NCBI RefSeq assembly: GCF_001293685.1
Contig: NZ_BCAG01000003.1
Span: 1,426,001 to 1,490,000 of the forward strand
Direction of reading: 5' to 3'
Source: Desulfatitalea tepidiphila
Lineage (GTDB): Bacteria > Desulfobacterota > Desulfobacteria > Desulfobacterales > Desulfosarcinaceae
DNA: 64,000 nt
The stretch's first letter is position 1. Every line of letters begins with the position of its first letter. The notes under the pieces are model-generated. The model was not told the DNA's origin, ran no database searches, and worked only from the letters and a program-made list of their open reading frames with translations. The position numbers were made by a program, and so were the translations under genes. Shown piece by piece: positions 1 through 64,000 of this stretch.

Positions 1-306
1 GTGATGGTCGGGTCGGGCGAGCCGTTTCGCGGCATGCTGTCAAAGTACGAGGCAGAGGACGACGTCGCGGTGTTGAGCTGCGTGTCGGACATGGTGCGAT
101 GGCGGAAAAAGACGTTGCGCAAGGCGTCGAGCTCGTGCCCGTGGCCGTTCAAAGGGACGGAGTGCGCATACGGCGGCGAGGAGACGTGGTGCGATCAGAC
201 CTATGACCGGTGCGTTGACCTGGGAAACCATTTGAATTTCGGCGGCAACAGGTTCCTTGACGCGCTGGCCGAAACGCGGATCTGGTGGGGGAGGGTGCAG
301 AGCTGA
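1..306 (+). CDS. Phage tail-tip protein, lambda gpL-like (5' truncated by window edge)
   Basis: This is the C-terminal part of a phage minor tail protein; the reading frame is open at base 1, so the true start lies outside the window. Four cysteines lie close together (residues 46, 55, 64 and 71 of the visible part) in the order CPWPFKG..C.Y.G....C......C, followed by a GGNRF-like end. This is the layout of the lambda gpL / BR0599-like C-terminal domain, which in lambda binds an iron-sulfur cluster. The protein would sit in the tail-tip baseplate of a siphophage. Its TGA overlaps the ATG of the next gene (TGATG), as is usual in tail operons. The family call rests on the cysteine pattern and position. 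Confidence 0.6.
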   Translation: MMVGSGEPFRGMLSKYEAEDDVAVLSCVSDMVRWRKKTLRKASSSCPWPFKGTECAYGGEETWCDQTYDRCVDLGNHLNFGGNRFLDALAETRIWWGRVQS

Positions 307-1880
307 TGTGGTTTGTTGCGTTCGTTGCATCGTGGATCATAAGCGGCATCGTCAACGCTATGATCGGAGAGGACGAGCGGGCGGACGAGGGCGGGCTGCA
401 GGTGAACCCGCGAAGCACGTCGGAGATCGTGCCGTTGATCTATGGCCGGATCAAGACGAAGAAGATCAACACCCCGTACATGGCAAGCGGCGGCAACGAG
501 AATAAATACGTTTTCATCATAGGAGAGATCGGGGAGGGGCCGATTCACGGCATTGTGCGACAGGACGGGAGCACGTTCACGTCGGCGGGCACGCAGTTTC
601 CGGGCACGAACCCGCCGCTCCTGTACCTCGACGGCGAGCTGTGGACGGACAAATGGGGCCCCGATTTCGTTTACGCGGAGTTTTTCAAGGGCACGGCGGC
701 ACAGGGCGTTTGTTCGACGCTGCACGCGGCGAAGCCGGAGTGGAACGACCCGAAAAGACACACGGCTTATATCTTTCTGCGGTTGAAATACGATCTGAAC
801 AAATGGGTCACGGTCCCGAAGATATCGCTCGTTGTGGACGGGTTGGAAGTGTTCGACCCGGCGGCGGCCACGGTGGGGTTTTCGGACAATTTCGCGCTGA
901 TGGCCTATGACATGCTGACGAGGCCGAGCACGCGCGGGGGGTTGGGCCTGGATGCGTGGTTCGGGCCGGTGCCGGAGAGCCCGCGGGTGAACGTGGCGAG
1001 CGTCGAAGCGGCGCGGGCGTATTGCGAGGCAAAGGGTTGGACGGGCGGATTGATCATCGACGAGGATCAGTACTTTTCGGAAAATTTTCAGCTGGTGCTC
1101 AACTGCTTCAGGGGCGAGGCGATCAACAGCGACAATCAGGTCAAGATCAAGTTCCGGGATCTGAATTACGAGACGCCGGTCATCGATATCACGGAGGCGG
1201 ATTTCGTCGAAAAGGACGGGCGAACGACCTTGAAGATCAGGCCGACGGCGGATCTGTTCGATTTGCCGAACGCGATCGATGCGGTTTTCTACAACGCGGA
1301 CAAGCGGTATGCGGAGGACACGTTCGTCAAGACGGATCAGGACGCGGTCGCGAGCGATGGCGATTTGCGCAAGCTGACGAAAAGGATCCCCGGCTTGAAC
1401 ACGCTGGCGAAGTTGCAGCCGATGGCGAACTACTATTTGGAGCGGGCGCGGTTCGGTCATTTGGCGGAAGGGAGCCTGGCGGACAGGTTTTTCGCGCTGG
1501 AAGCGGTGGACGTCGTCAGGTTGACCCATTCAATGCCGGGGTGGGTCGACCGGTATATGCGGGTGCGGCAGGTCGGCGTCGGTGCGGGCAATGTGGTGTC
1601 GATCGAGCTGGAGGAGGAACTGCAGACGCTTTATGACGACGCCTACAACCCGAGCCAGATCACATGGTACCGAACGACGTTGCCCGATCCGACGGCGGAG
1701 GTGCCGAGCGTGATCAATGCGGCCATCGAGGAGGAGCTGTACAGCTTCAGGGGGCGGTCGTACACGCGGCTGGTGATCGGGTTCGATCAGCCGGCCGGTT
1801 ACCCGTTTTGGGGCGGGCGCGGAAATCTGGTTGAGGATCGGCGCAGGCGGCGCGTGGGGGAAGATGACGGACAGCCGTGA
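306..1880 (+). CDS. Phage central tail hub / tip attachment protein, N-terminal part (frameshifted)
   Basis: This large tail-tip protein sits next to the gpL-like protein, where lambda has gpJ. I start it at the ATG at 306, which overlaps the upstream stop and has a GGGGGAGGG ribosome site. The N-terminus has a hydrophobic stretch (about residues 3-17), then a hub-like domain with segments such as VPLIYGRIKTKKINTPY and a C-terminal region leading into a fibronectin-like beta domain. The frame runs off into arginine-rich nonsense after Y-P-F-W-G near 1,809. The sensible sequence continues one frame later: removing one G from the GGGG at 1,810-1,813 gives F-W-A-G-A-E-I-W-L-R-I-G, running directly into the next ORF. 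Function: tail-tip hub and genome-ejection channel, with receptor binding in the second half. Confidence 0.72.
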   Translation: MWFVAFVASWIISGIVNAMIGEDERADEGGLQVNPRSTSEIVPLIYGRIKTKKINTPYMASGGNENKYVFIIGEIGEGPIHGIVRQDGSTFTSAGTQFPGTNPPLLYLDGELWTDKWGPDFVYAEFFKGTAAQGVCSTLHAAKPEWNDPKRHTAYIFLRLKYDLNKWVTVPKISLVVDGLEVFDPAAATVGFSDNFALMAYDMLTRPSTRGGLGLDAWFGPVPESPRVNVASVEAARAYCEAKGWTGGLIIDEDQYFSENFQLVLNCFRGEAINSDNQVKIKFRDLNYETPVIDITEADFVEKDGRTTLKIRPTADLFDLPNAIDAVFYNADKRYAEDTFVKTDQDAVASDGDLRKLTKRIPGLNTLAKLQPMANYYLERARFGHLAEGSLADRFFALEAVDVVRLTHSMPGWVDRYMRVRQVGVGAGNVVSIELEEELQTLYDDAYNPSQITWYRTTLPDPTAEVPSVINAAIEEELYSFRGRSYTRLVIGFDQPAGYPFWGGRGNLVEDRRRRRVGEDDGQP

Positions 1881-3492
1881 CGGGTACGTGCTCGAAGCGG
1901 TCGAGGAGGGGCAGACCTATTACTTCAAGGTCGTGTCGACGAACATTTGGGGCGGGTCGGAGAATTTCGACGTCGCGGTGCAGTTGGAGCGCACGGTGTT
2001 GGGGTTGACGGGAAGCCCGGGCGGCATGGCGAGCCTGACGGCGGTCGCAAACGGGGATTCGGTTTCGATCTATGGGCCGCAACTGGCGGAGGACAATGTC
2101 GAGGGGTACGAGGTGCGGCTGGGCGGAGTGTTCGCGAGCGGGTTGTTCATGTCGTTTAACAAGGCGCCGAGTTTGCGATTGAACGGGGTGCGGCCCGGGG
2201 TGCACACGTTCGGCATGTGCGCGAAAAACAATGCGGGGAGATATTCGTCGAGCCCGGTCTATGCGGCGTGCAGGGTTTTCATTCCCCCGGGGTTCACGAT
2301 GGAGCACAGCTGGTCATGGGATTTCACGACGGGCACGTTCGACAACGCGGAGCACGGGACCTATAACAGCCAGGACATTTTGAAGTGTTCGCACACGGGG
2401 AACGAAACGATCGATCCGGATCTGGTCGCGAGGTGGAAATTGGACGCGGGGGCGCTGACGGTCGACAGCGTCGGCAGCAATACGCTGACAAATTACGGGG
2501 CGGCGTCGGACACGGCGATCCAAAGAGAGGGCGACGGTTGCGCGGAGTTCACGGCGGCGGAAAACGATTATTTGGAGATCGCGGACGCGGACCTCGCTTC
2601 TGGTTTTCCGTTGAAAAGCGGGGAATCGAATACGACCCTTTCGGTTTGCATGTGGTGTCGGCCGAAGTCGACAGGGACGCTTCAATACCTTGTCGCAAAG
2701 TACGATCCGACGAACAACAAGCGTTCGTTTGCGATCACCCTGCAGGCCAATGGGTTGATCGGGATAAATATCGGGTACAACAGCGGCGCAGCTTATGAGG
2801 GAAAAGAAGCAACACCGGTTCTGGCGGCGGACACGTGGTACCACATCGGCGTCGTGTTCAATGGAGCTGCGGAAACCTGCAAGGTCCGCATTCGGCCGGC
2901 GGGCGGTTCAGCGACGGAAGATCTTCTGGAGTTTGCGGAATCGATAAGCATTACCGACGCTGCCTTGAGGCTTGGGGCGCGCAGTGACAACGCAAATTAC
3001 TTCAACGGATTTTTGGACGAGGTCTTGGTCTTTGACGACGAATTGACTTCGGCAGAAATTGACCAGATCGCCGAGCAGACGTTTTTCACAGTCTCTTCGG
3101 ACATCGACCTGGTGGGGGTGTGGACGAGCCCGACCTATGACATGGGCGCATTGAAAAAGGTCAGGGTTTGGGGTGATTTCCTCACGGTGTTCTTTTCGGG
3201 TTCGAATACCTGGGCCGGGGTGCTGCCGAGCCCGGCGCCGTGGTCGAACGTGAACCCGTCGGCGTTTACGTGGGGAGAGATATTCCGGCAATTGGAAGCG
3301 GCGCGGCTTGAGGCGAAATTGCTGTTCAGCGAGGACGGATCGAGCTGGTCGGAGGTGGATTGGTTCGCGGTCCTTTGCGCGGAAGTATATGCACGCTACC
3401 ACCGGGTCGAGATCAAGATCACCGACCCGAGCGCGGATTCGAACCTGTATGTGTACGAGCTGAACATGGTCGCCTACACGGGGCCGAATTGA
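1831..3492 (+). CDS. Tail hub/receptor-binding protein, C-terminal part with FN3-like and LamG jelly-roll domains
   Basis: This is the second half of the split tail-tip gene. The frame is open upstream of the TTG at 1,831; the first ATG is at 1,864. The first ~120 residues are fibronectin type III-like (VLEAVEEGQTYYFKVVSTN..GGSEN, later VRPGVHTFGMCAKNNAGRYS). Roughly residues 200-420 form a LamG/concanavalin-like jelly roll: VARWKLDAGALTVDSVGSN, then CAEFTAAENDYLEI, YLVAKYD, DTWYHIGVVF and FNGFLDEVLVFDDELT. Such domains bind glycans, so this part probably recognises the host cell surface. It overlaps the previous frame by about 50 bases. It is either the 3' half of a disrupted gene or the product of a +1 recoding event. 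Confidence 0.7.
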   Translation: MRIGAGGAWGKMTDSRDGYVLEAVEEGQTYYFKVVSTNIWGGSENFDVAVQLERTVLGLTGSPGGMASLTAVANGDSVSIYGPQLAEDNVEGYEVRLGGVFASGLFMSFNKAPSLRLNGVRPGVHTFGMCAKNNAGRYSSSPVYAACRVFIPPGFTMEHSWSWDFTTGTFDNAEHGTYNSQDILKCSHTGNETIDPDLVARWKLDAGALTVDSVGSNTLTNYGAASDTAIQREGDGCAEFTAAENDYLEIADADLASGFPLKSGESNTTLSVCMWCRPKSTGTLQYLVAKYDPTNNKRSFAITLQANGLIGINIGYNSGAAYEGKEATPVLAADTWYHIGVVFNGAAETCKVRIRPAGGSATEDLLEFAESISITDAALRLGARSDNANYFNGFLDEVLVFDDELTSAEIDQIAEQTFFTVSSDIDLVGVWTSPTYDMGALKKVRVWGDFLTVFFSGSNTWAGVLPSPAPWSNVNPSAFTWGEIFRQLEAARLEAKLLFSEDGSSWSEVDWFAVLCAEVYARYHRVEIKITDPSADSNLYVYELNMVAYTGPN

Positions 3493-3515
3493 CGGCTCAA
3501 CAAACCGGAGGAGAG

Positions 3516-3809
3516 ATGGCGCTGGATTTCGAGATTGAATATTGCCACAGGGAGTTTGACGGAAAGCTGACGATGCGCATCATGCCGATGGCCGATGGCG
3601 TGCGGTTCGGCAAATCAATCGAAGTTCAAGGCGCTGACATGGACGAGATAGAAAGCTCATTGCGCCCGAAGTTGCTCGCGATAAAGGAAAAGTTCGAGGT
3701 GGCGGAATCGCTGAAGCAGTTGGCGCAGCAGCGGTTGGATGCGATCAAGGCGGAGATCATCTCGGGGTCGGCGGAAAAAACGGCAGATCAAAAAATTTCC
3801 GAGGAATAA
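3516..3809 (+). CDS. Small phage protein of unknown function (97 aa)
   Basis: The start is the ATG at 3,516, preceded by GGAGGAGAG; the open frame extends further upstream inside the previous gene but without a good ribosome site. The product begins MALDFEIEYCHREFDGKLTM. It has a C-terminal helical, charged half (KEKFEVAESLKQLAQQRLDAIKAEI) that could form a coiled coil. It lies between the tail hub and the tail fibre gene, so a structural or assembly role is plausible, but I recognise no family. Confidence 0.6.
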   Translation: MALDFEIEYCHREFDGKLTMRIMPMADGVRFGKSIEVQGADMDEIESSLRPKLLAIKEKFEVAESLKQLAQQRLDAIKAEIISGSAEKTADQKISEE

Positions 3810-3814
3810 AAGCA

Positions 3815-4486
3815 ATGTCACAGCAATGGACGGACGACGTATTTGACCCGAATCACGTCGCGGCGACCGATTTGCAGAACATGGAGAACGATTTCGCCTG
3901 CCTCAAGTCGAGCTTTTCGGGCACAGGATACCCGAGCAATGTCGTGGGTGGGCAAGTGTGCCACAGGCCGAATGGGCGCAGGGCGCGGAATTATGCGAAC
4001 AATGCCTGGCTGGGGGTATTGCTCGGCGACGCGAACCAGAAAATGTGGGTTTACAGGAACGACACGTGCGAGGGGTGGGTGATCGATCCTTCGGTCGCAG
4101 ACGTTGTCCTGGGCATAAAGGGCGGGGCGGCGGCGTACAACGTGGACGGCGGAAATCTGGCGGGGTCGTGGACGTTGAGCGGGTTGACGCATGCGCACAC
4201 GCACACAAACGGCGCGCATGTCCATCAGTGGTATGACCGGGCATCGGGCGCGGATCGGACGTTCAATTCGGCAGGAAGCGCGACGGCGATTGTCGGTGGC
4301 GGCAAACAGGACATCGAAATTTCCGTCAATACGGGAGACGTTTCAAGCGGGATTGACATGGATTGTTTTACCAGCTCGGTCGGCGGGCAGACGACGAGCG
4401 CGGCGTCGACAAGCGCGATTTCGTCAAACGGGGCATGGCGCCCGCGTGCTGCGGTCGGGACGCTGCAATACCCTGACCTGACATGA
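3815..4486 (+). CDS. Phage tail fibre / collar-like protein with His-rich tip motif
   Basis: A 223-aa protein starting at the ATG at 3,815 after GAGGAATAAAAGCA. The middle holds the repeated H-x-H pattern HAHTHTNGAHVHQW, typical of phage fibre tips where HxH residues coordinate metal ions along a trimeric needle. Around it the sequence is low-complexity and rich in Gly, Ser, Thr and Ala (VNTGDVSSGIDMDCFTSSVG, QTTSAASTSAISSNGAWRPR). The protein ends in a W-R-P-R-A-A-V-G-T-L-Q-Y segment seen in collar-domain fibres. It probably serves in adsorption. It follows the hub and a small protein in the tail operon with 5 bases of spacing. Confidence 0.6.
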   Translation: MSQQWTDDVFDPNHVAATDLQNMENDFACLKSSFSGTGYPSNVVGGQVCHRPNGRRARNYANNAWLGVLLGDANQKMWVYRNDTCEGWVIDPSVADVVLGIKGGAAAYNVDGGNLAGSWTLSGLTHAHTHTNGAHVHQWYDRASGADRTFNSAGSATAIVGGGKQDIEISVNTGDVSSGIDMDCFTSSVGGQTTSAASTSAISSNGAWRPRAAVGTLQYPDLT

Positions 4487-4540
4487 ACCTACTTTTGATC
4501 GCATGGCGGTGCAGATCGGCGGGCCGGAAGGGGGCGAGGA

Positions 4541-4942
4541 GTGAAAAAGGAAACGCTTAAAGAGGCGGTCAAGGAGGCGATCGTCGAGCTGATGGCGACG
4601 CCGGAGGGCCGCGCGGCGTTCGGGCCGGTCGTGTTCGATTCGGTGGGACAGTATATTCAAAATTTCTATGAATTGGATCTGGAAAAGCACCACGGCGACG
4701 GGACGGTCGAACGGGTCAAGCAGCGCGGGGATATCCTTATTTATATAGCGGAATGGATCGGCAAGGCGGAAGGGGCGCTGCGAGGGGTTCAATCGGATGC
4801 GGGCAGGGCGATGAACAGAGCGCGCGAGGCGCGGGACATGGTCGGTGCGCTGGTGGGTCACATCGCAAGGGGTCGTGGTCAGGCCCCTGCATTTGGACCC
4901 GACGAAATCCTGAACAAAGACGGCGTTGATTTGATCGGTTGA
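4541..4942 (+). CDS. Conserved-looking phage protein, unknown function (133 aa)
   Basis: GTG start at 4,541 directly after GGGGGCGAGGA. The N-terminus is a charged amphipathic helix (KKETLKEAVKEAIVELMATPEGRAAF), and the rest is mostly helical with no membrane segment. No family is recognised. It lies between the tail fibre gene and the lysis genes. Confidence 0.55.
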   Translation: MKKETLKEAVKEAIVELMATPEGRAAFGPVVFDSVGQYIQNFYELDLEKHHGDGTVERVKQRGDILIYIAEWIGKAEGALRGVQSDAGRAMNRAREARDMVGALVGHIARGRGQAPAFGPDEILNKDGVDLIG

Positions 4943-4975
4943 TCTCGTGACGAATGGAAGCGTCAAGGCGGTGCG

Positions 4976-5062
4976 ATGGTCACAAGGACCAGGGCGGTGC
5001 TTGTCATCCTGATTTTGATCGATCTGGCGATCGTGATCGCGATCGCGGCATATCGCGGATGA
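4976..5062 (+). CDS. 28-residue single-span membrane peptide in phage lysis region
   Basis: A very small ORF from the ATG at 4,976 to the TGA at 5,062, preceded by AAGGCGGTGCG. The product is a basic N-terminus (MVTRTR) and one unbroken hydrophobic helix of about 17 residues rich in Val, Ile, Leu and Ala, ending in AYRG. Its size, topology and place just before the holin and endolysin genes suggest an accessory lysis peptide, but no family can be assigned. Confidence 0.45.
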   Translation: MVTRTRAVLVILILIDLAIVIAIAAYRG

Positions 5063-5081
5063 AACAGGGGGGGGGCGGTTC

Positions 5082-5423
5082 ATGGCGTTGTCGGGTGACG
5101 ATAGGAAGGAGATCGCTCAGATCATCCAGACGGAGATGCGGGGAAGCTGCAAGTGCGGGTTGCCGGAATCGTCCCAGGCGGAAATGGGGCACTTGGTCGG
5201 GCGGTTCAGGGACATCGGCGGCGGCAACCTGAACAAGGGCATCGAGGAGGCGAGCGAGGCGATCAAGGCGTGGATCAGGATCAGGCGCCGGGGCGAAAAG
5301 ATCGGCGGCGCGGTGACGTGCTTCATCGCGGTGTCGATCGTGGGGGGCGTGGGCACGCTCCTTTGGATCGGGGTCAAGTTCGCGTTGAGGATGCTCAACG
5401 TCGACGCGGGGATGAAGCAATGA
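5082..5423 (+). CDS. Phage membrane protein, holin/lysis-accessory candidate (113 aa)
   Basis: Start at the ATG at 5,082, after a GGGGGGGCGG stretch. The N-terminal half is soluble and contains a C-K-C pair (GSCKCGLPESSQAEMGHLVGR). The C-terminal half contains one hydrophobic segment (AVTCFIAVSIVGGVGTLLWIGVKFAL, about residues 78-103). The stop overlaps the ATG of the endolysin gene (ATGA), so the two are translationally coupled. A lysis role is inferred from position and topology only; a tail-related role cannot be excluded. Confidence 0.5.
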   Translation: MALSGDDRKEIAQIIQTEMRGSCKCGLPESSQAEMGHLVGRFRDIGGGNLNKGIEEASEAIKAWIRIRRRGEKIGGAVTCFIAVSIVGGVGTLLWIGVKFALRMLNVDAGMKQ

Positions 5424-5842
5424 ACGGGGAAAAGGTTTCGAGGAATTTCTGGCGGCATGAGTTCGCGTGCAAGTGCGGGTGCGGGTTCGATGCGGTCGAT
5501 GTCGAGCTGTTGACGGTGCTGGAGGAGACGCGGCTCTATTTCCAGGCGAGGTACATCGGCGAGAACGTCAAGATCGAGATCACGAGCGGGTGCAGGTGCG
5601 CGGCGCACAACAGGGCGGAAGGGGGAGTGCCGGGATCGATGCACATCAGGGGCAAGGCGACGGATTTCAAGGTGTGGATCGCGTGGCAGGTGAAGCAGGT
5701 GCCGGCCGACGAGGTGGCGGAATACCTGGAGCGCACCTACCCCGACAGGTTCGGGATCGGCCGGTACGATAATCGGACGCACGTCGATGTCAGGCAGGCG
5801 CGCGCAAGATGGGACAAAAGGACGGGACATCATGGCGTTTGA
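5420..5842 (+). CDS. Peptidase M15A-type endolysin (D-Ala-D-Ala carboxypeptidase-like)
   Basis: A 140-aa zinc peptidase of the M15A family. The metal-site signatures are S-M-H-I-R-G-K-A-T-D (the SxHxxGxAxD motif, His and Asp ligands) and R-T-H-V-D (second His motif). A C-x-C-x-C triad (FACKCGCGF) near the N-terminus and G-C-R-C-A-A-H-N are usual in the Desulfo/Geobacter-type phage members. It would cleave peptidoglycan peptide cross-links at lysis. There is no signal peptide, so export through the neighbouring holin is expected. It starts at the ATG overlapping the upstream stop, and its end overlaps the next gene by 11 bases. Confidence 0.85.
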   Translation: MNGEKVSRNFWRHEFACKCGCGFDAVDVELLTVLEETRLYFQARYIGENVKIEITSGCRCAAHNRAEGGVPGSMHIRGKATDFKVWIAWQVKQVPADEVAEYLERTYPDRFGIGRYDNRTHVDVRQARARWDKRTGHHGV

Positions 5843-6362
5843 ATGGAAAAAGCTGGTGCGGTCGGTGGCGCCGACGATCGCGCAGGCGTTGGGAGGGCCC
5901 CTGGCGGGGCTGGGGGTTCAGGCGCTGTCGGACGCGCTGCTGGGCAAACCGGACGGGACAGAGGAGGAGGTCGCGGCGGCGCTGCAGGGAGCGAGTCCGG
6001 AAACCCTGGCGGCGATAAAGAAGGCGGACCAGGACTTCAAGGTCAAGATGCGGGAGCTGGACATCGACTTCGAGCGGCTGGCGTTCGACGATGTCAGGGA
6101 CGCGCGAGCGCGCGAAGTCGCGGTCAGGGACAAGATGCCTGCTGCGCTGGCGGTCATTCTGGTGCTGATGTTCGCGGGGGCGCTGGCGCTGCTGTTTTGG
6201 GTGCCGATACCGGAGGGGAACAAGTCGACCATTTACGTGATGATCGGATCGCTGGGCACGCTGACGATCACGGCGTGCCAGTATTTCCACGGATCGAGCA
6301 GGGGAAGCGCGCAGAAAAACGCGGCGCTGTTCCAGCAGGCGGGGCATAACGGGAAGGGATAG
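5832..6362 (+). CDS. Phage holin, GTA/3TM type
   Basis: A 176-aa protein from the ATG at 5,832, inside the end of the endolysin gene. The N-terminus (FEWKKLVRSVAPTIAQALGGPLAGLGVQALSDALLG) matches the pattern of 3TM/GTA-type holins (Pfam GTA_holin_3TM), with a following helical cytoplasmic region. Two clear membrane helices lie at about residues 100-120 (AALAVILVLMFAGALALLFWV) and 130-150 (IYVMIGSLGTLTITACQYF). It would form the inner-membrane lesion releasing the endolysin. The endolysin-holin pair gives a complete lysis cassette. Confidence 0.75.
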   Translation: MAFEWKKLVRSVAPTIAQALGGPLAGLGVQALSDALLGKPDGTEEEVAAALQGASPETLAAIKKADQDFKVKMRELDIDFERLAFDDVRDARAREVAVRDKMPAALAVILVLMFAGALALLFWVPIPEGNKSTIYVMIGSLGTLTITACQYFHGSSRGSAQKNAALFQQAGHNGKG

Positions 6363-6367
6363 CGGGC

Positions 6368-6580
6368 ATGGATTGGGCGGAAGAAGGGGCGGCGCTGGCG
6401 GATTTTCATTTTAGGGTTGCAATGGCGAACCGAAAAACTGTAAAGCAGGGCGGCAGGTGCTTGAAATTTTGTGAAATGTGTGATTTAGAGATACCCGAAG
6501 CCCGGCGCAAAGCATTACCAGGGTGCAGGCTGTGTGCAGATTGTCAGAATGACCTTGAAAAGCGGGCAAGGAGGGGTTGA
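6368..6580 (+). CDS. TraR/DksA-type C4 zinc-finger protein (70 aa)
   Basis: A small protein with a C-x2-C...C-x2-C zinc site: CEMCDLEIPEARRKALPGCR then LCADCQ. This is the arrangement of the TraR/DksA C4 zinc finger seen in many phage and plasmid TraR-like proteins, which bind RNA polymerase in the secondary channel. It is the last prophage gene before the attachment site. A start at the ATG at 6,368 follows GGGATAGCGGGC. Confidence 0.7.
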   Translation: MDWAEEGAALADFHFRVAMANRKTVKQGGRCLKFCEMCDLEIPEARRKALPGCRLCADCQNDLEKRARRG

Positions 6581-6596
6581 CCATACAAATGTATGG
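6581..6596. repeat. Perfect inverted repeat near prophage end
   Basis: CCATAC-AAAT-GTATGG, a 6-bp perfect palindrome with a 4-base loop lying just after the last phage gene and 57 bases before the tRNA half. It could be a weak transcription stop or a recombination-protein site; nothing more can be said from sequence. Confidence 0.4.
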
Positions 6597-6652
6597 CCAA
6601 CAAAAAATTCGGCAAGGTCCTGATAATAAAGTTAAAAAAATTACCCGCACCC

Positions 6653-6697
6653 TTCGGGACGCTGGGGTCGTAGGGTCAAATCCTGCTGCCCCGACCA
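6653..6697 (+). other. 3' half of tRNA-Pro(CGG): probable prophage attachment site (attL/attR)
   Basis: The 45 bases fit positions 32-76 of a tRNA exactly: anticodon loop TTCGGGA (anticodon CGG), 3' anticodon strand CGCTG, variable GGGTC, T-stem GTAGG / CCTGC with loop GTCAAAT, acceptor 3' strand TGCCCCG, discriminator A and CCA. No 5' half precedes it; the upstream bases are AT-rich phage-side sequence. A terminator follows directly. This is what remains of the host tRNA 3' end when a phage recombines at the anticodon loop, so the prophage extends leftwards out of the window, where the complete tRNA and probably the integrase would lie. Confidence 0.75.
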
Positions 6698-6706
6698 AAA
6701 AACAAA

Positions 6707-6736
6707 AAGGGTTGCGATACTGCGCAGCCCTTTTTT
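6707..6736 (+). terminator. Rho-independent terminator after the tRNA-Pro half
   Basis: A 9-bp stem AGGGTTGCG / CGCAGCCCT (one G-U pair) with a 6-base loop, followed by six or more T residues. It is presumably the original terminator of the host tRNA-Pro gene. Confidence 0.85.
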
Positions 6737-6873
6737 AATAAATCAGACGATTCCGGTATGGAATGATACTGAATGTAATAAATAACAATGGGTTATAATT
6801 TTGCCAGTATTTATACCGTATAAACACAGTATTTGTCCGCACGCAGTTTTTAAATGGTAACGCTCTTATTTTC

Positions 6874-6902
6874 TTGACAAAAAACAGCACAGGAATTAGA
6901 TA
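6874..6902 (+). promoter_or_regulatory. Sigma-70-type promoter for the ihfA-like gene
   Basis: TTGACA (6,874-6,879), a 17-base spacer and TAGATA (6,897-6,902), 62 bases before the ATG. Both hexamers and the spacer are close to consensus. Confidence 0.7.
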
Positions 6903-6963
6903 ACTGAAATTGCTGACGATAATTGAGGGATCACCATACATATTATAAAGGAGCAGTTGGATC

Positions 6964-7245
6964 ATGACCCTGACCAAAGCCCAAATCGTCGATATCATTC
7001 ATGAAGAACTACCGTTTCCCAAAAACAAAAGCACGGAAGTGATCGAGGGCCTGATCGAGATCATCAAGCGGACCCTGGAAAGCGGTGAGGATGTACTGAT
7101 CAGCGGCTTCGGTAAGTTTTGTGTGAAGAAAAAGAGAGAACGCAGGGGGCGGAACCCTGCAACGGGTGATGATCTTATTTTGTCCCAGCGAAAAGTTGTT
7201 ACATTCAAGTGTTCCGGGAAGCTGAGAGAAAAAATCAATTCCTGA
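6964..7245 (+). CDS. ihfA: Integration host factor alpha-like / HU-family DNA-bending protein
   Basis: A 93-aa HU/IHF-family protein. The start at the ATG at 6,964 follows AAAGGAG. The family core is clear: L-T-K-A-Q-I-V-D-I-I, then SGEDVLISGFGKFCV, and the beta-arm signature RRGRNPATGDDL with the Pro that intercalates DNA. The length and the GRNPATG arm fit IHF-alpha or HU; I favour IHF-alpha. IHF bends DNA between enhancer-bound NtrC-type activators and sigma-54 polymerase, which suits the many sigma-54 promoters downstream. It stands alone, with its own sigma-70 promoter and a hairpin immediately after the stop. Confidence 0.85.
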   Translation: MTLTKAQIVDIIHEELPFPKNKSTEVIEGLIEIIKRTLESGEDVLISGFGKFCVKKKRERRGRNPATGDDLILSQRKVVTFKCSGKLREKINS

Positions 7246-7270
7246 TGGGAGGGGATTTACTCCCCTTCCA
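7246..7270 (+). terminator. Terminator-like hairpin after ihfA-like gene
   Basis: TGGGAGGGGA and TCCCCTTCCA pair over 10 bp (one G-U) around the loop TTTAC, starting on the base after the stop codon. A strong T-run is missing (CCTTT a few bases later), so it may be an imperfect terminator. Confidence 0.55.
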
Positions 7271-7412
7271 CCAATCCTTTAAGAGGCCCGGCCCAACTGT
7301 TTGAGATGGGCGTTTTCTCATCAGGTGACAGGCGAACCATCCTCCGCACTTATCGCACCCCGCATGCCGCGCCATCGGTCAACGAACGTATGATTTCCCG
7401 GATTGAAATGTC

Positions 7413-7441
7413 AGGCATTCTTGCATAACTGCAGAATGCCT
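7413..7441. repeat. Stable hairpin with one-base bulge
   Basis: AGGCATTCTTGCA and TGCAGAATGCCT pair over 12 bp with a single bulged T, loop TAAC. There is no T-run after it and no adjacent gene end, so it is not an obvious terminator. Confidence 0.45.
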
Positions 7442-7753
7442 ATTGCGTTTGAAAGTTGATGCTTTTCGTATCGTTTCAAAGGGACCGTTCGGCTGAAAAA
7501 GAGCATCAGCCATGGATATCATTTTGCGCTTTGATGGTCTTGGTGTTCGCACTAAAAGCGGCGTTGGTCAAAAATCGTATCGGTCAACTCTTCGGATAGA
7601 TCGACATTGGAAGACTCCACCTCTTCGACGCGTCCGTTGCGGATAACTTTATCATCTTTTTTACAAGATGCTAATAATACATTGAAAACTAATTAAAAAG
7701 TGCGTATTGTAAAAAAATAATAGAACCGTAAGAAGTCCGAAATTCGCTTTTCC

Positions 7754-7826
7754 CGCCATTCCGGTGGAAGCTGGGATCCAGTATTTTCAATATGTTCTGG
7801 ATGCCGGCGTTCGCCGGCATGACGCC
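7754..7826. repeat. Dispersed intergenic palindromic repeat (REP/MITE-like)
   Basis: The element starts CGCCATTCCGGTGGAAGCTG and contains GGATCCAGTATTTTCAATAT followed by a perfect 20-base palindrome at 7,801-7,820 (ATGCCGGCG-TT-CGCCGGCAT). Elements of this build (attcc..gctgg..ccag..ttctgg atgccggcgttcgccggcat) are scattered between genes in many proteobacteria. Copy number in this genome cannot be seen here; only one copy is in the window. Confidence 0.5.
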
Positions 7827-7938
7827 TCTGCGGCTTTTTACAGTTTTATCGAATATTGTTGCTTAGTACATTTACGGTCGCGGTCATCATTTTTAATGTA
7901 CGCGGCGCTGAACCTAAAATCAGTTGGAAGTGTTATCG

Positions 7939-8829
7939 ATGTCTGATCCCATGTTGCCAGAAGAGAGGCTGAAACAGATACAGGTTTTTATTTCCAGGAT
8001 GCCGAGTCTTTCCACCACTGTGACCAAGGTGCTTGAAGTCTGCAACAATCCGGACACATCACCAGATGAGCTCAACCGTCTCATTTCTTACGATCCGGTT
8101 CTGACTGGACAGGTATTGAGTCTCATTAATTCGGCGTACTACAGTCTCCCGAGTCGGGTGACCTCCCTGACCCGAGCCATCATTATCCTTGGACTCAACA
8201 CCGTCAAAAACCTCGTGCTGGCAACATCGGTGCTCGCTTCTTTTAAAGAAACCTACACTGTCGACCATTTTTCCATTGACGATTACTGGGCGCACTGCTT
8301 GTGTGTCGGCGTAACCTCCAAAAAGATCTCTAAATTGATACGAATCCCGGCAAACGAGCAAGAGGAGTATTTTGTCTGCGGACTGCTTCACGATTTGGGC
8401 AAATTGCCAATGATGACCTGCTTCGGAGAGCTTTACGGTCAAGCCGTGAGTCGAAGCGAGAGCGACACGATACCTCTGTACCAGACCGAAAGACAGTTCA
8501 TTGGATTTGACCATTGTCAGGTGGGATGGCTGATAGGTGCCAAATGGAAACTGAGCGATGCCATGAAGCAGGCCATCATGCATCATCATCAACCCTTTGA
8601 TGAAAAATCCCCAGCCAGCAGTCTGGTCTATACCACGAGTTTGGCAAATCAAATCTCGCATCATTTCAAAATAGGTGCTGCCGGTGATGTAAGAGCGGAT
8701 GAAGTGATGATCCAGCAATTGGCTGAACGCATTGCCTTGGATCTAGAGCGAATTTTTAGCATGCAGTCCCTGATAGCGGAAGAGATCGAAAAAGCAAGGG
8801 TCTTCCTAAAAAGCAGCAGCAAAGGGTAA
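7939..8829 (+). CDS. HDOD-domain signalling protein
   Basis: A 296-aa cytoplasmic protein made almost entirely of an HDOD domain (about residues 10-215). Landmarks are MPSLSTTVTKVLEVCNNPD, SYDPVLTGQVLSLINSAYY, the ILGLNTVKNLVLATSVL helix and the HD-like pair in CGLLHDLGK (residues 151-152). Many HDOD proteins lack catalytic activity and work as adaptors in motility and biofilm signalling. I choose the ATG at 7,939, preceded by GGAAG, over the TTG 15 bases upstream. It is followed 4 bases later by the metallo-hydrolase gene, so the two are probably co-transcribed. Confidence 0.85.
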   Translation: MSDPMLPEERLKQIQVFISRMPSLSTTVTKVLEVCNNPDTSPDELNRLISYDPVLTGQVLSLINSAYYSLPSRVTSLTRAIIILGLNTVKNLVLATSVLASFKETYTVDHFSIDDYWAHCLCVGVTSKKISKLIRIPANEQEEYFVCGLLHDLGKLPMMTCFGELYGQAVSRSESDTIPLYQTERQFIGFDHCQVGWLIGAKWKLSDAMKQAIMHHHQPFDEKSPASSLVYTTSLANQISHHFKIGAAGDVRADEVMIQQLAERIALDLERIFSMQSLIAEEIEKARVFLKSSSKG

Positions 8830-8833
8830 TCCC

Positions 8834-9748
8834 ATGCGGATTAAGTTCTGGGGTGTGCGAGGCTCGATTCCCTGTCCAGGGCCTGAGACCGTGCGTTATG
8901 GCGGCAATACGGCCTGCTTGGAACTCTATATCGAACAATTGGATCGACTTATCATCATCGACGCGGGATCTGGTATCCGTGAATTGGGGGACCACATGAT
9001 GGCCCAGCATGCCGATGGTACCCCGATCAAGGCGGAAATTTTCCTGACCCACACCCATTGGGATCACATCATGGGATTCCCATTTTTCGCACCCATTTAT
9101 CTTCCCAGCTCGCAATTTACCATATACGGCCCAGTCACCTATGAGGAGGAGCCGCTTAAAGAGGTGCTTAGCGGCCAGTGGACCTATCGCTATTTTCCGG
9201 TGAGGCACGAAGACTTGTCATCCAAGGTGAATTACGTCAATCTCAAGGAGGGGCGATACGATTTGGGAGATGGTCTTGCGTTACAGACCAAATACTTGAA
9301 TCATCCACTGCTGTGCCTTGGATATCGTTACGAATTTATGGGAAAAGTATTTTGTACTGCCTACGATACGGAGCCGTTTAGAAATTTGTTCTGCACTGAT
9401 CCGACAGATCCCGGATACGACGCGGCTACCGCGGCCGAAGGGGAAGCCGCTGCGGTTGAAGCCAACCATCGCATCGGGCAGTTTGTGGAGGGTGCCGATT
9501 TGCTGGTGTTCGACACTCAGTACACCCGCCAGGAGTATTTCCAGTCTCGAATCGGATGGGGACATTCCTACATCGACCACGCCATCGGTATCGGTCAAAA
9601 ATATCACGTTAAACGTCTCGCCCTTTTCCATCACGACATTCAACGTACTGATGATCAGCTCGATGCTCTCTGCCAGCAATATTGTGTGTCCAAAGGCGAG
9701 GATACCGAAATTTTCTTTGCCCGAGAGGGTATGGAAGTCAACCTGTAG
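8834..9748 (+). CDS. Metallo-beta-lactamase-fold hydrolase
   Basis: A 304-aa protein of the MBL superfamily, PhnP/cAMP-phosphodiesterase-like subgroup. The N-terminus (RIKFWGVRGSIPCPGPETVRYGGNTAC) is diagnostic, and the metal motif HTHWDH lies at residues 73-78, followed by a late His-rich strand (WGHSYIDHA). The substrate is unknown; cyclic nucleotides or phosphodiesters are typical for the subgroup. It is coupled to the HDOD gene, so a signalling-molecule hydrolase is a reasonable inference. Members with this N-terminus are often found beside HDOD or response-regulator genes in deltaproteobacteria. Confidence 0.8.
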   Translation: MRIKFWGVRGSIPCPGPETVRYGGNTACLELYIEQLDRLIIIDAGSGIRELGDHMMAQHADGTPIKAEIFLTHTHWDHIMGFPFFAPIYLPSSQFTIYGPVTYEEEPLKEVLSGQWTYRYFPVRHEDLSSKVNYVNLKEGRYDLGDGLALQTKYLNHPLLCLGYRYEFMGKVFCTAYDTEPFRNLFCTDPTDPGYDAATAAEGEAAAVEANHRIGQFVEGADLLVFDTQYTRQEYFQSRIGWGHSYIDHAIGIGQKYHVKRLALFHHDIQRTDDQLDALCQQYCVSKGEDTEIFFAREGMEVNL

Positions 9749-10099
9749 ACCCCACCTTCTGGCAGACGTTAAGCGATCTGCAAAACGCAGGCACCAGGCA
9801 AATATTTCCAGCACGAGGTTAAAATTGCTCTATTGCGATCTGCAGCTTCCAGTCGCCGCCCACTCGCCTGCAGATTGACTGGTGCCTGGATGAATTCATT
9901 AAATCACAAATAACAAGAGGTTGAGGACACTTGCAGCGTTAATTCATCGTTCAAATATTTACTTGAATGTGAAAATCGGAAAAAATCGGGCGATTTTTAA
10001 AAATTGCACGCTATTTGCTTACTCGTCCTTTTGATTACTGGATCTACGGCTAAAGACCACCCCAGGCGCAACCCCGCTTTGTGAAAGGAGGAATGGAAA
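9749..10099. other. Noncoding region with nested inverted repeats
   Basis: No gene is seen. Two nested inverted repeats occur: CAGGCACCAG (9,788-9,797) with CTGGTGCCTG (9,879-9,888), and inside it ATCTGCAG (from about 9,839) with CTGCAGAT (about 9,869-9,876). GCGATCTGCA also occurs twice in direct orientation. A sigma-54-like promoter lies at 10,004-10,018. Transcribed, the region could fold into a long hairpin after the hydrolase gene. Confidence 0.45.
10004..10018 (+). promoter_or_regulatory. Possible sigma-54 (-24/-12) promoter
   Basis: TTGCACG-CTAT-TTGC matches the consensus TGGCACG-N4-TTGC except that the first G of the -24 GG is T. Spacing is exact. It lies 82 bases before the TTG start at 10,100. 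The mismatch in an otherwise invariant base lowers confidence. Confidence 0.4.
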
Positions 10100-10558
10100 T
10101 TGAAGATCAGCAACGACCATCACGTGCAGGCCAATGTGCCGATTCGGCAGGATACATCGGTTACCCAAGGGCAAACGCCGGCGTTTGCTACGGTGCTCGA
10201 GAAAGCGTTCGACAAACCGGATGTCGAAAAAGCATCTGCACCGATTGGCGTTCCACCGGTGCTCAAGCCACCGATGGAAATTTCGACGCACCGGGTTTTT
10301 TCGCAAACCGACCGTTTGATCACAGCCATGGAAACGTATCAGGCGCTGCTCTCCGATAACCGAGCCGTCTTGCGTTCCATGGAGCCGGCGGTGCGGGAAA
10401 TGAAAATTGAATTGTCATCACTCCAGGATCTGATGAGCGAAATGCCCGAGACACATCCCATGTACGAGATTGTTTCTGAAACGATCCAGGTTGGCAACGG
10501 GGAGATAGCTCGATTTGACAGCGGTTTTTATATAGAAGATGCCGATGAAACGATTTAG
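10100..10558 (+). CDS. Hypothetical protein (152 aa), unknown function
   Basis: The frame begins at a TTG (10,100) that follows a strong AAAGGAGG with 8-base spacing; no ATG in this frame is better placed. The first ~70 residues are low in structure and Pro-rich (GVPPVLKPPMEI). The C-terminal half is helical, with a heptad-like stretch (AVREMKIELSSLQDLMSEMPE) that could form a coiled coil, and the end is acidic (YIEDADETI). No family is recognised. It ends 4 bases inside the convergent PilZ gene. Its possible sigma-54 promoter and neighbours hint at a motility or surface role, but this is inference. Confidence 0.5.
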   Translation: MKISNDHHVQANVPIRQDTSVTQGQTPAFATVLEKAFDKPDVEKASAPIGVPPVLKPPMEISTHRVFSQTDRLITAMETYQALLSDNRAVLRSMEPAVREMKIELSSLQDLMSEMPETHPMYEIVSETIQVGNGEIARFDSGFYIEDADETI

Positions 10559-11307
10559 CTTTTTTCCTGAAGGCGATTCCTCAGGAAACGGCGTTGCATG
10601 TCGTAAATGATTTTTGTGAGACGTTTCTTGAACTCATTTTTGATCGCCAGGAATTCGAAGGCAATATCATAATTTTTGGCGATGGGTCCTTTATCGATTC
10701 GCCTCACAGCGATCCTGTCCACGGCGACAATACAGCTCACACCATCGAGTGTTACGAGAAGATCCGCGCCCTCCAAGATCATATCTGAAAGAAAAAGCGT
10801 TTTTACAGGGGCGTTGCAATGGCATAAAACACCCCCCAAACTCAGGTCGTCCACTGCGAGGCGTATCTCGCGCGATTCAATATGCAACACCAGTTCTGCC
10901 ACGTCTGGCGCTTGAATGCGAAAGTCGCGCCTGTGCTGATCACGCTGAATCCGGGTAGGGCATTGCAACCACAACTCCTGATCGCTGATGGTGGCGACAG
11001 GTGCATCAAAACGATGTTGAAGCCGGTCTGTACCCGTAAACTCGAAATGGAGCATCGCCGGAGATGTTTCATTCGCAGCTTGCGAAAGGAGGTCCAGCAA
11101 GCCTTCCGGCGGGTCAATTTTGAAGGCGGCCTTGGCGTCCAGAATGCCGATGCCGATGATAAACGTGAGGCGTTCGTAACTGCGGTGGGGCACGGATAGT
11201 GTTAAAAAGGTGCGTGACTCCGCCAACCACGCGATAAGGTCAAGTGCCTTTTGGTCGGCAATGGTGTCATGACTCTGCATGTCCTTGGGCGGGTCAAAAG
11301 GCCTCAT
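10555..11307 (-). CDS. YcgR-like PilZ-domain protein (c-di-GMP effector)
   Basis: A 250-aa protein with an N-terminal YcgR-type domain (about residues 30-120) and a C-terminal PilZ domain (about 128-240). The c-di-GMP site is recognisable as R-R-D-F-R (RxxxR type, about residues 125-129) and D-L-S-L-G-G-V (DxSxxG). Such proteins act on the flagellar motor or on exopolysaccharide machinery. It is the last gene of a minus-strand operon with the NtrC-type regulator and the lone receiver, which ties second-messenger output to sigma-54 control. Confidence 0.82.
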   Translation of the reverse strand: MRPFDPPKDMQSHDTIADQKALDLIAWLAESRTFLTLSVPHRSYERLTFIIGIGILDAKAAFKIDPPEGLLDLLSQAANETSPAMLHFEFTGTDRLQHRFDAPVATISDQELWLQCPTRIQRDQHRRDFRIQAPDVAELVLHIESREIRLAVDDLSLGGVLCHCNAPVKTLFLSDMILEGADLLVTLDGVSCIVAVDRIAVRRIDKGPIAKNYDIAFEFLAIKNEFKKRLTKIIYDMQRRFLRNRLQEKS

Positions 11308-11321
11308 TGGAAATGGAATGC

Positions 11322-11771
11322 CTAAATTCCAGATACATTTTTTGCAAAATCAGGATCTTGAAAAAGCCTCTTGGCGAATTTCAGGTATTTTTCGGCAATG
11401 GCGCGGACCGCTAATTGCAGCGCATAGGGCTTGACCGGTTTTTCAAGCAGGTGATTGACATCCGATGCAATGCACATGTTGACGATGTCGTCGCTGGCAT
11501 TGCCCGTGATGATGATGGCATCCGAATGCGCGGTAGGAAATCTTTCCTCGACTTCATCGAGGAAATAAAATCCGCTGACCCCCCCCAGAAAGACATCGAC
11601 GATGAAAATAGCCACGCCAATGTCCCGTCCCTTGCAATATTTCAATGCTTCTTCCGTGTCTGAAAACGGAATGACTTCTCCCCAAGTGTAGAATCTTTTT
11701 ACGATGGTTGAAATCAAATCGCATACAGCGGGATCATCGTCTACGATGATGACATCCAAACCGTCGGACAT
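11322..11771 (-). CDS. Single-domain response regulator (CheY-like receiver)
   Basis: A 149-aa receiver-only protein. The acidic pocket is D-D-D (residues 11-13), the phosphoacceptor Asp is residue 59 (IFIVDVF), and the conserved Lys is in LEKPVKP (residue 111). Its C-terminal extension is about 25 residues. It has no output domain, so it would act in a phosphorelay or by protein contact. It lies between the NtrC-type activator and the PilZ gene on the same strand; the histidine kinase at 13,733 is the nearest candidate partner. Confidence 0.85.
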   Translation of the reverse strand: MSDGLDVIIVDDDPAVCDLISTIVKRFYTWGEVIPFSDTEEALKYCKGRDIGVAIFIVDVFLGGVSGFYFLDEVEERFPTAHSDAIIITGNASDDIVNMCIASDVNHLLEKPVKPYALQLAVRAIAEKYLKFAKRLFQDPDFAKNVSGI

Positions 11772-11819
11772 GGCGTTCTCCTGTGCAAAATGGATGATCG
11801 ATTGGTTGTTGATCGTTTA

Positions 11820-13184
11820 TCAAGTCAAGGCATCTGTATCGGTAATGCGATATTTTTCCACCTTGCGGTAAACGGTGGTCAAGTTGATCCCAAGAAGTTT
11901 CGCAGCCTCTGCCTTGTTGCCCTTTGTTCTCTGCAGTGCCCGCGTGATGAGCACCTTTTCATTTTCCACCAGATTGAAATTATTGTCGAGTATTGTATCC
12001 TTTTCTTTCATCGAACGCAACTCTGGAGGCAGGTCGGCGACCTCGATCGTTTCGCCGACACCCAATGCAAACGCGCGCTCGATCACGTTCTCCAACTGCC
12101 TTACATTTCCGGGCCAATCATAATTCATCATGAGATCGAGTGCCTCAGGTGAAATCCGGTCGACCACCCTGTGGCTCTCCTTGGCAAATTTCTTGATGAA
12201 ATGGTTGACCAAAGTGGGAATGTCTTCGCGGATCTCGCGCAGGGACGGCATGTGCAGGGAAATGACATTCAGGCGATAGTAGAGATCCTCCCGAAAAGCT
12301 TTCTGGGTAATGGCCTGTTCAAGGTTCTTGTTGGTGGCCGCGATCACCCGCACATCCACCTCGCTCTCGCGGGTGTCGCCCACCGGGCGAATCTTTTTCT
12401 CCTGCAATGCCCTGAGCAGCTTGACCTGCAGTGTCGGCTGTACCTCTGCGATCTCATCCAGAAAAATCGTGCCCCCGTCCGCGGCCTTGAAAAGGCCGAT
12501 GGTATCTTTGATCGCGCCGGTGAAGGCACCCTTCACATGTCCGAAAAGCTCACTCTCCAGCAAGCCTTCGGCAATCGCCCCGCAATTGACCGGTATGAAA
12601 GGCTTATCGCGACGCACGCTGTTTTGATGAATGACATTGGCCACCAGCTCTTTCCCAGTCCCGCTTTCCCCTTGTATCAATACCGTCGGACTGCCATTGC
12701 TGATCCGGTCGATGACGTCATAAATCTGCTGCATCTTAGCGCTCTTGCCAACCAACTGATCGTAATTGTATCGGTCCTTGAGTCGCCGTTTGATCAAATA
12801 GTTTTCCAGTTGAAGCGCGCGCTTTTCGACGATCCGGTCGATGAGGATCTTTAACCTTTCGAAATTGATTGGCTTTTGAAGGTAATCGTAGCTTCCTCTT
12901 TTTAACGCCTCGATGGCCGATTCGATGGTTCCATAACCCGTTACAATGATCACCTCGGTCGCCGGACTGATCTCCTTGATCGATTTGAGCAGGTCCAATC
13001 CACTGATTTCAGGCATGATAAGATCGGAAAAAACAGCGGCATACTCCTTCTGCTGGATCATTTCCAGGGCCTTTGGGCCATTATTGATCGTATCGACGCC
13101 ATACCCATTGCGTATCAGATAGGCTGCGACGACATCGAGAATCTGTTGATCGTCGTCGACGAATAGAATCGGAAAGTTTTCCAT
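11820..13184 (-). CDS. NtrC-family sigma-54-dependent response regulator
   Basis: A 454-aa three-domain activator. The receiver has the acidic triad DDD (10-12) and phosphoacceptor Asp54. The AAA+ domain has Walker A GESGTGKE (172-179) and the sigma-54 contact loop GAFTGA (219-224), and a Fis-type helix-turn-helix lies at the end (KNKAEAAKLLGINLTTVYRKVEKY). All key residues are intact. It is divergent from the histidine-kinase operon that carries a sigma-54 promoter at 13,650, so it is the natural activator of that operon. It may also act on the pse operon, whose promoter is nearly identical. It heads a minus-strand operon with the lone receiver and the PilZ protein. Confidence 0.92.
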   Translation of the reverse strand: MENFPILFVDDDQQILDVVAAYLIRNGYGVDTINNGPKALEMIQQKEYAAVFSDLIMPEISGLDLLKSIKEISPATEVIIVTGYGTIESAIEALKRGSYDYLQKPINFERLKILIDRIVEKRALQLENYLIKRRLKDRYNYDQLVGKSAKMQQIYDVIDRISNGSPTVLIQGESGTGKELVANVIHQNSVRRDKPFIPVNCGAIAEGLLESELFGHVKGAFTGAIKDTIGLFKAADGGTIFLDEIAEVQPTLQVKLLRALQEKKIRPVGDTRESEVDVRVIAATNKNLEQAITQKAFREDLYYRLNVISLHMPSLREIREDIPTLVNHFIKKFAKESHRVVDRISPEALDLMMNYDWPGNVRQLENVIERAFALGVGETIEVADLPPELRSMKEKDTILDNNFNLVENEKVLITRALQRTKGNKAEAAKLLGINLTTVYRKVEKYRITDTDALT

Positions 13185-13732
13185 ATCGTCGTTGTTTTTG
13201 GAAATATTGAAGATGCGGATATTTTAGATTGAAAAAACGCGGAACAATCAGTTCAAACCGCGCGGGCTTGTCCTGCAAAGTTCCCCGAAGCCATTATCAT
13301 CACTAAAAAACGTGTTATTGACAAGTGATAGATGAATGTATGCCATTGGATGGAAAGCGTGTCAAGGTTTTGAAATGATAATGCAATCAAAATATTGGAT
13401 TCAAGGACAACCACCTGATGGGGTGGATCTCGATTCAAGTTTTTAAATCTCGGGAGGATCGACACCGCAAACATATTATCAATTGAAAGAGCGCAAGGAC
13501 AAATCCTTAGGCATGATTCATAACAAAACGAAAGTCTTTCCATCAAGATTTGTACTACCTGTCAATAGTTTGACTTGAAAATCGGTATCCTGGCGATGAT
13601 TAGGGATTTCTATACGGATATAGACTTATAAATCAGTAGGATAAGACTGTGGTATGTTCATTGCTTATGCCTTAGGCGGTTGAATCGCAATTGAAGTCAG
13701 AAAAGGATGAATGACGACCTGGAGACGTTGAA
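13185..13732. other. 548-bp divergent intergenic/control region
   Basis: No gene is seen here. It separates the NtrC-type operon (minus) from the histidine-kinase operon (plus) and contains the sigma-54 promoter at 13,650-13,665. The remainder is AT-rich and is where enhancer sites for an NtrC-type protein would be expected, but I could not define a clear dyad. A short cysteine-containing open frame on the minus strand (13,253-13,546) has no ribosome site or family and is not called. Confidence 0.6.
13650..13665 (+). promoter_or_regulatory. Sigma-54 promoter of the kinase/TPR/glycosyltransferase operon
   Basis: TGGTATG-TTCA-TTGCT: GG at 13,651-13,652 and GC at 13,663-13,664 with the required 10-base spacing, 68 bases before the kinase ATG. 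It matches the consensus TGGYAYR-N4-TTGCW fully. Confidence 0.75.
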
Positions 13733-15067
13733 ATGACTGCTGCTGTGACATTGTCCGAAAATGCATACTGGCTTGAACATGAGCATGACATCCTCCCGAT
13801 CATGACCGCACTCTTCGTTGAAGGCTTAGAAACGGACACCAATCGCCCAATCGATAGTCAACGATGGAAACCTGAAAGGTCAGAAGAAGTTGATACGGCG
13901 CGAGTGTTCCGGTTGCCTACAAGAGTTAAGCCATACAGCCGACATGTAAATAAACTAAACAAAAAAAGTGAGGTTCATGATTTCATAATTAAAAATTTTA
14001 AAAAGCGGACGGTATCATCCCCTTCGCAACATACCATTGTGCGCCACCTAATCGGCGGAATCTCACATCATTTTAATAATCTGTTAATGGGCATATGGGG
14101 CAATGCAACTCTTATCCGCATGCAACTTGACCCTGCAGACCCACGCTACGTTCATGTAGATCAGATGGAACGATTGATTCAGAGCGGTGCCTTTTTGATC
14201 CATATGGTTTTAGGTTACCTCGGAGAAAGGCGAACCGTTGCAAAACAGATGCGATTGAATCAACTCATATCTGAGATCAAAAATGAGACCGGCCTCGCTG
14301 CCGGCATCGATGATCCCTGGAATTTTGAAGCCCGGCTCAAATGGGCCTCTCAGGTACAGCAACCAAGAATAATTGCAAGCAGTACTGCTCGGGTGTTAGA
14401 AGTGCTGTTCCAAGGGATTGAAAAGCATTGTAAAGAAATTATAGCGCTTGAAGACATTGATGCTGTAACTCAAAAAAAGCTTGCAACAATTGATGTTTTG
14501 GTTAGGAGAGGTCTCGATATCACATGGAAGTTGCGGCTTTACGCAGGTGATTTTCCTAAAAACCAAAAAACGAGAATTAGATTTGGGCCAATGGCCAAAC
14601 GCCTTCTCAAGCGACTCGGCTTAAGATATCCAAGTATTGAAATATACTCCAAGATCAGCGAAAAGCTTCCGACAATAAAAGCCGATCGGTTTCAGCTGGA
14701 ATGGGCGTTCGAGGAAATCATAGTCAACTGTGTGAATGCCATGCGCAATGGTGGCACTTTAAAAGTCACTGTCCACACACTTCAAGATGAATCCCCGAAG
14801 GTAAGGTGTGGCGTGCACAGCGGGGGTGATTACCTGATAATTAGCGTTCAAGACTCGGGTGATGGTATACCTTCACGAATCAAGAAACGCATCTTTGAAC
14901 CGTTTTTTGCAAACCCTAAACTTCGTGGGAAAATGGGGCTGGGTTTGGCCGCAGCTGATGGGGTTCTCAGAAGCCTTCGCGGCTATATCCATCTTCAATC
15001 TTGTGCCAAATTTGGAAGCACGTTCAAACTGTATCTGCCGTATGACGACACGACTCTTCTAAAATGA
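13733..15067 (+). CDS. Cytoplasmic sensor histidine kinase (NtrB-like catalytic core)
   Basis: A 444-aa kinase without membrane segments. The H-box is HLIGGISHHFNNLLMG (phosphoacceptor probably His112), typical of the NtrB-like/HisKA class that pairs with NtrC-type regulators. The HATPase domain fills about residues 290-440, with the N-box (EEIIVNCVNAMRNGG), G1 (DSGDGIP), F (RIFEPFF) and G2 (KMGLGLAAADGVL). The first 95 residues match no sensor domain I know and may receive the signal or dock a partner. It heads the operon driven from 13,650 and is divergent to an NtrC-type regulator, its likely partner. Confidence 0.85.
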   Translation: MTAAVTLSENAYWLEHEHDILPIMTALFVEGLETDTNRPIDSQRWKPERSEEVDTARVFRLPTRVKPYSRHVNKLNKKSEVHDFIIKNFKKRTVSSPSQHTIVRHLIGGISHHFNNLLMGIWGNATLIRMQLDPADPRYVHVDQMERLIQSGAFLIHMVLGYLGERRTVAKQMRLNQLISEIKNETGLAAGIDDPWNFEARLKWASQVQQPRIIASSTARVLEVLFQGIEKHCKEIIALEDIDAVTQKKLATIDVLVRRGLDITWKLRLYAGDFPKNQKTRIRFGPMAKRLLKRLGLRYPSIEIYSKISEKLPTIKADRFQLEWAFEEIIVNCVNAMRNGGTLKVTVHTLQDESPKVRCGVHSGGDYLIISVQDSGDGIPSRIKKRIFEPFFANPKLRGKMGLGLAAADGVLRSLRGYIHLQSCAKFGSTFKLYLPYDDTTLLK

Positions 15068-15153
15068 CCGTTAAATCGGTAGCCGAAAAGCAAGTCCAAT
15101 TTCTGCGGACAACAGGAGCAAGAACAGATAGAAAGAAACGAGGAGAAGAAAAT

Positions 15154-16611
15154 ATGCAGTCACCCGAATACATCCTGAATGCCATAGACTCATTGGTACA
15201 GAGCGGTCAAACAGAGGCCGCATGCTGGTTTCTGGACCGATTTATGTTTGAGTTTCCTGGAAATGGCCGCGCACATTATATGAGAGCGACTATTGCGTTC
15301 GAGGACCATAATTTGGAAATAGCTCTAAATCATTTTGAGCAAGCCGTAGAGTTTGAAAAAGGTAATGCACAATTCCAAAAAAGTCTTGGTGACATCCATT
15401 ACGTAATGCATAAGGATGCCTCGAAAGCATTGCAGTATTATAAAAAAGCGTTGTCAATTGAACCCGACGACGAAGCGACGCTATTGACGGTTGGGCATCT
15501 TTGCGTGTCGCTCCATCGTTTTGACGAGGCTCGGGACAATTATAAAAGAATAGTCGAATTAAACGCGGGGCATACTGAAGCGCTGAGGGCCTTGGCACAA
15601 CTTCCCTCAGCGGGCGAAAAGGCGCCACCTAAAGAGGTTTCGGTCGACGAAATGTATGCCACAGCCGAAAATGAAATTGAAAATGGCCAGCGGGATAAAG
15701 CGATGGCAATTCTTCTAAAAGTGATCAAGATCGATGATGGACATGCCTTGGCGCATAATGATTTGGCCGTACTCTATTACGATCGAGGGCAAAAAGAGGC
15801 GGCCTACAAGCATTACACGAGAGCATGTGAGCTTTGGCCTGAAAATGCTGTTTTTCTAAAAAACCTGGCGGATTTCCTATGGGCTGACAGAAATGACGCC
15901 AAGGCGGCGATGGCCAAATATGTGCAGGTTCTGAAATTGGATCCGCAAGATATAGAGGCTATTCTCGGCAGTGCGCAAATATGCGATGCCATTGGCAGGC
16001 AGGATGATGCCAGAGAATTTCTCGAATTCGCTCTACAAATCGAACCATGGAACAGTGATGCAAAGCAATTGGAAGATAAACTAGATCGAAATAATTCCTT
16101 GCCAGATAAGGACGACCTGTATTTAAGGGCTCAGAAAAAGGCCGCGGGGGGAGATCAACGTGGAGCCATCCATGATTTGAATCAATTGCTGGAATATTCG
16201 CCCGACAACCCATTGGTCCACAACGATCTGGGCGTTCTTTATTATGAAACCGGCAACAAAGAAATGTCACTCTCCTGTTATCAAAAAGCTCATCAACTCG
16301 CTCCAGATCATCCCAGCATTATCAAAAATCTTGCTGATTTCTATCTGCTGGAGCAAGAACGCATTGAGGATGCCATAAAGCTTTATATAAAAGTTTTGGA
16401 GAAGTCGCCTGAGGATATTGAATGCCTGATGGCGACCGCACATGTTTGTAAGCTGATGGGGAGGCCAGATGATGCCAAGGACTTTTATCATCGAATCCTT
16501 GAAATTGAACCCTGGAACCAAGGCGCGAGTGAGGCGATAGACGAGTTAGAACAAAACTCACATCCGGTTAGCGGCGGTTTGCTGATCAGGCAAGTTATGG
16601 GATCAAGGTAA
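15154..16611 (+). CDS. TPR-repeat protein
   Basis: About 485 residues of tandem tetratricopeptide repeats from near the N-terminus to the end. Typical helices are GRAHYMRATIAFEDHNLEIALNHFEQAVEFE, ALAHNDLAVLYYDRGQKEAAYKHYTRACELWP and PLVHNDLGVLYYETGNKEMSLSCYQKAHQLAPD; the last two repeat almost the same ~200-residue unit. I choose the ATG at 15,154 (AGGAG 8 bases upstream) over the ATG at 15,064 that overlaps the kinase stop. There is no signal peptide. TPR proteins in glycosylation loci usually bind the acceptor protein or the transferases, which fits the two TPR glycosyltransferases downstream. Confidence 0.8.
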   Translation: MQSPEYILNAIDSLVQSGQTEAACWFLDRFMFEFPGNGRAHYMRATIAFEDHNLEIALNHFEQAVEFEKGNAQFQKSLGDIHYVMHKDASKALQYYKKALSIEPDDEATLLTVGHLCVSLHRFDEARDNYKRIVELNAGHTEALRALAQLPSAGEKAPPKEVSVDEMYATAENEIENGQRDKAMAILLKVIKIDDGHALAHNDLAVLYYDRGQKEAAYKHYTRACELWPENAVFLKNLADFLWADRNDAKAAMAKYVQVLKLDPQDIEAILGSAQICDAIGRQDDAREFLEFALQIEPWNSDAKQLEDKLDRNNSLPDKDDLYLRAQKKAAGGDQRGAIHDLNQLLEYSPDNPLVHNDLGVLYYETGNKEMSLSCYQKAHQLAPDHPSIIKNLADFYLLEQERIEDAIKLYIKVLEKSPEDIECLMATAHVCKLMGRPDDAKDFYHRILEIEPWNQGASEAIDELEQNSHPVSGGLLIRQVMGSR

Positions 16612-16615
16612 AGTC

Positions 16616-18160
16616 ATGAACACCGCCTTGATTAACGAAACATATCAGAGACACGAAGTGTTGGATGATTTGGAGAAGGAGCTGCTTTCGAACCCGGGCG
16701 ATTGCGATCTGGTTCGCCGCTATTTTGACGTTGCTGTCACCTCGATGCAGCTGGATCGGGGCAGGACCTTTTTAGAAAAGCTACTCACCCAATTCCCGAG
16801 CTACCGCCAGATCAGGACGCTATATATTTCCCTTTGCCTGCAGCTGAAAGAGTACCATGCGGCCATGGCTGCCATTGAAACCTTGATCGCCTTTTCTAAT
16901 CTTGAGGATGATCTGATCGATGCGGCGTTGAATGTGAGAGCAAAAATCGGCCCCAAAAGAGTAACGCAGGGCAAACTAAATCACCTGTCGGTGTGCATGA
17001 TTGCTAGAAACGAACAGCACTATCTGCCGGCCTGTCTAAATGCAATTAAAAGATTCGCAGATGAAATCGTATTGCTCGACACAGGTTCCGGCGATCGTAC
17101 CCCAGACATCGCACGGGTATTCGGGGCAAGAGTGTTTCATTACCAATGGCAGGAAGATTTTGCAGCGGCGCGCAATGCAGGCTTGGAAAAGGCGGAAGGT
17201 GATTGGGTGCTGATCCTTGATGCCGACGAGATCATCGCAGAACAGGACCTTGAGGGGTTGAGAACGATTTTGGCAGAGCATGACGGGGGCCACACTGCTT
17301 TTTTGATGGAGACAAGAAATTACACCCATCAGGCCAATGCTTTAAAGTGGAACGCCAATGATGGCCGGTATCCGCAGTTCGAGGCCGGCATAGGTTGGTT
17401 TCCCAGTAAAAAAATTCGGTTGTTTCCAAACAACCCGTCCATCCGATTTAATTTCCCGGTTCACGAGTTGGTCGATCCCTCGGTCCAAAGGGCTGGATTA
17501 GACATTCAACAGTGTCACATTCCTATCCATCATTACGGCCATCTGAATGAAAAGCGGAACCGGAAAAAGGCTGAAGCCTACTTCCGAATGGGATATGAAA
17601 AGTTGGATCAGTTGGGAGAGGATGTGGGTGCCATTCGCGAGTTGGCGGTTCAGGCCGGGCAATTGGAGCTGTGGGCCGAATCGTTGGCCTTGTGGGATCG
17701 CCTGTTAAAGTCGAGGCCCGAATTTAGAGATGCATGGATCAACATGTCGGGCGCCTATTGGCAGTTGGGGCAATACCAGGCTGCCCTCCGGCATGCTGAG
17801 AAAGCCCTCGAGATCGATGGGCAGGCAAAAGAGGCACACTACAACATTGCCGTCAGTCTATTGATGTTGGGTAAAGCGGAAGCCGCCATGACAGTTTTAT
17901 CCGACTTAACCGAAAAGCATGATGATTACCTTGCCGCGCGATTCATGATGGCGGCTGCTTCGGCTTGCAGGGGGTCTATCAAGGAAGCAGCCGCCATTTT
18001 CCGTTTCATTGAAAACTCAGCTGTAGGCAAAGCCTTGGTGTTTGGCATCCAAGACTTTGCGAAAAGACTTCAAACGGCCGGACTGACCGAATATGCTGCG
18101 AATTTGGGAATCACCGTCAAGCTGATCAGCTCTGAATCCAACCAAAAATCATGCGTATAA
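16616..18160 (+). CDS. GT2-family glycosyltransferase with C-terminal TPR repeats
   Basis: A 514-aa protein. The first 120 residues are helical; a GT-A/GT2 domain starts at about 124 (LSVCMIARNEQHYLPACLNAIKRFADEIVLLDTGS) with the metal-binding LDADE at 201-205, as in the WaaE/SunS-like TPR glycosyltransferases. TPR repeats follow at about 345-430. It would transfer a sugar from a nucleotide donor to a protein or glycan acceptor in the cytoplasm. Five bases separate it from the TPR gene and seven from the GT41 gene, so all three are one transcript. Confidence 0.82.
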   Translation: MNTALINETYQRHEVLDDLEKELLSNPGDCDLVRRYFDVAVTSMQLDRGRTFLEKLLTQFPSYRQIRTLYISLCLQLKEYHAAMAAIETLIAFSNLEDDLIDAALNVRAKIGPKRVTQGKLNHLSVCMIARNEQHYLPACLNAIKRFADEIVLLDTGSGDRTPDIARVFGARVFHYQWQEDFAAARNAGLEKAEGDWVLILDADEIIAEQDLEGLRTILAEHDGGHTAFLMETRNYTHQANALKWNANDGRYPQFEAGIGWFPSKKIRLFPNNPSIRFNFPVHELVDPSVQRAGLDIQQCHIPIHHYGHLNEKRNRKKAEAYFRMGYEKLDQLGEDVGAIRELAVQAGQLELWAESLALWDRLLKSRPEFRDAWINMSGAYWQLGQYQAALRHAEKALEIDGQAKEAHYNIAVSLLMLGKAEAAMTVLSDLTEKHDDYLAARFMMAAASACRGSIKEAAAIFRFIENSAVGKALVFGIQDFAKRLQTAGLTEYAANLGITVKLISSESNQKSCV

Positions 18161-18167
18161 CACCCCC

Positions 18168-20207
18168 ATGAAGACACCCGCTGTGATGACCTCAGAAGCC
18201 CGATCAGATGGCATCAAGAATTGGAAAGAAGCCTATGAGAAGGGCAGGTTGGCGTGTGCAAGTGGTGATCTGCATGAAGCATCTATGGCCATCGAAACGG
18301 CAATTCGACTGAATCCCAATGCGTTTGAACTCCACCACGATTTGGGCGTCGTTTTCTTTCAACAAAATTCATACCATCAGGCGCTGACATGTTTCAGGAG
18401 CGCAATCGCGTTGAATCCCCGGAAATACCAAGCCTGGTTCAATGGGGCCAATGCGCTCTGCGCAATGCATTGCTACCAGGAGGCAATCCCCTGGTACCGA
18501 AAAGCCATTGAATTGAATCCCTCGTTTGCCGAGGCTCACTACAACCTGGCCAATACCTATAAAGCGCTTGACGCTCCACATGAGGCAATATTGCACTATC
18601 GGCGTGCTATGGACATCGATCCCAACATGCCCGAAGCCCTGAACAACATCGGCACCTTGTTGTTGGGCTGCGGCGAGTTGATCGACGCCCGGGAGTGTTT
18701 CCAGCGTGCTTTGGCATCAGACGCCAATTATACCCAGGCCAGCTATAATTTGAGCCTCACGTTGAACCGTCTCGGCCGGCCGGAGGAGGCAATAGCATTT
18801 GTAGACCGATGCCTCGGTCTGTATCCGGAACACGGCGAGGGTCTGGCTTTGCGGGTTTCATTGCTGCAGCAGGTGTGCGACTGGCCGGCCCTCGCCGACG
18901 CCGGTGCGCGACTGGACCGCCAGACCGATGAACAGCTCCGATTGGGGCAGAGGCCATCCGAGTCACCTTTTCTTAATTTCACCCGATCGGATGATCCTGA
19001 ACGCAACTTGTTGATCGGGAAGGCATGGAGCGACTGGCTCCTGAAGCATGCGAACCATAGCCGATCGAATTTTGGATTTTCACATCGACCGCAGGCAACA
19101 AGACGCATCAAGATCGCCTACCTTTCGGAGAGATTTCGAAACGCCGCAACCGCGCATCTTGCATCGGGGGTGTTCGGCCGGCATGACCGCAATCGATTCG
19201 AGATCTACGCCTATTCCTGGGGGCAGGATGACGGGAGCGTCTATCGGCGCAAAATAGAGCAGGGTGTGGATCACTTTATCGATATCCGTAACATCAGTGA
19301 CGCCGAGGCGGCCCAGCGAATTCATGCAGACGGCATCCAGATTCTGGTGGACATGATGGGGTGGATGCACGGCCATCGGATGGGTATCGCCGCCCGGCGC
19401 CCGGCACCGGTTCAAATCAACTACCTTGGCTATCCGGCAAGCACCGGGACGCCATTTATCGATTACCTGATCGCCGATCGCATTATCATACCCTACGAGA
19501 TGCGACAGTACTTTTCCGAAAAGGTGGTATGGCTTCCGGATTGCTACCAACCCAATGACCCCGAAACGCCTATCGATCCGAGGCCGTGCAGTAGAATAGA
19601 ATTCGGACTGCCGGAAAATGGCGTCATCTTCTGTTCGTTCAATACCGATTATAAAATCGAACCTGGGGCTTTCGCCTGCTGGATGCGGATCCTGCGTGCC
19701 GTGCCCGGCAGCGTGCTCTGGCTGTTGGTCAGATCCCAGCAGGCACGGGAGAATCTGATCCGTAGCGCCGGGAGCCTGGGCATTGCTCCCACACGCCTGG
19801 TGTTCGCATCGCCGCTGCCCAAGGCGAAGCACCTCGCAAGGCTCAAGCTGGCCGATATTGCCCTGGATACCTTGACCGTAAACGGCCACACCACCACCAC
19901 CGATGCTTTGTTAGCCGGGGTTCCGGTGGTAACCTGCCAGGGACGCCATTTCGCATCCCGCGTGGCCGGAAGCATCCTCAGCGCAATACGTATGCCCGAT
20001 CTGGTGGCCGCGGATATGGAGAGCTACGTACAAATGGCCATAACGCTAGCCTCTGAGGCGCACCTCCTCGATGAAGTCAGGGCAAGATTGGCCAATAACA
20101 AGACGAACGCACCCCTGTTTGATATCGATCGCTATGTAAGGAACCTTGAAGCTGCCTACGACAACGTGTGGAAGACCTGTGTCACCGAAAAATTCCAGCG
20201 GGCATGA
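18168..20207 (+). CDS. TPR-GT41 O-linked N-acetylglucosamine-type transferase (SPINDLY/OGT family)
   Basis: A 679-aa protein with TPR repeats over about residues 15-240 (ELHHDLGVVFFQQNSYHQALTCFRSAIALNP and so on) and a GT41 catalytic region over about 305-665. Diagnostic catalytic-core segments are RRIKIAYLSERF, VDMMGWMHGHRMGI, VQINYLGYPASTGTPFIDYLIAD, the ALDTLTVNGHTTTTDALLAGVPVVT loop and the preceding FCSFNTDYKIEP. It lacks membrane segments. GT41 enzymes put a single sugar on Ser/Thr (or Asn) of proteins, in bacteria often flagellins or adhesins; the acceptor is not in this window. It is the last gene of the sigma-54 operon and borders the island's left repeat. Confidence 0.88.
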   Translation: MKTPAVMTSEARSDGIKNWKEAYEKGRLACASGDLHEASMAIETAIRLNPNAFELHHDLGVVFFQQNSYHQALTCFRSAIALNPRKYQAWFNGANALCAMHCYQEAIPWYRKAIELNPSFAEAHYNLANTYKALDAPHEAILHYRRAMDIDPNMPEALNNIGTLLLGCGELIDARECFQRALASDANYTQASYNLSLTLNRLGRPEEAIAFVDRCLGLYPEHGEGLALRVSLLQQVCDWPALADAGARLDRQTDEQLRLGQRPSESPFLNFTRSDDPERNLLIGKAWSDWLLKHANHSRSNFGFSHRPQATRRIKIAYLSERFRNAATAHLASGVFGRHDRNRFEIYAYSWGQDDGSVYRRKIEQGVDHFIDIRNISDAEAAQRIHADGIQILVDMMGWMHGHRMGIAARRPAPVQINYLGYPASTGTPFIDYLIADRIIIPYEMRQYFSEKVVWLPDCYQPNDPETPIDPRPCSRIEFGLPENGVIFCSFNTDYKIEPGAFACWMRILRAVPGSVLWLLVRSQQARENLIRSAGSLGIAPTRLVFASPLPKAKHLARLKLADIALDTLTVNGHTTTTDALLAGVPVVTCQGRHFASRVAGSILSAIRMPDLVAADMESYVQMAITLASEAHLLDEVRARLANNKTNAPLFDIDRYVRNLEAAYDNVWKTCVTEKFQRA

Positions 20208-20280
20208 TCACCAAAAGAATCCAGAACCATTTTTCTGATTTTCCGAAAAATACGGTATCCCGCACTTCAACATGGTTGGT

Positions 20281-20490
20281 ATGGATTTCCATCAATCGGT
20301 TTCCCTATTGAAATTTTCGCTTTGAGAAATCTTGTTTGATCGAAACCCGTACTAACGACATTGGCAAGCAGCCCCAAAAGACATATGAACACCGGGATAT
20401 TCATATCGGGTACCACAGGAAGCTGAGCAAATGATCGAACCCAAACGACGACACCTGTCGCTACTGTGCGATATCAGTGAATTGTATAAC
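20281..20490 (+). repeat. Left ~200-bp direct repeat flanking the island (ptsP leader copy A)
   Basis: This stretch matches 46,941-47,146 over its whole length, with long identical blocks (for example CGAAACCCGTACTAACGACA and CAAGCAGCCCCAAAAGACAT) and scattered differences, denser at both edges. Copy B is the leader and 5' end of the intact ptsP gene, 26.66 kb to the right; copy A is cut off after about 20 codons. The pair brackets the whole IS-rich and pse region. Confidence 0.88.
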
Positions 20491-20496
20491 CCCTAA
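20431..20496 (+). pseudogene. Truncated copy of ptsP 5' end
   Basis: MIEPKRRHLSLLCDISELYN then a stop; compare MTEPQQHLSLVCDIGELSNL at the start of PtsP (47,090). Only the first ~19 codons remain before the sequence changes to IS remnant. It shares the ptsP leader sequence, including the GAAGCTGAGCAA before the ATG. Confidence 0.82.
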
Positions 20497-20505
20497 ATTC
20501 CCGAC

Positions 20506-21207
20506 TTATTGTAACGAGACATGCTGCATAACACCAATGGTGGTGTACAGATCTATTTGACGTTTCGTTATTTCTCCGACCTGTAGTCGCTGACCCGGTA
20601 CTTCATAGCATTCAATGATGTCGAACTCGTCCAAGACCTCTTGCATCGAATGGTTTTTGAACAGCTTGTTCTTGTTTTCCTGCATTTTTCTTGTGATGTA
20701 GGATAAATAGATCATGGCGATGAACTGCACAAAGAGCTCGCCGTCCAAACTTTTTGCCGATGAGACAGCCAAATGGCGTAGATTGAGTCGCTCTTTGAGA
20801 TTATCGAAGTCCTTTTCCACCAGGTCCTTGTTTCGATAAATCTCCAATGCCTCTTGCGCTTGCTTTATTTCATTGCTCAACAGCGCTAAATATCCGTGAT
20901 TGCGTTTTGCCTCGGCCAAGACCTCTTTCCTGGCAACTACCTTTGTGCCTCTGGCCGGTGTGCTTTTTACCTCAAAATATTTGGAATACTGCTGCTCATG
21001 ATCCGCATGCCGGTGACTACTTTCCAATTCTGCCTGTAAATCGGCCAGCCGGCTGTTGAAGGCCATCTCATCCTCCAGGACACAGCACGGTGGGCTTTTC
21101 ACGGGTCTCGCCATGGATGCGATGCGCACGTTGGCGACCGCATCGAGCCAGTGCCTGGCCGCCAGCGCAAGGGCGGTAAAATCGGGGATTGCCAGCCCGA
21201 CCAACAA
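20506..21207 (-). pseudogene. Chimeric IS remnant: IS21 istA 3' fragment joined to IS1634/IS4-type transposase C-terminus
   Basis: A 233-codon open frame that is not a natural protein. Its first ~40 codons read like the C-terminal end of an IS21 IstA (ALAARHWLDAVANVRI), broken by a junction near 21,065. The remaining ~186 residues (SRLADLQAELESSHRHADHE ... SLDGELFVQFIAMIYLSYI ... DIIECYEVPGQRLQVGEITK) are the C-terminal part of an IS1634-like IS4-superfamily transposase, whose catalytic N-terminal two thirds are absent. It shows at least two insertion or deletion events at the left edge of the island. Confidence 0.6.
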
Positions 21208-21853
21208 ATTCTTTTTGACTTAGCCGACCCCGTTTTCCACCCGGCCCTTTCATTGCCCTTGCCCACATTGCACGCGCTGATGTCAAAGCCTCAGTGGGCG
21301 GCAAAGGTCAGGTACCGGGGGTTGAACACGGGCGCCTGGCCGACGATGCGCTTGAACACCGCGGTTTTCAGGTTGTCGACCATGATCCTTTTGGGCACCG
21401 CGCCGAAGTACTCGAAGGCGTTTTGATGGCAGTCCAAAAAATGCTCCATGGTCTGGGAGACGGTGAACTGCACATAAATCATGCGACTGTAGAAAAGCAC
21501 CATGACAAAAAAGCTCAACCGCCGCACGGTCGCACCTACTGCAACGGTGCCAAACGAGCCCCAGTCGACCTGGGCGCACTCGCCCGGGGCAAAGGCCAGG
21601 GTCAAAAGGGCGCGCATCCGCACCGGCCGGACCTTGCCGAGTATGGGGGTGCTTCGAGCAGCCGGCCGATATCGCGCTTAAACGGGTCCAGCTTACTGTC
21701 ACGCCGCGAACCGGTTCTGGGGGCAAATCTTTTGCGGAGGAGCCATTTTCGCACCTTGCGAACATCGGCAGCTAGGGCAGCGGCGATCTTTGAGGCGTTC
21801 AATCCCTCGTGGTTCATGTGCATCATCTTGCAATACATGGCGTAATCGATCAT
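21064..21853 (-). pseudogene. IS21-family istA transposase, frameshifted
   Basis: Read on the minus strand from the ATG at 21,853: MIDYAMYCKMMHMNHEGLNA with a helix-turn-helix N-terminus, then a frameshift around 21,600-21,640. The DDE region follows in another frame (LTLAFAPGECAQVDWGSFGT, with the catalytic Asp, and YVQFTVSQTMEHFLDCHQNA...PKRIMVDNLKTAV). After a stop the end continues in a third frame into the chimeric ORF at 21,207. No istB was found, so the element is dead. Confidence 0.68.
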
Positions 21854-22229
21854 TTGAGCCCCTCCCCGATGCGGTTGAAGACCTGTTCGAGACTCTGCAA
21901 GGAGCCGTTTTGCCGCAGTGCATCGGTCTCGATGGCAAAGCACCTGGCAAACAGGCCTGCGATAGGCGATCAGCCCCCAGATCGATCAACTGCTGCCGAT
22001 ACCGTACAAGGGCAAACTCATCCATGGCCATGCGCCGGCACAAGGTTTGATCAGCATAAAAGCTCAAGCCGCGGGCATCGGCGTCCGTGTCCAAAAATAG
22101 ATACAGCGTGCCTGCGCCGTGGGTGCACCGGTCGATGTAGTGCTCGCCGACCAGCCGCTGGTCGAGCCAGCTGAACTGTCTTGGGATTTTACGGATACAC
22201 TCGGGGCAAATGGGACTTTTGACCGTCAT
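21850..22229 (-). pseudogene. IS21-associated accessory ORF, frameshifted
   Basis: Starts at the ATG at 22,229 (AAGGAGGTTGCC upstream): MTVKSPICPECIRKIPRQFS, then DQRLVGEHYIDRCTHGAGTL and FALVRYRQQLIDLGADRL. A frameshift near 21,980 moves the frame, and the alternative frame runs up to the istA start. A small protein of this type, with a CPEC motif, sits directly before istA in this IS21-like element. Its function is unknown to me. Confidence 0.5.
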
Positions 22230-22710
22230 GGCAACCTCCTTGGTTTGGGGGATGAAGGATATCGTCGCCAAATTGTTGCATACGGCGCACGCCATGACGA
22301 AGTCATCTTGTACCGCACATCCCGTTAATTGAGCTATAATACCTATGATAACCGAAGGTTGAACGGTAAAGAGATCTTGTAACGCACTTTGTGCAAAATC
22401 GATTTTATCTACTCTTATTTCAACAGCTTGCCCTATTAAGGAATCTTGTAACGCAAGGCGCCCGTATTGCGATTTGCCGCGCCAGTAGCCAGGATGTTCA
22501 GGGCGCCTGCGCTGCACAGGGCGCACGTGTTCCGGACCCCGAAAGTAATCATGGTTTTCTATCTTTTGAAGTCAGCGATGCTGGCTGTCGGCCTTGCTGG
22601 CCTTGCGGCACGCGGGTTGGCGACAGTAGTTTTGTCGGTCCTTGTTGCGCGGGTCGGGGATGAACAACTGATGGCAATGACGGCATTTTTTTTAGTTTAA
22701 TCGCTGGCAT
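22230..22710 (-). pseudogene. Cys-rich IS-associated protein gene broken by a homopolymer shift and a TGA
   Basis: Read on the minus strand, a good ribosome site (AGGAGG) precedes the ATG at 22,710: MPAIKLKK, then an 8-base A run (plus-strand T run 22,686-22,693) puts the frame out by one. After it comes CRHCHQLFIPDPRNKDRQNY and CRQPACRKASKADSQHR, an evident zinc-binding C-x2-C...C-x4-C protein. A TGA at 22,572-22,574 then stands where Trp is expected, and the frame goes on through KIENHDYFRGPEHVRPVQRR to about 22,230. Both lesions make it a pseudogene. Confidence 0.6.
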
Positions 22711-22835
22711 TGATCGCGGTCCTCCTGCCAGCCAATGTGGCAGAAACCACCGCTGATGAAAGCGCTGGAAACTACAAGGAAAAAGAGCGAATTAAACAAG
22801 AAGAAGATTGTTTTAAAAAATCATAATAGAAGAAA

Positions 22836-23102
22836 ATGGTGCTGGGTGTGATAGGCATTTTTAAACCGCCAAGAAAAGAACATATCAGTTCGCCACTGGC
22901 ACGCGATGAAGCCGGTTGTTTTGTACTTTTGACCAATTTATGGGGCCAGCAAGCCAACTGTTTTTATGATGACTACCAAGTTCTCCTCCAGCATGGTTAT
23001 TACGATGGGGAGACTGCTACAGCTTGTAAACCATTGAAATTTTTTCAACTGGAATACTTGAAAGCGTTAGGCGTGCCATCCGATGTATTTACTGTTCCAT
23101 AA
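22836..23102 (+). CDS. Hypothetical ORF in the IS graveyard (88 aa), doubtful
   Basis: An open frame from the ATG at 22,836 with a plausible amino-acid composition (EAGCFVLLTNLWGQQANCFY, LQHGYYDGETATACKPLKFF) but no clear ribosome site and no family I recognise. It lies between a dead Cys-rich gene and an IS200 fragment and may itself be a fragment. Confidence 0.25.
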   Translation: MVLGVIGIFKPPRKEHISSPLARDEAGCFVLLTNLWGQQANCFYDDYQVLLQHGYYDGETATACKPLKFFQLEYLKALGVPSDVFTVP

Positions 23103-23109
23103 ATTAGGA

Positions 23110-23416
23110 AAAAATAAGGTTAGGAAGTATTATCGATGGTGCTGAATGTAAGATAAAAGGGCACGCGATGCCAGATCATATTCACCTGTGCCTATCGATA
23201 CCGCCCAAGTATTCCGTAGCAAATTTCATAAGGCTACTGAAAGGCAAAAGTGCATCGGAGGTGATGAGTTTCGGAACCAAAAACAGTCGAATGGTCCGTG
23301 GTCGTACCTTTTGGGCACGAGGCTACTGCGTCAGCACGGTAGGGCTCGATGAAGAATCGATCCGAGAATACATAAGAAACCAAGAGCATGCAGATAGACT
23401 GCAAGAGGAACCATAG
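23110..23416 (+). pseudogene. IS200-family TnpA (Y1 transposase), N-terminally truncated
   Basis: The frame ECKIKGHAMPDHIHLCLSIP, then PKYSVANFIRLLKGKSASEV, RTFWARGYCVSTVGLDEESI and REYIRNQEHADRLQEE is the C-terminal two thirds of an IS200/IS605 TnpA, including the HUH motif (H-I-H) and the catalytic Tyr region (REYIRNQE). About 50 N-terminal residues are missing, with a stop just upstream, so it cannot work alone. The ATG at 23,168 begins the longest sub-frame. Confidence 0.75.
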
Positions 23417-23506
23417 TCGGTAATATAGTTTCGAGTAGTTGGACTGAGACCCCCTTTAGGCGGGCCTCATGATACCACCAGTTCACTGATGGTATTTATT
23501 ATCGAC

Positions 23507-24476
23507 ATGAAAACTGAGCTGATGACCATAGGATTGCCTGTTTATAATGGCGCGGAATTTTTGCATCAGGCCTCGGAGGCTTTACTGGCACAGGATTATC
23601 GAAATTTTGAGTTGATCATCTCGGACAATGCTTCCATCGATGGTACCGAATTAATCTGCAATGAATTATCTGCCCGAGACTCCCGAATTAGTTTTTGTCG
23701 GAATAAAACCAATTTTGTACCATCGGCCAATTTCAGGAGGGTGTATGACCTCGCTCGCGGACAATACTTTATGTGGGCATGAGATCATGATCTTTAGCAT
23801 TCAAATTATGTAAGCGCCTGCATAAATGAATTAGAAACTTACACCAGGATTGCACTTGCCTATTCGCGCCCCTTATTAATCGATATCAAAGGAAATCCCA
23901 TTAAAATAATGAATGATAAAATAGACACAAGAGGGCTTAAGCCGTTGGATCGGTTTCGATAGATCATCTGGGAATTGGGTTATTGCAATATGTTTACGGG
24001 GTATTTCGAACTGGTTTTTTGGAAAAAATTACTTTTCCGCGAAGAGTTTCCATAGCGGGCGACAATGCCGCTCTTGCTGAATTAAGCCTTTATGGTAGCA
24101 TTGCACAAATTCCTGAGGACTTGTTTTATCGACGTAACAATTTTTCAAATGAAACGTCGAGCAAGGCAAGATTAAGAAGGATAGGAACAAAAAAAAACTG
24201 GTTACGAATATGAAGCAATAACGACATTTACATTGTTGACATATTCTCATTTGAGGTAATTCATGAATCGGATTTATCTATACAAGATAAAAACTACTTG
24301 TATGAGGAGGTCGAAAAATGCTTTATTTCAAGATTTAAAATGCAAATAGAAGGAAAAAAGAGAGCTTTTCAGGCTATGATACAACATTTAGAATATATTA
24401 AGCAAACTAAAGAAAAAATAGTAATATTGAAGAGATTATCAAAGGCAGTAAAAACGACTTCTTGTTTCCATAAAAT
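23507..24476 (+). pseudogene. Two-domain GT2 glycosyltransferase pseudogene, 5' part
   Basis: Starts at the ATG at 23,507: ELMTIGLPVYNGAEFLHQAS with the GT2 pattern LIISDNASIDGTELICNEL and an in-frame TGA in MWA*DHDL (23,780-23,782). Further stops and frameshifts follow around 23,810, 23,958 and 23,990; recognisable family sequence goes on in changing frames (YGVFRTGFLEKITFPRRVSI, AGDNAALAELSLYGSIAQIP, then LYEEVEKCFISRFKMQIEGK). The last frame runs into the IS1380 insertion and resumes, in frame, at 26,264. It was a large glycosyltransferase with at least two GT2 domains. Confidence 0.72.
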
Positions 24477-24481
24477 AAGTA

Positions 24482-26258
24482 CCTGAATTTTGCACCTGAA
24501 TAGCGAGAAAGGGTAGAAACCATCTGGGAACCCTTGCTACAATGGGGGTTACGAAGCCAACCCATAAAAGCAGGGAGGTACCCAGATGGTAAAATCCAAG
24601 AAATCAGATTTCAGCAAAAACCGCAACCCTAAAGGATTTAGCCCAAATGGCGCGAAGGCCAAGAAAATCAATGCGTCAACCGCTTATGATACGTGCAGCG
24701 AGCAGCTGAGCGCATTTGGCGGTGTTTTGCCGCTGATCAAATTTTTTGATCTGGTTGGTTTTCGAGAAATTTTTGACTTCGCCTATAAAGCGCCGGCCCG
24801 TGAACCCAAACTGGGCCATTATTCGATGATGACAGGCTTGCTGATGCTACTGTTTATAGGGTTCAACCGAATTTGGCATTTTTCCTACCTGCGGCTGGAT
24901 GCGATGCTGTGCGGATTTTTCAACCTGACGCGGCTTCCGGTGGCCAGCACATTTTGGCGCTATGTCAACAGCCTGGGTATCAACCAAGCCAATTCACTGC
25001 TGGCTGTGATGGCCCATTTACGTGAGCGGGTCTGGCGGCTTTGCGATCTATCGTACTACCGCATCTGCCTGGATATCGATACGACCGTGGAAACGGTTTT
25101 CGGCAACCAGCAGGGGGCGAAAAAAGGCCACAATCCAAGAAATCGGGGCAAAAAGGGATACCGCCCGGTGTTATGCTTCATCGAACAAAGCCGTGAGTAC
25201 CTGCTGGGCAAACTTCGCAAGGGCGAAACCATCAGCGGCGAGCAAACCGCCTCGTTTATCGCCAAAATCAAACAATACCTTCCCGGCTGTGTGAGGCAGG
25301 TGTTGATCCGCGCGGATGCCGAGTTTCAAAGCTGGGAAAGCATCCATGAATGCATCAAGGCCGGTTACAATTTCATCATCGCCAACAAAGGGTGCGAACC
25401 GCCATTTGATCCACGGCGCTGGTACCGCCCGCACAAGCGCAACGCCTATGAGTTCAACAGCTGTGTTTACCAGCCAATGGGATGGCAGATGCCGGTTCGA
25501 TTCGTGGCCATGCGAATCCCCAAAGATAAAAATGTTGCCAAAGATCGATGCGTGCAATACGAACTGTTTGAGGCTGATCGTTATGAGTACCGCATCTTTT
25601 GCACGGATTTACGCCGTGCGGCTCACAAGGTCATCGCCGAGTATGACAAGCGGGCCGACGTCGAAAATCTTGTGGGAGAAGCCAAGCGCGAAGGTCTGGA
25701 TGCCATCCCCTCGTCTCGCTTTAAAAACAACTATGCCTATTTCCAAATCGTCATGCTGGCCTACAATATCTGGCGCTATTTGAAGATATTGGCCGAGCAG
25801 AGCGCATACCCCAGACAAGCGGCCGGAGGCCATGGATTTGAAGGCATCCAAACCAACACGGTGCGCATTGCGCGGTTGCGCCTGTTAATGATCGCGGCCA
25901 AGGTGGTTACGGCTTCAAATAGAGATAAGGTTCGTTATTCTATCCATGACAGCCGAACGCCGGCATTGATGTCTTTCCTGAAATACATTGACGAAAAAAG
26001 GTTCAAGCCCAGGCCATGGGCTGGCGGTATACTCCAGGCACCTGGCGGGTAGATCTGTTGTTAATGCACAAAATTTCTTGCATGGAAATATGATGATTCA
26101 TTATAAATACATACGACGCATTCTGTCGGGCAGTTCTACTTCAGGTCGCTCTCTTTATTGGTACTGACGGCGGCCTGAGGACGAGCGCGGTAGATTTGAT
26201 CCATCTCGAGAATTTAGCGGGCATGAGCCGTTACGGCCGTATGCGTGCAAAATTCAGG
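24482..26258 (+). mobile_element. Complete IS1380-family insertion sequence
   Basis: A 1,777-bp element bounded by perfect 14-bp terminal inverted repeats CCTGAATTTTGCAC (24,482-24,495, and its complement at 26,245-26,258), flanked by the 5-bp direct repeat AAGTA (24,477-24,481 and 26,259-26,263). One intact transposase gene lies inside. Removing the element and one AAGTA rejoins the interrupted glycosyltransferase frame exactly. The clean ends suggest a recent insertion. Confidence 0.88.
24586..26052 (+). CDS. IS1380-family transposase
   Basis: A 488-aa DDE transposase, intact. The family segments are present: YRICLDIDTTVETVFGNQQ (first Asp), GHNPRNRGKKGYRPVLCFI (the IS1380 hallmark), VLIRADAEFQSWESI (second Asp) and ADVENLVGEAKREGLDAIP with the last acidic residue, then FKNNYAYFQIVMLAYNIWRY. 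The ATG at 24,586 follows AGGGAGGTACCCAG. It is likely active, judging from its length and lack of lesions. Confidence 0.9.
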   Translation: MVKSKKSDFSKNRNPKGFSPNGAKAKKINASTAYDTCSEQLSAFGGVLPLIKFFDLVGFREIFDFAYKAPAREPKLGHYSMMTGLLMLLFIGFNRIWHFSYLRLDAMLCGFFNLTRLPVASTFWRYVNSLGINQANSLLAVMAHLRERVWRLCDLSYYRICLDIDTTVETVFGNQQGAKKGHNPRNRGKKGYRPVLCFIEQSREYLLGKLRKGETISGEQTASFIAKIKQYLPGCVRQVLIRADAEFQSWESIHECIKAGYNFIIANKGCEPPFDPRRWYRPHKRNAYEFNSCVYQPMGWQMPVRFVAMRIPKDKNVAKDRCVQYELFEADRYEYRIFCTDLRRAAHKVIAEYDKRADVENLVGEAKREGLDAIPSSRFKNNYAYFQIVMLAYNIWRYLKILAEQSAYPRQAAGGHGFEGIQTNTVRIARLRLLMIAAKVVTASNRDKVRYSIHDSRTPALMSFLKYIDEKRFKPRPWAGGILQAPGG

Positions 26259-26263
26259 AAGTA

Positions 26264-26421
26264 AATACAATAGAAACATAGATGGCTTGTTTGATGTTAA
26301 TGTTAATTCAAAAACGCCTTTTATCAGCATTGTCATTCCGACCTATAATTGTTCATGTTATCTCAAGGAGGCGATCAATAACGCATTGGCGCAGCAATAT
26401 GAAAATTTGGAAATTTTAATT
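26264..26421 (+). pseudogene. Two-domain GT2 glycosyltransferase pseudogene, 3' part
   Basis: In frame with 24,476 across the IS1380 insertion, it reads KYNRNIDGLFDVNVNSKTPF then ISIVIPTYNCSCYLKEAINN and ALAQQYENLEILI, the start of a second GT2 domain. It stops making sense at 26,422 where a short element with inverted ends begins; the rest of the domain is not found beyond it, so the 3' end was deleted. Confidence 0.65.
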
Positions 26422-26564
26422 AGTGCCCATCCACAAATAGCCAATTTGCCCGATATCGGCGTTGCGCGGAAAATTTAATCCTCGGAATATTACCCATATG
26501 CCTGCGGTTGAATTTTTCGCGCGCCCTGATCTCAAGCCAATTCGCCTATTTGTGGACGGACACT
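26422..26564. mobile_element. 143-bp MITE-like element or deleted IS with imperfect inverted ends
   Basis: The ends AGTGCCCATCCACAAATAGC and the complement of the right end, AGTGTCCGTCCACAAATAGG, are inverted repeats; similarity goes on for about 36 bases with a few differences. The inside (about 70 bases) has no ORF. No clear target duplication is seen, and flanking coding sequence does not resume, so an internally deleted IS is as likely as a true MITE. It marks the end of the wrecked glycosyltransferase gene. The stretch from 26,565 to 26,663 has no gene. Confidence 0.6.
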
Positions 26565-26663
26565 GAATAGTAATTTCCGTAAACCTTTACGCATTGCATA
26601 TCATTTTGATCGATTGGCAGTCCAACGTTCGCCAAGCCGCCTCAGTGCATCACTTTACAGGCC

Positions 26664-27842
26664 TTATTTTATTATTTCAAAGGGCGTATTTTTCCTCGAA
26701 TAGAAATACGCCTGGGCCTTGCTGAGTACTTTCCGAAAGTTCAGATTGGATGGGTCTATTTCAACGGCTATTTCAAGATGGTATAGAGCGTTATCACGGT
26801 CTGCGTTGAGCATATAGAGCTGTCCGAGGAAGTTGTGGGTATGCGAATTGTGCGGATCAAATTCGAGGCATGCTGCCAGCAGGGAGATCCCACTGGCAAC
26901 ATCTCCGTCACGGGCGAGTTCCAACGCTTCTTTTGCCCGAAGCACGCTTCTCATGAAAGCCTGCCCCTTGAGGATTTCGGGTCTGTTGCGAGTTTGGGAT
27001 TGATATTTTTCAAAAATTCTTTCACAGGTGGTTCGAAACGCTTTGGCTCTTCCGCTGGTCATGGAACTCCCGTCGTTCCGGGCAGTATACTCGCAGGTCA
27101 ACATTTTGATGTGAGCCATTTTGAACTGCATGGACATCCGGATCCAAAGGTCCCAGTCCTCGTGGCGCTTTAGTGTTTCGTCAAAATTGCCGATCACCTC
27201 CAGGCAGGCCTTTTCATGCATGAAACACGGCACAGGGATGTAATTCTGGTAAAAAATGCGAGAGTAATCAAAATCGTAAGAAAAGTTGATCTCGCGACGG
27301 GTCACGAAATACTCGTTTCCTCGTTTCTCCTGATGGGCGCAATAAGCATCGGTGTACGCCACCTTGTAATCGCTTTTTTCCAGGAATGAGAGGAGCGTTT
27401 CCAGGTGAAATGGGTAAAAGAGATCATCGTCATCAAGATAGGCGATATATTTGCCCCGAGCCATAATGATCCCTGTGTTTCGAGATGCTGCCAGGCCCTT
27501 GTTTTTTTTATGACGGATATAGGTGATATTGTCTTCCTGATTTAGTGCACTCACGACAGATTCGACATTTTCGCCGGCATCGTTGACAACTATGATCTCA
27601 ACCGGTCGGTAGGTTTGAGCCTCTATACTCTTTAAGGCTTTCGCCAGCATCCCCGGACGATTGAATGTGGGAACGATAACGGAAACCAATGGGCCTTTTT
27701 CAGCGACCGGTGTGTTTGGGGGTATGGCCAATCTTTTTAAAATCCTTTCAATCCATATGAGTGCCCATTTGCGCAGCAAAGCATGTGCCAGTTCAAATTG
27801 AAAACTGTCCGGCAGTTTAAACTCGGGTTCAGCCAGAGACAT
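26664..27842 (-). CDS. GT2-family glycosyltransferase with TPR tail
   Basis: A 392-aa protein. The GT2 domain starts at about residue 51 (PLVSVIVPTFNRPGMLAKAL), with the nucleotide-sugar segment IIVVNDAG, the LAASRNTGIIMARGKYIAYL strand and the metal-binding DDDD (about 137-140). A later EDWDLWIRM is the typical catalytic-base region (E-D-W). Two TPR-like helical repeats end the protein (SHTHNFLGQLYMLNADRDNALYHLEIA). It is a cytoplasmic transferase, transcribed divergently from pseB. Its role in the same surface glycan is inferred from place only. Confidence 0.82.
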   Translation of the reverse strand: MSLAEPEFKLPDSFQFELAHALLRKWALIWIERILKRLAIPPNTPVAEKGPLVSVIVPTFNRPGMLAKALKSIEAQTYRPVEIIVVNDAGENVESVVSALNQEDNITYIRHKKNKGLAASRNTGIIMARGKYIAYLDDDDLFYPFHLETLLSFLEKSDYKVAYTDAYCAHQEKRGNEYFVTRREINFSYDFDYSRIFYQNYIPVPCFMHEKACLEVIGNFDETLKRHEDWDLWIRMSMQFKMAHIKMLTCEYTARNDGSSMTSGRAKAFRTTCERIFEKYQSQTRNRPEILKGQAFMRSVLRAKEALELARDGDVASGISLLAACLEFDPHNSHTHNFLGQLYMLNADRDNALYHLEIAVEIDPSNLNFRKVLSKAQAYFYSRKNTPFEIIK

Positions 27843-29233
<1,391 letters not shown>

Positions 29234-29242
29234 GATGTGCGC

Positions 29243-30409
29243 ATGTCGTTTCCCGTTCTGCCATATGGTCGCCAAAGCATAGATGAAACCGACATAGAAG
29301 GGGTCGTTGCGGCCCTCAAATCCGATTGGCTGACGACAGGACCCAAGGTGGACGCGTTTGAAGAAAAATTCGTCGAACTCTTGGGCGTGGATCACGCAGT
29401 GGCCGTCAGCAGCGGAACAGCTGCACTACATTGTGCGATGCATGCACTGGGTATCGGCCCGGGAGATGAAGTGATCGTACCCCCTTTGACTTTTGCCGCC
29501 ACCGCCAATTGCGTGGTTTTCCAGGGAGGTGTGCCTGTTTTTGCCGATGTCGATCCAAAGACGCTGCTCCTTGACCCGGTACAGGTTGACAGGAAAATCA
29601 GCCGCAAAACCAAGGCGATCATTGCCGTAGATTATGCCGGACAACCTTGCGATTATGATGCCCTCGATTCCATTGCGAAATCAAAAAATATTCCCATTGT
29701 CGCCGATGCCTGTCATTCCCTGGGTGCCCAGTACAAAGACCGGACCGTCGGTACACTCGCCGATATCAGCGTCTTCAGTTTTCATCCCGTTAAACAAATT
29801 ACCACTGGTGAAGGCGGAATGGTCGTTACCGCTAATTCCGAATGGGCGCAACGCATCCGACGTTTTCGAAACCATGGCATTTCATCCGATTTCAAGCAAA
29901 GAGCCCATGAAGGGTCTTGGTTTTATGAAATGATGGAATTGGGGTTCAACTACCGTTTGACGGATTTCCAAAGTGCACTGGGGATCAGCCAGTTGGGCAA
30001 GCTGTCGGGGTTCGTTCGCAAGCGACAGGCTATAGCCGATATCTACAACCAGGCATTCGCTTCCATACAAGGGGTCTCTCCTTTGGAGGTCAGGTCTGAC
30101 GTAGCGCATGCATATCATCTGTATGTCACTCGTATCGCATCGGAAGCCCTTGGGATCACCCGCGAAGCACTGTTTGCAGCGCTGCGGGCAGAGGGGATAG
30201 GGGTCAATGTCCATTACATTCCAGTGCACCTGCATCCATATTACCGGCAAAAATTCGGTACAGGAAGGGGACTGTGCCCTGTAGCCGAAGAAGCCTATGA
30301 GCGAATTTTAAGCCTTCCCGTTTTCCCGTCAATGGCCGTCGGGGAAGTGGACAGGGTTGTTTCAGCGGTGATGAAAAATGTGCGCCCAAGTGGATCTATG
30401 CCCAGATAA
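29243..30409 (+). CDS. pseC: UDP-4-amino-4,6-dideoxy-L-altrosamine aminotransferase, PseC
   Basis: A PLP-dependent sugar aminotransferase (DegT/DnrJ/EryC1 fold, 388 aa) that aminates the PseB product at C4. The PLP Lys is residue 184 (FSFHPVKQITTGEGG), and SSGTAALHCAMHALGIGPGD and DACHSLGA contribute to cofactor binding. It starts MSFPVLPYGRQSIDETDI, as in PseC proteins; I use the ATG at 29,243, while a GTG six bases upstream is possible. It belongs to the pse operon, with short spacing on both sides. Confidence 0.92.
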   Translation: MSFPVLPYGRQSIDETDIEGVVAALKSDWLTTGPKVDAFEEKFVELLGVDHAVAVSSGTAALHCAMHALGIGPGDEVIVPPLTFAATANCVVFQGGVPVFADVDPKTLLLDPVQVDRKISRKTKAIIAVDYAGQPCDYDALDSIAKSKNIPIVADACHSLGAQYKDRTVGTLADISVFSFHPVKQITTGEGGMVVTANSEWAQRIRRFRNHGISSDFKQRAHEGSWFYEMMELGFNYRLTDFQSALGISQLGKLSGFVRKRQAIADIYNQAFASIQGVSPLEVRSDVAHAYHLYVTRIASEALGITREALFAALRAEGIGVNVHYIPVHLHPYYRQKFGTGRGLCPVAEEAYERILSLPVFPSMAVGEVDRVVSAVMKNVRPSGSMPR

Positions 30410-30433
30410 AATCTCAGTAAAAGGAGAAGAACG

Positions 30434-31474
30434 GTGAGAACAATAAGGATCGGCGACCGCAATATTGGATCTGAAGCGCCCGTTTTTATTGTGGCGGAGG
30501 TGGGAACGACTTCCAACGGAGATATCGATACCGCTTTAAAGCTGGTGGATGCCGCCAAGGCAGCAGGCGTTGACGCGATTAAGTTCATGATCCTGGGGCC
30601 TGACGAGTTCATGAGCGATAAAACCGTCACATACGAATACGATTGGGCTGGGGGGCATCACGTCGAGAACATGTACGAAATGTTTAAAAATCTCATGTTT
30701 ACTCATGATGAGTGGTTGAAAATCCGCGATCATTGCAAGGCTCGTGGGATCTTATTTTATGCCACCGTAGACTATCTATCCGGTGTCGAACTCGCCGAAT
30801 CTTTAGACGTGCCCGCATATAAACTCAGCTCATGGGATATTACCAATTTCCCTCTCATTGAAAAAATGGCAGCGACAAAAAAACCGATACAATTGGATTT
30901 GGGACCTGCCAGCCTTTCGGACATAGAGAAGGCCGTGAAGGTCATCCATTCTAAAGAAAACGATGACGTTATACTGGTTCATTGCAGCCATGCCGTTTTG
31001 GAGGAGGGCGCCCAACTGCGAAGCATTCCATACCTTCGGGGGGTTTTTCAGATCCCGGTCGGGTACTCCGCAGACAGCCTGGACACCGTCCCCGATATCG
31101 CAGCCGTGGCAATGGGCGCTTGCATGATAGAGAAACGGCTTACCCTCAACAGGGGATATTTTGGCCACCATCACGTCAATGCACTGGAGCCGTCTGAATT
31201 GAGCGATTATGTGAAGACCATCCGTCGTGTCGAAAGGATGTCCGGGGATTACGGAGTATATCCGTCACCCGAAGATTTGAGACAGAAGGATCTTTACTAC
31301 GTCAGTATTGTTGCAGCAGAAGACATCCCGGCCGGTGCCGAAATCGTTCGGCACATGCTGGCCTGCAAGCGACCGGGGACAGGGATTTCCCCGGAGTTTC
31401 TCGACATCTTGGTCGGGCGCCAAGCCAAAAGGGATATTTCATGCAATACGGTTTTGACCTGGGAGCATGTATGA
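30434..31474 (+). CDS. Divergent NeuB-family synthase with SAF domain
   Basis: A 346-aa member of the sialic/pseudaminic acid synthase family: TIM barrel (about 10-270) and C-terminal SAF/antifreeze-like domain (about 285-345, ending LACKRPGTGISPEFLDILVG). The GTG start follows AAAGGAGAAGAACG. Compared with the true PseI later in the operon, hallmark sites differ: the STGMA motif is LDLGPAS, and VSAYPAP is SHAVLEEG. HCSH keeps only the start of the site. It may use another substrate, have lost catalysis, or work as a regulatory or heteromeric partner. Its stop overlaps the next gene (ATGA). The presence of a second, canonical synthase makes this one worth study. Confidence 0.8.
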   Translation: MRTIRIGDRNIGSEAPVFIVAEVGTTSNGDIDTALKLVDAAKAAGVDAIKFMILGPDEFMSDKTVTYEYDWAGGHHVENMYEMFKNLMFTHDEWLKIRDHCKARGILFYATVDYLSGVELAESLDVPAYKLSSWDITNFPLIEKMAATKKPIQLDLGPASLSDIEKAVKVIHSKENDDVILVHCSHAVLEEGAQLRSIPYLRGVFQIPVGYSADSLDTVPDIAAVAMGACMIEKRLTLNRGYFGHHHVNALEPSELSDYVKTIRRVERMSGDYGVYPSPEDLRQKDLYYVSIVAAEDIPAGAEIVRHMLACKRPGTGISPEFLDILVGRQAKRDISCNTVLTWEHV

Positions 31475-32100
31475 GCCAGGTATGCATGCAACAAGCGACG
31501 GACACAAAAAGGCTCGAACACTTGTGGTCGGGCGAATTTGGTGTTCGTTACACCGATCGAAACCGCCAAGTGAATGCCGAAACCGGCAATTTTCATCATT
31601 CGCTCTGCACCCAGTTGGGCGCCCGCAGAGTTCTGGAAGTCGGATGCAACATAGGGCTCAATTTGACGGAACTGGCGGGAGAATCCCATTTCGAGGTATG
31701 GGGGGTCGATCTCAACGGCTATGCCATTGCCGGCGCCAAACGACGTCTTCCAAATGCCAGATTCGCATTGGCTTCGGCCTACTCTCTTCCCTTTGGTGAT
31801 GGCGCGTTCGATTTGACGTTTACGTCGGGTGTGCTTATTCACATCCCCCCCCATTCGATTGAAAGGGTGATGACCGAGATCCATAGAACAAGTCGAAAAT
31901 GGATTTGCTGCTGTGAATACTACAGCACCGAGGTTATCGAAGTTCCCTATAGGGGCGAAAAAGGCGCTTTGTACAAAAGCGATTTTGGCCGATTGTTTTT
32001 TGAATGCTTCCCGAGCCTCAAATTGGTTAAAAAAGGGTTTTTGGCAAAAGAGACGACGGGATTCGACAATTTGACCTTTTGGATTTTCGAAAAAGGATAA
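31471..32100 (+). CDS. Pseudaminic acid biosynthesis-associated methylase-type SAM methyltransferase
   Basis: A 209-aa class I SAM methyltransferase. The SAM site is RVLEVGCNIGLNLTEL (motif I with G-C-N-I-G), followed by the acidic loop VWGVDLNGYAI and the LPFGDGAFDLTFTSGVLIHI motif, then a Cys run KWICCCEYYSTE. The N-terminus TKRLEHLWSGEFGVRYTDRN is the signature of methylases found in pse clusters. It is thought to modify the nonulosonic acid or a precursor, though the substrate is unproven. It overlaps the stop of the NeuB-like gene by four bases and precedes pseG by five. Confidence 0.85.
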   Translation: MSQVCMQQATDTKRLEHLWSGEFGVRYTDRNRQVNAETGNFHHSLCTQLGARRVLEVGCNIGLNLTELAGESHFEVWGVDLNGYAIAGAKRRLPNARFALASAYSLPFGDGAFDLTFTSGVLIHIPPHSIERVMTEIHRTSRKWICCCEYYSTEVIEVPYRGEKGALYKSDFGRLFFECFPSLKLVKKGFLAKETTGFDNLTFWIFEKG

Positions 32101-32105
32101 CCATC

Positions 32106-33170
32106 ATGTCCAAGGTTCTGTTCCGCTGTGATGGTTCCTTGACGATCGGCATGGGTCATGTGGCGAGATGTGTTTCCCTGGCGGAGGCATTGAGAAGAAG
32201 GGGGGTGGATGTCTGCTTTGCCATGAGGGCATTAACCGGTGAAGCGACCGCCTTCCCCCACGATGCGGGATTCCGGGTACATTCCTTTGCCTGCGAAGAT
32301 GGAGAAGGAAACTTGTTGGGCGGCATAGACTTGGAAGCGACCTGCCGCTATGCCCGCAGCCTGGGAATTAGATGGATTCTGGTCGATCATTACGGAGCTT
32401 CGGCACAATACTTCGCTGAATTGAGATCGCAAGGCTTTCGGGTGGCCGTATTGGATGACATGGCCGATCGGGACTTGAGAGCTGCCCGTTGGATTCTCAA
32501 TCAGAATCTCGGTGCCGAAAAGTTACCCTATCAAATCGAATCGGACTGTGTCCGGCTGTTCGGTCCGCGATATGCGCTGTTAAGACCGCAGTTCGCAGAA
32601 GCAAGAGCAGGCGTGCAAGAACAAAGGGCCGGCGTATGCCCGCATCCCATTTTACTCCTGACACTGGGAGGGGGAGACACTTCTCATCTGAGTTCCGAGG
32701 TGATCCGGTCGTTGGAAAAGATAGAATTTCAAATGACGATCCAATGTGTACTCGGCGGAAAACAGCCAACGCCTGCTCGATTGCGGGATGCGGCGGAGGC
32801 ATCCAAACATGATGTCACCATTTTGAGAAACGTTGCCGACATGGAAATTCTCATGCAAAAGGCTCAACTCTCTGTCAATGCAGGCGGATCGACATGCTGG
32901 GAGCTATGCTGTCTCGGGGTGCCGATGGTGATTCTGGTCACATCGCCGGATCAGGCAATGATTGCCGCTGAGCTTGAACAGCACGGATGTGCACGCAATA
33001 TTGGCAAATGGGAAAACGTAAACGCCCCATCCGACTTGGTGCATGCGGTCGAAGAATTGATCGGCCATCCGCAGGTTCGTGCTCAAATGTCCGCCAGGGG
33101 GCGGGAAGTCGTCGACGGATACGGGAGCAATCGAAGCGCAGCTTCGCTGCAGGAACTTATCGAGGATTGA
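32106..33170 (+). CDS. pseG: UDP-2,4-diacetamido-trideoxy-altropyranose hydrolase, PseG
   Basis: A 354-aa GT-B-like hydrolase that removes UDP from the 2,4-diamido sugar. Family marks: CDGSLTIGMGHVARCVSLAEAL with the catalytic-site His (G-M-G-H), the linker ILVDHYGASAQYF and the C-terminal LSVNAGGSTCWELCCLGVPM UDP-binding loop. It starts at the ATG at 32,106. In Pse pathways PseG acts after the 4-amino group is acylated; here the acyl group may be formyl (see 35,019). Confidence 0.9.
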   Translation: MSKVLFRCDGSLTIGMGHVARCVSLAEALRRRGVDVCFAMRALTGEATAFPHDAGFRVHSFACEDGEGNLLGGIDLEATCRYARSLGIRWILVDHYGASAQYFAELRSQGFRVAVLDDMADRDLRAARWILNQNLGAEKLPYQIESDCVRLFGPRYALLRPQFAEARAGVQEQRAGVCPHPILLLTLGGGDTSHLSSEVIRSLEKIEFQMTIQCVLGGKQPTPARLRDAAEASKHDVTILRNVADMEILMQKAQLSVNAGGSTCWELCCLGVPMVILVTSPDQAMIAAELEQHGCARNIGKWENVNAPSDLVHAVEELIGHPQVRAQMSARGREVVDGYGSNRSAASLQELIED

Positions 33171-33187
33171 AACGGCTGGGATTGAAC

Positions 33188-34234
33188 ATGAAGTCTATTG
33201 AAATAGGATCTTACACAATCGGTCCGGAGAAGCCCTGTTTTCTCGTGGCGGAAATAGGAATCAATCACAATGGTCATTTGGACCTTGCCAAACAGACCAT
33301 TGATGCGGCAGTACAAGCCGGCGCCGATGGGGTCAAGTTTCAAAACTACCGAACAGAGGATTTCATTTCCGATCGCTCGCTCACATACCAATATATGAGT
33401 CAGGATGCACCGGTGACGGAATCCCAGTTTGACCTCTTCAAAAGGTGCGAACTGGATCGTGCGGCGCTGAAGGAACTCAAAGCCTACTGCGATGACAAGG
33501 GGGTTATTTTTCACAGTACTCCGACGAGCAGGGAAGGCATCAAAGACCTGATGGAAATCGGCGTGCAGGTCATCAAGAATGGCTCAGACTTTTTGACCCA
33601 CCTGCCTCTCATCAGATCGATGGGAAACACAAAGTTGCCCGTGGTTTTGTCTACGGGCATGGCAACGGTTTCTGAAATATATGAAGCGGTGCGTGCGTTC
33701 AGGGAAACCGGTAACGATCGTTTGGTCCTGCTTCACTGCGTTTCGGCTTATCCCGCGCCTCCGGAAGATGTGAATTTGAGGAAAATACCCGTTTTGGCCT
33801 CCGCATTCGACTGCCTTGTCGGGTTCAGCGATCATACGGTCGGCACCATTGCCGCAACCGGCGCCGTGGTCATGGGTGCCAATTGGATTGAAAAGCACTT
33901 TACGCTCGATAAGTCCTTGCCGGGTCCGGATCATTGGTTCTCAGCGGACCCAGCGGAATTTAAACAGCTGGTGACCTCGGTCCGCACCATGGAAAGATCG
34001 CTTGGACATTCAAAGCTGGGATTGGCATCCAGCGAATCGAAAAATCGGGAGAGCTTTCGACTCTCATGTGTGGCAGCCGAGGATCTGAGGGAAGGGCATG
34101 TACTTTGTGATGCGGATGTGCTTTTCCGCCGTCCCGGCACCGGTCTTGCTCCGGCCTGGCTGCCCATGTTATCGGGTCGGCGGATTAATAGAAATATTGA
34201 AAAGGGCGAGATCATCAAGATGGAAGATCTCTGA
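33188..34234 (+). CDS. pseI: Pseudaminic acid synthase, PseI
   Basis: A 348-aa canonical NeuB-family enzyme that condenses the six-carbon sugar with phosphoenolpyruvate. Motifs are complete: FLVAEIGINHNGHLDLAKQ, VKFQNYRTEDF, VVLSTGMATVSEI, LLHCVSAYPAPPEDVNLRKI, VGFSDHTVG and WIEKHFTLDKSLPGPDHWFS, and the SAF domain (LFRRPGTGLAPAWLPMLSGR). It starts at the ATG at 33,188, 17 bases after pseG. It is the working synthase beside the divergent one at 30,434. Confidence 0.93.
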   Translation: MKSIEIGSYTIGPEKPCFLVAEIGINHNGHLDLAKQTIDAAVQAGADGVKFQNYRTEDFISDRSLTYQYMSQDAPVTESQFDLFKRCELDRAALKELKAYCDDKGVIFHSTPTSREGIKDLMEIGVQVIKNGSDFLTHLPLIRSMGNTKLPVVLSTGMATVSEIYEAVRAFRETGNDRLVLLHCVSAYPAPPEDVNLRKIPVLASAFDCLVGFSDHTVGTIAATGAVVMGANWIEKHFTLDKSLPGPDHWFSADPAEFKQLVTSVRTMERSLGHSKLGLASSESKNRESFRLSCVAAEDLREGHVLCDADVLFRRPGTGLAPAWLPMLSGRRINRNIEKGEIIKMEDL

Positions 34235-34309
34235 AACGGGTTTGGGCAAGTGATGTCGGGCCTTATTGTTCTCAGTCCGCGACGATGAAAAAACGGAGGT
34301 TATCGGAGA

Positions 34310-35014
34310 ATGCCCCAGAGCTATTGGATCGAGGAATATAGAAAAAAGGCCTCAATGCCAAATCCCATCGCGCAGTCCGGGCGTGGCAGACAATTTGATG
34401 CAATTGAGTTTCTGTACGTGGTCAAACAAGTAATCGAGTTGCTGAACCTCAACAAGGAGCACGCATTGCTTGATGTGGGTTGCGGAAACGGTCTCCTCGA
34501 TATTATCCTCAGCTCCTGCTGCCGCCGGGTCACTGCCATTGAACCGGTGGAGGAACTAGTGGCCCTGGCCTGTCAGAACCTGCAAGGGTGCCCCAATGCA
34601 TCGGTGACCGTCGGCCATGGCGCCGACATACCCGCGCCGGACGACAGTTTTCATCGATCATTGGTATTCGGGGTTTTACAGCTTATCCCCTTGCAAGAGG
34701 CAGAGATGACCTTCCAGGAACTCTATCGCGTCACCTGCTCGGGCGGGAGCATTCTGTTTGGGTCTATCCCAGATGTCGGCCATCGCGATGAGTTCTTAAC
34801 CCCCTATCTGTCGGAGGTCCGATCCGCTCGGCATATCCCCGAGTGGCAAAAGGATGAAATCGTGAATCGCAATTTGAGTGCTTTCTGGCATGACCCTGCA
34901 GAATTGATGGATTGGTGGACATCTCGGGGGTGTTCGGCCACGCTCCATCCGTTGATATCCCAAGATCCTAATCACGATCACCGATTTCATCTGGTGGTCG
35001 GCGTGGAAAAATGA
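34310..35014 (+). CDS. SAM-dependent methyltransferase
   Basis: A 234-aa class I methyltransferase with motif I ALLDVGCGNGLLDIILSSCC, acidic motif AIEPVEELVAL and post-motif LVFGVLQLIPL. No membrane segment. It lies between pseI and the formyltransferase (5 bases to the next start), so a sugar-tailoring role is likely; the target atom cannot be told. Confidence 0.78.
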   Translation: MPQSYWIEEYRKKASMPNPIAQSGRGRQFDAIEFLYVVKQVIELLNLNKEHALLDVGCGNGLLDIILSSCCRRVTAIEPVEELVALACQNLQGCPNASVTVGHGADIPAPDDSFHRSLVFGVLQLIPLQEAEMTFQELYRVTCSGGSILFGSIPDVGHRDEFLTPYLSEVRSARHIPEWQKDEIVNRNLSAFWHDPAELMDWWTSRGCSATLHPLISQDPNHDHRFHLVVGVEK

Positions 35015-35018
35015 AGAG

Positions 35019-35921
35019 ATGAAGGTATTCTTTCTCGGGAATCACACCGTAGGGGTCCGGACTTTGGAGACCCTCCTGGAAAGCGATCAGGTCATCGGCG
35101 TAGTGGCTCATCCACATGATCCGGAAGATGGCGTCGACTATTTATCGGTGTACGATTTCGCCCGCGAGAAAGGACTCGACGTGGTCCGCATGCACGGGCG
35201 AGACCGCAATTTGCCCGAATTGATTCATGACTGCAAACCCGATCTCGTCTGGGTAACGGATTACCGGTATCTGCTGCCCCCATCCGTGCTTTCGGCCGCA
35301 CCGTTGGGAACCGTCAATCTCCATCCCAGCCTGCTGCCAAAATATCGCGGCAGAGCGCCGATCAATTGGGCGATACTGAATGGAGAGAAAGAACTGGGGC
35401 TGACCGCGCACTTCGTCGATGGGGGCATGGATACGGGGGATATCATCGCCCAGATCACCTACAATTTGAACACGGATCAGGATGTGGCCGATGCGCTCGA
35501 GATCCTCTATCCGCTTTACCGAAAGGTGACACGCCACGTTCTGAATTGCTTTCGAGCGGGGCAGGTACCCAGAAAAGCCCAGGATCAAAGCCAAGCCAGC
35601 GCATTCCCTCGACGGGGGCCGAAAGACGGATTGATCGATTGGGGACAGTCCGCAAGGCGAATCAGGGATTTGGTTCGTGCCGTTGCACCTCCTTATCCGG
35701 GGGCCTTTTCCCATTTGAGACATAAACGGATTAAGATCTTGTCCGCTGGATGTGATACCGAGAGGCCCCATATCGGCGTGCCCGGAGAAATCGTTGGCCG
35801 GAGGCGGAATGGCTTTGTGGTGGCTACGGGGAAAGGCTCTCTTTTGGTCAAAAAAGCCATCCTGGCCGAAGACGGCCGCCAGGTGATAGCTGAACCCGGA
35901 GAGATATTGGAGAACAGATGA
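35019..35921 (+). CDS. N10-formyl-THF-dependent sugar amine N-formyltransferase
   Basis: A 300-aa Fmt/ArnA-like formyltransferase with the catalytic Asn100, His102 and Asp138 (VNLHPSLLPKYRG and GGMDTGDI); spacing matches ArnA. The C-terminal third is Fmt-like (LIDWGQSARRIRDLVRAVAPPYPGAF). The operon has pseB, pseC, pseG, pseI and pseF but no GNAT acetyltransferase (PseH), so this enzyme is the likely acyl-transfer step at the 4-amino group of the PseC product. That would give 7-N-formyl pseudaminic acid, a sugar known from some Pseudomonas glycans. The stop overlaps the next gene by four bases. Confidence 0.82.
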   Translation: MKVFFLGNHTVGVRTLETLLESDQVIGVVAHPHDPEDGVDYLSVYDFAREKGLDVVRMHGRDRNLPELIHDCKPDLVWVTDYRYLLPPSVLSAAPLGTVNLHPSLLPKYRGRAPINWAILNGEKELGLTAHFVDGGMDTGDIIAQITYNLNTDQDVADALEILYPLYRKVTRHVLNCFRAGQVPRKAQDQSQASAFPRRGPKDGLIDWGQSARRIRDLVRAVAPPYPGAFSHLRHKRIKILSAGCDTERPHIGVPGEIVGRRRNGFVVATGKGSLLVKKAILAEDGRQVIAEPGEILENR

Positions 35922-36535
35922 ACGCGCCTGAATGGGAAGACGAAACGCGCGGGATTGTCGACTATTATTCCAGGCTGTTGAACAAGCATGGTGTAAGCCC
36001 GAGGGCCCTGGATTGGGGAAGTCTGGAGTCGCAGCAACTGCGCTTTGCCGTATTGGCCGACATAGGCCGGATGGATGGATGCAGTCTCTTGGACGTCGGC
36101 TGCGGTTTTGCCGACCTGCTGGATTTCCTTGTCAGCCGGAATTGGAATGTTCACTATACCGGTTACGATTTGAATGGCGCTCTTATCGAACAGGCCAAAT
36201 CGCGCTTCCCCCAGGGCACTTTCGAGGTGCGGGACCTTTTGGCTGAACCTGATTTGAGTCCCCGGTTCGATTATGTCGTTGCCAGCGGCATTTTTTACCT
36301 GAGGCGCAAGGATGCCCCGGCATATGTTGAAGAGATGGTCGGCCGGATGTTCAGCCTGTGCCGCAAGGGGTTGGCCTTCAATACACTCAGTATTCGGGCG
36401 GTCGCACGCGAGCCGGGAGAGCTGTATGCGGATCCGGCCAAAATATTGACAATGTGCCTGAATTTGACGCCCCGGGTGGTTCTCCGGCACGACTACCTGC
36501 CGCATGATTTTTCCATTTATATGTACAAAAAGTGA
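35918..36535 (+). CDS. SAM-dependent methyltransferase
   Basis: A 205-aa class I methyltransferase: motif I SLLDVGCGFADLLDFL, acidic YTGYDLNGALIEQAK, post-motif FDYVVASGIFYLRR. It starts at the ATG overlapping the formyltransferase stop. It is the third methyltransferase of the operon, unrelated in sequence to the others. Substrate unknown. It is followed by a 239-base gap without a clear gene, then the radical SAM gene. Confidence 0.78.
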   Translation: MNAPEWEDETRGIVDYYSRLLNKHGVSPRALDWGSLESQQLRFAVLADIGRMDGCSLLDVGCGFADLLDFLVSRNWNVHYTGYDLNGALIEQAKSRFPQGTFEVRDLLAEPDLSPRFDYVVASGIFYLRRKDAPAYVEEMVGRMFSLCRKGLAFNTLSIRAVAREPGELYADPAKILTMCLNLTPRVVLRHDYLPHDFSIYMYKK

Positions 36536-36774
36536 GAATCCCACCGCCACAGGCGCAGCCAAAAAGTCGGTCGACAACGCAATCCCAAGGCGGCGCTTTC
36601 CGGCAAAATACATCCAGTCTCTTTCTCAGCGGACTTTTCGGGTGAGCCGCATCGTTTATAAAGGGGCCGTCATCCTCACCATCAATCGAAACGCCAATAG
36701 ATAAAAGAGCTTAGGCATGGCTCTTGCAAAAATAATCAGGTCGGGGATCAGCGGGAATCGTGGAGGATCACTGC

Positions 36775-38433
36775 ATGCGACAAAGAAAAAAAATACTTCT
36801 TATTTCCTATTATGGGCGTGTCTGTTTGAGCACCAAGGTACTTTCGGCTGTGCTGCGAGATGCCGGACACCAAACGCATTTGATTTATCTGAAGGACGAT
36901 AGAAGTACTCAGGTCGATACGATTAATCCGGACAGCAAGTGTTTTCAATTTATCCGCGCGGATATCGGTGGGGCGATCTACGGATCGGGCACCGATGTTA
37001 ATCCAGTCACGCCAATTGAAATGGACCTCCTGGCACAAAAAGCCTTGGAAATAGATCCGGATGTCGTTGCATTGAGCTCGCGTTCGGTTCACTTGGATCT
37101 GAGCAGAACCGTCAGTCGACGCCTCAAAGAGGTCCTGCCACGGGCCCGGTTCATTGCAGGCGGGTATGGGCCGAGTCTGGAACCGGAGAAGTATCTTGAG
37201 TTTGTTGATTACGTGTGCATCGGTAAAGGTGATTCGGCAATCATCGACCTTGTCGAGCAAGCCGACCCGGCGTCCAGCCCCAATGTGGCATCGATCATCA
37301 ACGGCCGGCTGCATGTCTCCGCGTTGGACAATCCCAGGGATCTCGACGCCCGGCCCTTTGCGGATTGGGGTCTCGAAAACAAGATCATGATTGAGGATGA
37401 TACCGTATTTCCGCTTCATACGAAGTACGATCCGAAATCCTATGTGGTCATTGCATCGGAAGGCTGCCCATCCAACTGTACCTATTGTCAGGCGTGCCAG
37501 TGGCCAAGCATTTACGCTCTATATGGCGGGCGGGCAAAGAAGGTCGTCATGCGCAGTCCGGACAATGTGATCGATGAACTGAAAGAAGCCAAGGCGAATC
37601 TCAATATTACCACGATTCAGTTTATGGACTCGATTTTTACTTGGAATAAGAGATGGCTCCGGACTTTCCTGGATCTCTATGACCGATATATCGCCTTGCC
37701 TTTTTTCTGTTACACCGATGCTCGCTTTACTAACAGTGAGCAGCTGGAACGGCTCAAGGATTCTGGCATGTTTTCGACCACGATCGGCATACAGTCGGTC
37801 GACGAATGGACGCGAAGCAAGGTCATGGGAAGAAATGTATCCAACGAACAAATCATCGCATTTGCCAAGGAAGTAGCAAGCCTGGAAATCCTTCCAACTT
37901 ACGATATCATTGTTTGGAATCCGTTTGAGACCAATGAGAGTCTGGCAAGCGGTGTAGAATTTTTGAAACGGCTGCCCAAGTCGAATCGAATTTTCATTTA
38001 TGAGCTGAAATCGTTTCCTAAAAGCGCTTTTTCAAGACTCGCCGAAAAATGGAATCCCACCCCGTTGGCGCATAGCGACTATCTTTACTGGTCTTGGATA
38101 TTCATGATGATTCTTCGAAGCCGAAAGACCGAAAAATCTATCGACAAGGTTTTCAGCGACAACGCATACAAAAAAAATCCTTACTTGTTGCGTGACCTAT
38201 ATCAGGATTTGCTGAAAACGATGAACGATCGCGAAAGGCTTTTCTGCATCCGGCCCATTGATAGAGGAGAAACGTTGCGACCAACCATGTTCGTTGAAAA
38301 AACAAGTCCGGACGCTACCGGGGTCGTCGGGGAAGACCGGCATTACATCGGCGGGAAAACGGCCCGACGATCGCTGCAGGCCGGCGAGTTGTTGCACTAC
38401 AAGGATTTTTATGCCTCCTACCAGGATAAGTGA
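36775..38433 (+). CDS. Radical SAM protein with B12-binding-like N-terminus and C-terminal SAF domain
   Basis: About 552 aa from the ATG at 36,775. Residues ~5-160 resemble a cobalamin-binding Rossmann domain (KILLISYYGRVCLSTKVLSA...IDPDVVALSS...ARFIAGGYGPS) but lack DxHxxG. The radical SAM core has C-P-S-N-C-T-Y-C (C231, C235, C238; CxxxCxxC). After the barrel, residues ~487-547 look like a SAF domain: a strand RPIDRGETLRPTMFVEK, then HYIGGKTARRSLQAGELLHY, as in the ends of NeuB/PseI. Radical SAM joined to SAF is unusual. In this operon it could act on the nonulosonic acid or its precursor, for example C-methylation or epimerisation; reaction unknown. Confidence 0.75.
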   Translation: MRQRKKILLISYYGRVCLSTKVLSAVLRDAGHQTHLIYLKDDRSTQVDTINPDSKCFQFIRADIGGAIYGSGTDVNPVTPIEMDLLAQKALEIDPDVVALSSRSVHLDLSRTVSRRLKEVLPRARFIAGGYGPSLEPEKYLEFVDYVCIGKGDSAIIDLVEQADPASSPNVASIINGRLHVSALDNPRDLDARPFADWGLENKIMIEDDTVFPLHTKYDPKSYVVIASEGCPSNCTYCQACQWPSIYALYGGRAKKVVMRSPDNVIDELKEAKANLNITTIQFMDSIFTWNKRWLRTFLDLYDRYIALPFFCYTDARFTNSEQLERLKDSGMFSTTIGIQSVDEWTRSKVMGRNVSNEQIIAFAKEVASLEILPTYDIIVWNPFETNESLASGVEFLKRLPKSNRIFIYELKSFPKSAFSRLAEKWNPTPLAHSDYLYWSWIFMMILRSRKTEKSIDKVFSDNAYKKNPYLLRDLYQDLLKTMNDRERLFCIRPIDRGETLRPTMFVEKTSPDATGVVGEDRHYIGGKTARRSLQAGELLHYKDFYASYQDK

Positions 38434-38502
38434 CGGCGGCAGAAATACTCCTTTTTTTCGCCATAACATAAACGCAAATTCAAGCAAGAGAATAAAGACC
38501 GG

Positions 38503-39201
38503 ATGATCGTTACCATCAGTCAGCCTCGTTACCTCCCATGGTTGGGGTATTTTCATCGGATCGCGGCGTCCGACCTGTTCATTTATCTGGATACCGTCCA
38601 ATACACGCCAAGGGACTGGGAAAACCGTAACAAGGTCAAGACAAGCCAGGGGGCAGCCTGGCTGACAGTGCCGGTAAAAGCACGCTATCGGTGCCATATC
38701 CCCCAGGTGATCATCAGCGATACACAATCGTGGCAGAAAAAGCACTGGCATACGATCGTCTCCTGCTATTCCAGGGCGCCTTATTTTCAGCGTTACGAGG
38801 GGAAATTGAAGGAGATCTACCAGGATCGCACGTGGGCGGAACTTACGGATTTAAATGTGACGTTGACGAAAGTACTTTGCCAATGCCTGGGGCTGTCAGG
38901 AAAGCGGTTCATGAAGGCCTCGGAACTCGGTGTGCCAGGCAGGGGAAATGAATTGCTGTTGAATTTGTGCAAGGCCGTTGGCGCTACGGTCTATTTGTCA
39001 GGATCCCAGGGATGTCACTACATGGATGAAAGGGCATTTGGGGACGCGGGTATCGGGGTGCGCTATCAGAACTATCTGCATCCGCTGTATCCACAGCAAT
39101 TTGGTGATTTCCTTCCCTGCATGGCCGTGGTGGATTTGTTATTCAACTGCGGTGATCAAAGCCTGGAGATACTCATGCAACATCAACAGGATATCAAATG
39201 A
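38503..39201 (+). CDS. WbqC-like family protein
   Basis: A 232-aa protein starting MIVTISQPRYLPWLGYFHRI, the signature of WbqC-like proteins found in O-antigen and nonulosonic acid loci. Further family segments are FIYLDTVQYTPRDWENRNKV, WLTVPVKA and SQGCHYMDE. Its biochemical role is unproven. Its stop overlaps the start of pseF (ATGATG), so they are translationally coupled. Confidence 0.82.
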   Translation: MIVTISQPRYLPWLGYFHRIAASDLFIYLDTVQYTPRDWENRNKVKTSQGAAWLTVPVKARYRCHIPQVIISDTQSWQKKHWHTIVSCYSRAPYFQRYEGKLKEIYQDRTWAELTDLNVTLTKVLCQCLGLSGKRFMKASELGVPGRGNELLLNLCKAVGATVYLSGSQGCHYMDERAFGDAGIGVRYQNYLHPLYPQQFGDFLPCMAVVDLLFNCGDQSLEILMQHQQDIK

Positions 39202-39905
39202 TGGACTTCTCGGCGCGCAAACCGCTTTGCATCATTCCCGCCCGTGGCGGATCGAAGAGACTCCCAAGGAAAAACATCCTATCACTGGGAGGCAAGCCGT
39301 TGCTGGCGTGGACGATCGAGGCGGCTAAGAATGCAGGTCTTTTTGATTCGCTGTGGGTTTCTTCGGAGGACGAGGAAATTCTGGAAACGGCTTTGCGCTT
39401 TGGAGCAACGCCTCTGGTGCGGCCGGCCTCGTTGGCCACGGATCATGTCACCGTGGTAGAGCTATGCATCCATCTCATCGAAGAGTTTGAGTTTCTGGAA
39501 AAAGGTTATACCGACATGTATGTCATGCTGCCAACTTCCCCTTTTCGCAGCAGTGAAACCATAAAACGGGCATGGCGCGCCTACCTGGAAAAAGGGGCGG
39601 ATGCGCTCATGAGTATCGTTGCACTTGCCCATCCTCCCCAGTGGGCGCTCATGGAAGCGGACGGACGGCTGAGCCCGTTGTACCCCGAGCAATACGAAAC
39701 CCCGCGGCAAGGGTTAGTCAGCGCCTATCGGCATGACGGCGGTCATGCCATCGGGAAGATCCCCAGGTTCATTCGCACGCGGTCGTTCTTTGGTCCCGGC
39801 ACGATTGCTTTCCCGGTACCTGAGGAGGAAGCCGTTGATGTCGACGAACCTATCGACCTTGCCTGGGCCGAATTTTTATTGCAACGCTCTGAAGGGAAAT
39901 CTTAA
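39198..39905 (+). CDS. pseF: CMP-pseudaminic acid synthase (acylneuraminate cytidylyltransferase family), PseF
   Basis: A 235-aa cytidylyltransferase. The CTP-binding motif is CIIPARGGSKRLPRKNILSL, then WVSSEDEEILETA, the MLPTSPFR substrate loop and a metal-binding acidic pair near the end (EAVDVDEPIDL). It activates the finished sugar as CMP-Pse for the glycosyltransferases. Start at 39,198 (or the ATG three bases later), overlapping the WbqC-like gene. Confidence 0.9.
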   Translation: MMDFSARKPLCIIPARGGSKRLPRKNILSLGGKPLLAWTIEAAKNAGLFDSLWVSSEDEEILETALRFGATPLVRPASLATDHVTVVELCIHLIEEFEFLEKGYTDMYVMLPTSPFRSSETIKRAWRAYLEKGADALMSIVALAHPPQWALMEADGRLSPLYPEQYETPRQGLVSAYRHDGGHAIGKIPRFIRTRSFFGPGTIAFPVPEEEAVDVDEPIDLAWAEFLLQRSEGKS

Positions 39906-39909
39906 GACG

Positions 39910-40590
39910 ATGAATATACTCGTAATAGCGGCGCATCCCGACGATGAAGTGCTTGGATGCGGAGGAACGATCGCCAGGCATGGCAACCAAAACGATGTCG
40001 TTCATATCGACATAATGGGCGAGGGAATGAATTCGCGATTCGAAGGCAGCCAATCAGCAAGCCCACAAAAGATGAACGATCTGCACGATCAGAGTCGGAA
40101 AGCCGCCAAATTGCTTGGCGCACAGGAACCTGCGTTTCACAATCTCCCGGACAACAGATTCGATATGGTTCCGCTGCTTGAAATCATTCAGATCATAGAA
40201 AAGAGCATTCACCGGATTCAGCCCGAAATCATCTACACCCATCATGGAAGCGATCTTAATGTGGATCATGGCATCACCTTAAAGGCCGTGTTGACTGCGA
40301 CGCGCCCAATGCAGGGCTGTAGTGTCCGCCAAATCTATGCCTTCGAGGTCCCTTCTTCCACAGGATGGTCGTTCGGACAGCAACTGCGTGAGTTTCGCCC
40401 AAATGTGTTTTTCGATATCAATGACACCCTGGAACTCAAAATTGAAGCGATGAGGCTGTACGAGAGCGAGATGCGCCCATTTCCTCATCCACGATCACCG
40501 GAAGCGTTACGCGCACTGGCAATGTTCCGTGGCAGTGTCTCTGGATTGCATGCGGCCGAAGCCTTTGAGCTGATCAGGCTGTTGAAGTGA
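39910..40590 (+). CDS. PIG-L/LmbE-family sugar N-deacetylase
   Basis: A 226-aa zinc-dependent deacetylase: MNILVIAAHPDDEVLGCGG with the metal/catalytic AHPDDE (His9, Asp12), and a later YTHHGSDLNVDHGITLKAVL that supplies the third metal ligand. Start at the ATG at 39,910, four bases after pseF. It would free an amino group on a sugar or on the nonulosonic acid, which fits a pathway that also has a formyltransferase. Substrate not known. Confidence 0.85.
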   Translation: MNILVIAAHPDDEVLGCGGTIARHGNQNDVVHIDIMGEGMNSRFEGSQSASPQKMNDLHDQSRKAAKLLGAQEPAFHNLPDNRFDMVPLLEIIQIIEKSIHRIQPEIIYTHHGSDLNVDHGITLKAVLTATRPMQGCSVRQIYAFEVPSSTGWSFGQQLREFRPNVFFDINDTLELKIEAMRLYESEMRPFPHPRSPEALRALAMFRGSVSGLHAAEAFELIRLLK

Positions 40591-40662
40591 CGCCACCGGA
40601 TTCTGTCGACAGGTCATTGTGATTTTGATTAAGCAACAAATGTATGCCTGTTATACAGGTTC

Positions 40663-43600
40663 ATGAAGAAAAAGAGGGTTGACAAGGATTCGGTCATGGC
40701 AAGCCATTCGTCAAGCGTCGATCTTATGGAAAAACGAAAATCTCCCATGAAGGTGCTCTGCTACTCGCCCTACAATAAATGGAGATTGCACGGAATGTGG
40801 GAAACCACTATTCTCAAGGCGCTTGGTTTGCGCGGCGTCGAAGTACTGCATGTCCTATGTGACGGGCTATATTCGGAATGCGACATGTTTTGGGCGGCTT
40901 CGAATCCACGCAACGATATGTCATGCGTCGAATGCCAGGCCGCTGTTACCGACTTGGCCTATAAAATGGGGATGCCCTTTGAATGGTTGGGACGTTATGT
41001 GACTCCGAACGAGCTGGAAATCGCACGTGAATGGGCAAATGGCATCGAGAGGAATCATCTCGTTGACGCCGAATATGGGGATTGGAAAATCGGAGAATGG
41101 GTCAAGTCTTCGGTTCATACCCATTTTCGGATGACACGCCTGGATACCGGTTTGCCAAATGTGAGACGTACCTATCGGGAGTATTTATACAGTGGACTGG
41201 CAGCCTGCTTTGGGCTGAGTCGATTGTATGATCAGTTTCGTCCGGATGTACTGTTCATTTTCAACGGCAGGATGTCTTCGACGCGGATCGCTCTCGAACT
41301 CGCACGGGCAAAAGGAATACGATTCGTTTGCCACGAAAGAGGCGAATTGCCGGAAAGTGTTAAGCTTGTCCAGGATTTAATGTTTTTCGACGTAAGTGAA
41401 ATCTCGCAGATCATTTGGAGGAATTGGGGAGAAGTGCCGCTCAGCGCCGATGAACTCGATCGAATCGCCCGGTATATGTGTGATCGCCGTTACGGAAAGG
41501 GGTTCGGATGGTTCTCATATGCGACACCACCCCAGGACTGCGACGAGGTTCGCAAGCTTCTTGGCCTGGAGATCACTCGACCTGTTTGGGTCCTATTCAC
41601 ATCCTCCGATGACGAGGGGGCCGGCATCCCCGCCTTGAAAGGCCCCTTTCCATCTCAATTGGAATGGATCAAAGAGACGGTGAGATACGCGGAAAAACAT
41701 CCTGAAATAGATTTGGTCATTCGCGTGCATCCAAATACGGCCGGTAAAAAAGCGAAAAGAGGACAAAATATTCAACAGCTCCAGGACATGAAGTCTCTTG
41801 CCGAGGTACTGCCATCGAATGCAAAGATGGTTATGCCTGATGATCCTTTAAGTACCTATTCATTGATGGATCTCGCCAGCGTTGGCTTGGTATTCTTCAG
41901 TACGGTTGGACTGGAGATGTGCTGCAGGGGGAAGCAGGTTGCAGTTGCCGCAGGCTCGAGAATCAGCGGGCTTCCATTCCTCCATACCGCAAAAACATCG
42001 GATCAATTTTACTCGATTCTGGATTCACTGTTGGGCGTTACGCATGATCACATTTCGATGGACATCATGCGAAAGGCTTATCGGTATGCCTATTCAATAT
42101 ATTTCAGATGGATCATACCGTTCCCGCTCGTAAAAATGCCGGATCCTTGCAGCGCAGCTTTGGGTTATCGCTCTTCAAATGAGTTGCTGCCAGGTTGCGA
42201 ACCAAATCTCGATCGGATTTGTCGGATTATTATAGGGAGCGAAGCCTTATGGACTATCCCGTCGAAGGATGAACGTTCGAGATCAGACGAAGAAGAAACC
42301 GCTGTTTTGAGAAAAATGTTGGCCGCTGAAATCGGCCATGAACATCATCCCACGGAGACACCGGCCGTTGTCCTTAACGCAGGACAGGGCGAGAAGATGC
42401 TTGCATCCCGTAAAGCGCAGCTACGCGGTAATGACGGCCCTCTTCCGTTGATCAGCATCATCATTCCGACATACAATCGATCACAAATATTGATCAAATG
42501 CCTGGAGGCCCTCTCAAAACAGAGTCTTCCTGCGGATAAATTTGAAGTACTGGTTTGCGATGACGGTTCTACGGATGGTACTGAAGCGATCGTAAAGGCT
42601 CATACCGCTTTGTTTACAATGAGGTACTTAAGGCAGCAAAACAGGGGGCCTGCCTCGGCACGCAACCTTGGGATCCGCAAAGCAAAGGGACAGTATCTGC
42701 TCTTTCTAAACGACGACGCGATTCTCTGTCCAGATGCCCTTGAGTTGCACCTCAAAGCACATGCAGCCCATGCCGAAAAGAGGATCGCAGTGCGCGGTCG
42801 TTTTTCATTCCTTAAAAAATATACGCAATCACTTTTCGGATATATGTTGGAACGTACCGATATTTTATTCAGCTACAGTCGTATGCAGGCCGGAAAACCA
42901 TATGATTACAATTACTTTTCCACCTGTAACACCAGTATTCCGTCAACGGCCGTCACTGAAGTCGGTCTTTTTGATGAGGATTTCACTGGTCCTGCGGCAG
43001 AAGATATAGAAATGGGATATCGACTTTGGAAAAATGAATACCAGGTTTTATACGAACCGAGGAGTGTCGCCTGGCATGACCACGCCATTTCACCAGAAGA
43101 TTTTTTAAAAATTCATAAGGTCAGGGGATGCGGTGCGGTGACCTTGATGGTCAAGCATCCGGAAATGCCTCTATTTCGCAATCACAACTTTGGAGAAGTC
43201 GAAGCATGGAGGGAAGAAAATAAAGCGTTCAAACCTAAAATAGAACAATGTCTTGAAATCATTAAACGCTTCGACAGCCAAATGTTAAACCAAAAAAATG
43301 GACCGGCGCTGGACAAAAAAATCAAACGCCTGTTGCCAATGATGCGGCTTCTTCAGGAATATTCGGTCCGTGAAGGCTTTTTTTCCAGTCCCTGGCTGAA
43401 CAGGTTGGTTCAGATCAGAGCATGTAAGCGCATATCACTTTCCCGTGAGGATGAGCGGTCTGCCCCTCCTCTGGTGTCGGTTGTTATCCCTTGTTATAAT
43501 TATGGCCGATATCTTTCCGATGCGGTGAAAAGCGTTATCGATCAGGGCTTCCAAAATCACGAAATTATCATAGTCAATGATGGCAGCACCGATAATACCA

Positions 43601-46482
43601 AAGATGTCGCCGAAAAGCTGATTGCTGATTTTCCTGAATGCAGGATAAGACTTTTCAACCAGGAAAATTCCGGGCAGCCGGCGATTTCCAGAAATTTAGG
43701 CATTGCAGCGGCACAAGGCACCTACATCCTGCCCTTGGATGCTGATGATAAACTGGCACCGCATGCACTATCAGTCCTTGTGGCTGAAGCTTCTAAACAC
43801 CTCAATTTGCCCGTGGTGGTCTCCGGGTGGATTCAGACTTTCGGTGTCGATGGCACTCTCAGCAAGAACGGGCCGTTCAATCGCAATATGATATTGCGCC
43901 GCAATGCTTTGCCGTATTGTGCGCTTTACCATCGATCCGTCTGGGAAAAGCAGGGCGGATATCGAACCAATGTCCCGGGTTATGAAGACTGGGATTTCTG
44001 GGTCGGCGCCACTTCGAACGGTGCCACGTTTATACATCTTAAGATGCCTGTCCTTTTGTACCGTCGCACCGGAAACGGTTCGCTGTTGGACAAAGCTTGT
44101 CGAATGCATGAATGGCTCATGGCGGGGATAATTTTAAACCACAGGCAGATATATGAGTCAACCGAAGTCGCCTGGGCCAAAGCTTACCGCCAACATCACC
44201 CGCAACCGCCTGAGAACCGCAATGTCGCATGTGAGATTGCAAACTATCCTGAAGCGATGGCTGTCCTCATTATAAGTCATCCGGAACACTACCCGAAACC
44301 CACCGTCGATTGGGCCGCTAAATTCCTTCGTGAACGCCCCTTCGTCATCCATATGGGCATAGATGTTCCGGAAAGTCCCCGAGGAAAGATGATGGTCGCC
44401 GAACGTGGAAGGCTCGTGAGGGCACCTGGGCGAGCGGTCGGTCTCGTCCATGAAGCTACTGCCGATGCGGCCTATTTCATTCAGGAGGGCGAACAACATT
44501 TTTCAACTGGAAATTTTACCACATCAATAGACAGTTTCCAGGACACGGTAAAGCTGAAACCGGACAACAGCACGGCTTACAACAACATGGGGGGCGTCAA
44601 CTGGCAGCTGGGAGATAAGAAAGAAGCAATTGAGTGCGTTCTGATGGCCAGCGGAAACGATCCGACCGATAAGTTGCCAGCCGTGAACGCAGGCAAGCTT
44701 CTCAGTGAGTTGGTTAGACAAGAGAGCACAAAGAACATACACCGTTCCTATTTGCGTCGGGTAACTGGAGATGAAACGGTCCTTGCTGCTTTGCGACAAC
44801 TCGAAGGCGGCAAGATGGATGAAGAAATTGAACCGCGCTGTTCGATTATCATTCCGGTATTCAACCGATTTGAATTCACGAAACAATGTGTCGAGGCCAT
44901 TTGGACGCAAAAGACCAAGGTATCCTATGAAATTATCATCATCGACAACGGCTCCACCGATGGCACCCAAGCATATCTCAACCAAATCAAACACCGGGTG
45001 ACAGCGGTGACGAATGTCGAAAACAGAGGATTTGCGAAAGCGTGCAACCAGGGGGCGAAATTGTCCCGAGGGCATTATCTGCTTTTTTTGAACAATGACA
45101 CAAAAGTGCTGCCCGGATGGCTTGATGCGATAGTCCAATGCCGCCAAAAGGAGGATAAAATTGGTATCGTCGGTGCCAAACTGCTGTACCCTGATCACAC
45201 CGTTCAACATGCCGGGGTGGGTATCACAGATTCACCGAATCCTATCCATGCCTTTCATGTCTATCACAGATTCGCAAAGGATGCCCCGGAAGTGAACACG
45301 GAAAGGGAATGTCAGGCCGTCACGGGAGCATGCATGTTGATCGAGAAGGAACTTTTTGACTCGGCTGGAGGATTCGATGAGGGGTTCGTTAATGGATATG
45401 AGGATGTGGACCTGTGCTTTAGGGTGAGGGAACTGGGCAGGAAAGTGATTTACTGTCCTACAAGTGAACTGTATCACTATGAGTCGAGGAGCGAAGGCCG
45501 CTTCAGTGCTGCAATGCAGAATGTCAAACGACTGCACCAAAAATGGATGGGCAAAATAGTCCCGGACATAAAAAACTCAAGGATATCTGTGTACTCAAAA
45601 TTGACCTCTATAATCGTTCTTACGTTTAACCAGCTCGAATATACCAAAAAGTGTATCGATAGTGTTTTCGCCTGCACCCGGCCTCCGTTCGAGCTGATTA
45701 TGGTAGACAATGGATCAAGCGACGGTACTACGAGTTACCTGAGGCAGGTCCAGAAAGAAAGTCGTTGCGACGACATCCAGGTTAAGATCGTTGAAAACAA
45801 AAAGAATATTGGCTTTGCCGCAGGTAACAATCGGGGGCTTGCGCAGGCAGATGGCGATTATATTGTGCTCCTCAATAACGATGTAGTGGTGACGCCTGGT
45901 TGGCTTGAAAAAATGATTGACTGTGTCAACCGCTTTCCCATGGCGGGGATTGTTGGCCCTATGACAAACTACGTGGCAGGCGAACAGCTCGTTCAATCCG
46001 TGGGGTATGATCCTTTGCTACTTGAAAACCTTAACGAGTTCTCCTCAGCCTTTTACGCAAGGCATCAAAAAGAAACAAAATGCGTTCTTCGTGTGGTCGG
46101 TTTCTGCATGTTGATCAAGCGGGCTGTTATCGAAAAAATCGGTGGATTGGATGAGCGTTATGGCCTTGGAAATTTCGAAGATGATGACTTCAGTTTGAGA
46201 GCACGGTTTGCTGGTTTTCAGTCGTGGATTGCCGGCGACTGTTTCGTGCACCATTTCGGAAGCAGGACCTTCAGAGGGGAGGGAATTGCCTATAATGAAA
46301 CCATCAAAAAGAATTGGCAATTATTCAAACAGAAATGGCAGATACCGCAAAATTTGCCTCATGGTGCGTATAATTTGACCCATATCGGCAAGAAAGATCT
46401 TGATAAAAAAGATATCTATGTCGCACTTGAAAATGAAAAGGAAGCCATCGCCAAGAATGATATATTAGAGGCTATCTCATGA
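40663..46482 (+). CDS. 1,939-aa multidomain glycosyltransferase: GT-B-like domain, four GT2 domains, TPR
   Basis: A very large soluble protein ending the pse operon. Residues ~29-500 look like a GT-B-type, capsule-transferase-like domain (MKVLCYSPYNKWRLHGMWET ... FVCHERGEL ... VIRVHPNT ... STVGLEMCCRGKQVAV). Four GT2 domains begin at about 593 (ISIIIPTYNRSQ, later FLNDDA), 933 (VSVVIPCYNYGR, LDADD), 1,390 (SIIIPVFNRFEF, LNNDT) and 1,647 (SIIVLTFNQLEY, LNNDV). A TPR block lies between the second and third (about 1,268-1,350). The start at 40,663 is the longest; ATGs at 40,696 (AAGGA 7 bases upstream) and 40,747 are alternatives. It probably builds much of an oligosaccharide on its own, beginning or ending with Pse. 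Confidence 0.85.
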   Translation: MKKKRVDKDSVMASHSSSVDLMEKRKSPMKVLCYSPYNKWRLHGMWETTILKALGLRGVEVLHVLCDGLYSECDMFWAASNPRNDMSCVECQAAVTDLAYKMGMPFEWLGRYVTPNELEIAREWANGIERNHLVDAEYGDWKIGEWVKSSVHTHFRMTRLDTGLPNVRRTYREYLYSGLAACFGLSRLYDQFRPDVLFIFNGRMSSTRIALELARAKGIRFVCHERGELPESVKLVQDLMFFDVSEISQIIWRNWGEVPLSADELDRIARYMCDRRYGKGFGWFSYATPPQDCDEVRKLLGLEITRPVWVLFTSSDDEGAGIPALKGPFPSQLEWIKETVRYAEKHPEIDLVIRVHPNTAGKKAKRGQNIQQLQDMKSLAEVLPSNAKMVMPDDPLSTYSLMDLASVGLVFFSTVGLEMCCRGKQVAVAAGSRISGLPFLHTAKTSDQFYSILDSLLGVTHDHISMDIMRKAYRYAYSIYFRWIIPFPLVKMPDPCSAALGYRSSNELLPGCEPNLDRICRIIIGSEALWTIPSKDERSRSDEEETAVLRKMLAAEIGHEHHPTETPAVVLNAGQGEKMLASRKAQLRGNDGPLPLISIIIPTYNRSQILIKCLEALSKQSLPADKFEVLVCDDGSTDGTEAIVKAHTALFTMRYLRQQNRGPASARNLGIRKAKGQYLLFLNDDAILCPDALELHLKAHAAHAEKRIAVRGRFSFLKKYTQSLFGYMLERTDILFSYSRMQAGKPYDYNYFSTCNTSIPSTAVTEVGLFDEDFTGPAAEDIEMGYRLWKNEYQVLYEPRSVAWHDHAISPEDFLKIHKVRGCGAVTLMVKHPEMPLFRNHNFGEVEAWREENKAFKPKIEQCLEIIKRFDSQMLNQKNGPALDKKIKRLLPMMRLLQEYSVREGFFSSPWLNRLVQIRACKRISLSREDERSAPPLVSVVIPCYNYGRYLSDAVKSVIDQGFQNHEIIIVNDGSTDNTKDVAEKLIADFPECRIRLFNQENSGQPAISRNLGIAAAQGTYILPLDADDKLAPHALSVLVAEASKHLNLPVVVSGWIQTFGVDGTLSKNGPFNRNMILRRNALPYCALYHRSVWEKQGGYRTNVPGYEDWDFWVGATSNGATFIHLKMPVLLYRRTGNGSLLDKACRMHEWLMAGIILNHRQIYESTEVAWAKAYRQHHPQPPENRNVACEIANYPEAMAVLIISHPEHYPKPTVDWAAKFLRERPFVIHMGIDVPESPRGKMMVAERGRLVRAPGRAVGLVHEATADAAYFIQEGEQHFSTGNFTTSIDSFQDTVKLKPDNSTAYNNMGGVNWQLGDKKEAIECVLMASGNDPTDKLPAVNAGKLLSELVRQESTKNIHRSYLRRVTGDETVLAALRQLEGGKMDEEIEPRCSIIIPVFNRFEFTKQCVEAIWTQKTKVSYEIIIIDNGSTDGTQAYLNQIKHRVTAVTNVENRGFAKACNQGAKLSRGHYLLFLNNDTKVLPGWLDAIVQCRQKEDKIGIVGAKLLYPDHTVQHAGVGITDSPNPIHAFHVYHRFAKDAPEVNTERECQAVTGACMLIEKELFDSAGGFDEGFVNGYEDVDLCFRVRELGRKVIYCPTSELYHYESRSEGRFSAAMQNVKRLHQKWMGKIVPDIKNSRISVYSKLTSIIVLTFNQLEYTKKCIDSVFACTRPPFELIMVDNGSSDGTTSYLRQVQKESRCDDIQVKIVENKKNIGFAAGNNRGLAQADGDYIVLLNNDVVVTPGWLEKMIDCVNRFPMAGIVGPMTNYVAGEQLVQSVGYDPLLLENLNEFSSAFYARHQKETKCVLRVVGFCMLIKRAVIEKIGGLDERYGLGNFEDDDFSLRARFAGFQSWIAGDCFVHHFGSRTFRGEGIAYNETIKKNWQLFKQKWQIPQNLPHGAYNLTHIGKKDLDKKDIYVALENEKEAIAKNDILEAIS

Positions 46483-46551
46483 ATGGATCTTGAAGGGCAG
46501 ATGCTATTCAGGAATGCATTACTTGTGTGAATAGCGGCATACCGATTTGAT

Positions 46552-46928
46552 GGAAACTTGCGTTTCACATTGTCGATTCTCAGTCCATCCGCTGGTTTTG
46601 TCGAATCGGCCTGGCCGACGAGGGATTCAAAAAGTCGGCGTTGAACAAAAACATCAAAGCTCTTTCGGAACAAACCTGGCAAGCGATCAATGGCCGGATC
46701 CTGGGATATGCCAAGAAGGAGAACATTGAAAAGGGGCGCACCGTGCGGGTGGATTGCACCTGCGTTGAGTCCAACATCCACGATCCAAGAGATTCGAATC
46801 TTTTGTGGGATGCAATTCGCGTGTTGACGCGCCTGATTGAGCGATGCCGCCAGGAGGGCATCAAGGTGCCCGGATTTTCCAATCACACCCGCGTTGCCAA
46901 ACGGCGCATGATCGGGACGCTGCGATGA
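46552..46928 (+). pseudogene. ISNCY-type transposase N-terminal remnant
   Basis: The frame FHIVDSQSIRWFCRIGLADE, then GFKKSALNKNIKALSEQTWQ, TVRVDCTCVESNIHDPRDSN and LLWDAIRVLTRLIERCRQEG is the front part of an ISNCY-like transposase. It lacks a start codon and ends in a stop right after NHTRVAKRRMIGTLR, where the catalytic part should follow. It lies between the multi-glycosyltransferase gene and the right direct repeat, so the island has IS debris at both ends. Confidence 0.65.
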
Positions 46929-46940
46929 ATCCCATCAGCA

Positions 46941-47146
46941 TGGATCTTGTCAGTCGGAACCCTATTGAAATTTTCGCTTTGAGACCAATCTTGTTTGATC
47001 GAAACCCGTACTAACGACATTGGCAAGCAGCCCCAAAAGACATATGAACACCGGGAAATTCATATCGGGTACCACAGGAAGCTGAGCAAATGACCGAACC
47101 CCAACAACACTTGTCGCTCGTGTGCGATATCGGTGAATTGTCCAAC
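46941..47146 (+). repeat. Right ~200-bp direct repeat (ptsP leader, copy B)
   Basis: Matches 20,281-20,490 (copy A). It covers the presumed promoter region, leader and first ~19 codons of the intact ptsP. The differences between copies are substitutions and small indels, with more of them within codons of copy A, as expected if A is the decaying one. Confidence 0.88.
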
Positions 47147-49375
47147 CTGATCATCGAGAGCAGGGACATCAACGCGTTTCTGCAGCAGACCGTCCAATTG
47201 GTGGCGGCGCATCTCCATGCAGATGTGGGCTCTATTTATCTTTATGATGATGATCTTGGGGAGCTTACCCTCAAGGCCACCGTGGGCCTCGATTCATCGT
47301 CTGTGGGGAAGGTCCGTATGAAGATCGGGGAGGGGCTGGTCGGGACCACCATGGCCCAGATGGCCCCCCTTTGCGACGGCGATGCCCGTCAACATCCTCA
47401 ATTCAAATATTTTGTCGAAACAAAGGAGGATCCCTTCAAGTCCTTTCTTTCCGTACCGATTCACCGAGGCGCGGAGAAAATCGGCGTATTGGTCGTGCAG
47501 CATCGCGAGGCCGATTTTTTCGATACGTCCGACATCATGGCCCTGCGTGCGATTGCCGCCCAGTTGGCCGGCACCATCGCCAGTGCCCGTCTGATGATGG
47601 ATCTGCCAAAACCCAAGGCCAAGGCCGGCGGTGCCGATCGTGTTTTGAACGCTTTGCGCATCGTCAAGGGCGAGGCAACCGTTCCTGGGTATGCGCTGGG
47701 GCCTGGGGCTTTGCTTCGACCGGTCGATCCTTTGCTCACGGAAACCCCTGACAGCGTATTTCACAATTCGCTCGACGGCTACCGAAAGGCCAAGCAGGAG
47801 ACCCTGGATCAGCTCAAATTGTTACAGGAGCGTCTGGTACTGCAGTTACCCGAGAGCGCCGCCTTGATTTTCGAAGCGCACAACATGATCTTGAAGGACC
47901 GCCGCTTCGACGCCCAGGTGTCGGAGTGTATTCGAGATGGAAAGACGGCGGCCGATGCCGTGCGCCGGACGGCCCTTCACTTTGCCCAGATCTTTGAAGC
48001 CAGTTCAAGCCCCTACATAAGGGAAAAATCCCAGGACATCATGGACCTGGCCCGCCGTCTGCTTTTCAACCTGCAAAAGGAGAAAGCGGGAAACGCCAGC
48101 CCCATGGATGCCCACATCGTGATTTCATCCCAGCTCTTTCCGTCGGATGTCCTGAAATTGGCTTCCGAATCGGTGGCCGGCATTATTTTCGTCGGCGGCG
48201 GTATTACCTCGCACGTCGCCATTATCGCCCGATCCCTGAAAATCCCGATGATCATCACATCGGAAGTGCGATTGCTTCAAGTGCCGGAAGAGACCCAGGT
48301 GTTGATGGATGCCGATGTGGGGAACATCTATATCAACCCCACACAAGAGGTCTTGCGCCCATTCGAGGAACGCAATCGAACGAGAAAACACATCTCCGCC
48401 GGCCCGCTGATCGTGGCAGATGAAACGTTTACCGCCGATGGTGTTCGGGTTCACCTTCTGGCCAACATCAATCTGCTCGGTGAGCTGTCGCTGGCCCGGG
48501 AACTCAAGGCGGAAGGGGTTGGGCTCTATCGGTCCGAATTTCCTTTTATCGTTCGGTCGGTGCTTCCATCGGAAGAAGAGCAGCGCCTTGTTTATGCCCG
48601 CCTTTTCGAGCAGATGGCAGGCCTGCCGATTTACATCCGCACCTTGGATATCGGCGGAGATAAGGTGCTGCCCTATCTCGATCTTCCCCAGGAAGCCAAT
48701 CCGGAACTCGGGCTGCGTTCCATCCGTTTCCTGTTGAAGCATCGGGAGGTGTTCGATCAGCAACTGCGCGCTATCTTGCGAGCCGGGCGGGATGCCGACC
48801 ATTTAGGGATCATGTTTCCCATGATTGCCTCCATGGACGAGTTCGCCGCGGCGCGTCAAGCCCTGGAACAGGCGATATCGTCATTGGACACGGAAAATTT
48901 GCCTCATCACACGAATCCTTTAGTGGGCGCGATGATTGAAATGCCGGCGGTGCTGAGTGTCATCGATGAGTTGGCCGCTGCGGCTGACTTTTTTTCCATC
49001 GGTACGAACGATTTCATTCAGTATATGTTGGCGGTCGACCGGACCAACGAAAACGTAGCCGACTATTACCGGGCTTTTCATCCGTCCGTTTTGCGGGCCC
49101 TGGCCGGCATCGTGGCCAGCGTGTCCGCCCATCACAAGCCGATTTCCGTTTGTGGAGAGGTGGCACACGATCCGGAGTTCATTCCCTTTTTGCTGGGTAT
49201 CGGTGTGCGGCGACTGAGCGTCGATCCCCAGTTTATACCCTCCGTTCAGAAAACCGTCGCTTCGACTTCCGTTTCCTCTGCTCAAGACTATGCGAAATCC
49301 CTTTTGGCTGTGCCGACCGTGAAGCAGGTGGACGAATTGAGGTGTCAATGGCACATTCGGCGGGATGCTCGATAA
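47090..49375 (+). CDS. ptsP: Phosphoenolpyruvate-protein phosphotransferase PtsP (nitrogen PTS enzyme I) with GAF domain
   Basis: A 761-aa EI-Ntr. The N-terminal GAF domain covers about residues 18-165 (LIIESRDINAFLQQTVQLVA...VGSIYLYDDDLGELTLKATVG). The PTS enzyme I part follows: phospho-His375 (GGGITSHVAIIARSLKIPMI), the PEP-binding barrel (GLYRSEFPFIVR, YIRTLDIGGDKVLPYL, FSIGTNDFIQYMLAVDRTNE) and Cys688 (SVCGEVAHDP). It passes phosphate from PEP to NPr and on to regulatory PTS proteins that tune nitrogen, potassium and surface-polymer physiology. The first ~19 codons lie in the repeat that flanks the island. The cNMP/PilZ gene follows after 190 bases. Confidence 0.92.
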   Translation: MTEPQQHLSLVCDIGELSNLIIESRDINAFLQQTVQLVAAHLHADVGSIYLYDDDLGELTLKATVGLDSSSVGKVRMKIGEGLVGTTMAQMAPLCDGDARQHPQFKYFVETKEDPFKSFLSVPIHRGAEKIGVLVVQHREADFFDTSDIMALRAIAAQLAGTIASARLMMDLPKPKAKAGGADRVLNALRIVKGEATVPGYALGPGALLRPVDPLLTETPDSVFHNSLDGYRKAKQETLDQLKLLQERLVLQLPESAALIFEAHNMILKDRRFDAQVSECIRDGKTAADAVRRTALHFAQIFEASSSPYIREKSQDIMDLARRLLFNLQKEKAGNASPMDAHIVISSQLFPSDVLKLASESVAGIIFVGGGITSHVAIIARSLKIPMIITSEVRLLQVPEETQVLMDADVGNIYINPTQEVLRPFEERNRTRKHISAGPLIVADETFTADGVRVHLLANINLLGELSLARELKAEGVGLYRSEFPFIVRSVLPSEEEQRLVYARLFEQMAGLPIYIRTLDIGGDKVLPYLDLPQEANPELGLRSIRFLLKHREVFDQQLRAILRAGRDADHLGIMFPMIASMDEFAAARQALEQAISSLDTENLPHHTNPLVGAMIEMPAVLSVIDELAAAADFFSIGTNDFIQYMLAVDRTNENVADYYRAFHPSVLRALAGIVASVSAHHKPISVCGEVAHDPEFIPFLLGIGVRRLSVDPQFIPSVQKTVASTSVSSAQDYAKSLLAVPTVKQVDELRCQWHIRRDAR

Positions 49376-49565
49376 GTCCTGGCCTGCCGGTCGCCGTCGT
49401 GATCTCATGCCTCAAGACAAGGGGAGAACCGGCCGATAACCATACTGCGCCCGGTCTGGATGCTCCCCGGAATCGTGTCGAAAGCGATACCGGCCCGTCA
49501 AGGGAAAGGGAGGTCGATAGCACAGAGCGCAAAAAAAGGGCGATCGCCCTGTGAAGGTTCGTAAT

Positions 49566-50582
49566 ATGCCGACATTATTGGAACACGAAACACGCTTGAA
49601 GGATCTTATAGAGGCCGGCCAGACCGAACAGGCCGTGAAACTGCTTTGTCAGTTGGTGGCCTTCTGCGCTCGGAACCAGGATTTCGAAAGAGCCGATGCC
49701 TTTCGCGACCAGCTCTATGAAGTGGACAGCATGGCGCTGACGGCGATCGTCAAGATGAACGAGATCATCGAATCCGAGAAGAGCAAGGCGTTGACGCCGG
49801 ACCGCAGGCGACTCTGGTCCCGGTTTTTCGAAACGCTGCCCGGTGAGGAGGCCAACGCGTTTTTTTTCGCTCTCAAGGAACGCGGCGTTCCCATCGACAC
49901 GATGATCCTGCGTCAAGGCGAGCGAAACGACAAGCTTTATCTGGTGGAAAAAGGGCAGTTGAAAGTCGTCCACGAAAGGGAGGACAAGCAACAGCTCATT
50001 CAGACCATTGGCAGCGGCGATGTGATCGGGGAGGACACATTTTTCTCCATCAATGTCTGCACCGCATCGGTCACTGCATTGACCGAGGTCAAGCTCTCCT
50101 TCCTGGAGAGGGAACGACTCGACGGTATCACGATCCAGCACCCGCGGATCGAGCAGCGGTTGCAAAAGATCTGCGGCACAGGACGCAGGATCTATGATTG
50201 GTTGCGCCAAAAGGGGTTGGACAGGCGCGCCTGCAAGCGCATCAATTTAAGCACGCCGATCTGGTTTCAGGTGTTGAGTTCCGGTAAGGGCACATCGGTT
50301 TCGCGTCCGGTGGCCGGCGAGTTGTGGGATATTTCCAAATCCGGGCTCTCCTTTTATTTCCAGTCCAAAAACCGAGAGGCGGTCAGTCGGCTGGTGGGGC
50401 GAAGTATCGGTGTGCGTTTCAAGTTGACGGTCGACGGCAAATTGAAGGATGTCGCCCTTACCGGTATCGTTCAGGGCGTTCAGGATCATCCGTTGGACGA
50501 GTATTCCGTGCATCTCATGCTGCGGAAGCAATTCAGCGATGATGCCATTCGAACCATCCAGCGGGTCGCAGATAGATCCTGA
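49566..50582 (+). CDS. Cyclic nucleotide-binding and PilZ domain protein
   Basis: About 338 aa from the ATG at 49,566 (GAAGG upstream); a GTG 15 bases earlier is possible. The N-terminal ~95 residues are helical (two TPR-like helices). A cNMP-binding/Crp-like beta roll lies at about 105-215 (MILRQGERNDKLYLVEKGQLKVVHE and GSGDVIGEDTFF). The C-terminal ~110 residues are a PilZ domain with R-R-A-C-K-R (RxxxR type) and W-D-I-S-K-S-G (DxSxxG). No DNA-binding helix-turn-helix is seen. It could join a cyclic mononucleotide and c-di-GMP signal in one protein; a cyclase fusion lies at 59,261. Confidence 0.82.
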   Translation: MPTLLEHETRLKDLIEAGQTEQAVKLLCQLVAFCARNQDFERADAFRDQLYEVDSMALTAIVKMNEIIESEKSKALTPDRRRLWSRFFETLPGEEANAFFFALKERGVPIDTMILRQGERNDKLYLVEKGQLKVVHEREDKQQLIQTIGSGDVIGEDTFFSINVCTASVTALTEVKLSFLERERLDGITIQHPRIEQRLQKICGTGRRIYDWLRQKGLDRRACKRINLSTPIWFQVLSSGKGTSVSRPVAGELWDISKSGLSFYFQSKNREAVSRLVGRSIGVRFKLTVDGKLKDVALTGIVQGVQDHPLDEYSVHLMLRKQFSDDAIRTIQRVADRS

Positions 50583-50594
50583 GCGACAGTTCGC

Positions 50595-50912
50595 TTATCC
50601 TCCGAAATTTCCAGCACCGAGTCCGCGCATGGCCTCTTCCGCAGTGACGCGCAAGGTGGCAAGGGATTTGTTGTAGGCATCCCTTTCGCTTTGAATGTCT
50701 TCCATGCAGGTATCGGGAGAACATTTGTCCCGGATTTGATCGATGCGGTCATCCAGTTCGGCGATGAGCATATGCAGGTCTTCGATGTTTGGAAGTATCT
50801 TGGACTTTTCACCACCAGGCAGACTTTCCATCTTCCGGGTAATGTCATAGATGATGGCTTTCCAGCTGGTGAGCTCCATTTCCATGGTCTTGCAACAATT
50901 TCTGGCTTTCAT
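50595..50912 (-). CDS. Small helical Cys-containing protein (105 aa), unknown
   Basis: I start it at the ATG at 50,912 (AAAGGAGCACATC upstream); the frame is open 33 bases further. Cys pair near the N-terminus (RNCCKTM) and a C-SPDT-C motif in the middle, otherwise charged helices (NIEDLHMLIAELDDRIDQIR) that may form a coiled coil; the end is Gly-rich. It follows the transporter gene on the minus strand by 36 bases and is probably the last gene of that operon. No family recognised. Confidence 0.55.
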   Translation of the reverse strand: MKARNCCKTMEMELTSWKAIIYDITRKMESLPGGEKSKILPNIEDLHMLIAELDDRIDQIRDKCSPDTCMEDIQSERDAYNKSLATLRVTAEEAMRGLGAGNFGG

Positions 50913-50948
50913 GATGTGCTCCTTTCTTTGGGATTGACATTCCATTAT

Positions 50949-52592
50949 TTAAAGCGAAGCCGCAGTTCGGGCCTGACCCGATGCTTCCGCCGATGCTTCA
51001 CTTTTGACCCCTTGAACACCATGCTCCCTCGGCAAGCGAACGACCATCACCGGCAGGTCACTGTGCCGGATCACATCCGCGGCCACGCTGCCGATGATAC
51101 GATCTTCGAACTTGCCATGCCCATGGGTGCCCATGATGATGAGATCATACCGCCCCTTTCTCGCCGAAGAGACGATGCAATCCGCTGGGTTTCCGGTCTG
51201 CACAAGGATATTCTCATCGGCCAACGGACACCTGGGCATCTGTTGGGTTACGCTTTTTGAGGTTTCGTGAATCCTCTGGTGAATGGCCTGCTGCGCTTTT
51301 TCGACACCGTTTCGGTTGAATCGTTCCCATTCGCGCTTGTCAATGTGATCGGCCAGATTGATGCCGGCCCCTTTGGACAACTCATCCAGGATGTCCGGAA
51401 TGACATGAAGCACAGTGACTTCCGCATCGTAGCGGTGGCCAAGGCTGCACGCATATCGGACTGCATGGCGAGCCGTTTCGGAAAGATCCGTGGCATAGAG
51501 GATCCTTTTGAAATCCGGAACCAGCGACTCACCATCTGCCTTTGGCATCTCTTCGGGTATACGGCGCCCAATAGCCTCCTGCTGGACCAGCCTGACCGGT
51601 GCAGGTACGGCTTTGGCAACCGTAGCGCCGAAAATGAAATCCACGAAGCGTACATACCAGGCGGCCGATTGGATCTGGATCACATAGGCCAGGGCGATGA
51701 GCAGCGCAATGGTCAGACCTTGTTTCCCAAAGGCGGTCATGGCGATGGCCAGCGCAATGGACAGGTCCCGCATGACGACCCCGAACACCATGGCAATACC
51801 ATCTTCGCGCTTGAAAAAGAGGCGACCGGCGACGGACAGGAAGACGTAGGTCGCCAAGTAGAAGATGGCCAGAGGGATCAAGATGGCGATGATGTCGCCC
51901 GGGTTGTCGATGATATTTCTGGCCTTCAGCGCCATGGCCACAAAAGCGATCAAAATGACGCCCAATGCAGAAAAGGGAGGGAACTTCGTCTTGATGCGCT
52001 CGTTCCAGGCTTTAGGGCCATATTTTTTGATGGCGATATATTGTGTCAACAATCCCATGACCAGCGGCAGAAAGACAAAAAGGGCAATCTGCTGGAACAT
52101 GTGAAGCATGTCCACATCGATGGTGGCGCCCATGAACAGTTTGGTATAGATCGGTGCCGCCAGGGCACCCAGGACCAACCCGAAAATGACCATTTTAATG
52201 GCCGCTTCCTTGTTGCCCTTGGCAAAGCCGGTCCATGAAATGGTCATGCCCGAGGTGGGCAGCACACCGATCAAAAAGAGCCCTACCGCCCAGAGGCCGT
52301 GTTTTTCGAGACCCGTGGAGAAAAATAATCTTCCGGTATAGTAGGCCAGCAGGGGGATGATGATAAAGTTGATGGCCTGGGTGAACACCTGCAGTTTATA
52401 ATCTTGGCCTTTGAATACGCATTTCACACTCAAGGTCACCATCATCGGGTAGACCATGGCGAAGGTCACCGGAATGATCGATTGCTTCAGAGGGGAGGCG
52501 TCGAAAAGGTAGCCGTACAGGAGCCCTGCAAGCATGGAGATGGGTATCGACCAGACCAGGTTTTTTTGCAGCATCGAAAGAAAACGCCACAT
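50949..52592 (-). CDS. SBF/ACR3-like membrane transporter fused to universal stress (Usp) domain
   Basis: A 547-aa protein starting at 52,592 after AAGGAGATCACTTC. Residues ~5-320 hold about ten hydrophobic helices of the bile acid:sodium symporter/ACR3 superfamily (IPISMLAGLLYGYLF; ILIAFVAMALKARNII; VFGVVMRDLSIALAIAMTAF). Residues ~360-525 form a Usp domain (RILYATDLSETARHAVRYAC ... MGTHGHGKFEDRIIGS, the G-x2-G-x9-G-S ATP-binding signature) that should be cytoplasmic. The substrate is unknown; ACR3 relatives move arsenite, SBF relatives organic acids, and no arsenic genes are nearby. The Usp part suggests nucleotide-gated control. It is in the sigma-54 operon of the TusA-like and DUF1638 genes. 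Confidence 0.85.
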   Translation of the reverse strand: MWRFLSMLQKNLVWSIPISMLAGLLYGYLFDASPLKQSIIPVTFAMVYPMMVTLSVKCVFKGQDYKLQVFTQAINFIIIPLLAYYTGRLFFSTGLEKHGLWAVGLFLIGVLPTSGMTISWTGFAKGNKEAAIKMVIFGLVLGALAAPIYTKLFMGATIDVDMLHMFQQIALFVFLPLVMGLLTQYIAIKKYGPKAWNERIKTKFPPFSALGVILIAFVAMALKARNIIDNPGDIIAILIPLAIFYLATYVFLSVAGRLFFKREDGIAMVFGVVMRDLSIALAIAMTAFGKQGLTIALLIALAYVIQIQSAAWYVRFVDFIFGATVAKAVPAPVRLVQQEAIGRRIPEEMPKADGESLVPDFKRILYATDLSETARHAVRYACSLGHRYDAEVTVLHVIPDILDELSKGAGINLADHIDKREWERFNRNGVEKAQQAIHQRIHETSKSVTQQMPRCPLADENILVQTGNPADCIVSSARKGRYDLIIMGTHGHGKFEDRIIGSVAADVIRHSDLPVMVVRLPREHGVQGVKSEASAEASGQARTAASL

Positions 52593-52615
52593 GAAGTGAT
52601 CTCCTTTTCACAGTC

Positions 52616-53269
52616 TTACGACATGAGCTTTTGCGCTTGGTCCAGAAGCAGTTGCTTGAGTCGATCGAGAGAGACTGGGTACGGAATGAGCGGTATGCCC
52701 ATCCAATCGGAATATCCGAGAAAGCCTTCCGGATCGTTGGCCATGAATTCGTCCATATAACCGATGGCATCCAGGACGATGGCTCCGCCGGTGTGTTTGG
52801 GGAAATTCTCGTTGGCCAGGGCCTGGTCCCACCCCTTGAACACCTCTTTCTTGAACTTGATCCATCCCGGGGTCATCCACCATACCGGTTCGCCTCCGGC
52901 CATCTCCTTGCCAATGCGATCACGCTCGGATTGGCTGGCGATCATGTCCATGCAGTGGGTGGCTTCGATCCTGGCGACCTTGGGGCCCTGTTCTTCCACG
53001 ATATGTTTCATCAGGCGGGTCGGCTGATCGATATTCACGTAGCAGAATTTACCGCCATATACGACGATGACCTTTTCGGTTTTTTCCTTGGCCTTTTGGA
53101 TCCGGCGCACCAGCTGGCGCTCCAGTTCCGGCGGGTCCTGGTGGAGACCGGGGGTCGTGTAAAGAATCTGGGGCGTGTCCAGAAATCCTTCCTTCTTCAG
53201 TGCATTGAGTTCAAGATTCAATGTGCCGCAAGAGACGATGGAAATGTCGGAAAAAGAGATAGTGTTCAT
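52616..53269 (-). CDS. DUF1638-family protein
   Basis: A 217-aa soluble protein. Family segments: SIVSCGTLNLELNALKKEGF, ILYTTPGLHQDPPELERQLV, KVIVVYGGKFCYVNIDQPTR and EATHCMDMIASQSERDRIG, then WWMTPGWIKFKKEVF. Cys15, Cys and His in the middle (GKFC, THCMD) are possible metal or cofactor ligands. DUF1638 proteins are known from methanogens and deltaproteobacteria, often close to corrinoid methyltransferase genes, but have no established reaction. It lies 15 bases downstream of the TusA-like gene and 23 before the transporter. Confidence 0.8.
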   Translation of the reverse strand: MNTISFSDISIVSCGTLNLELNALKKEGFLDTPQILYTTPGLHQDPPELERQLVRRIQKAKEKTEKVIVVYGGKFCYVNIDQPTRLMKHIVEEQGPKVARIEATHCMDMIASQSERDRIGKEMAGGEPVWWMTPGWIKFKKEVFKGWDQALANENFPKHTGGAIVLDAIGYMDEFMANDPEGFLGYSDWMGIPLIPYPVSLDRLKQLLLDQAQKLMS

Positions 53270-53284
53270 GGTCTGTCATCCTTT

Positions 53285-53512
53285 TTATTTCTTAAGAAGT
53301 CGAATAAAGAAGCCGTTTATCTCGCTAACCGCCTGATCCAGGAGGAAGATTTCGTATTCCCGCCGGGGCAGGATGCATTGCAGATCTTTTTCTACGGTGG
53401 CATCTGGGCAGATGATATCCACGACTTCCCCTGATTTCATTCTTTTAAAGTGGTTACTGATTTGAAGCAGTGAAAAAGGAATGATCGATTCACGCATATC
53501 AAATGTCGTCAT
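53285..53512 (-). CDS. TusA-like protein lacking the catalytic Cys
   Basis: A 75-aa protein from the ATG at 53,512 (an ATG 78 bases upstream is unlikely because the sigma-54 promoter overlaps it). The fold pattern of TusA/SirA is recognisable: F-D-M-R-E-S-I-I-P-F-S-L-L-Q-I, then GEVVDIICPDATVEKDLQCI. In TusA the site is D-x-R-G-x-x-C-P-x-P; here C and the first P are replaced (ESIIPF), so sulfur transfer by that Cys is not possible. Two other Cys remain (IICP and LQCI). First gene of the minus-strand sigma-54 operon. Confidence 0.65.
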   Translation of the reverse strand: MTTFDMRESIIPFSLLQISNHFKRMKSGEVVDIICPDATVEKDLQCILPRREYEIFLLDQAVSEINGFFIRLLKK

Positions 53513-53571
53513 CTCGATTACCCTTACTGATATCGATCTCTTGATATCGCTGGTATTGTCACTTTTCCGAT

Positions 53572-53590
53572 TGTGCAAGCGGGATGCCAC
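53572..53590 (-). promoter_or_regulatory. Sigma-54 promoter of the TusA-like/DUF1638/transporter operon
   Basis: On the minus strand: GTGGCATC-CCGC-TTGCAC; GG at 53,588-53,587 and GC at 53,576-53,575 with exact 10-base spacing, 60 bases before the ATG at 53,512. It is a full match to TGGCAY-N5-TTGCW. Confidence 0.78.
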
Positions 53591-53714
53591 GAGAAAATTA
53601 CGGTATCAACAGCCCGATAGGGCCTTGGTTGGCCTTTCCGGATGTCATTGAAGCTTGTTGGCCAAAAAATGAAAGGTGGCCTCTTGTCTCCAAACTGTTC
53701 ATGTGTTAATTATT

Positions 53715-53733
53715 TTAACGTTTAAAATGTTAA
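53715..53733. promoter_or_regulatory. Interrupted palindrome between regulator and its target operon
   Basis: TTAAC-GTTTAAAAT-GTTAA, five-base arms 9 bases apart, embedded in AT-rich sequence, 20 bases before the regulator ATG and about 125 bases upstream of the minus-strand sigma-54 promoter. It is in a good place to be an enhancer or autoregulatory site for the activator; no proof. Confidence 0.4.
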
Positions 53734-53752
53734 CAAACTGAACGGAACTGTC

Positions 53753-55138
<1,386 letters not shown>

Positions 55139-55201
55139 ACGGTTGACGGATGTTCCATAACCGGCAGACGTGCTCAGCGCATCAAAATGCGTTTGGGAGT
55201 T

Positions 55202-55218
55202 TTGGCATCATTACTGCA
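55202..55218 (+). promoter_or_regulatory. Sigma-54 promoter of the fmdB-like/RACo-like/ferredoxin operon
   Basis: TTGGCATC-ATTA-CTGCA: GG at 55,204-55,205 and GC at 55,216-55,217 with exact spacing; the -12 box is CTGC instead of TTGC. It is 126 bases before the first ATG. Confidence 0.7.
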
Positions 55219-55270
55219 ATATGACCTGTCAAGCTTGGCAGCGAGATCCATCTCTTTACCTCCGTTGTGA

Positions 55271-55302
55271 GGGCCTGAAAGGGTGAGGTACCCTTCAGGC
55301 CC
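55271..55302 (+). promoter_or_regulatory. Strong hairpin in the leader of the fmdB-like operon
   Basis: GGGCCTGAAAGGGT and ACCCTTCAGGCCC pair over 13 bp (one bulge) in the untranslated leader between the sigma-54 promoter and the ATG at 55,344. There is no T-run after it. It may stabilise the mRNA, hide an upstream transcript or act in attenuation; it could also end the regulator transcript. Confidence 0.55.
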
Positions 55303-55343
55303 TTCACAATAATAGAGTCCCTGGCTGCAATGAAGGAGAAGAA

Positions 55344-55541
55344 ATGCCCATTTACGAGTACCAATGTAAAAAGTGCCATCACTGTTTTGAGAGAATTGTA
55401 TTTTCGAGCGACGAGTCAGAAAAGATCGAATGCCCCAAATGTGGCCACAAGGAAGTCACACGATTAATCAGTTGCGTGAGCGCGTTTGAAGGCGCCAAAA
55501 GCGGCTTTTGTTCTCCGGGTTCTTCCTCGGGCTTTTCATGA
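55344..55541 (+). CDS. FmdB-family zinc-ribbon protein
   Basis: A 65-aa protein: MPIYEYQCKKCHHCFERIVF, then EKIECPKCGHKEVTRLIS, the FmdB/CxxC-CxxC putative regulatory zinc-ribbon pattern, with a Ser-Gly-rich tail (FCSPGSSSGFS). AAGGAGAAGAA precedes the ATG. FmdB proteins were named from methanol/formamide operons and may be regulators or chaperones; the real function is not known. First gene of the plus-strand sigma-54 operon. Confidence 0.85.
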   Translation: MPIYEYQCKKCHHCFERIVFSSDESEKIECPKCGHKEVTRLISCVSAFEGAKSGFCSPGSSSGFS

Positions 55542-55608
55542 GCCGGTTGAACCCTTGGTAGCGGTCCGCTACTCAATCACAGAGGCCAAAATCGAAGAGA
55601 GGTCCAGC

Positions 55609-57690
55609 ATGGGACAATGCCTTTGCCATCCTGAAGTGGAGACCAGTTATCTCTGCATGAAGCACAACGTCTATCTGTGCGATGACTGCCTCACTTGCCG
55701 TGATCCGGATATCTATTGTAAATTTCGGCCATCCTGCCCGATCTGGTTTATGAGCAAGCGAAAGGAAGGGTGGGATGCCGAATCCGCAGAACAGGTGAAC
55801 GCCTCGACGTTTCAGATAGAGTTCCAGCCGGAGAATAAGACGGTATCGGTACCTGTCGGCAGCACCCTGATCGAAGCGGCCAACGCGGCCGGCGTCTTCA
55901 TCAACGCGTCCTGTAACGGGAAGGGGGCTTGCGGCAAATGCAAACTGGTCGTGGTTTCGGGCAAATCCGAAACGACTCCCACCCCGTTGCTCAGCGTCCA
56001 GGAAAAGGCCAAAGGTTACGTGCTGGCCTGTCAGACGAAAATCACCGGCGACCTGGCCGTGCGGATTCCCGAAGAGTCGCTTCAGCAGCGCCTGAAGGTG
56101 GCCGGCATGGGTGAATCCGCCACCGCCAGACTCAAAGGATTGGTCCCGAATATCGAGCCCATGCTCAAGGAAGTGCATCTGACGCTCTCACCACCGACCC
56201 TGGACGACTCGGTGAGCGACCTGGACCGGCTTCAGCGCGGGCTGAAGGCTCAGGGGTGCGATCTGGAATGCCTGAACGTGGGGCTCCGCGTCATCCGGCA
56301 GTTATCCGAGGCTGTGCGCAAGGACAACTGGAAGGTCACCGCTTCGGTGATCCGCCGGAAATGCGCCAATGAGATCCTTGAGGTCCGACCGGGCGGTGAG
56401 GGGGATCGCGCCCTCGGGCTGGCCATCGACGTGGGCACCACCACCATCGTCGTCTACCTGGTGGATATGGCGGATGCAACCATTCTCGGCGCCGCATCCG
56501 GGCACAACCGTCAGGCATCCTGCGGCGACGATGTGATCAACCGCATCGTCTGTGCCGAAAAGGATGGGGTCCAGAAGCTCAGTCGAATGGCCTTGGCCAC
56601 CATCAACAGCCTGATCGGAGAAACGTTGGACAGCGTGGGAGCGGATACCGACGACATCAGGAACGTCGTCATCTCGGGCAATACGACCATGGCGCACTTG
56701 CTGCTGAAAATTGAGCCCCGCTATATCCGCCGGGAGCCTTACATCCCGACCATTTCGGAGTTTCCTATCCTGAAGGCCGGTGACATCGGGATCAGGGCCA
56801 ATGCCATCGCCGCCGTCTTCGTCATGCCCGGGCCGGCCAGTTATGTGGGCGGCGATGTCGTTTCCGGTCTGCTCTACGCCGGTTTCCATCGCCAGGAAGC
56901 CATCACGTTGTTCATCGACGTGGGCACCAACGGAGAGATCGTGGTCGGCAACAACGAGTGGTTGATGACAGCCGCGTGCAGCGCGGGGCCGGCCTTCGAA
57001 GGCGGCGGCATCCGCTGGGGCATGCGGGCCGAAGAGGGCGCCATAGAGCAGATCACCATCGATCCGGACACATGGGCGCCGACCTTTGTCACGGTCGGCG
57101 GCAACGCCCCACGCGGCATTTGCGGCTCCGGCATGATCGACCTGATGTCCGAACTGCTCAATGCCGGGGTCATCGATCGCCGCGGCAAATTCTCCACGGA
57201 CCGTGAGAGCCGATTCGTTCGCCATATCAACGGCGAGTGGGCCTATGAGCTGGCGCCCGCCGATCAAACCCCCATGAACGAAGAGATCATCTTCACCGAG
57301 TCGGATATAAGAAACCTGATTTACAGCAAAGGGGCGGTATATGCAGGATTCACGACCCTGTTGAAGGTGGCTGGACTCGATTTTTCAGTGGTCGAAAAGG
57401 TGATCATCACCGGCGGTTTCGGCCAGTACATCAACATCGAAAAAGGAGTTCGCATCGGATTGCTTCCCGATATCGAGCGCGACAAATTCGTCTACCTCGG
57501 CAACAGCTCCATCGTGGGAGCTTACATGGCCCTGCTTTCCGAGGTACATCGCCGCGAAGCCGCGCAGGTGTGCAAACAGATGACCTATATCGATTTCTCC
57601 AGCCATCCGGGCTACATGGATGACTTCACTTCGGCATTGTTCCTGCCCCACACGAACCTGGAGATGTTTCCGAGTGTGGTTGGCTTTTAA
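55609..57690 (+). CDS. RACo-like ASKHA protein (corrinoid reductive activator family) with Cys-rich N-terminus
   Basis: 693 aa from the ATG at 55,609. Residues 1-48 hold nine Cys and two His (MGQCLCHPEVETSYLCMKHN, YLCDDCLTCRDPDIYCKF), a likely zinc or FeS module that the usual activators lack. Residues ~62-145 are a 2Fe-2S ferredoxin domain (NASCNGKGACGKCKLVV and a later ACQT). Then a linker (about 150-280) and the DUF4445/ASKHA ATPase (LGLAIDVGTTTIVVYLVDMA, SGNTTMAHLLL, FIDVGTNGEIVVG, IITGGFGQYINIEKGVRIGL). RACo enzymes spend ATP to reduce Co(II) corrinoid proteins; no corrinoid protein is in this window, so the partner must be elsewhere. Confidence 0.82.
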   Translation: MGQCLCHPEVETSYLCMKHNVYLCDDCLTCRDPDIYCKFRPSCPIWFMSKRKEGWDAESAEQVNASTFQIEFQPENKTVSVPVGSTLIEAANAAGVFINASCNGKGACGKCKLVVVSGKSETTPTPLLSVQEKAKGYVLACQTKITGDLAVRIPEESLQQRLKVAGMGESATARLKGLVPNIEPMLKEVHLTLSPPTLDDSVSDLDRLQRGLKAQGCDLECLNVGLRVIRQLSEAVRKDNWKVTASVIRRKCANEILEVRPGGEGDRALGLAIDVGTTTIVVYLVDMADATILGAASGHNRQASCGDDVINRIVCAEKDGVQKLSRMALATINSLIGETLDSVGADTDDIRNVVISGNTTMAHLLLKIEPRYIRREPYIPTISEFPILKAGDIGIRANAIAAVFVMPGPASYVGGDVVSGLLYAGFHRQEAITLFIDVGTNGEIVVGNNEWLMTAACSAGPAFEGGGIRWGMRAEEGAIEQITIDPDTWAPTFVTVGGNAPRGICGSGMIDLMSELLNAGVIDRRGKFSTDRESRFVRHINGEWAYELAPADQTPMNEEIIFTESDIRNLIYSKGAVYAGFTTLLKVAGLDFSVVEKVIITGGFGQYINIEKGVRIGLLPDIERDKFVYLGNSSIVGAYMALLSEVHRREAAQVCKQMTYIDFSSHPGYMDDFTSALFLPHTNLEMFPSVVGF

Positions 57691-57703
57691 GGAGGTCCGA
57701 TAC

Positions 57704-58684
57704 ATGTCACTCTCACGCAGAACCTTTCTAAAAACCGGTGTGGCCGCTGCCTGCGCGGCTTGCGCATCCCAAGTGCCGAAAACCGCGTCCGCCGAACAAC
57801 CCAGGGTGAAGGAGCTGGCCACCTTGATCGATATCCGTAAATGCATCGGGTGCGAGGCGTGTGTGGAAGCATGCCGCGATGCCAACGCGGACAAATACCC
57901 GGATCCCAAAAAACCCTATCCCAAAATGTATCCTTCCCGGGTCAAGGTCGAGGATTGGTCCGACCCGGAGGGCCGGGAGACCCGCGATCGGCTGACTCCT
58001 TACAACTGGCTCTTCATCCAGGAAGTCACCGTCACCCACAATGGCGAAGAGATAACCATGACGATTCCCAGGCGTTGCATGCACTGCCAGAATCCGCCCT
58101 GCGCCGATCTTTGTCCATGGGGCTCGGCCCGTAAACTCAAGAACGGCATCACGGTAATCGATGCGGACCTGTGCCTGGGCGGCGCCAAATGCAAATCGGT
58201 CTGCCCATGGGACGTGCCTCAACGCCAGACCGGGGTCGGCATGTACCTGGACCTGTTGCCCGCATTTGCCGGCAACGGGGTCATGTACAAGTGCGATCGA
58301 TGCTACAACCGCATCGCAGAAGGCGAACTGCCGGCCTGCATCGAGGAGTGCCCAGAGCAGGTTCAAACCATCGGTCCCAGGGATGAGATTCTGCGCGAAG
58401 CTCACCGGCTCGCCGAGTCCGAAGATCTTTATATTTACGGAGAACACGAAAACGGCGGCACCAACACCATTTATCTCTCGCCCGTTCCGTTCGAGCTGAT
58501 CAACCAGGCCATCCAGCAAGGGGAAGGCAAGCCCCATATGAATGCGGTGGCCGATCAAATGGCCCACGCCGACAACCTGGCCAAGGCCATGGTCATCGCC
58601 CCGATTGCCGGAGTGGCGGCCGCCGTCGGAAGAGTCTACAAGGCCATCAAAACCTCGGAAGAGAAGCAGGAGGTGACCAGGTGA
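57704..58684 (+). CDS. Tat-exported multi-FeS electron-transfer subunit (FdnH/DmsB type)
   Basis: 326 aa from the ATG at 57,704 (GGAGG upstream). Tat signal SRRTFLKTGVAAACAACASQ. Four Cys motifs: CIGCEACVEACRDAN; CMHCQNPPCADLCPWG; CLGGAKCKSVCPWD; and CDRCYNRIAEGELPACIEEC. In the third, the second Cys is Gly (C-L-G-G), so that site may bind a 3Fe-4S or a changed cluster. A hydrophobic helix near the end (AKAMVIAPIAGVAAAVGRVY) should anchor it in the membrane, as in FdnH. No catalytic molybdenum subunit is next to it. Together with the next gene it forms a periplasm-to-membrane electron path. Confidence 0.87.
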   Translation: MSLSRRTFLKTGVAAACAACASQVPKTASAEQPRVKELATLIDIRKCIGCEACVEACRDANADKYPDPKKPYPKMYPSRVKVEDWSDPEGRETRDRLTPYNWLFIQEVTVTHNGEEITMTIPRRCMHCQNPPCADLCPWGSARKLKNGITVIDADLCLGGAKCKSVCPWDVPQRQTGVGMYLDLLPAFAGNGVMYKCDRCYNRIAEGELPACIEECPEQVQTIGPRDEILREAHRLAESEDLYIYGEHENGGTNTIYLSPVPFELINQAIQQGEGKPHMNAVADQMAHADNLAKAMVIAPIAGVAAAVGRVYKAIKTSEEKQEVTR

Positions 58685-59163
58685 GCCGACCGATTTTGCC
58701 CAATAAGACCATCGCGGAACAAGTCTGGATCAAGCCGGTCTATATCTTGATATTTCTATTGATGGGGTTGACCGGATTTGCCCAGATGCCAATTTTCAAG
58801 CGGTACTATATCGCCGATATCCCCGGCCTGGGGTGGCTGGATCAGTATTACGTGACGCACACCATTCACTATCTGGGCGCCATCGCGTTGTTGGCCCTGA
58901 TTGCATATGGCCTGGTGACCTACTGGGCCTTACTGCGTAAGCAATACCGCCTGACGGTTCTGGCCTGGATACGCGTCGCGCTGCTGGCCGGCATTGTCGG
59001 CACCGGTATCTTCCGCGTCCTGAAAAACCTCCCGGATGTGGTCTTCTCGCCGGGGTTTACCATGTTCATCGATATCGCCCACCTGGGCTTCATGATGGCT
59101 TACCTCGTCATGGCTGGCGTTGCCTTAGTCGCCAAAAAAAGATGGCTGACGGCCAAGGTTTGA
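58681..59163 (+). CDS. Small membrane electron-transfer subunit (FdnI/cytochrome b561-like)
   Basis: A 160-aa protein with four hydrophobic helices: about residues 19-36 (PVYILIFLLMGLTGFAQ), 60-84 (THTIHYLGAIALLALIAYGLV), 95-115 (VLAWIRVALLAGIVGTGIF) and 128-150 (FIDIAHLGFMMAYLVMAGVAL). His residues in helix 2 (HTIH) and helix 4 (AHLG) could hold a heme b. The GTG start overlaps the stop of the FeS gene. It is likely the quinone-side anchor. Confidence 0.75.
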   Translation: MSRPILPNKTIAEQVWIKPVYILIFLLMGLTGFAQMPIFKRYYIADIPGLGWLDQYYVTHTIHYLGAIALLALIAYGLVTYWALLRKQYRLTVLAWIRVALLAGIVGTGIFRVLKNLPDVVFSPGFTMFIDIAHLGFMMAYLVMAGVALVAKKRWLTAKV

Positions 59164-59260
59164 TGCGATACGGCCATGCCGGACGGATTCATCCCTGATG
59201 ACATTTGACTGACAGGCGTTATGTTGAGCCCATCAAACAATGTTGCGTCAGGGTGGAGGC

Positions 59261-60589
59261 ATGGCAGCTAAAACAAAATATGCAAAAAGTGGCGATGTGC
59301 ACATTGCCTATCAGGTGGTGGGCCATGGAAACCTGGACCTGGTCGTCGTACCGGGCTTCGTGTCCCACGTCGAGTACATCTGGGAAGAGCCCAGGGCGGC
59401 CCGTTTCCTGAATGGCTTGACCGATTTTGCCCGTTTGATCCTGTTCGATAAGCGGGGAACCGGACTCTCCGACCGCGTGGGTACCGTGCCGACCCTCGAA
59501 GATCGCATGGATGACGTGCGTGCGGTCATGGATGCCGCCGGGTCATCCCAGGCCGTCGTCATGGGGATTTCCGAAGGTGGCCCCCTGGCGCTCCTTTTTG
59601 GCGCGACCTATCCCCAGCGAACGGCGGCATTGATCATTTACGGCAGCTTCGCCCGGGCCATCCGCACAGCCGATTATCCTCACGGCATCAGCGAGCAAGA
59701 GTTGTCCACTTTCATCGATCACCTGGAGCGGCACTGGGGCGGACCATGGGGCGTGCGTCATTGGGCGCCCAGCCTTCAGGGCGATATCGCCTTTCGAAAC
59801 TGGTGGGCCGCCTTTCTTCGGTTAGCCGCCAGTCCTGGAGCAGCGGCGACCACTTTGAAAATGCTCATGGAGATCGATGTCCGCCACATCCTGCCGGCGA
59901 TCCAGATCCCCACGCTCGTCGTGCATGCCTCCAGGGATCGCATGCTCAGCATCGCCCATGCCCATTACCTCGCCGATCATATTCCCGGAGCCAAATTGGT
60001 CGAGGTGGACAGCGAAGACCATTTTCCATTCATTGCCGCACCGGATCTGATCGTCGGAGAAATCGAAGAATTTCTCACCGGCGCCCGCCATGAAAAGGAA
60101 TCCGACCGCGTACTGGCAACCATCCTCTTTTGCGATATCGTCGATTCAACCAATATGGCCGCCGCCAAGGGGGACCGCATTTGGCGTGATCTTCTCGAGC
60201 AGTATTATCAGCTGGTCAGAAAAGAGCTGAGCCTTTTCCGAGGCATGGAAATCGACACAGCCGGCGACGGACTGCTGGCCGCCTTCGACGGGCCGGCCCG
60301 CGCCATCCGCTGTGCCCGCCAATGTGCCGCGAAGGTGCACACGCTCGGACTGAGATTGCGCGCCGGTTTGCATACCGGCGAGTGTGAAAGGATCGGTGAC
60401 AAGCTGAGCGGTATTGCAGTGCACATCGGTGCCCGTATTGTTCAACACGCTCAACCCGATGAGGTCCTAGTATCCGGCACGGTTCGCGACCTGGTGGTAG
60501 GATCAACGATTCAATTTGAAAATCGGGGCAAACACATCCTCAAGGGCGTTCCCCAGGAGTGGCAGCTGTTCGCCGTGACATCTGCGTGA
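59261..60589 (+). CDS. Alpha/beta hydrolase fused to class III nucleotide cyclase
   Basis: 442 aa from the ATG at 59,261 (GGTGGAGGC upstream). Residues ~5-280 form an alpha/beta hydrolase with the nucleophile elbow G-I-S-E-G-G, acid Asp near HASRDRML and catalytic His in SEDHFPF. Residues ~290-440 are a class III cyclase: metal Asp pair in TILFCDIVDSTNMAA and TAGDGLLAAFDGPARAI; the position that usually bears the adenine-binding Lys is Asp (EIDTAGDG). It has no membrane segment. A small molecule bound or cleaved by the hydrolase part may control cyclic nucleotide making. The cNMP-binding protein at 49,566 is a possible reader. Confidence 0.87.
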   Translation: MAAKTKYAKSGDVHIAYQVVGHGNLDLVVVPGFVSHVEYIWEEPRAARFLNGLTDFARLILFDKRGTGLSDRVGTVPTLEDRMDDVRAVMDAAGSSQAVVMGISEGGPLALLFGATYPQRTAALIIYGSFARAIRTADYPHGISEQELSTFIDHLERHWGGPWGVRHWAPSLQGDIAFRNWWAAFLRLAASPGAAATTLKMLMEIDVRHILPAIQIPTLVVHASRDRMLSIAHAHYLADHIPGAKLVEVDSEDHFPFIAAPDLIVGEIEEFLTGARHEKESDRVLATILFCDIVDSTNMAAAKGDRIWRDLLEQYYQLVRKELSLFRGMEIDTAGDGLLAAFDGPARAIRCARQCAAKVHTLGLRLRAGLHTGECERIGDKLSGIAVHIGARIVQHAQPDEVLVSGTVRDLVVGSTIQFENRGKHILKGVPQEWQLFAVTSA

Positions 60590-60611
60590 TGTGCGATGCG
60601 GCGAGGGGGAT

Positions 60612-61409
60612 TCAGGCATCCATGGTTGCGGTTGTCTGCTTCTCAATCTCGTGAGCAACTATTTGCCGGGCCTTCTCAAATTTTTCAATCAATTGTGTTG
60701 TGTTTTCGGGTGTCAGGGATTTGCCCTCGAACGCCATCATACGGTAGAGTTCTCCGGTCACCCACTTCTTGCTGAAGTAGAGCATGTCCTTGATTTTGAT
60801 CATTTCAATACGCGGGTTGCCGCTGTTTCCCGAAGCACCATGATCATGCACACCTCTTGCTAGGGCGATGCGCCAGATCTCCCATCCTCGCGACCTGGCG
60901 GTAAAGGAATAATCGCTGTCGCTGCCGATAAAGACAAGATTTTTATCCATCAGCCCGATCTCTTCGATCATCTCTCTGCGCAGAATCATGCAGGCGCCGT
61001 TGGCCCAGTAAACCGGCTCGCTCTCTTTAAAACGGTGGAGGGGTCCATGGAGATGTTTTCCCAAGGGAAAGGCATCGAAGCATCCTGCCCAAATCACATA
61101 ATCGGCCTGTTGGGGATGGATTTGAAGGGGGGCGCCGATGCCGCAACGCGGGTTGCGGTTCATGAAGTTGACCATCTCCTCGACTGCGTGGGGTTCAAGG
61201 TACATATCTTGGTTTAACAGGATCATGTATTTGACCGGCTTTTTAAGAAAATGGCGAATCCCTTCATTTATAGCGGCGGTAAAGTAGATGTTGTCCTCTG
61301 AGTTGTTGCGGATGAAGATGTCCACGGGCATGGTTTGGCGCCGGAGATGCAGCAGACATTTATCCAGTTGTGTTCGATTTTTATAAAATGGAATGATGAC
61401 CGGTATCAT
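60612..61409 (-). CDS. GT2-family glycosyltransferase (rhamnosyltransferase-like)
   Basis: A 265-aa GT-A enzyme: MIPVIIPFYKNRTQLDKCLL, IFIRNNSEDNIYFTAAINEG, the metal-site-like LLNQDMYLEP and a later GSDSDYSFTARSRGWEIWRI, as in WbbL-like transferases. It shares a four-base overlap with the upstream gene (61,406), so both are in one operon that continues to the window edge. Product glycan unknown. Confidence 0.82.
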   Translation of the reverse strand: MIPVIIPFYKNRTQLDKCLLHLRRQTMPVDIFIRNNSEDNIYFTAAINEGIRHFLKKPVKYMILLNQDMYLEPHAVEEMVNFMNRNPRCGIGAPLQIHPQQADYVIWAGCFDAFPLGKHLHGPLHRFKESEPVYWANGACMILRREMIEEIGLMDKNLVFIGSDSDYSFTARSRGWEIWRIALARGVHDHGASGNSGNPRIEMIKIKDMLYFSKKWVTGELYRMMAFEGKSLTPENTTQLIEKFEKARQIVAHEIEKQTTATMDA

Positions 61410-63358
61410 ATCATGCCCTTGGATAGGATGGTTTCAGCCACCTGGATGCCCGTTGCGGGCTGCCTGTTGATGCTGTTTTGAATCGGTTCTGTTTTGAACG
61501 GCAAAGGTGAATCGAAAATAAATGGGGAAGGGTATTCGTCGCAATGGGTAGCGCGGCCTGGGATAGGTGTCAATACGGTGCGTCCCACTTCGGCCAGTTT
61601 ACGGAATATTAAGAAATCTAATGGAATTTTTCCGTTGCAAAAATGACGAAACACTTGCTGATCAGCCTTGAGCGTGCCGGCCTTGACAGCGAACGTCATG
61701 GTCGTTGAATTGGTATGTTTCCAATGGGATGAAGAGGTCAGAATCACTTTTGTGTTTTCTCCGCCACTGGATACCAATGGATTAGGGCTTTTTGCCATAT
61801 ACTTGTCGGCATGATCATAAAGGCTCACATAATCGGCGCGTTCGAGCCCCTCTGCGATGTATTGGGGACCTTTGGGCTGGTGCAGATAATCGTCCTCTAC
61901 CAGGTAGACCGACTGGGCATCATCAAAGCCCACGGCAATGTTTAGAGCATGGATGAAGCTTGCAGAATTTCCGAGAGATGTCCTTTCGATAGAGTTGGAA
62001 AAACGGCTCAAGAATTCGATGGTCGCCTCACTGGTGTTGTCTGCGACGATAATCAGGTTGTCGTTTCCAAATACCTCGATAAAATTCAAAAAACATTGAC
62101 GCTTGTTGATTTGCGGGATTTTGGTGCCACCATTTCGGTGATCGCAAATACGATAAATAATTTTCAGTTTGCTGTTATCAGCAACACGTTGTCTTGGAGG
62201 TGCCTTAAGTGCGTCCGTATTAGGAAATGAAATTTTCATTTGGGCCTGATTGAATGTTGTATTGGATTGTGATTGATAACAATTAGAATTTTTATAAGGT
62301 TTTGAATTGTAACCCTTTCTGATGATTTCCATTGATCTACTCACAAGCGCTTCGACTTCAATATCGATGTGAAAACGCTTGGCGCTTCGAAAACATGCTT
62401 CGTAATCGAATTGATGATCCAGGATATGCTCAAATTCTTCAATGGTGTTTGCTTTATACCCATTGACGTCATTAATTATCAATTCAGGCAAAGCGCCATT
62501 GCAAGTTCCCAGTACAGGGGTCCCCTTGGATATACTTTCAAGAATAGTTCGACCGAATGGCTCAGACATCTGACTGGGCATCAAGAAAAGTCGCGCCTTG
62601 GAAAATGCTTCTCTATGAGCTATGCCTCGCTTTAATTCACCTCTGAACTCGAAACCCTTGATTGTTTTACTCAGCTCCATTAATTGATTTTCAAGGGGTT
62701 TGTTGCCCGTTCCGTATGCCAAAAAGTTCTTTTCTGGATGTCTTCTGGCCAGTTCGACGAATAGGTCCAGACCTTTTGTTCGCCAGCCCCAGTTCAGTCC
62801 GGCTACCCATAAATAATAGTCCTGACGGTCGGAAGGGGGACATAAGAAATACTCATCTTCTGATAGCCCTGTGTGCAAGGAGAATGATACCGCCTGTTGC
62901 CATTCGGAGTTAGGGTCAACCCATTGGTTGAACTGAAATTCAGAAACAAAACGGTACCAAGTATTTTCACGAAAGGCAAACCACTCGCTTTTCTTTTTCG
63001 TATCCGGAACGAATTCATGAAATGTGCAAATTATTGGAATGCCCAAAGACTTCAAGGACTCAGCAGACCAGAAACTTTGAGACCAAATCACATCGGGTTT
63101 AACTTCTTTGATGATGGCCGGTAGGCTTTGGGCAAAGGGCCAAACATTTTTTTCAGGGCCAGGCAGTGGCGGAACATCCGATTCAATTATTTCAAACGGA
63201 TATTCATTGATAACTGTTCTTTTGGGTACGATACAAACAAAATCCTTATGAGTATTGTGCAGACCCCAAGCTAAGTTTTCCACACATGCTTCTATGCCAC
63301 CGTACGATATGGTAGGAAATTGCTGAAGGTCGCGACTCCCAATCAATGCAATTCTCAT
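61406..63358 (-). CDS. Two-domain glycosyltransferase: GT4-type plus GT-A-like C-terminal domain
   Basis: A 650-aa protein. Residues ~1-350 are a GT-B/GT4 transferase (SYGGIEACVENLAWGL at the N-terminus; WVAGLNWGWRTKGLDLFVEL, LMPSQMSEPFGRTILESISK with the E-x7-E-like site, TPVLGTCNGALPE). A low-complexity linker (about 355-400, rich in Ser, Asn and Gln) leads to a second domain (about 410-640: RICDHRNGGTKIPQINKRQC, QSVYLVEDDYLHQPKGPQYI, with E-D-D as the metal motif) that resembles GT-A folds. It would add two sugars in a row. First complete gene of a minus-strand locus. Confidence 0.78.
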   Translation of the reverse strand: MRIALIGSRDLQQFPTISYGGIEACVENLAWGLHNTHKDFVCIVPKRTVINEYPFEIIESDVPPLPGPEKNVWPFAQSLPAIIKEVKPDVIWSQSFWSAESLKSLGIPIICTFHEFVPDTKKKSEWFAFRENTWYRFVSEFQFNQWVDPNSEWQQAVSFSLHTGLSEDEYFLCPPSDRQDYYLWVAGLNWGWRTKGLDLFVELARRHPEKNFLAYGTGNKPLENQLMELSKTIKGFEFRGELKRGIAHREAFSKARLFLMPSQMSEPFGRTILESISKGTPVLGTCNGALPELIINDVNGYKANTIEEFEHILDHQFDYEACFRSAKRFHIDIEVEALVSRSMEIIRKGYNSKPYKNSNCYQSQSNTTFNQAQMKISFPNTDALKAPPRQRVADNSKLKIIYRICDHRNGGTKIPQINKRQCFLNFIEVFGNDNLIIVADNTSEATIEFLSRFSNSIERTSLGNSASFIHALNIAVGFDDAQSVYLVEDDYLHQPKGPQYIAEGLERADYVSLYDHADKYMAKSPNPLVSSGGENTKVILTSSSHWKHTNSTTMTFAVKAGTLKADQQVFRHFCNGKIPLDFLIFRKLAEVGRTVLTPIPGRATHCDEYPSPFIFDSPLPFKTEPIQNSINRQPATGIQVAETILSKGMI

Positions 63359-63536
63359 AATGAAAGCCTAAGATGCTGACTTGTTTTGCCCTGAAAAAGT
63401 AAAAGTATTTATATTTCAAAACAAATCAATAAATTCACTTTACAGCCTTTGGTATATTTCCTTAAAATAAGAATAAAAGATAATTGGCCCACTTAGGTAA
63501 TGTTATCGTACAATTACACAACACCTCTTCCAGATA

Positions 63537-64000
63537 TCACACCAAGCTACGTAAAAATTCGGGAAGATAACTTTGAGGCTTTAAATTTAGCAGGGTTCTT
63601 CTGTCACTTTGAAGGTCCTTAAAGGACAGGTGTTCTATCTCACGCATCGTCAAATCAAGCATGTTTTCAGCTTCACCTCGGCATACCACGCCGACCCCGA
63701 AATCGCAGTCAAGGACGAACACCCGTAGATCGTTGCGTGTGGACCGAAGCCGTACGACCGATTTCCACACATCACCGCACCAATTTCCATTCCATCCAGC
63801 AAGGTTCATTCTATGGGCAGCTTCCCAAGATTCGGCCGGTAAAGCAGATGCCTCGCTTGGCGGATTGCAGTCGTGCATGAGAATCAACCCTCCGTTTGCA
63901 AGAAAATCCAAAGCATTGGATACATCTTGATAGGATTGATGATAAGTGTTCAGCCCATCCACGAAGGCCACATCGATCTTTTGCTTGTCGAATATCAAAG
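63537..64000 (-). CDS. Class I SAM methyltransferase, C-terminal part (truncated by window edge)
   Basis: The frame is open to the window end; the visible 154 residues read LIFDKQKIDVAFVDGLNTYH, then DVSNALDFLANGGLILMHDC, the C-terminal half of a Methyltransf_24-type SAM enzyme (IDVAFVDGxHxY and GGxxxxHD motifs). Such enzymes are frequent in polysaccharide loci. It is followed on the minus strand by the two-domain glycosyltransferase after a 178-base gap. Confidence 0.72.
   Translation of the reverse strand, partial: LIFDKQKIDVAFVDGLNTYHQSYQDVSNALDFLANGGLILMHDCNPPSEASALPAESWEAAHRMNLAGWNGNWCGDVWKSVVRLRSTRNDLRVFVLDCDFGVGVVCRGEAENMLDLTMREIEHLSFKDLQSDRRTLLNLKPQSYLPEFLRSLV

What the first reader, a model, noticed from the sequence alone, without database searches (positions are those of the whole stretch)
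50595..59163. Undescribed sigma-54 redox/transport module built around a Cys-rich PAS regulator
Seen: one PAS/sigma-54 activator (53,753) with six Cys in its PAS domain; a divergent minus-strand operon (Cys-less TusA-like, DUF1638, SBF/ACR3-Usp transporter, small Cys protein) with a full-match sigma-54 promoter; and a plus-strand operon (FmdB, RACo-like ASKHA protein, Tat multi-FeS protein, membrane anchor) with a second sigma-54 promoter. Known: RACo proteins reduce corrinoids with ATP; FdnH/FdnI-like pairs carry electrons between periplasm and quinones. Inferred: a regulon that imports or exports a solute and sends electrons to a corrinoid- or FeS-dependent reaction when the PAS sensor fires. 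The combination, with no catalytic subunit, is not a pathway I know.
Basis: partly seen in the sequence, partly recalled or inferred. Interest (0 to 1): 0.85.

Follow-up and report, generated by a model that had tools for sequence, protein, structure and literature searches.

The report
Sulfur-linked sigma-54 regulon of sulfate reducers
A gene-control block shared by several related sulfate-reducing bacteria appears to tie a cysteine-rich sensor to sulfur-handling and vitamin-B12-reactivating genes; this strain seems to have lost two of the sulfur genes, and some relatives carry a possible small RNA next to it.

Summary
Genes and both sigma-54 promoters are real, and the block is not strain-specific. 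Nine loci (window plus eight relatives) keep the regulator divergent from a TusA-fold gene without the catalytic Cys; all nine have sigma-54 promoters (at most 1 mismatch) on both sides of the regulator. Five of six PAS cysteines are invariant in 11 of 11 orthologues read.

The 'missing catalytic subunit' is largely explained: the nearest relative has DsrE and a CoA-persulfide-reductase-like enzyme between the TusA-like gene and DUF1638; here that ~2.2 kb is deleted. DUF1638 and RACo-type proteins resemble a published B12-reactivation pair. Of two corrinoid families searched, this genome has CoFeSP but not B12-binding_2. I read a redox/sulfane-sulfur regulon that protects corrinoid enzymes; signal and solute are inferred.

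Unexpected: ten of 13 genomes of a sister genus carry a sigma-54-driven, terminator-ended RNA candidate (~110 nt) with CCUCC motifs, six of them right behind this regulator. The window's counterpart is shorter, is not matched by the model, and may be a leader.

The parts
50595..50912 (-). small Cys-containing protein (smCys), no known family
   Evidence: ORF 50595-50945; likely start at an ATG behind a Shine-Dalgarno sequence, 50912; 65-99% identical matches beside SBF-Usp in relatives, the 65% one partial
50949..52592 (-). SBF (bile acid symporter family) transporter fused to a Usp domain
   Evidence: Pfam SBF 2.2e-25, Usp 2.6e-27; at least 70% identical over at least 520 residues in 7 of 30 family genomes, own included
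52616..53269 (-). DUF1638 protein, predicted B12-reactivation partner
   Evidence: Pfam PF07796 3.1e-21; matches at E <= 1e-20 in 35 of 395 phylum genomes, own included; model pLDDT 94.5
53270..53284 (.). deletion junction: DsrE and CoADR-rhodanese genes (about 2.2 kb) absent here but present in the nearest relative
   Evidence: blastn halves meet within an A-rich stretch; genes in L036
53285..53512 (-). degenerate TusA-like protein without the CPxP cysteine
   Evidence: profile finds TusA 3lvj at 6e-4; model closest to a SirA-like protein, TM 0.74, and TusA, TM 0.70, though methyltransferase fragments score similarly; Cys absent in 10 of 10 rows
53574..53589 (-). sigma-54 promoter of the divergent operon
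   Evidence: full match; conserved in 9 of 9 loci
53705..53719 (+). operator copy 1, GTTMA-N5-TKAAC
53729..53743 (+). operator copy 2, 24 bp from copy 1
53753..55138 (+). one-component sigma-54 activator with a Cys-rich PAS domain
   Evidence: Pfam; five invariant PAS Cys
55203..55218 (+). sigma-54 promoter after the regulator gene
   Evidence: one mismatch; a promoter after the regulator in 9 of 9 loci
55229..55318 (+). candidate short RNA or leader: ACCTCC (55258-55263), then hairpin 55264-55310
   Evidence: fold z-score -4.65; comparable place to the RNA candidate of relatives, but not matched by their covariance model
55344..55541 (+). FmdB-type zinc ribbon protein
   Evidence: TIGR02605 2.9e-17
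55609..57690 (+). RACo-type ATP-dependent corrinoid activator with an extra Cys-rich N-terminal domain (55609-55770)
   Evidence: Pfam RACo domains; PDB 3zyy 2.6e-164 and 4c1n; the N-terminal domain has no Pfam match and also occurs apart from RACo in relatives
57704..58684 (+). Tat-exported multi-4Fe-4S electron-transfer protein
   Evidence: Fer4 and TAT_signal; ATG behind AAGGAGG; matches at 58% identity or more in 12 of 30 family genomes, own included
58681..59163 (+). small membrane protein with conserved histidines, likely quinone-side anchor
   Evidence: paired with the Tat protein in relatives; conserved His

Best explanation
This is one sigma-54 regulon. SHOWN by comparison: the one-component PAS activator gene has a pair of conserved operators just upstream of its start, and sigma-54 promoters lie on both sides of it. 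INFERRED: the PAS cysteines hold an Fe-S cluster or are modified by persulfide, and the activator fires when the cytosol is oxidised or loaded with sulfane sulfur. It then drives (a) the divergent operon (degenerate TusA as adaptor or sensor subunit, DUF1638, SBF-Usp transporter, small Cys protein, and in relatives DsrE plus a CoA-persulfide-reductase-like enzyme) and (b) FmdB, a RACo-type ATPase and a Tat Fe-S/membrane electron-transfer pair. RACo and DUF1638 return oxidised corrinoid to Co(I), here most likely on CoFeSP; the sulfur-relay genes reduce or detoxify sulfane sulfur. In this strain the DsrE-reductase step is deleted, leaving the corrinoid-reactivation and transport arms.
For: Promoters on both sides in 9 of 9 loci. 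Operator twice in 64 kb, both at the regulator (0 of 100 shuffles reach two), exact in 7 of 8 relatives; half-sites 50 per 675 nt there against 8 per 1450 nt in the rest of the nine spacers. Five PAS Cys invariant in 11 of 11. Sulfane-sulfur or thiol families recur beside these regulators: DsrE, CoADR-rhodanese (matches CoA-persulfide reductase 8a56 and 3nta), OsmC, Trx, DUF302, TusA. DUF1638 and DUF4445 mutants share methionine-synthase phenotypes (PMC5764234 passages; prediction in PMC12478193, passage). RACo matches 3zyy/4c1n. Two PF03599 (CoFeSP-family) matches in the genome; B12-binding_2 none, control ringing in 9 of 14. One relative's divergent cluster runs on into MetV- and MetF-type genes.
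Against: No expression or biochemical data. The nine loci were chosen for the divergent TusA-like gene; three further loci with a 54-61% identical regulator (L043, L105, L099) show none, and two (L201, L202) hold only a regulator fragment. The window's second promoter has no operator copy nearby, and L098 has no exact copy. DUF1638 and RACo occur with different partners in different lineages. CoFeSP genes lie on another contig. The RACo protein scores 681 bits, below the AcsV cut-off of 800. Only two corrinoid-protein families were searched for. The Cys cluster may bind Zn or nothing.
Confidence: 0.45

Rival explanations
1. A C1 (Wood-Ljungdahl/methyl-tetrahydrofolate) regulon: the regulator senses methyl-group or low-potential electron status; RACo, DUF1638, Hdr-type and MetVF genes are its core and the sulfur-relay proteins serve thiol or homocysteine chemistry.
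For: MetV/MetF-type and Hdr-type genes follow the divergent TusA operon in L203; RACo and DUF1638; CoFeSP family in the genome.
Against: MetVF was annotated in one relative only; the type-A loci more often hold DsrE, Trx or reductase genes; no corrinoid methyltransferase was seen in the block.
Confidence: 0.18
2. A general oxidative or disulfide stress regulon in which sulfur and corrinoid repair are incidental.
For: Usp domain, OsmC, Trx, CoA-disulfide reductase; AhpC/TSA peroxiredoxin pieces near L092, L053 and L048 genes; Co(I) corrinoids are oxidation-sensitive (PMC6739815, start of abstract in a listing).
Against: The peroxiredoxin genes lie 1-8 kb away beside paralogous regulators, none in the nine type-A rows labelled; I made no search for catalase, rubrerythrin or superoxide reductase, so their absence is unknown.
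Confidence: 0.15
3. A dissimilatory sulfur (thiosulfate, S0, polysulfide) uptake module like the YTD cluster, with SBF-Usp as the sulfur-species transporter.
For: TusA-fold protein, DsrE (relatives) and a transporter together; a DUF302-type gene near SBF in 6 of the 9 named loci other than L036 (Pfam tested on one); YTD clusters combine a permease, TusA and DsrE (PMC13293266 and PMC9751629, passages).
Against: The transporter is SBF, not YedE; the TusA-like protein lacks the catalytic Cys; this strain has lost DsrE and the reductase; RACo and DUF1638 stay unexplained.
Confidence: 0.14
4. In this strain the module is a decaying remnant.
For: Two genes deleted; SBF-Usp or RACo copies are broken into pieces in several relatives.
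Against: The remaining window ORFs are open and the promoters and operators intact; the shared genes of the nearest relative are 91-99% identical and full length.
Confidence: 0.08

Closest known systems
RACo / AcsV (reductive activator of corrinoid Fe-S protein; PDB 3zyy, 4c1n)
   Same: Fer2 + linker + middle + C-terminal ASKHA domain order; match over about 620 residues
   Different: Extra ~54-residue Cys-rich N-terminal domain; not beside the CoFeSP genes; below the AcsV cut-off
DUF1638 + DUF4445 B12-reactivation pair of Phaeobacter methionine synthase (PMC5764234)
   Same: Both families in one block
   Different: This genome gave no B12-binding_2 match, so no MetH-type partner was found
YTD cluster (YedE-TusA-DsrE) of sulfur disproportionators
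   Same: Transporter, TusA fold and (in relatives) DsrE together
   Different: SBF-Usp in place of YedE; degenerate TusA; sigma-54 PAS regulator; corrinoid genes
CoA-persulfide reductase (8a56) and the related 3nta/4ocg enzymes
   Same: CoADR + rhodanese architecture of the gene in L036; L141 has a matching gene
   Different: Deleted in the window
sigma-54-dependent small RNAs tied to an activator (CbrB-CrcZ, Qrr; recalled, no call)
   Same: Activator gene, sigma-54 promoter, short terminator-ended RNA candidate in relatives
   Different: No Rfam match; CCUCC anti-Shine-Dalgarno motifs; no transcript shown

Membership tests
sigma-54 enhancer-binding protein | sigma-54 interaction AAA+ domain, Fis HTH, sensor domain | tested here: met
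   Sigma54_activat 2.4e-69, HTH_8 1.7e-11, PAS_9 2.1e-17
sigma-54 enhancer-binding protein | conserved operator-like repeats near sigma-54 promoters | tested here: met
   binding itself not testable here
RACo family | Fer2 + RACo linker, middle and C-terminal domains | tested here: met
   PDB 3zyy 2.6e-164
AcsV (NF040756) | score over the curated cut-off of 800 bits | tested here: not met
   681 bits; the own-genome paralogue L055 scores 687
TusA sulfurtransferase | TusA fold | tested here: met
   3hz7 TM 0.74, 3lvj TM 0.70 at E 0.001-0.007, with methyltransferase fragments scoring similarly; profile hit 6e-4; Pfam TusA 17.9 bits, under its cut-off of 28.6
TusA sulfurtransferase | CPxP catalytic cysteine | tested here: not met
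   absent in 10 of 10 rows; the motif itself is recalled
ACR3 arsenite efflux transporter | score over the TIGR00832 cut-off | tested here: not met
   90.8 against 282.8 bits
DUF1638 | Pfam gathering score | tested here: met
   76.4 against 27 bits
YTD cluster | YedE-type permease with TusA and DsrE | tested here: not met
   SBF transporter, Cys-lacking TusA fold, DsrE deleted
known RNA families (Rfam 15) | match at the gathering score | tested here: not met
   0 matches in window 44000-64000 and in 5 relatives' loci
RNA element of genus g2 (model R1) | window element matches the covariance model | tested here: not met
   no window match at E <= 5 among 76 sources

The most novel reading that the evidence does not exclude
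The Cys-rich PAS activator senses sulfane sulfur through a persulfide or Fe-S switch, helped by a TusA fold that has lost its catalytic cysteine and acts as a signalling subunit. It turns on corrinoid repair together with sulfur detoxification, and also a sigma-54-dependent small RNA whose CCUCC loops block ribosome-binding sites: a sulfur-to-B12 regulatory circuit with its own sRNA, reshaped in this strain by loss of the persulfide reductase.
Probability: 0.25. Interest if true: 0.8.

Novelty: new variant of a known kind. Interest (0 to 1): 0.6.

Why it matters
Sulfate reducers meet sulfide, polysulfide and oxygen while running oxygen-sensitive corrinoid chemistry. A regulon that ties sulfane-sulfur handling to ATP-dependent corrinoid reactivation would show how the two are kept compatible. 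It also gives DUF1638, SBF-Usp fusions, the RACo N-terminal Cys domain and Cys-rich PAS activators a testable context: an operator, two promoters and a candidate RNA.

Tried and rejected
Arsenite efflux (ACR3): rejected on score. Mobile or phage origin of SBF-Usp: a viral-contig scan matched 5 stretches, none a relative. MetH or methylamine-type corrinoid partner in this genome: no B12-binding_2 match. DUF1638 function by fold: Foldseek gave no hit at E <= 0.001; the weak ones (arylmalonate decarboxylase, BchN-BchB, PrpR sensor) are not usable; by sequence nothing better than E 0.11. Phylum-wide RNA search (395 genomes, stricter filters): 9 genomes, E 4e-6 to 0.04. By eye most look like terminator hairpins without the CCUCC part; the best two (L207, L208) lie right behind a 43% identical activator gene, and L215 has an ACCTCCAT, neither followed further. 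Own-genome RACo paralogues: no acs gene among the 10 neighbouring ORFs annotated. An operator pattern with the wrong spacer found nothing and was corrected. The third TGGCAY-N6-TGCW match, 27775-27790, lies inside a glycosyltransferase-like ORF and was set aside.

Caveats and dropped rows. Greedy ORF calls picked some antisense ORFs; conclusions rest on tblastn labels and codon-scored genes. The L200 PAS stretch was read out of frame and left out of the Cys count; its regulator is not matched before residue 30 and its start is unclear, so 'upstream of the regulator' is least certain there. Spacers of L204 and L200 were cut short; L204 was redone and the L200 operators are. The L200 row of A3 is only a C-terminal piece. 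L036 and G003:C109 are one record, L053 and L058 overlap, and each is counted once. After the filing check, odds were changed only for the rivals: stress was raised from 0.12 to 0.15 because of the peroxiredoxin matches, and the C1 and YTD rivals were trimmed from 0.20 and 0.15 to 0.18 and 0.14.
Full report
Origin. The window lies in a 5.6-Mb genome, about 98% complete (G000:C3:1426001-1490000). The closest named record is Desulfatitalea sp. UBA4791, 94% identical at the transporter and 99% at the small Cys protein.

Observation. Start codons need correcting: the TusA-like gene starts near 53512, the small Cys protein near 50912, RACo at 55609, the Tat protein at 57704 (sequence). The promoters are exact at 53589-53574 and one mismatch off at 55203-55218.

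Conserved regulation. I compared nine loci that have the regulator divergent from the TusA-like gene: the window, L140, L141, L142, L058, L098, L200, L203 and L204 (regulator 66-80% identical to the window's). They were chosen for that layout. Of five other loci with a regulator match of 54-61%, three (L043, L105, L099) show no TusA-like gene and two (L201, L202) hold only a regulator fragment. Each of the nine has a sigma-54 promoter with at most one mismatch towards the TusA-like gene (8 of 9; L204, whose spacer had been cut short). Dinucleotide shuffles gave one in 0.1 to 2.3% of trials per locus. Each also has one after the regulator gene, 6-244 nt past its end (in L142 a nearer site has two mismatches). 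Just before the regulator start lies a pair of 15-bp inverted repeats, GTTMA-N5-TKAAC, 24 bp apart in the window. Exactly two occur in the 64-kb window (0.17 expected, 0 of 100 shuffles reach two). At least one exact copy is present in 7 of the 8 relatives; L098 has none. Over 217 loci held, 198 have no match. The window's second promoter, about 1.5 kb away, has no copy beside it; L141 has one there.

Sensor. Cysteines 53, 58, 61, 73 and 86 of the PAS domain are invariant in 11 of 11 orthologues read in frame (54-100% identity over the regulator); C70 is in 7 of 11. L200 was read out of frame and dropped. Paralogous regulators next to OsmC, CoADR and SBF genes have a related Cys pattern. A bound cluster or persulfide is inference.

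Deletion. In the nearest relative (L036) the order is TusA-like, DsrE, CoADR-rhodanese, DUF1638, SBF-Usp, small Cys protein. L141, in the same genus, also has TusA-like, DsrE and a CoADR-rhodanese match in that order. In the window the two flanks, 93.4 and 93.6% identical to L036, meet inside an A-rich stretch and about 2.2 kb is missing. The best own-genome matches to the lost proteins are paralogues: 35% for the reductase, 36% for DsrE. The lost reductase resembles CoA-persulfide reductase 8a56 and 3nta.

Synteny. L140 keeps DsrE, TusA-like, regulator, FmdB, RACo, Tat protein and membrane protein in the same divergent layout. L142 keeps FmdB and RACo; L141 has only the RACo N-terminal domain, then the Tat and membrane proteins. 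In L200, L203 and L204 (genus g2) the regulator is followed by Trx, an old-yellow-enzyme-type flavoenzyme and DUF1638. In L203 the divergent side has the TusA-like gene, TusA, FlpD, Hdr-type subunits, DsrE and MetV- and MetF-type genes. A related regulator (44-46% identical) sits beside OsmC, CoADR, SBF-Usp, small Cys protein, Trx and RACo in several genomes. Among the nine named loci other than L036, a DUF302-type gene lies near SBF in six, from Desulfobulbaceae, Desulfofustis and Desulfuromonadales records (Pfam tested on one). DUF1638 matches occur in 35 of 395 phylum genomes. Full-length RACo with the Cys-rich N-terminal domain occurs in 10 of 30 family genomes, own included.

Corrinoid link. 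In Phaeobacter, mutants in a DUF4445 (RamA-like) and a DUF1638 gene behave like methionine-synthase mutants, and the authors make no specific proposal for DUF1638 (PMC5764234, passages). A 2025 paper calls both predicted cobalamin rechargers (PMC12478193, passages). The window genome gave no B12-binding_2 match (control rings in 9 of 14) but two CoFeSP-family matches; no other corrinoid family was searched. CoFeSP, the known partner of RACo (recalled), is therefore the likeliest target. DUF1638 models well (pLDDT 94.5) but has no informative structural match. Three cysteines (SCGT, KFCYVN, THCMDM) are conserved in A3, the last in all 24 rows.

TusA-like protein. The catalytic CPxP cysteine is absent in 10 of 10 rows. 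The model is closest to a SirA-like protein and TusA (TM 0.74 and 0.70), though fragments of methyltransferases score nearly as well, and a profile finds TusA at 6e-4. A conserved fold without its catalytic residue suggests an adaptor or signalling role (inference).

A possible RNA. Ten of the 13 g2 genomes searched share a 104-112-nt element behind a sigma-54 promoter: a 5' hairpin showing ACCUCC, a second CCUCC-like motif in most, and a long terminator-like hairpin. It lies right behind a type-A regulator or a fragment of one in 6 of 10 (L200-L204, L058); in L196, L197 and L198 it precedes Trx and DUF1638 without that regulator, and L199 shows neither. On ten sequences 27 pairs are predicted, 11 with change on both sides. 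Four of five measures exceed all 500 shuffles and the fifth is reached by 23; 10 of the 11 pairs are in the terminator hairpin, one in the inner and none in the outer 5' stem, so the 5' hairpin is conserved but not proven by covariation. Similar but divergent elements lie in L098, L147 and L148. The pattern search over 30 family genomes gave 40 matches against 17 for the reversed control; the own genome has one, the window. The model does not match the window, Rfam has no match, and the window hairpin (z -4.65) lacks a U-tract, so there it may be a leader of the FmdB-RACo operon.

Literature. Among the rows listed by searches for DUF1638 with methyltransferase, the Desulfovibrio sigma-54 regulome, the YTD cluster (8 of 9 listed), small RNA with sigma-54 in sulfate reducers, DUF1638/RACo/DUF302/TusA (15 of 28 listed), PAS/cysteine/persulfide/sigma-54 and corrinoid/CoADR/DsrE, no title or shown abstract start describes this block. 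In the D. vulgaris regulome paper a term search found PAS-type activators but no 'corrinoid', 'cysteine' or 'small RNA' (passages). Only this held library was searched.

Verdict. A real, conserved sigma-54 regulon of known protein families in a combination I did not find described. Regulation is well supported; the sulfur and corrinoid roles are plausible; signal and transported solute are open.

Noticed in passing
L203:9639-9749 (-) and nine further g2 loci (L196-L202, L204, L058): Conserved ~110-nt sigma-54-driven RNA candidate with CCUCC motifs, in 6 of 10 right behind the type-A regulator; no Rfam match.
   Followed up: partly
window 55609-55770; L141:9850-10032, L142:10690-10876, L045:6582-6743: The Cys-rich N-terminal domain of RACo also occurs apart from RACo in relatives; no Pfam match.
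   Followed up: partly
L203:11423-20000: TusA-like, TusA, FlpD, Hdr-type subunits, DsrE and MetV/MetF-type genes in one run, divergent from the regulator.
   Followed up: partly
L143-L146, L150, L152: The Tat Fe-S protein and its membrane partner occur as a pair with no RACo match nearby, so they look like a separable electron-transfer unit.
   Followed up: partly
L092:7452-7748, L053:177-593, L048:1994-2389: AhpC/TSA peroxiredoxin pieces 1-8 kb from DUF1638 or RACo genes.
   Followed up: partly
L207, L208: RNA-model hits immediately behind a 43% identical activator gene in other genera.
   Followed up: no
window 24586-26052: DDE transposase (Pfam DDE_Tnp_1_4 1.1e-30).
   Followed up: no
window 59240-60589: alpha/beta-hydrolase fused to a nucleotide cyclase domain right after the block.
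   Followed up: no
L105:6937-9072: Multihaem cytochrome c gene near a 57% identical regulator and DUF1638.
   Followed up: no
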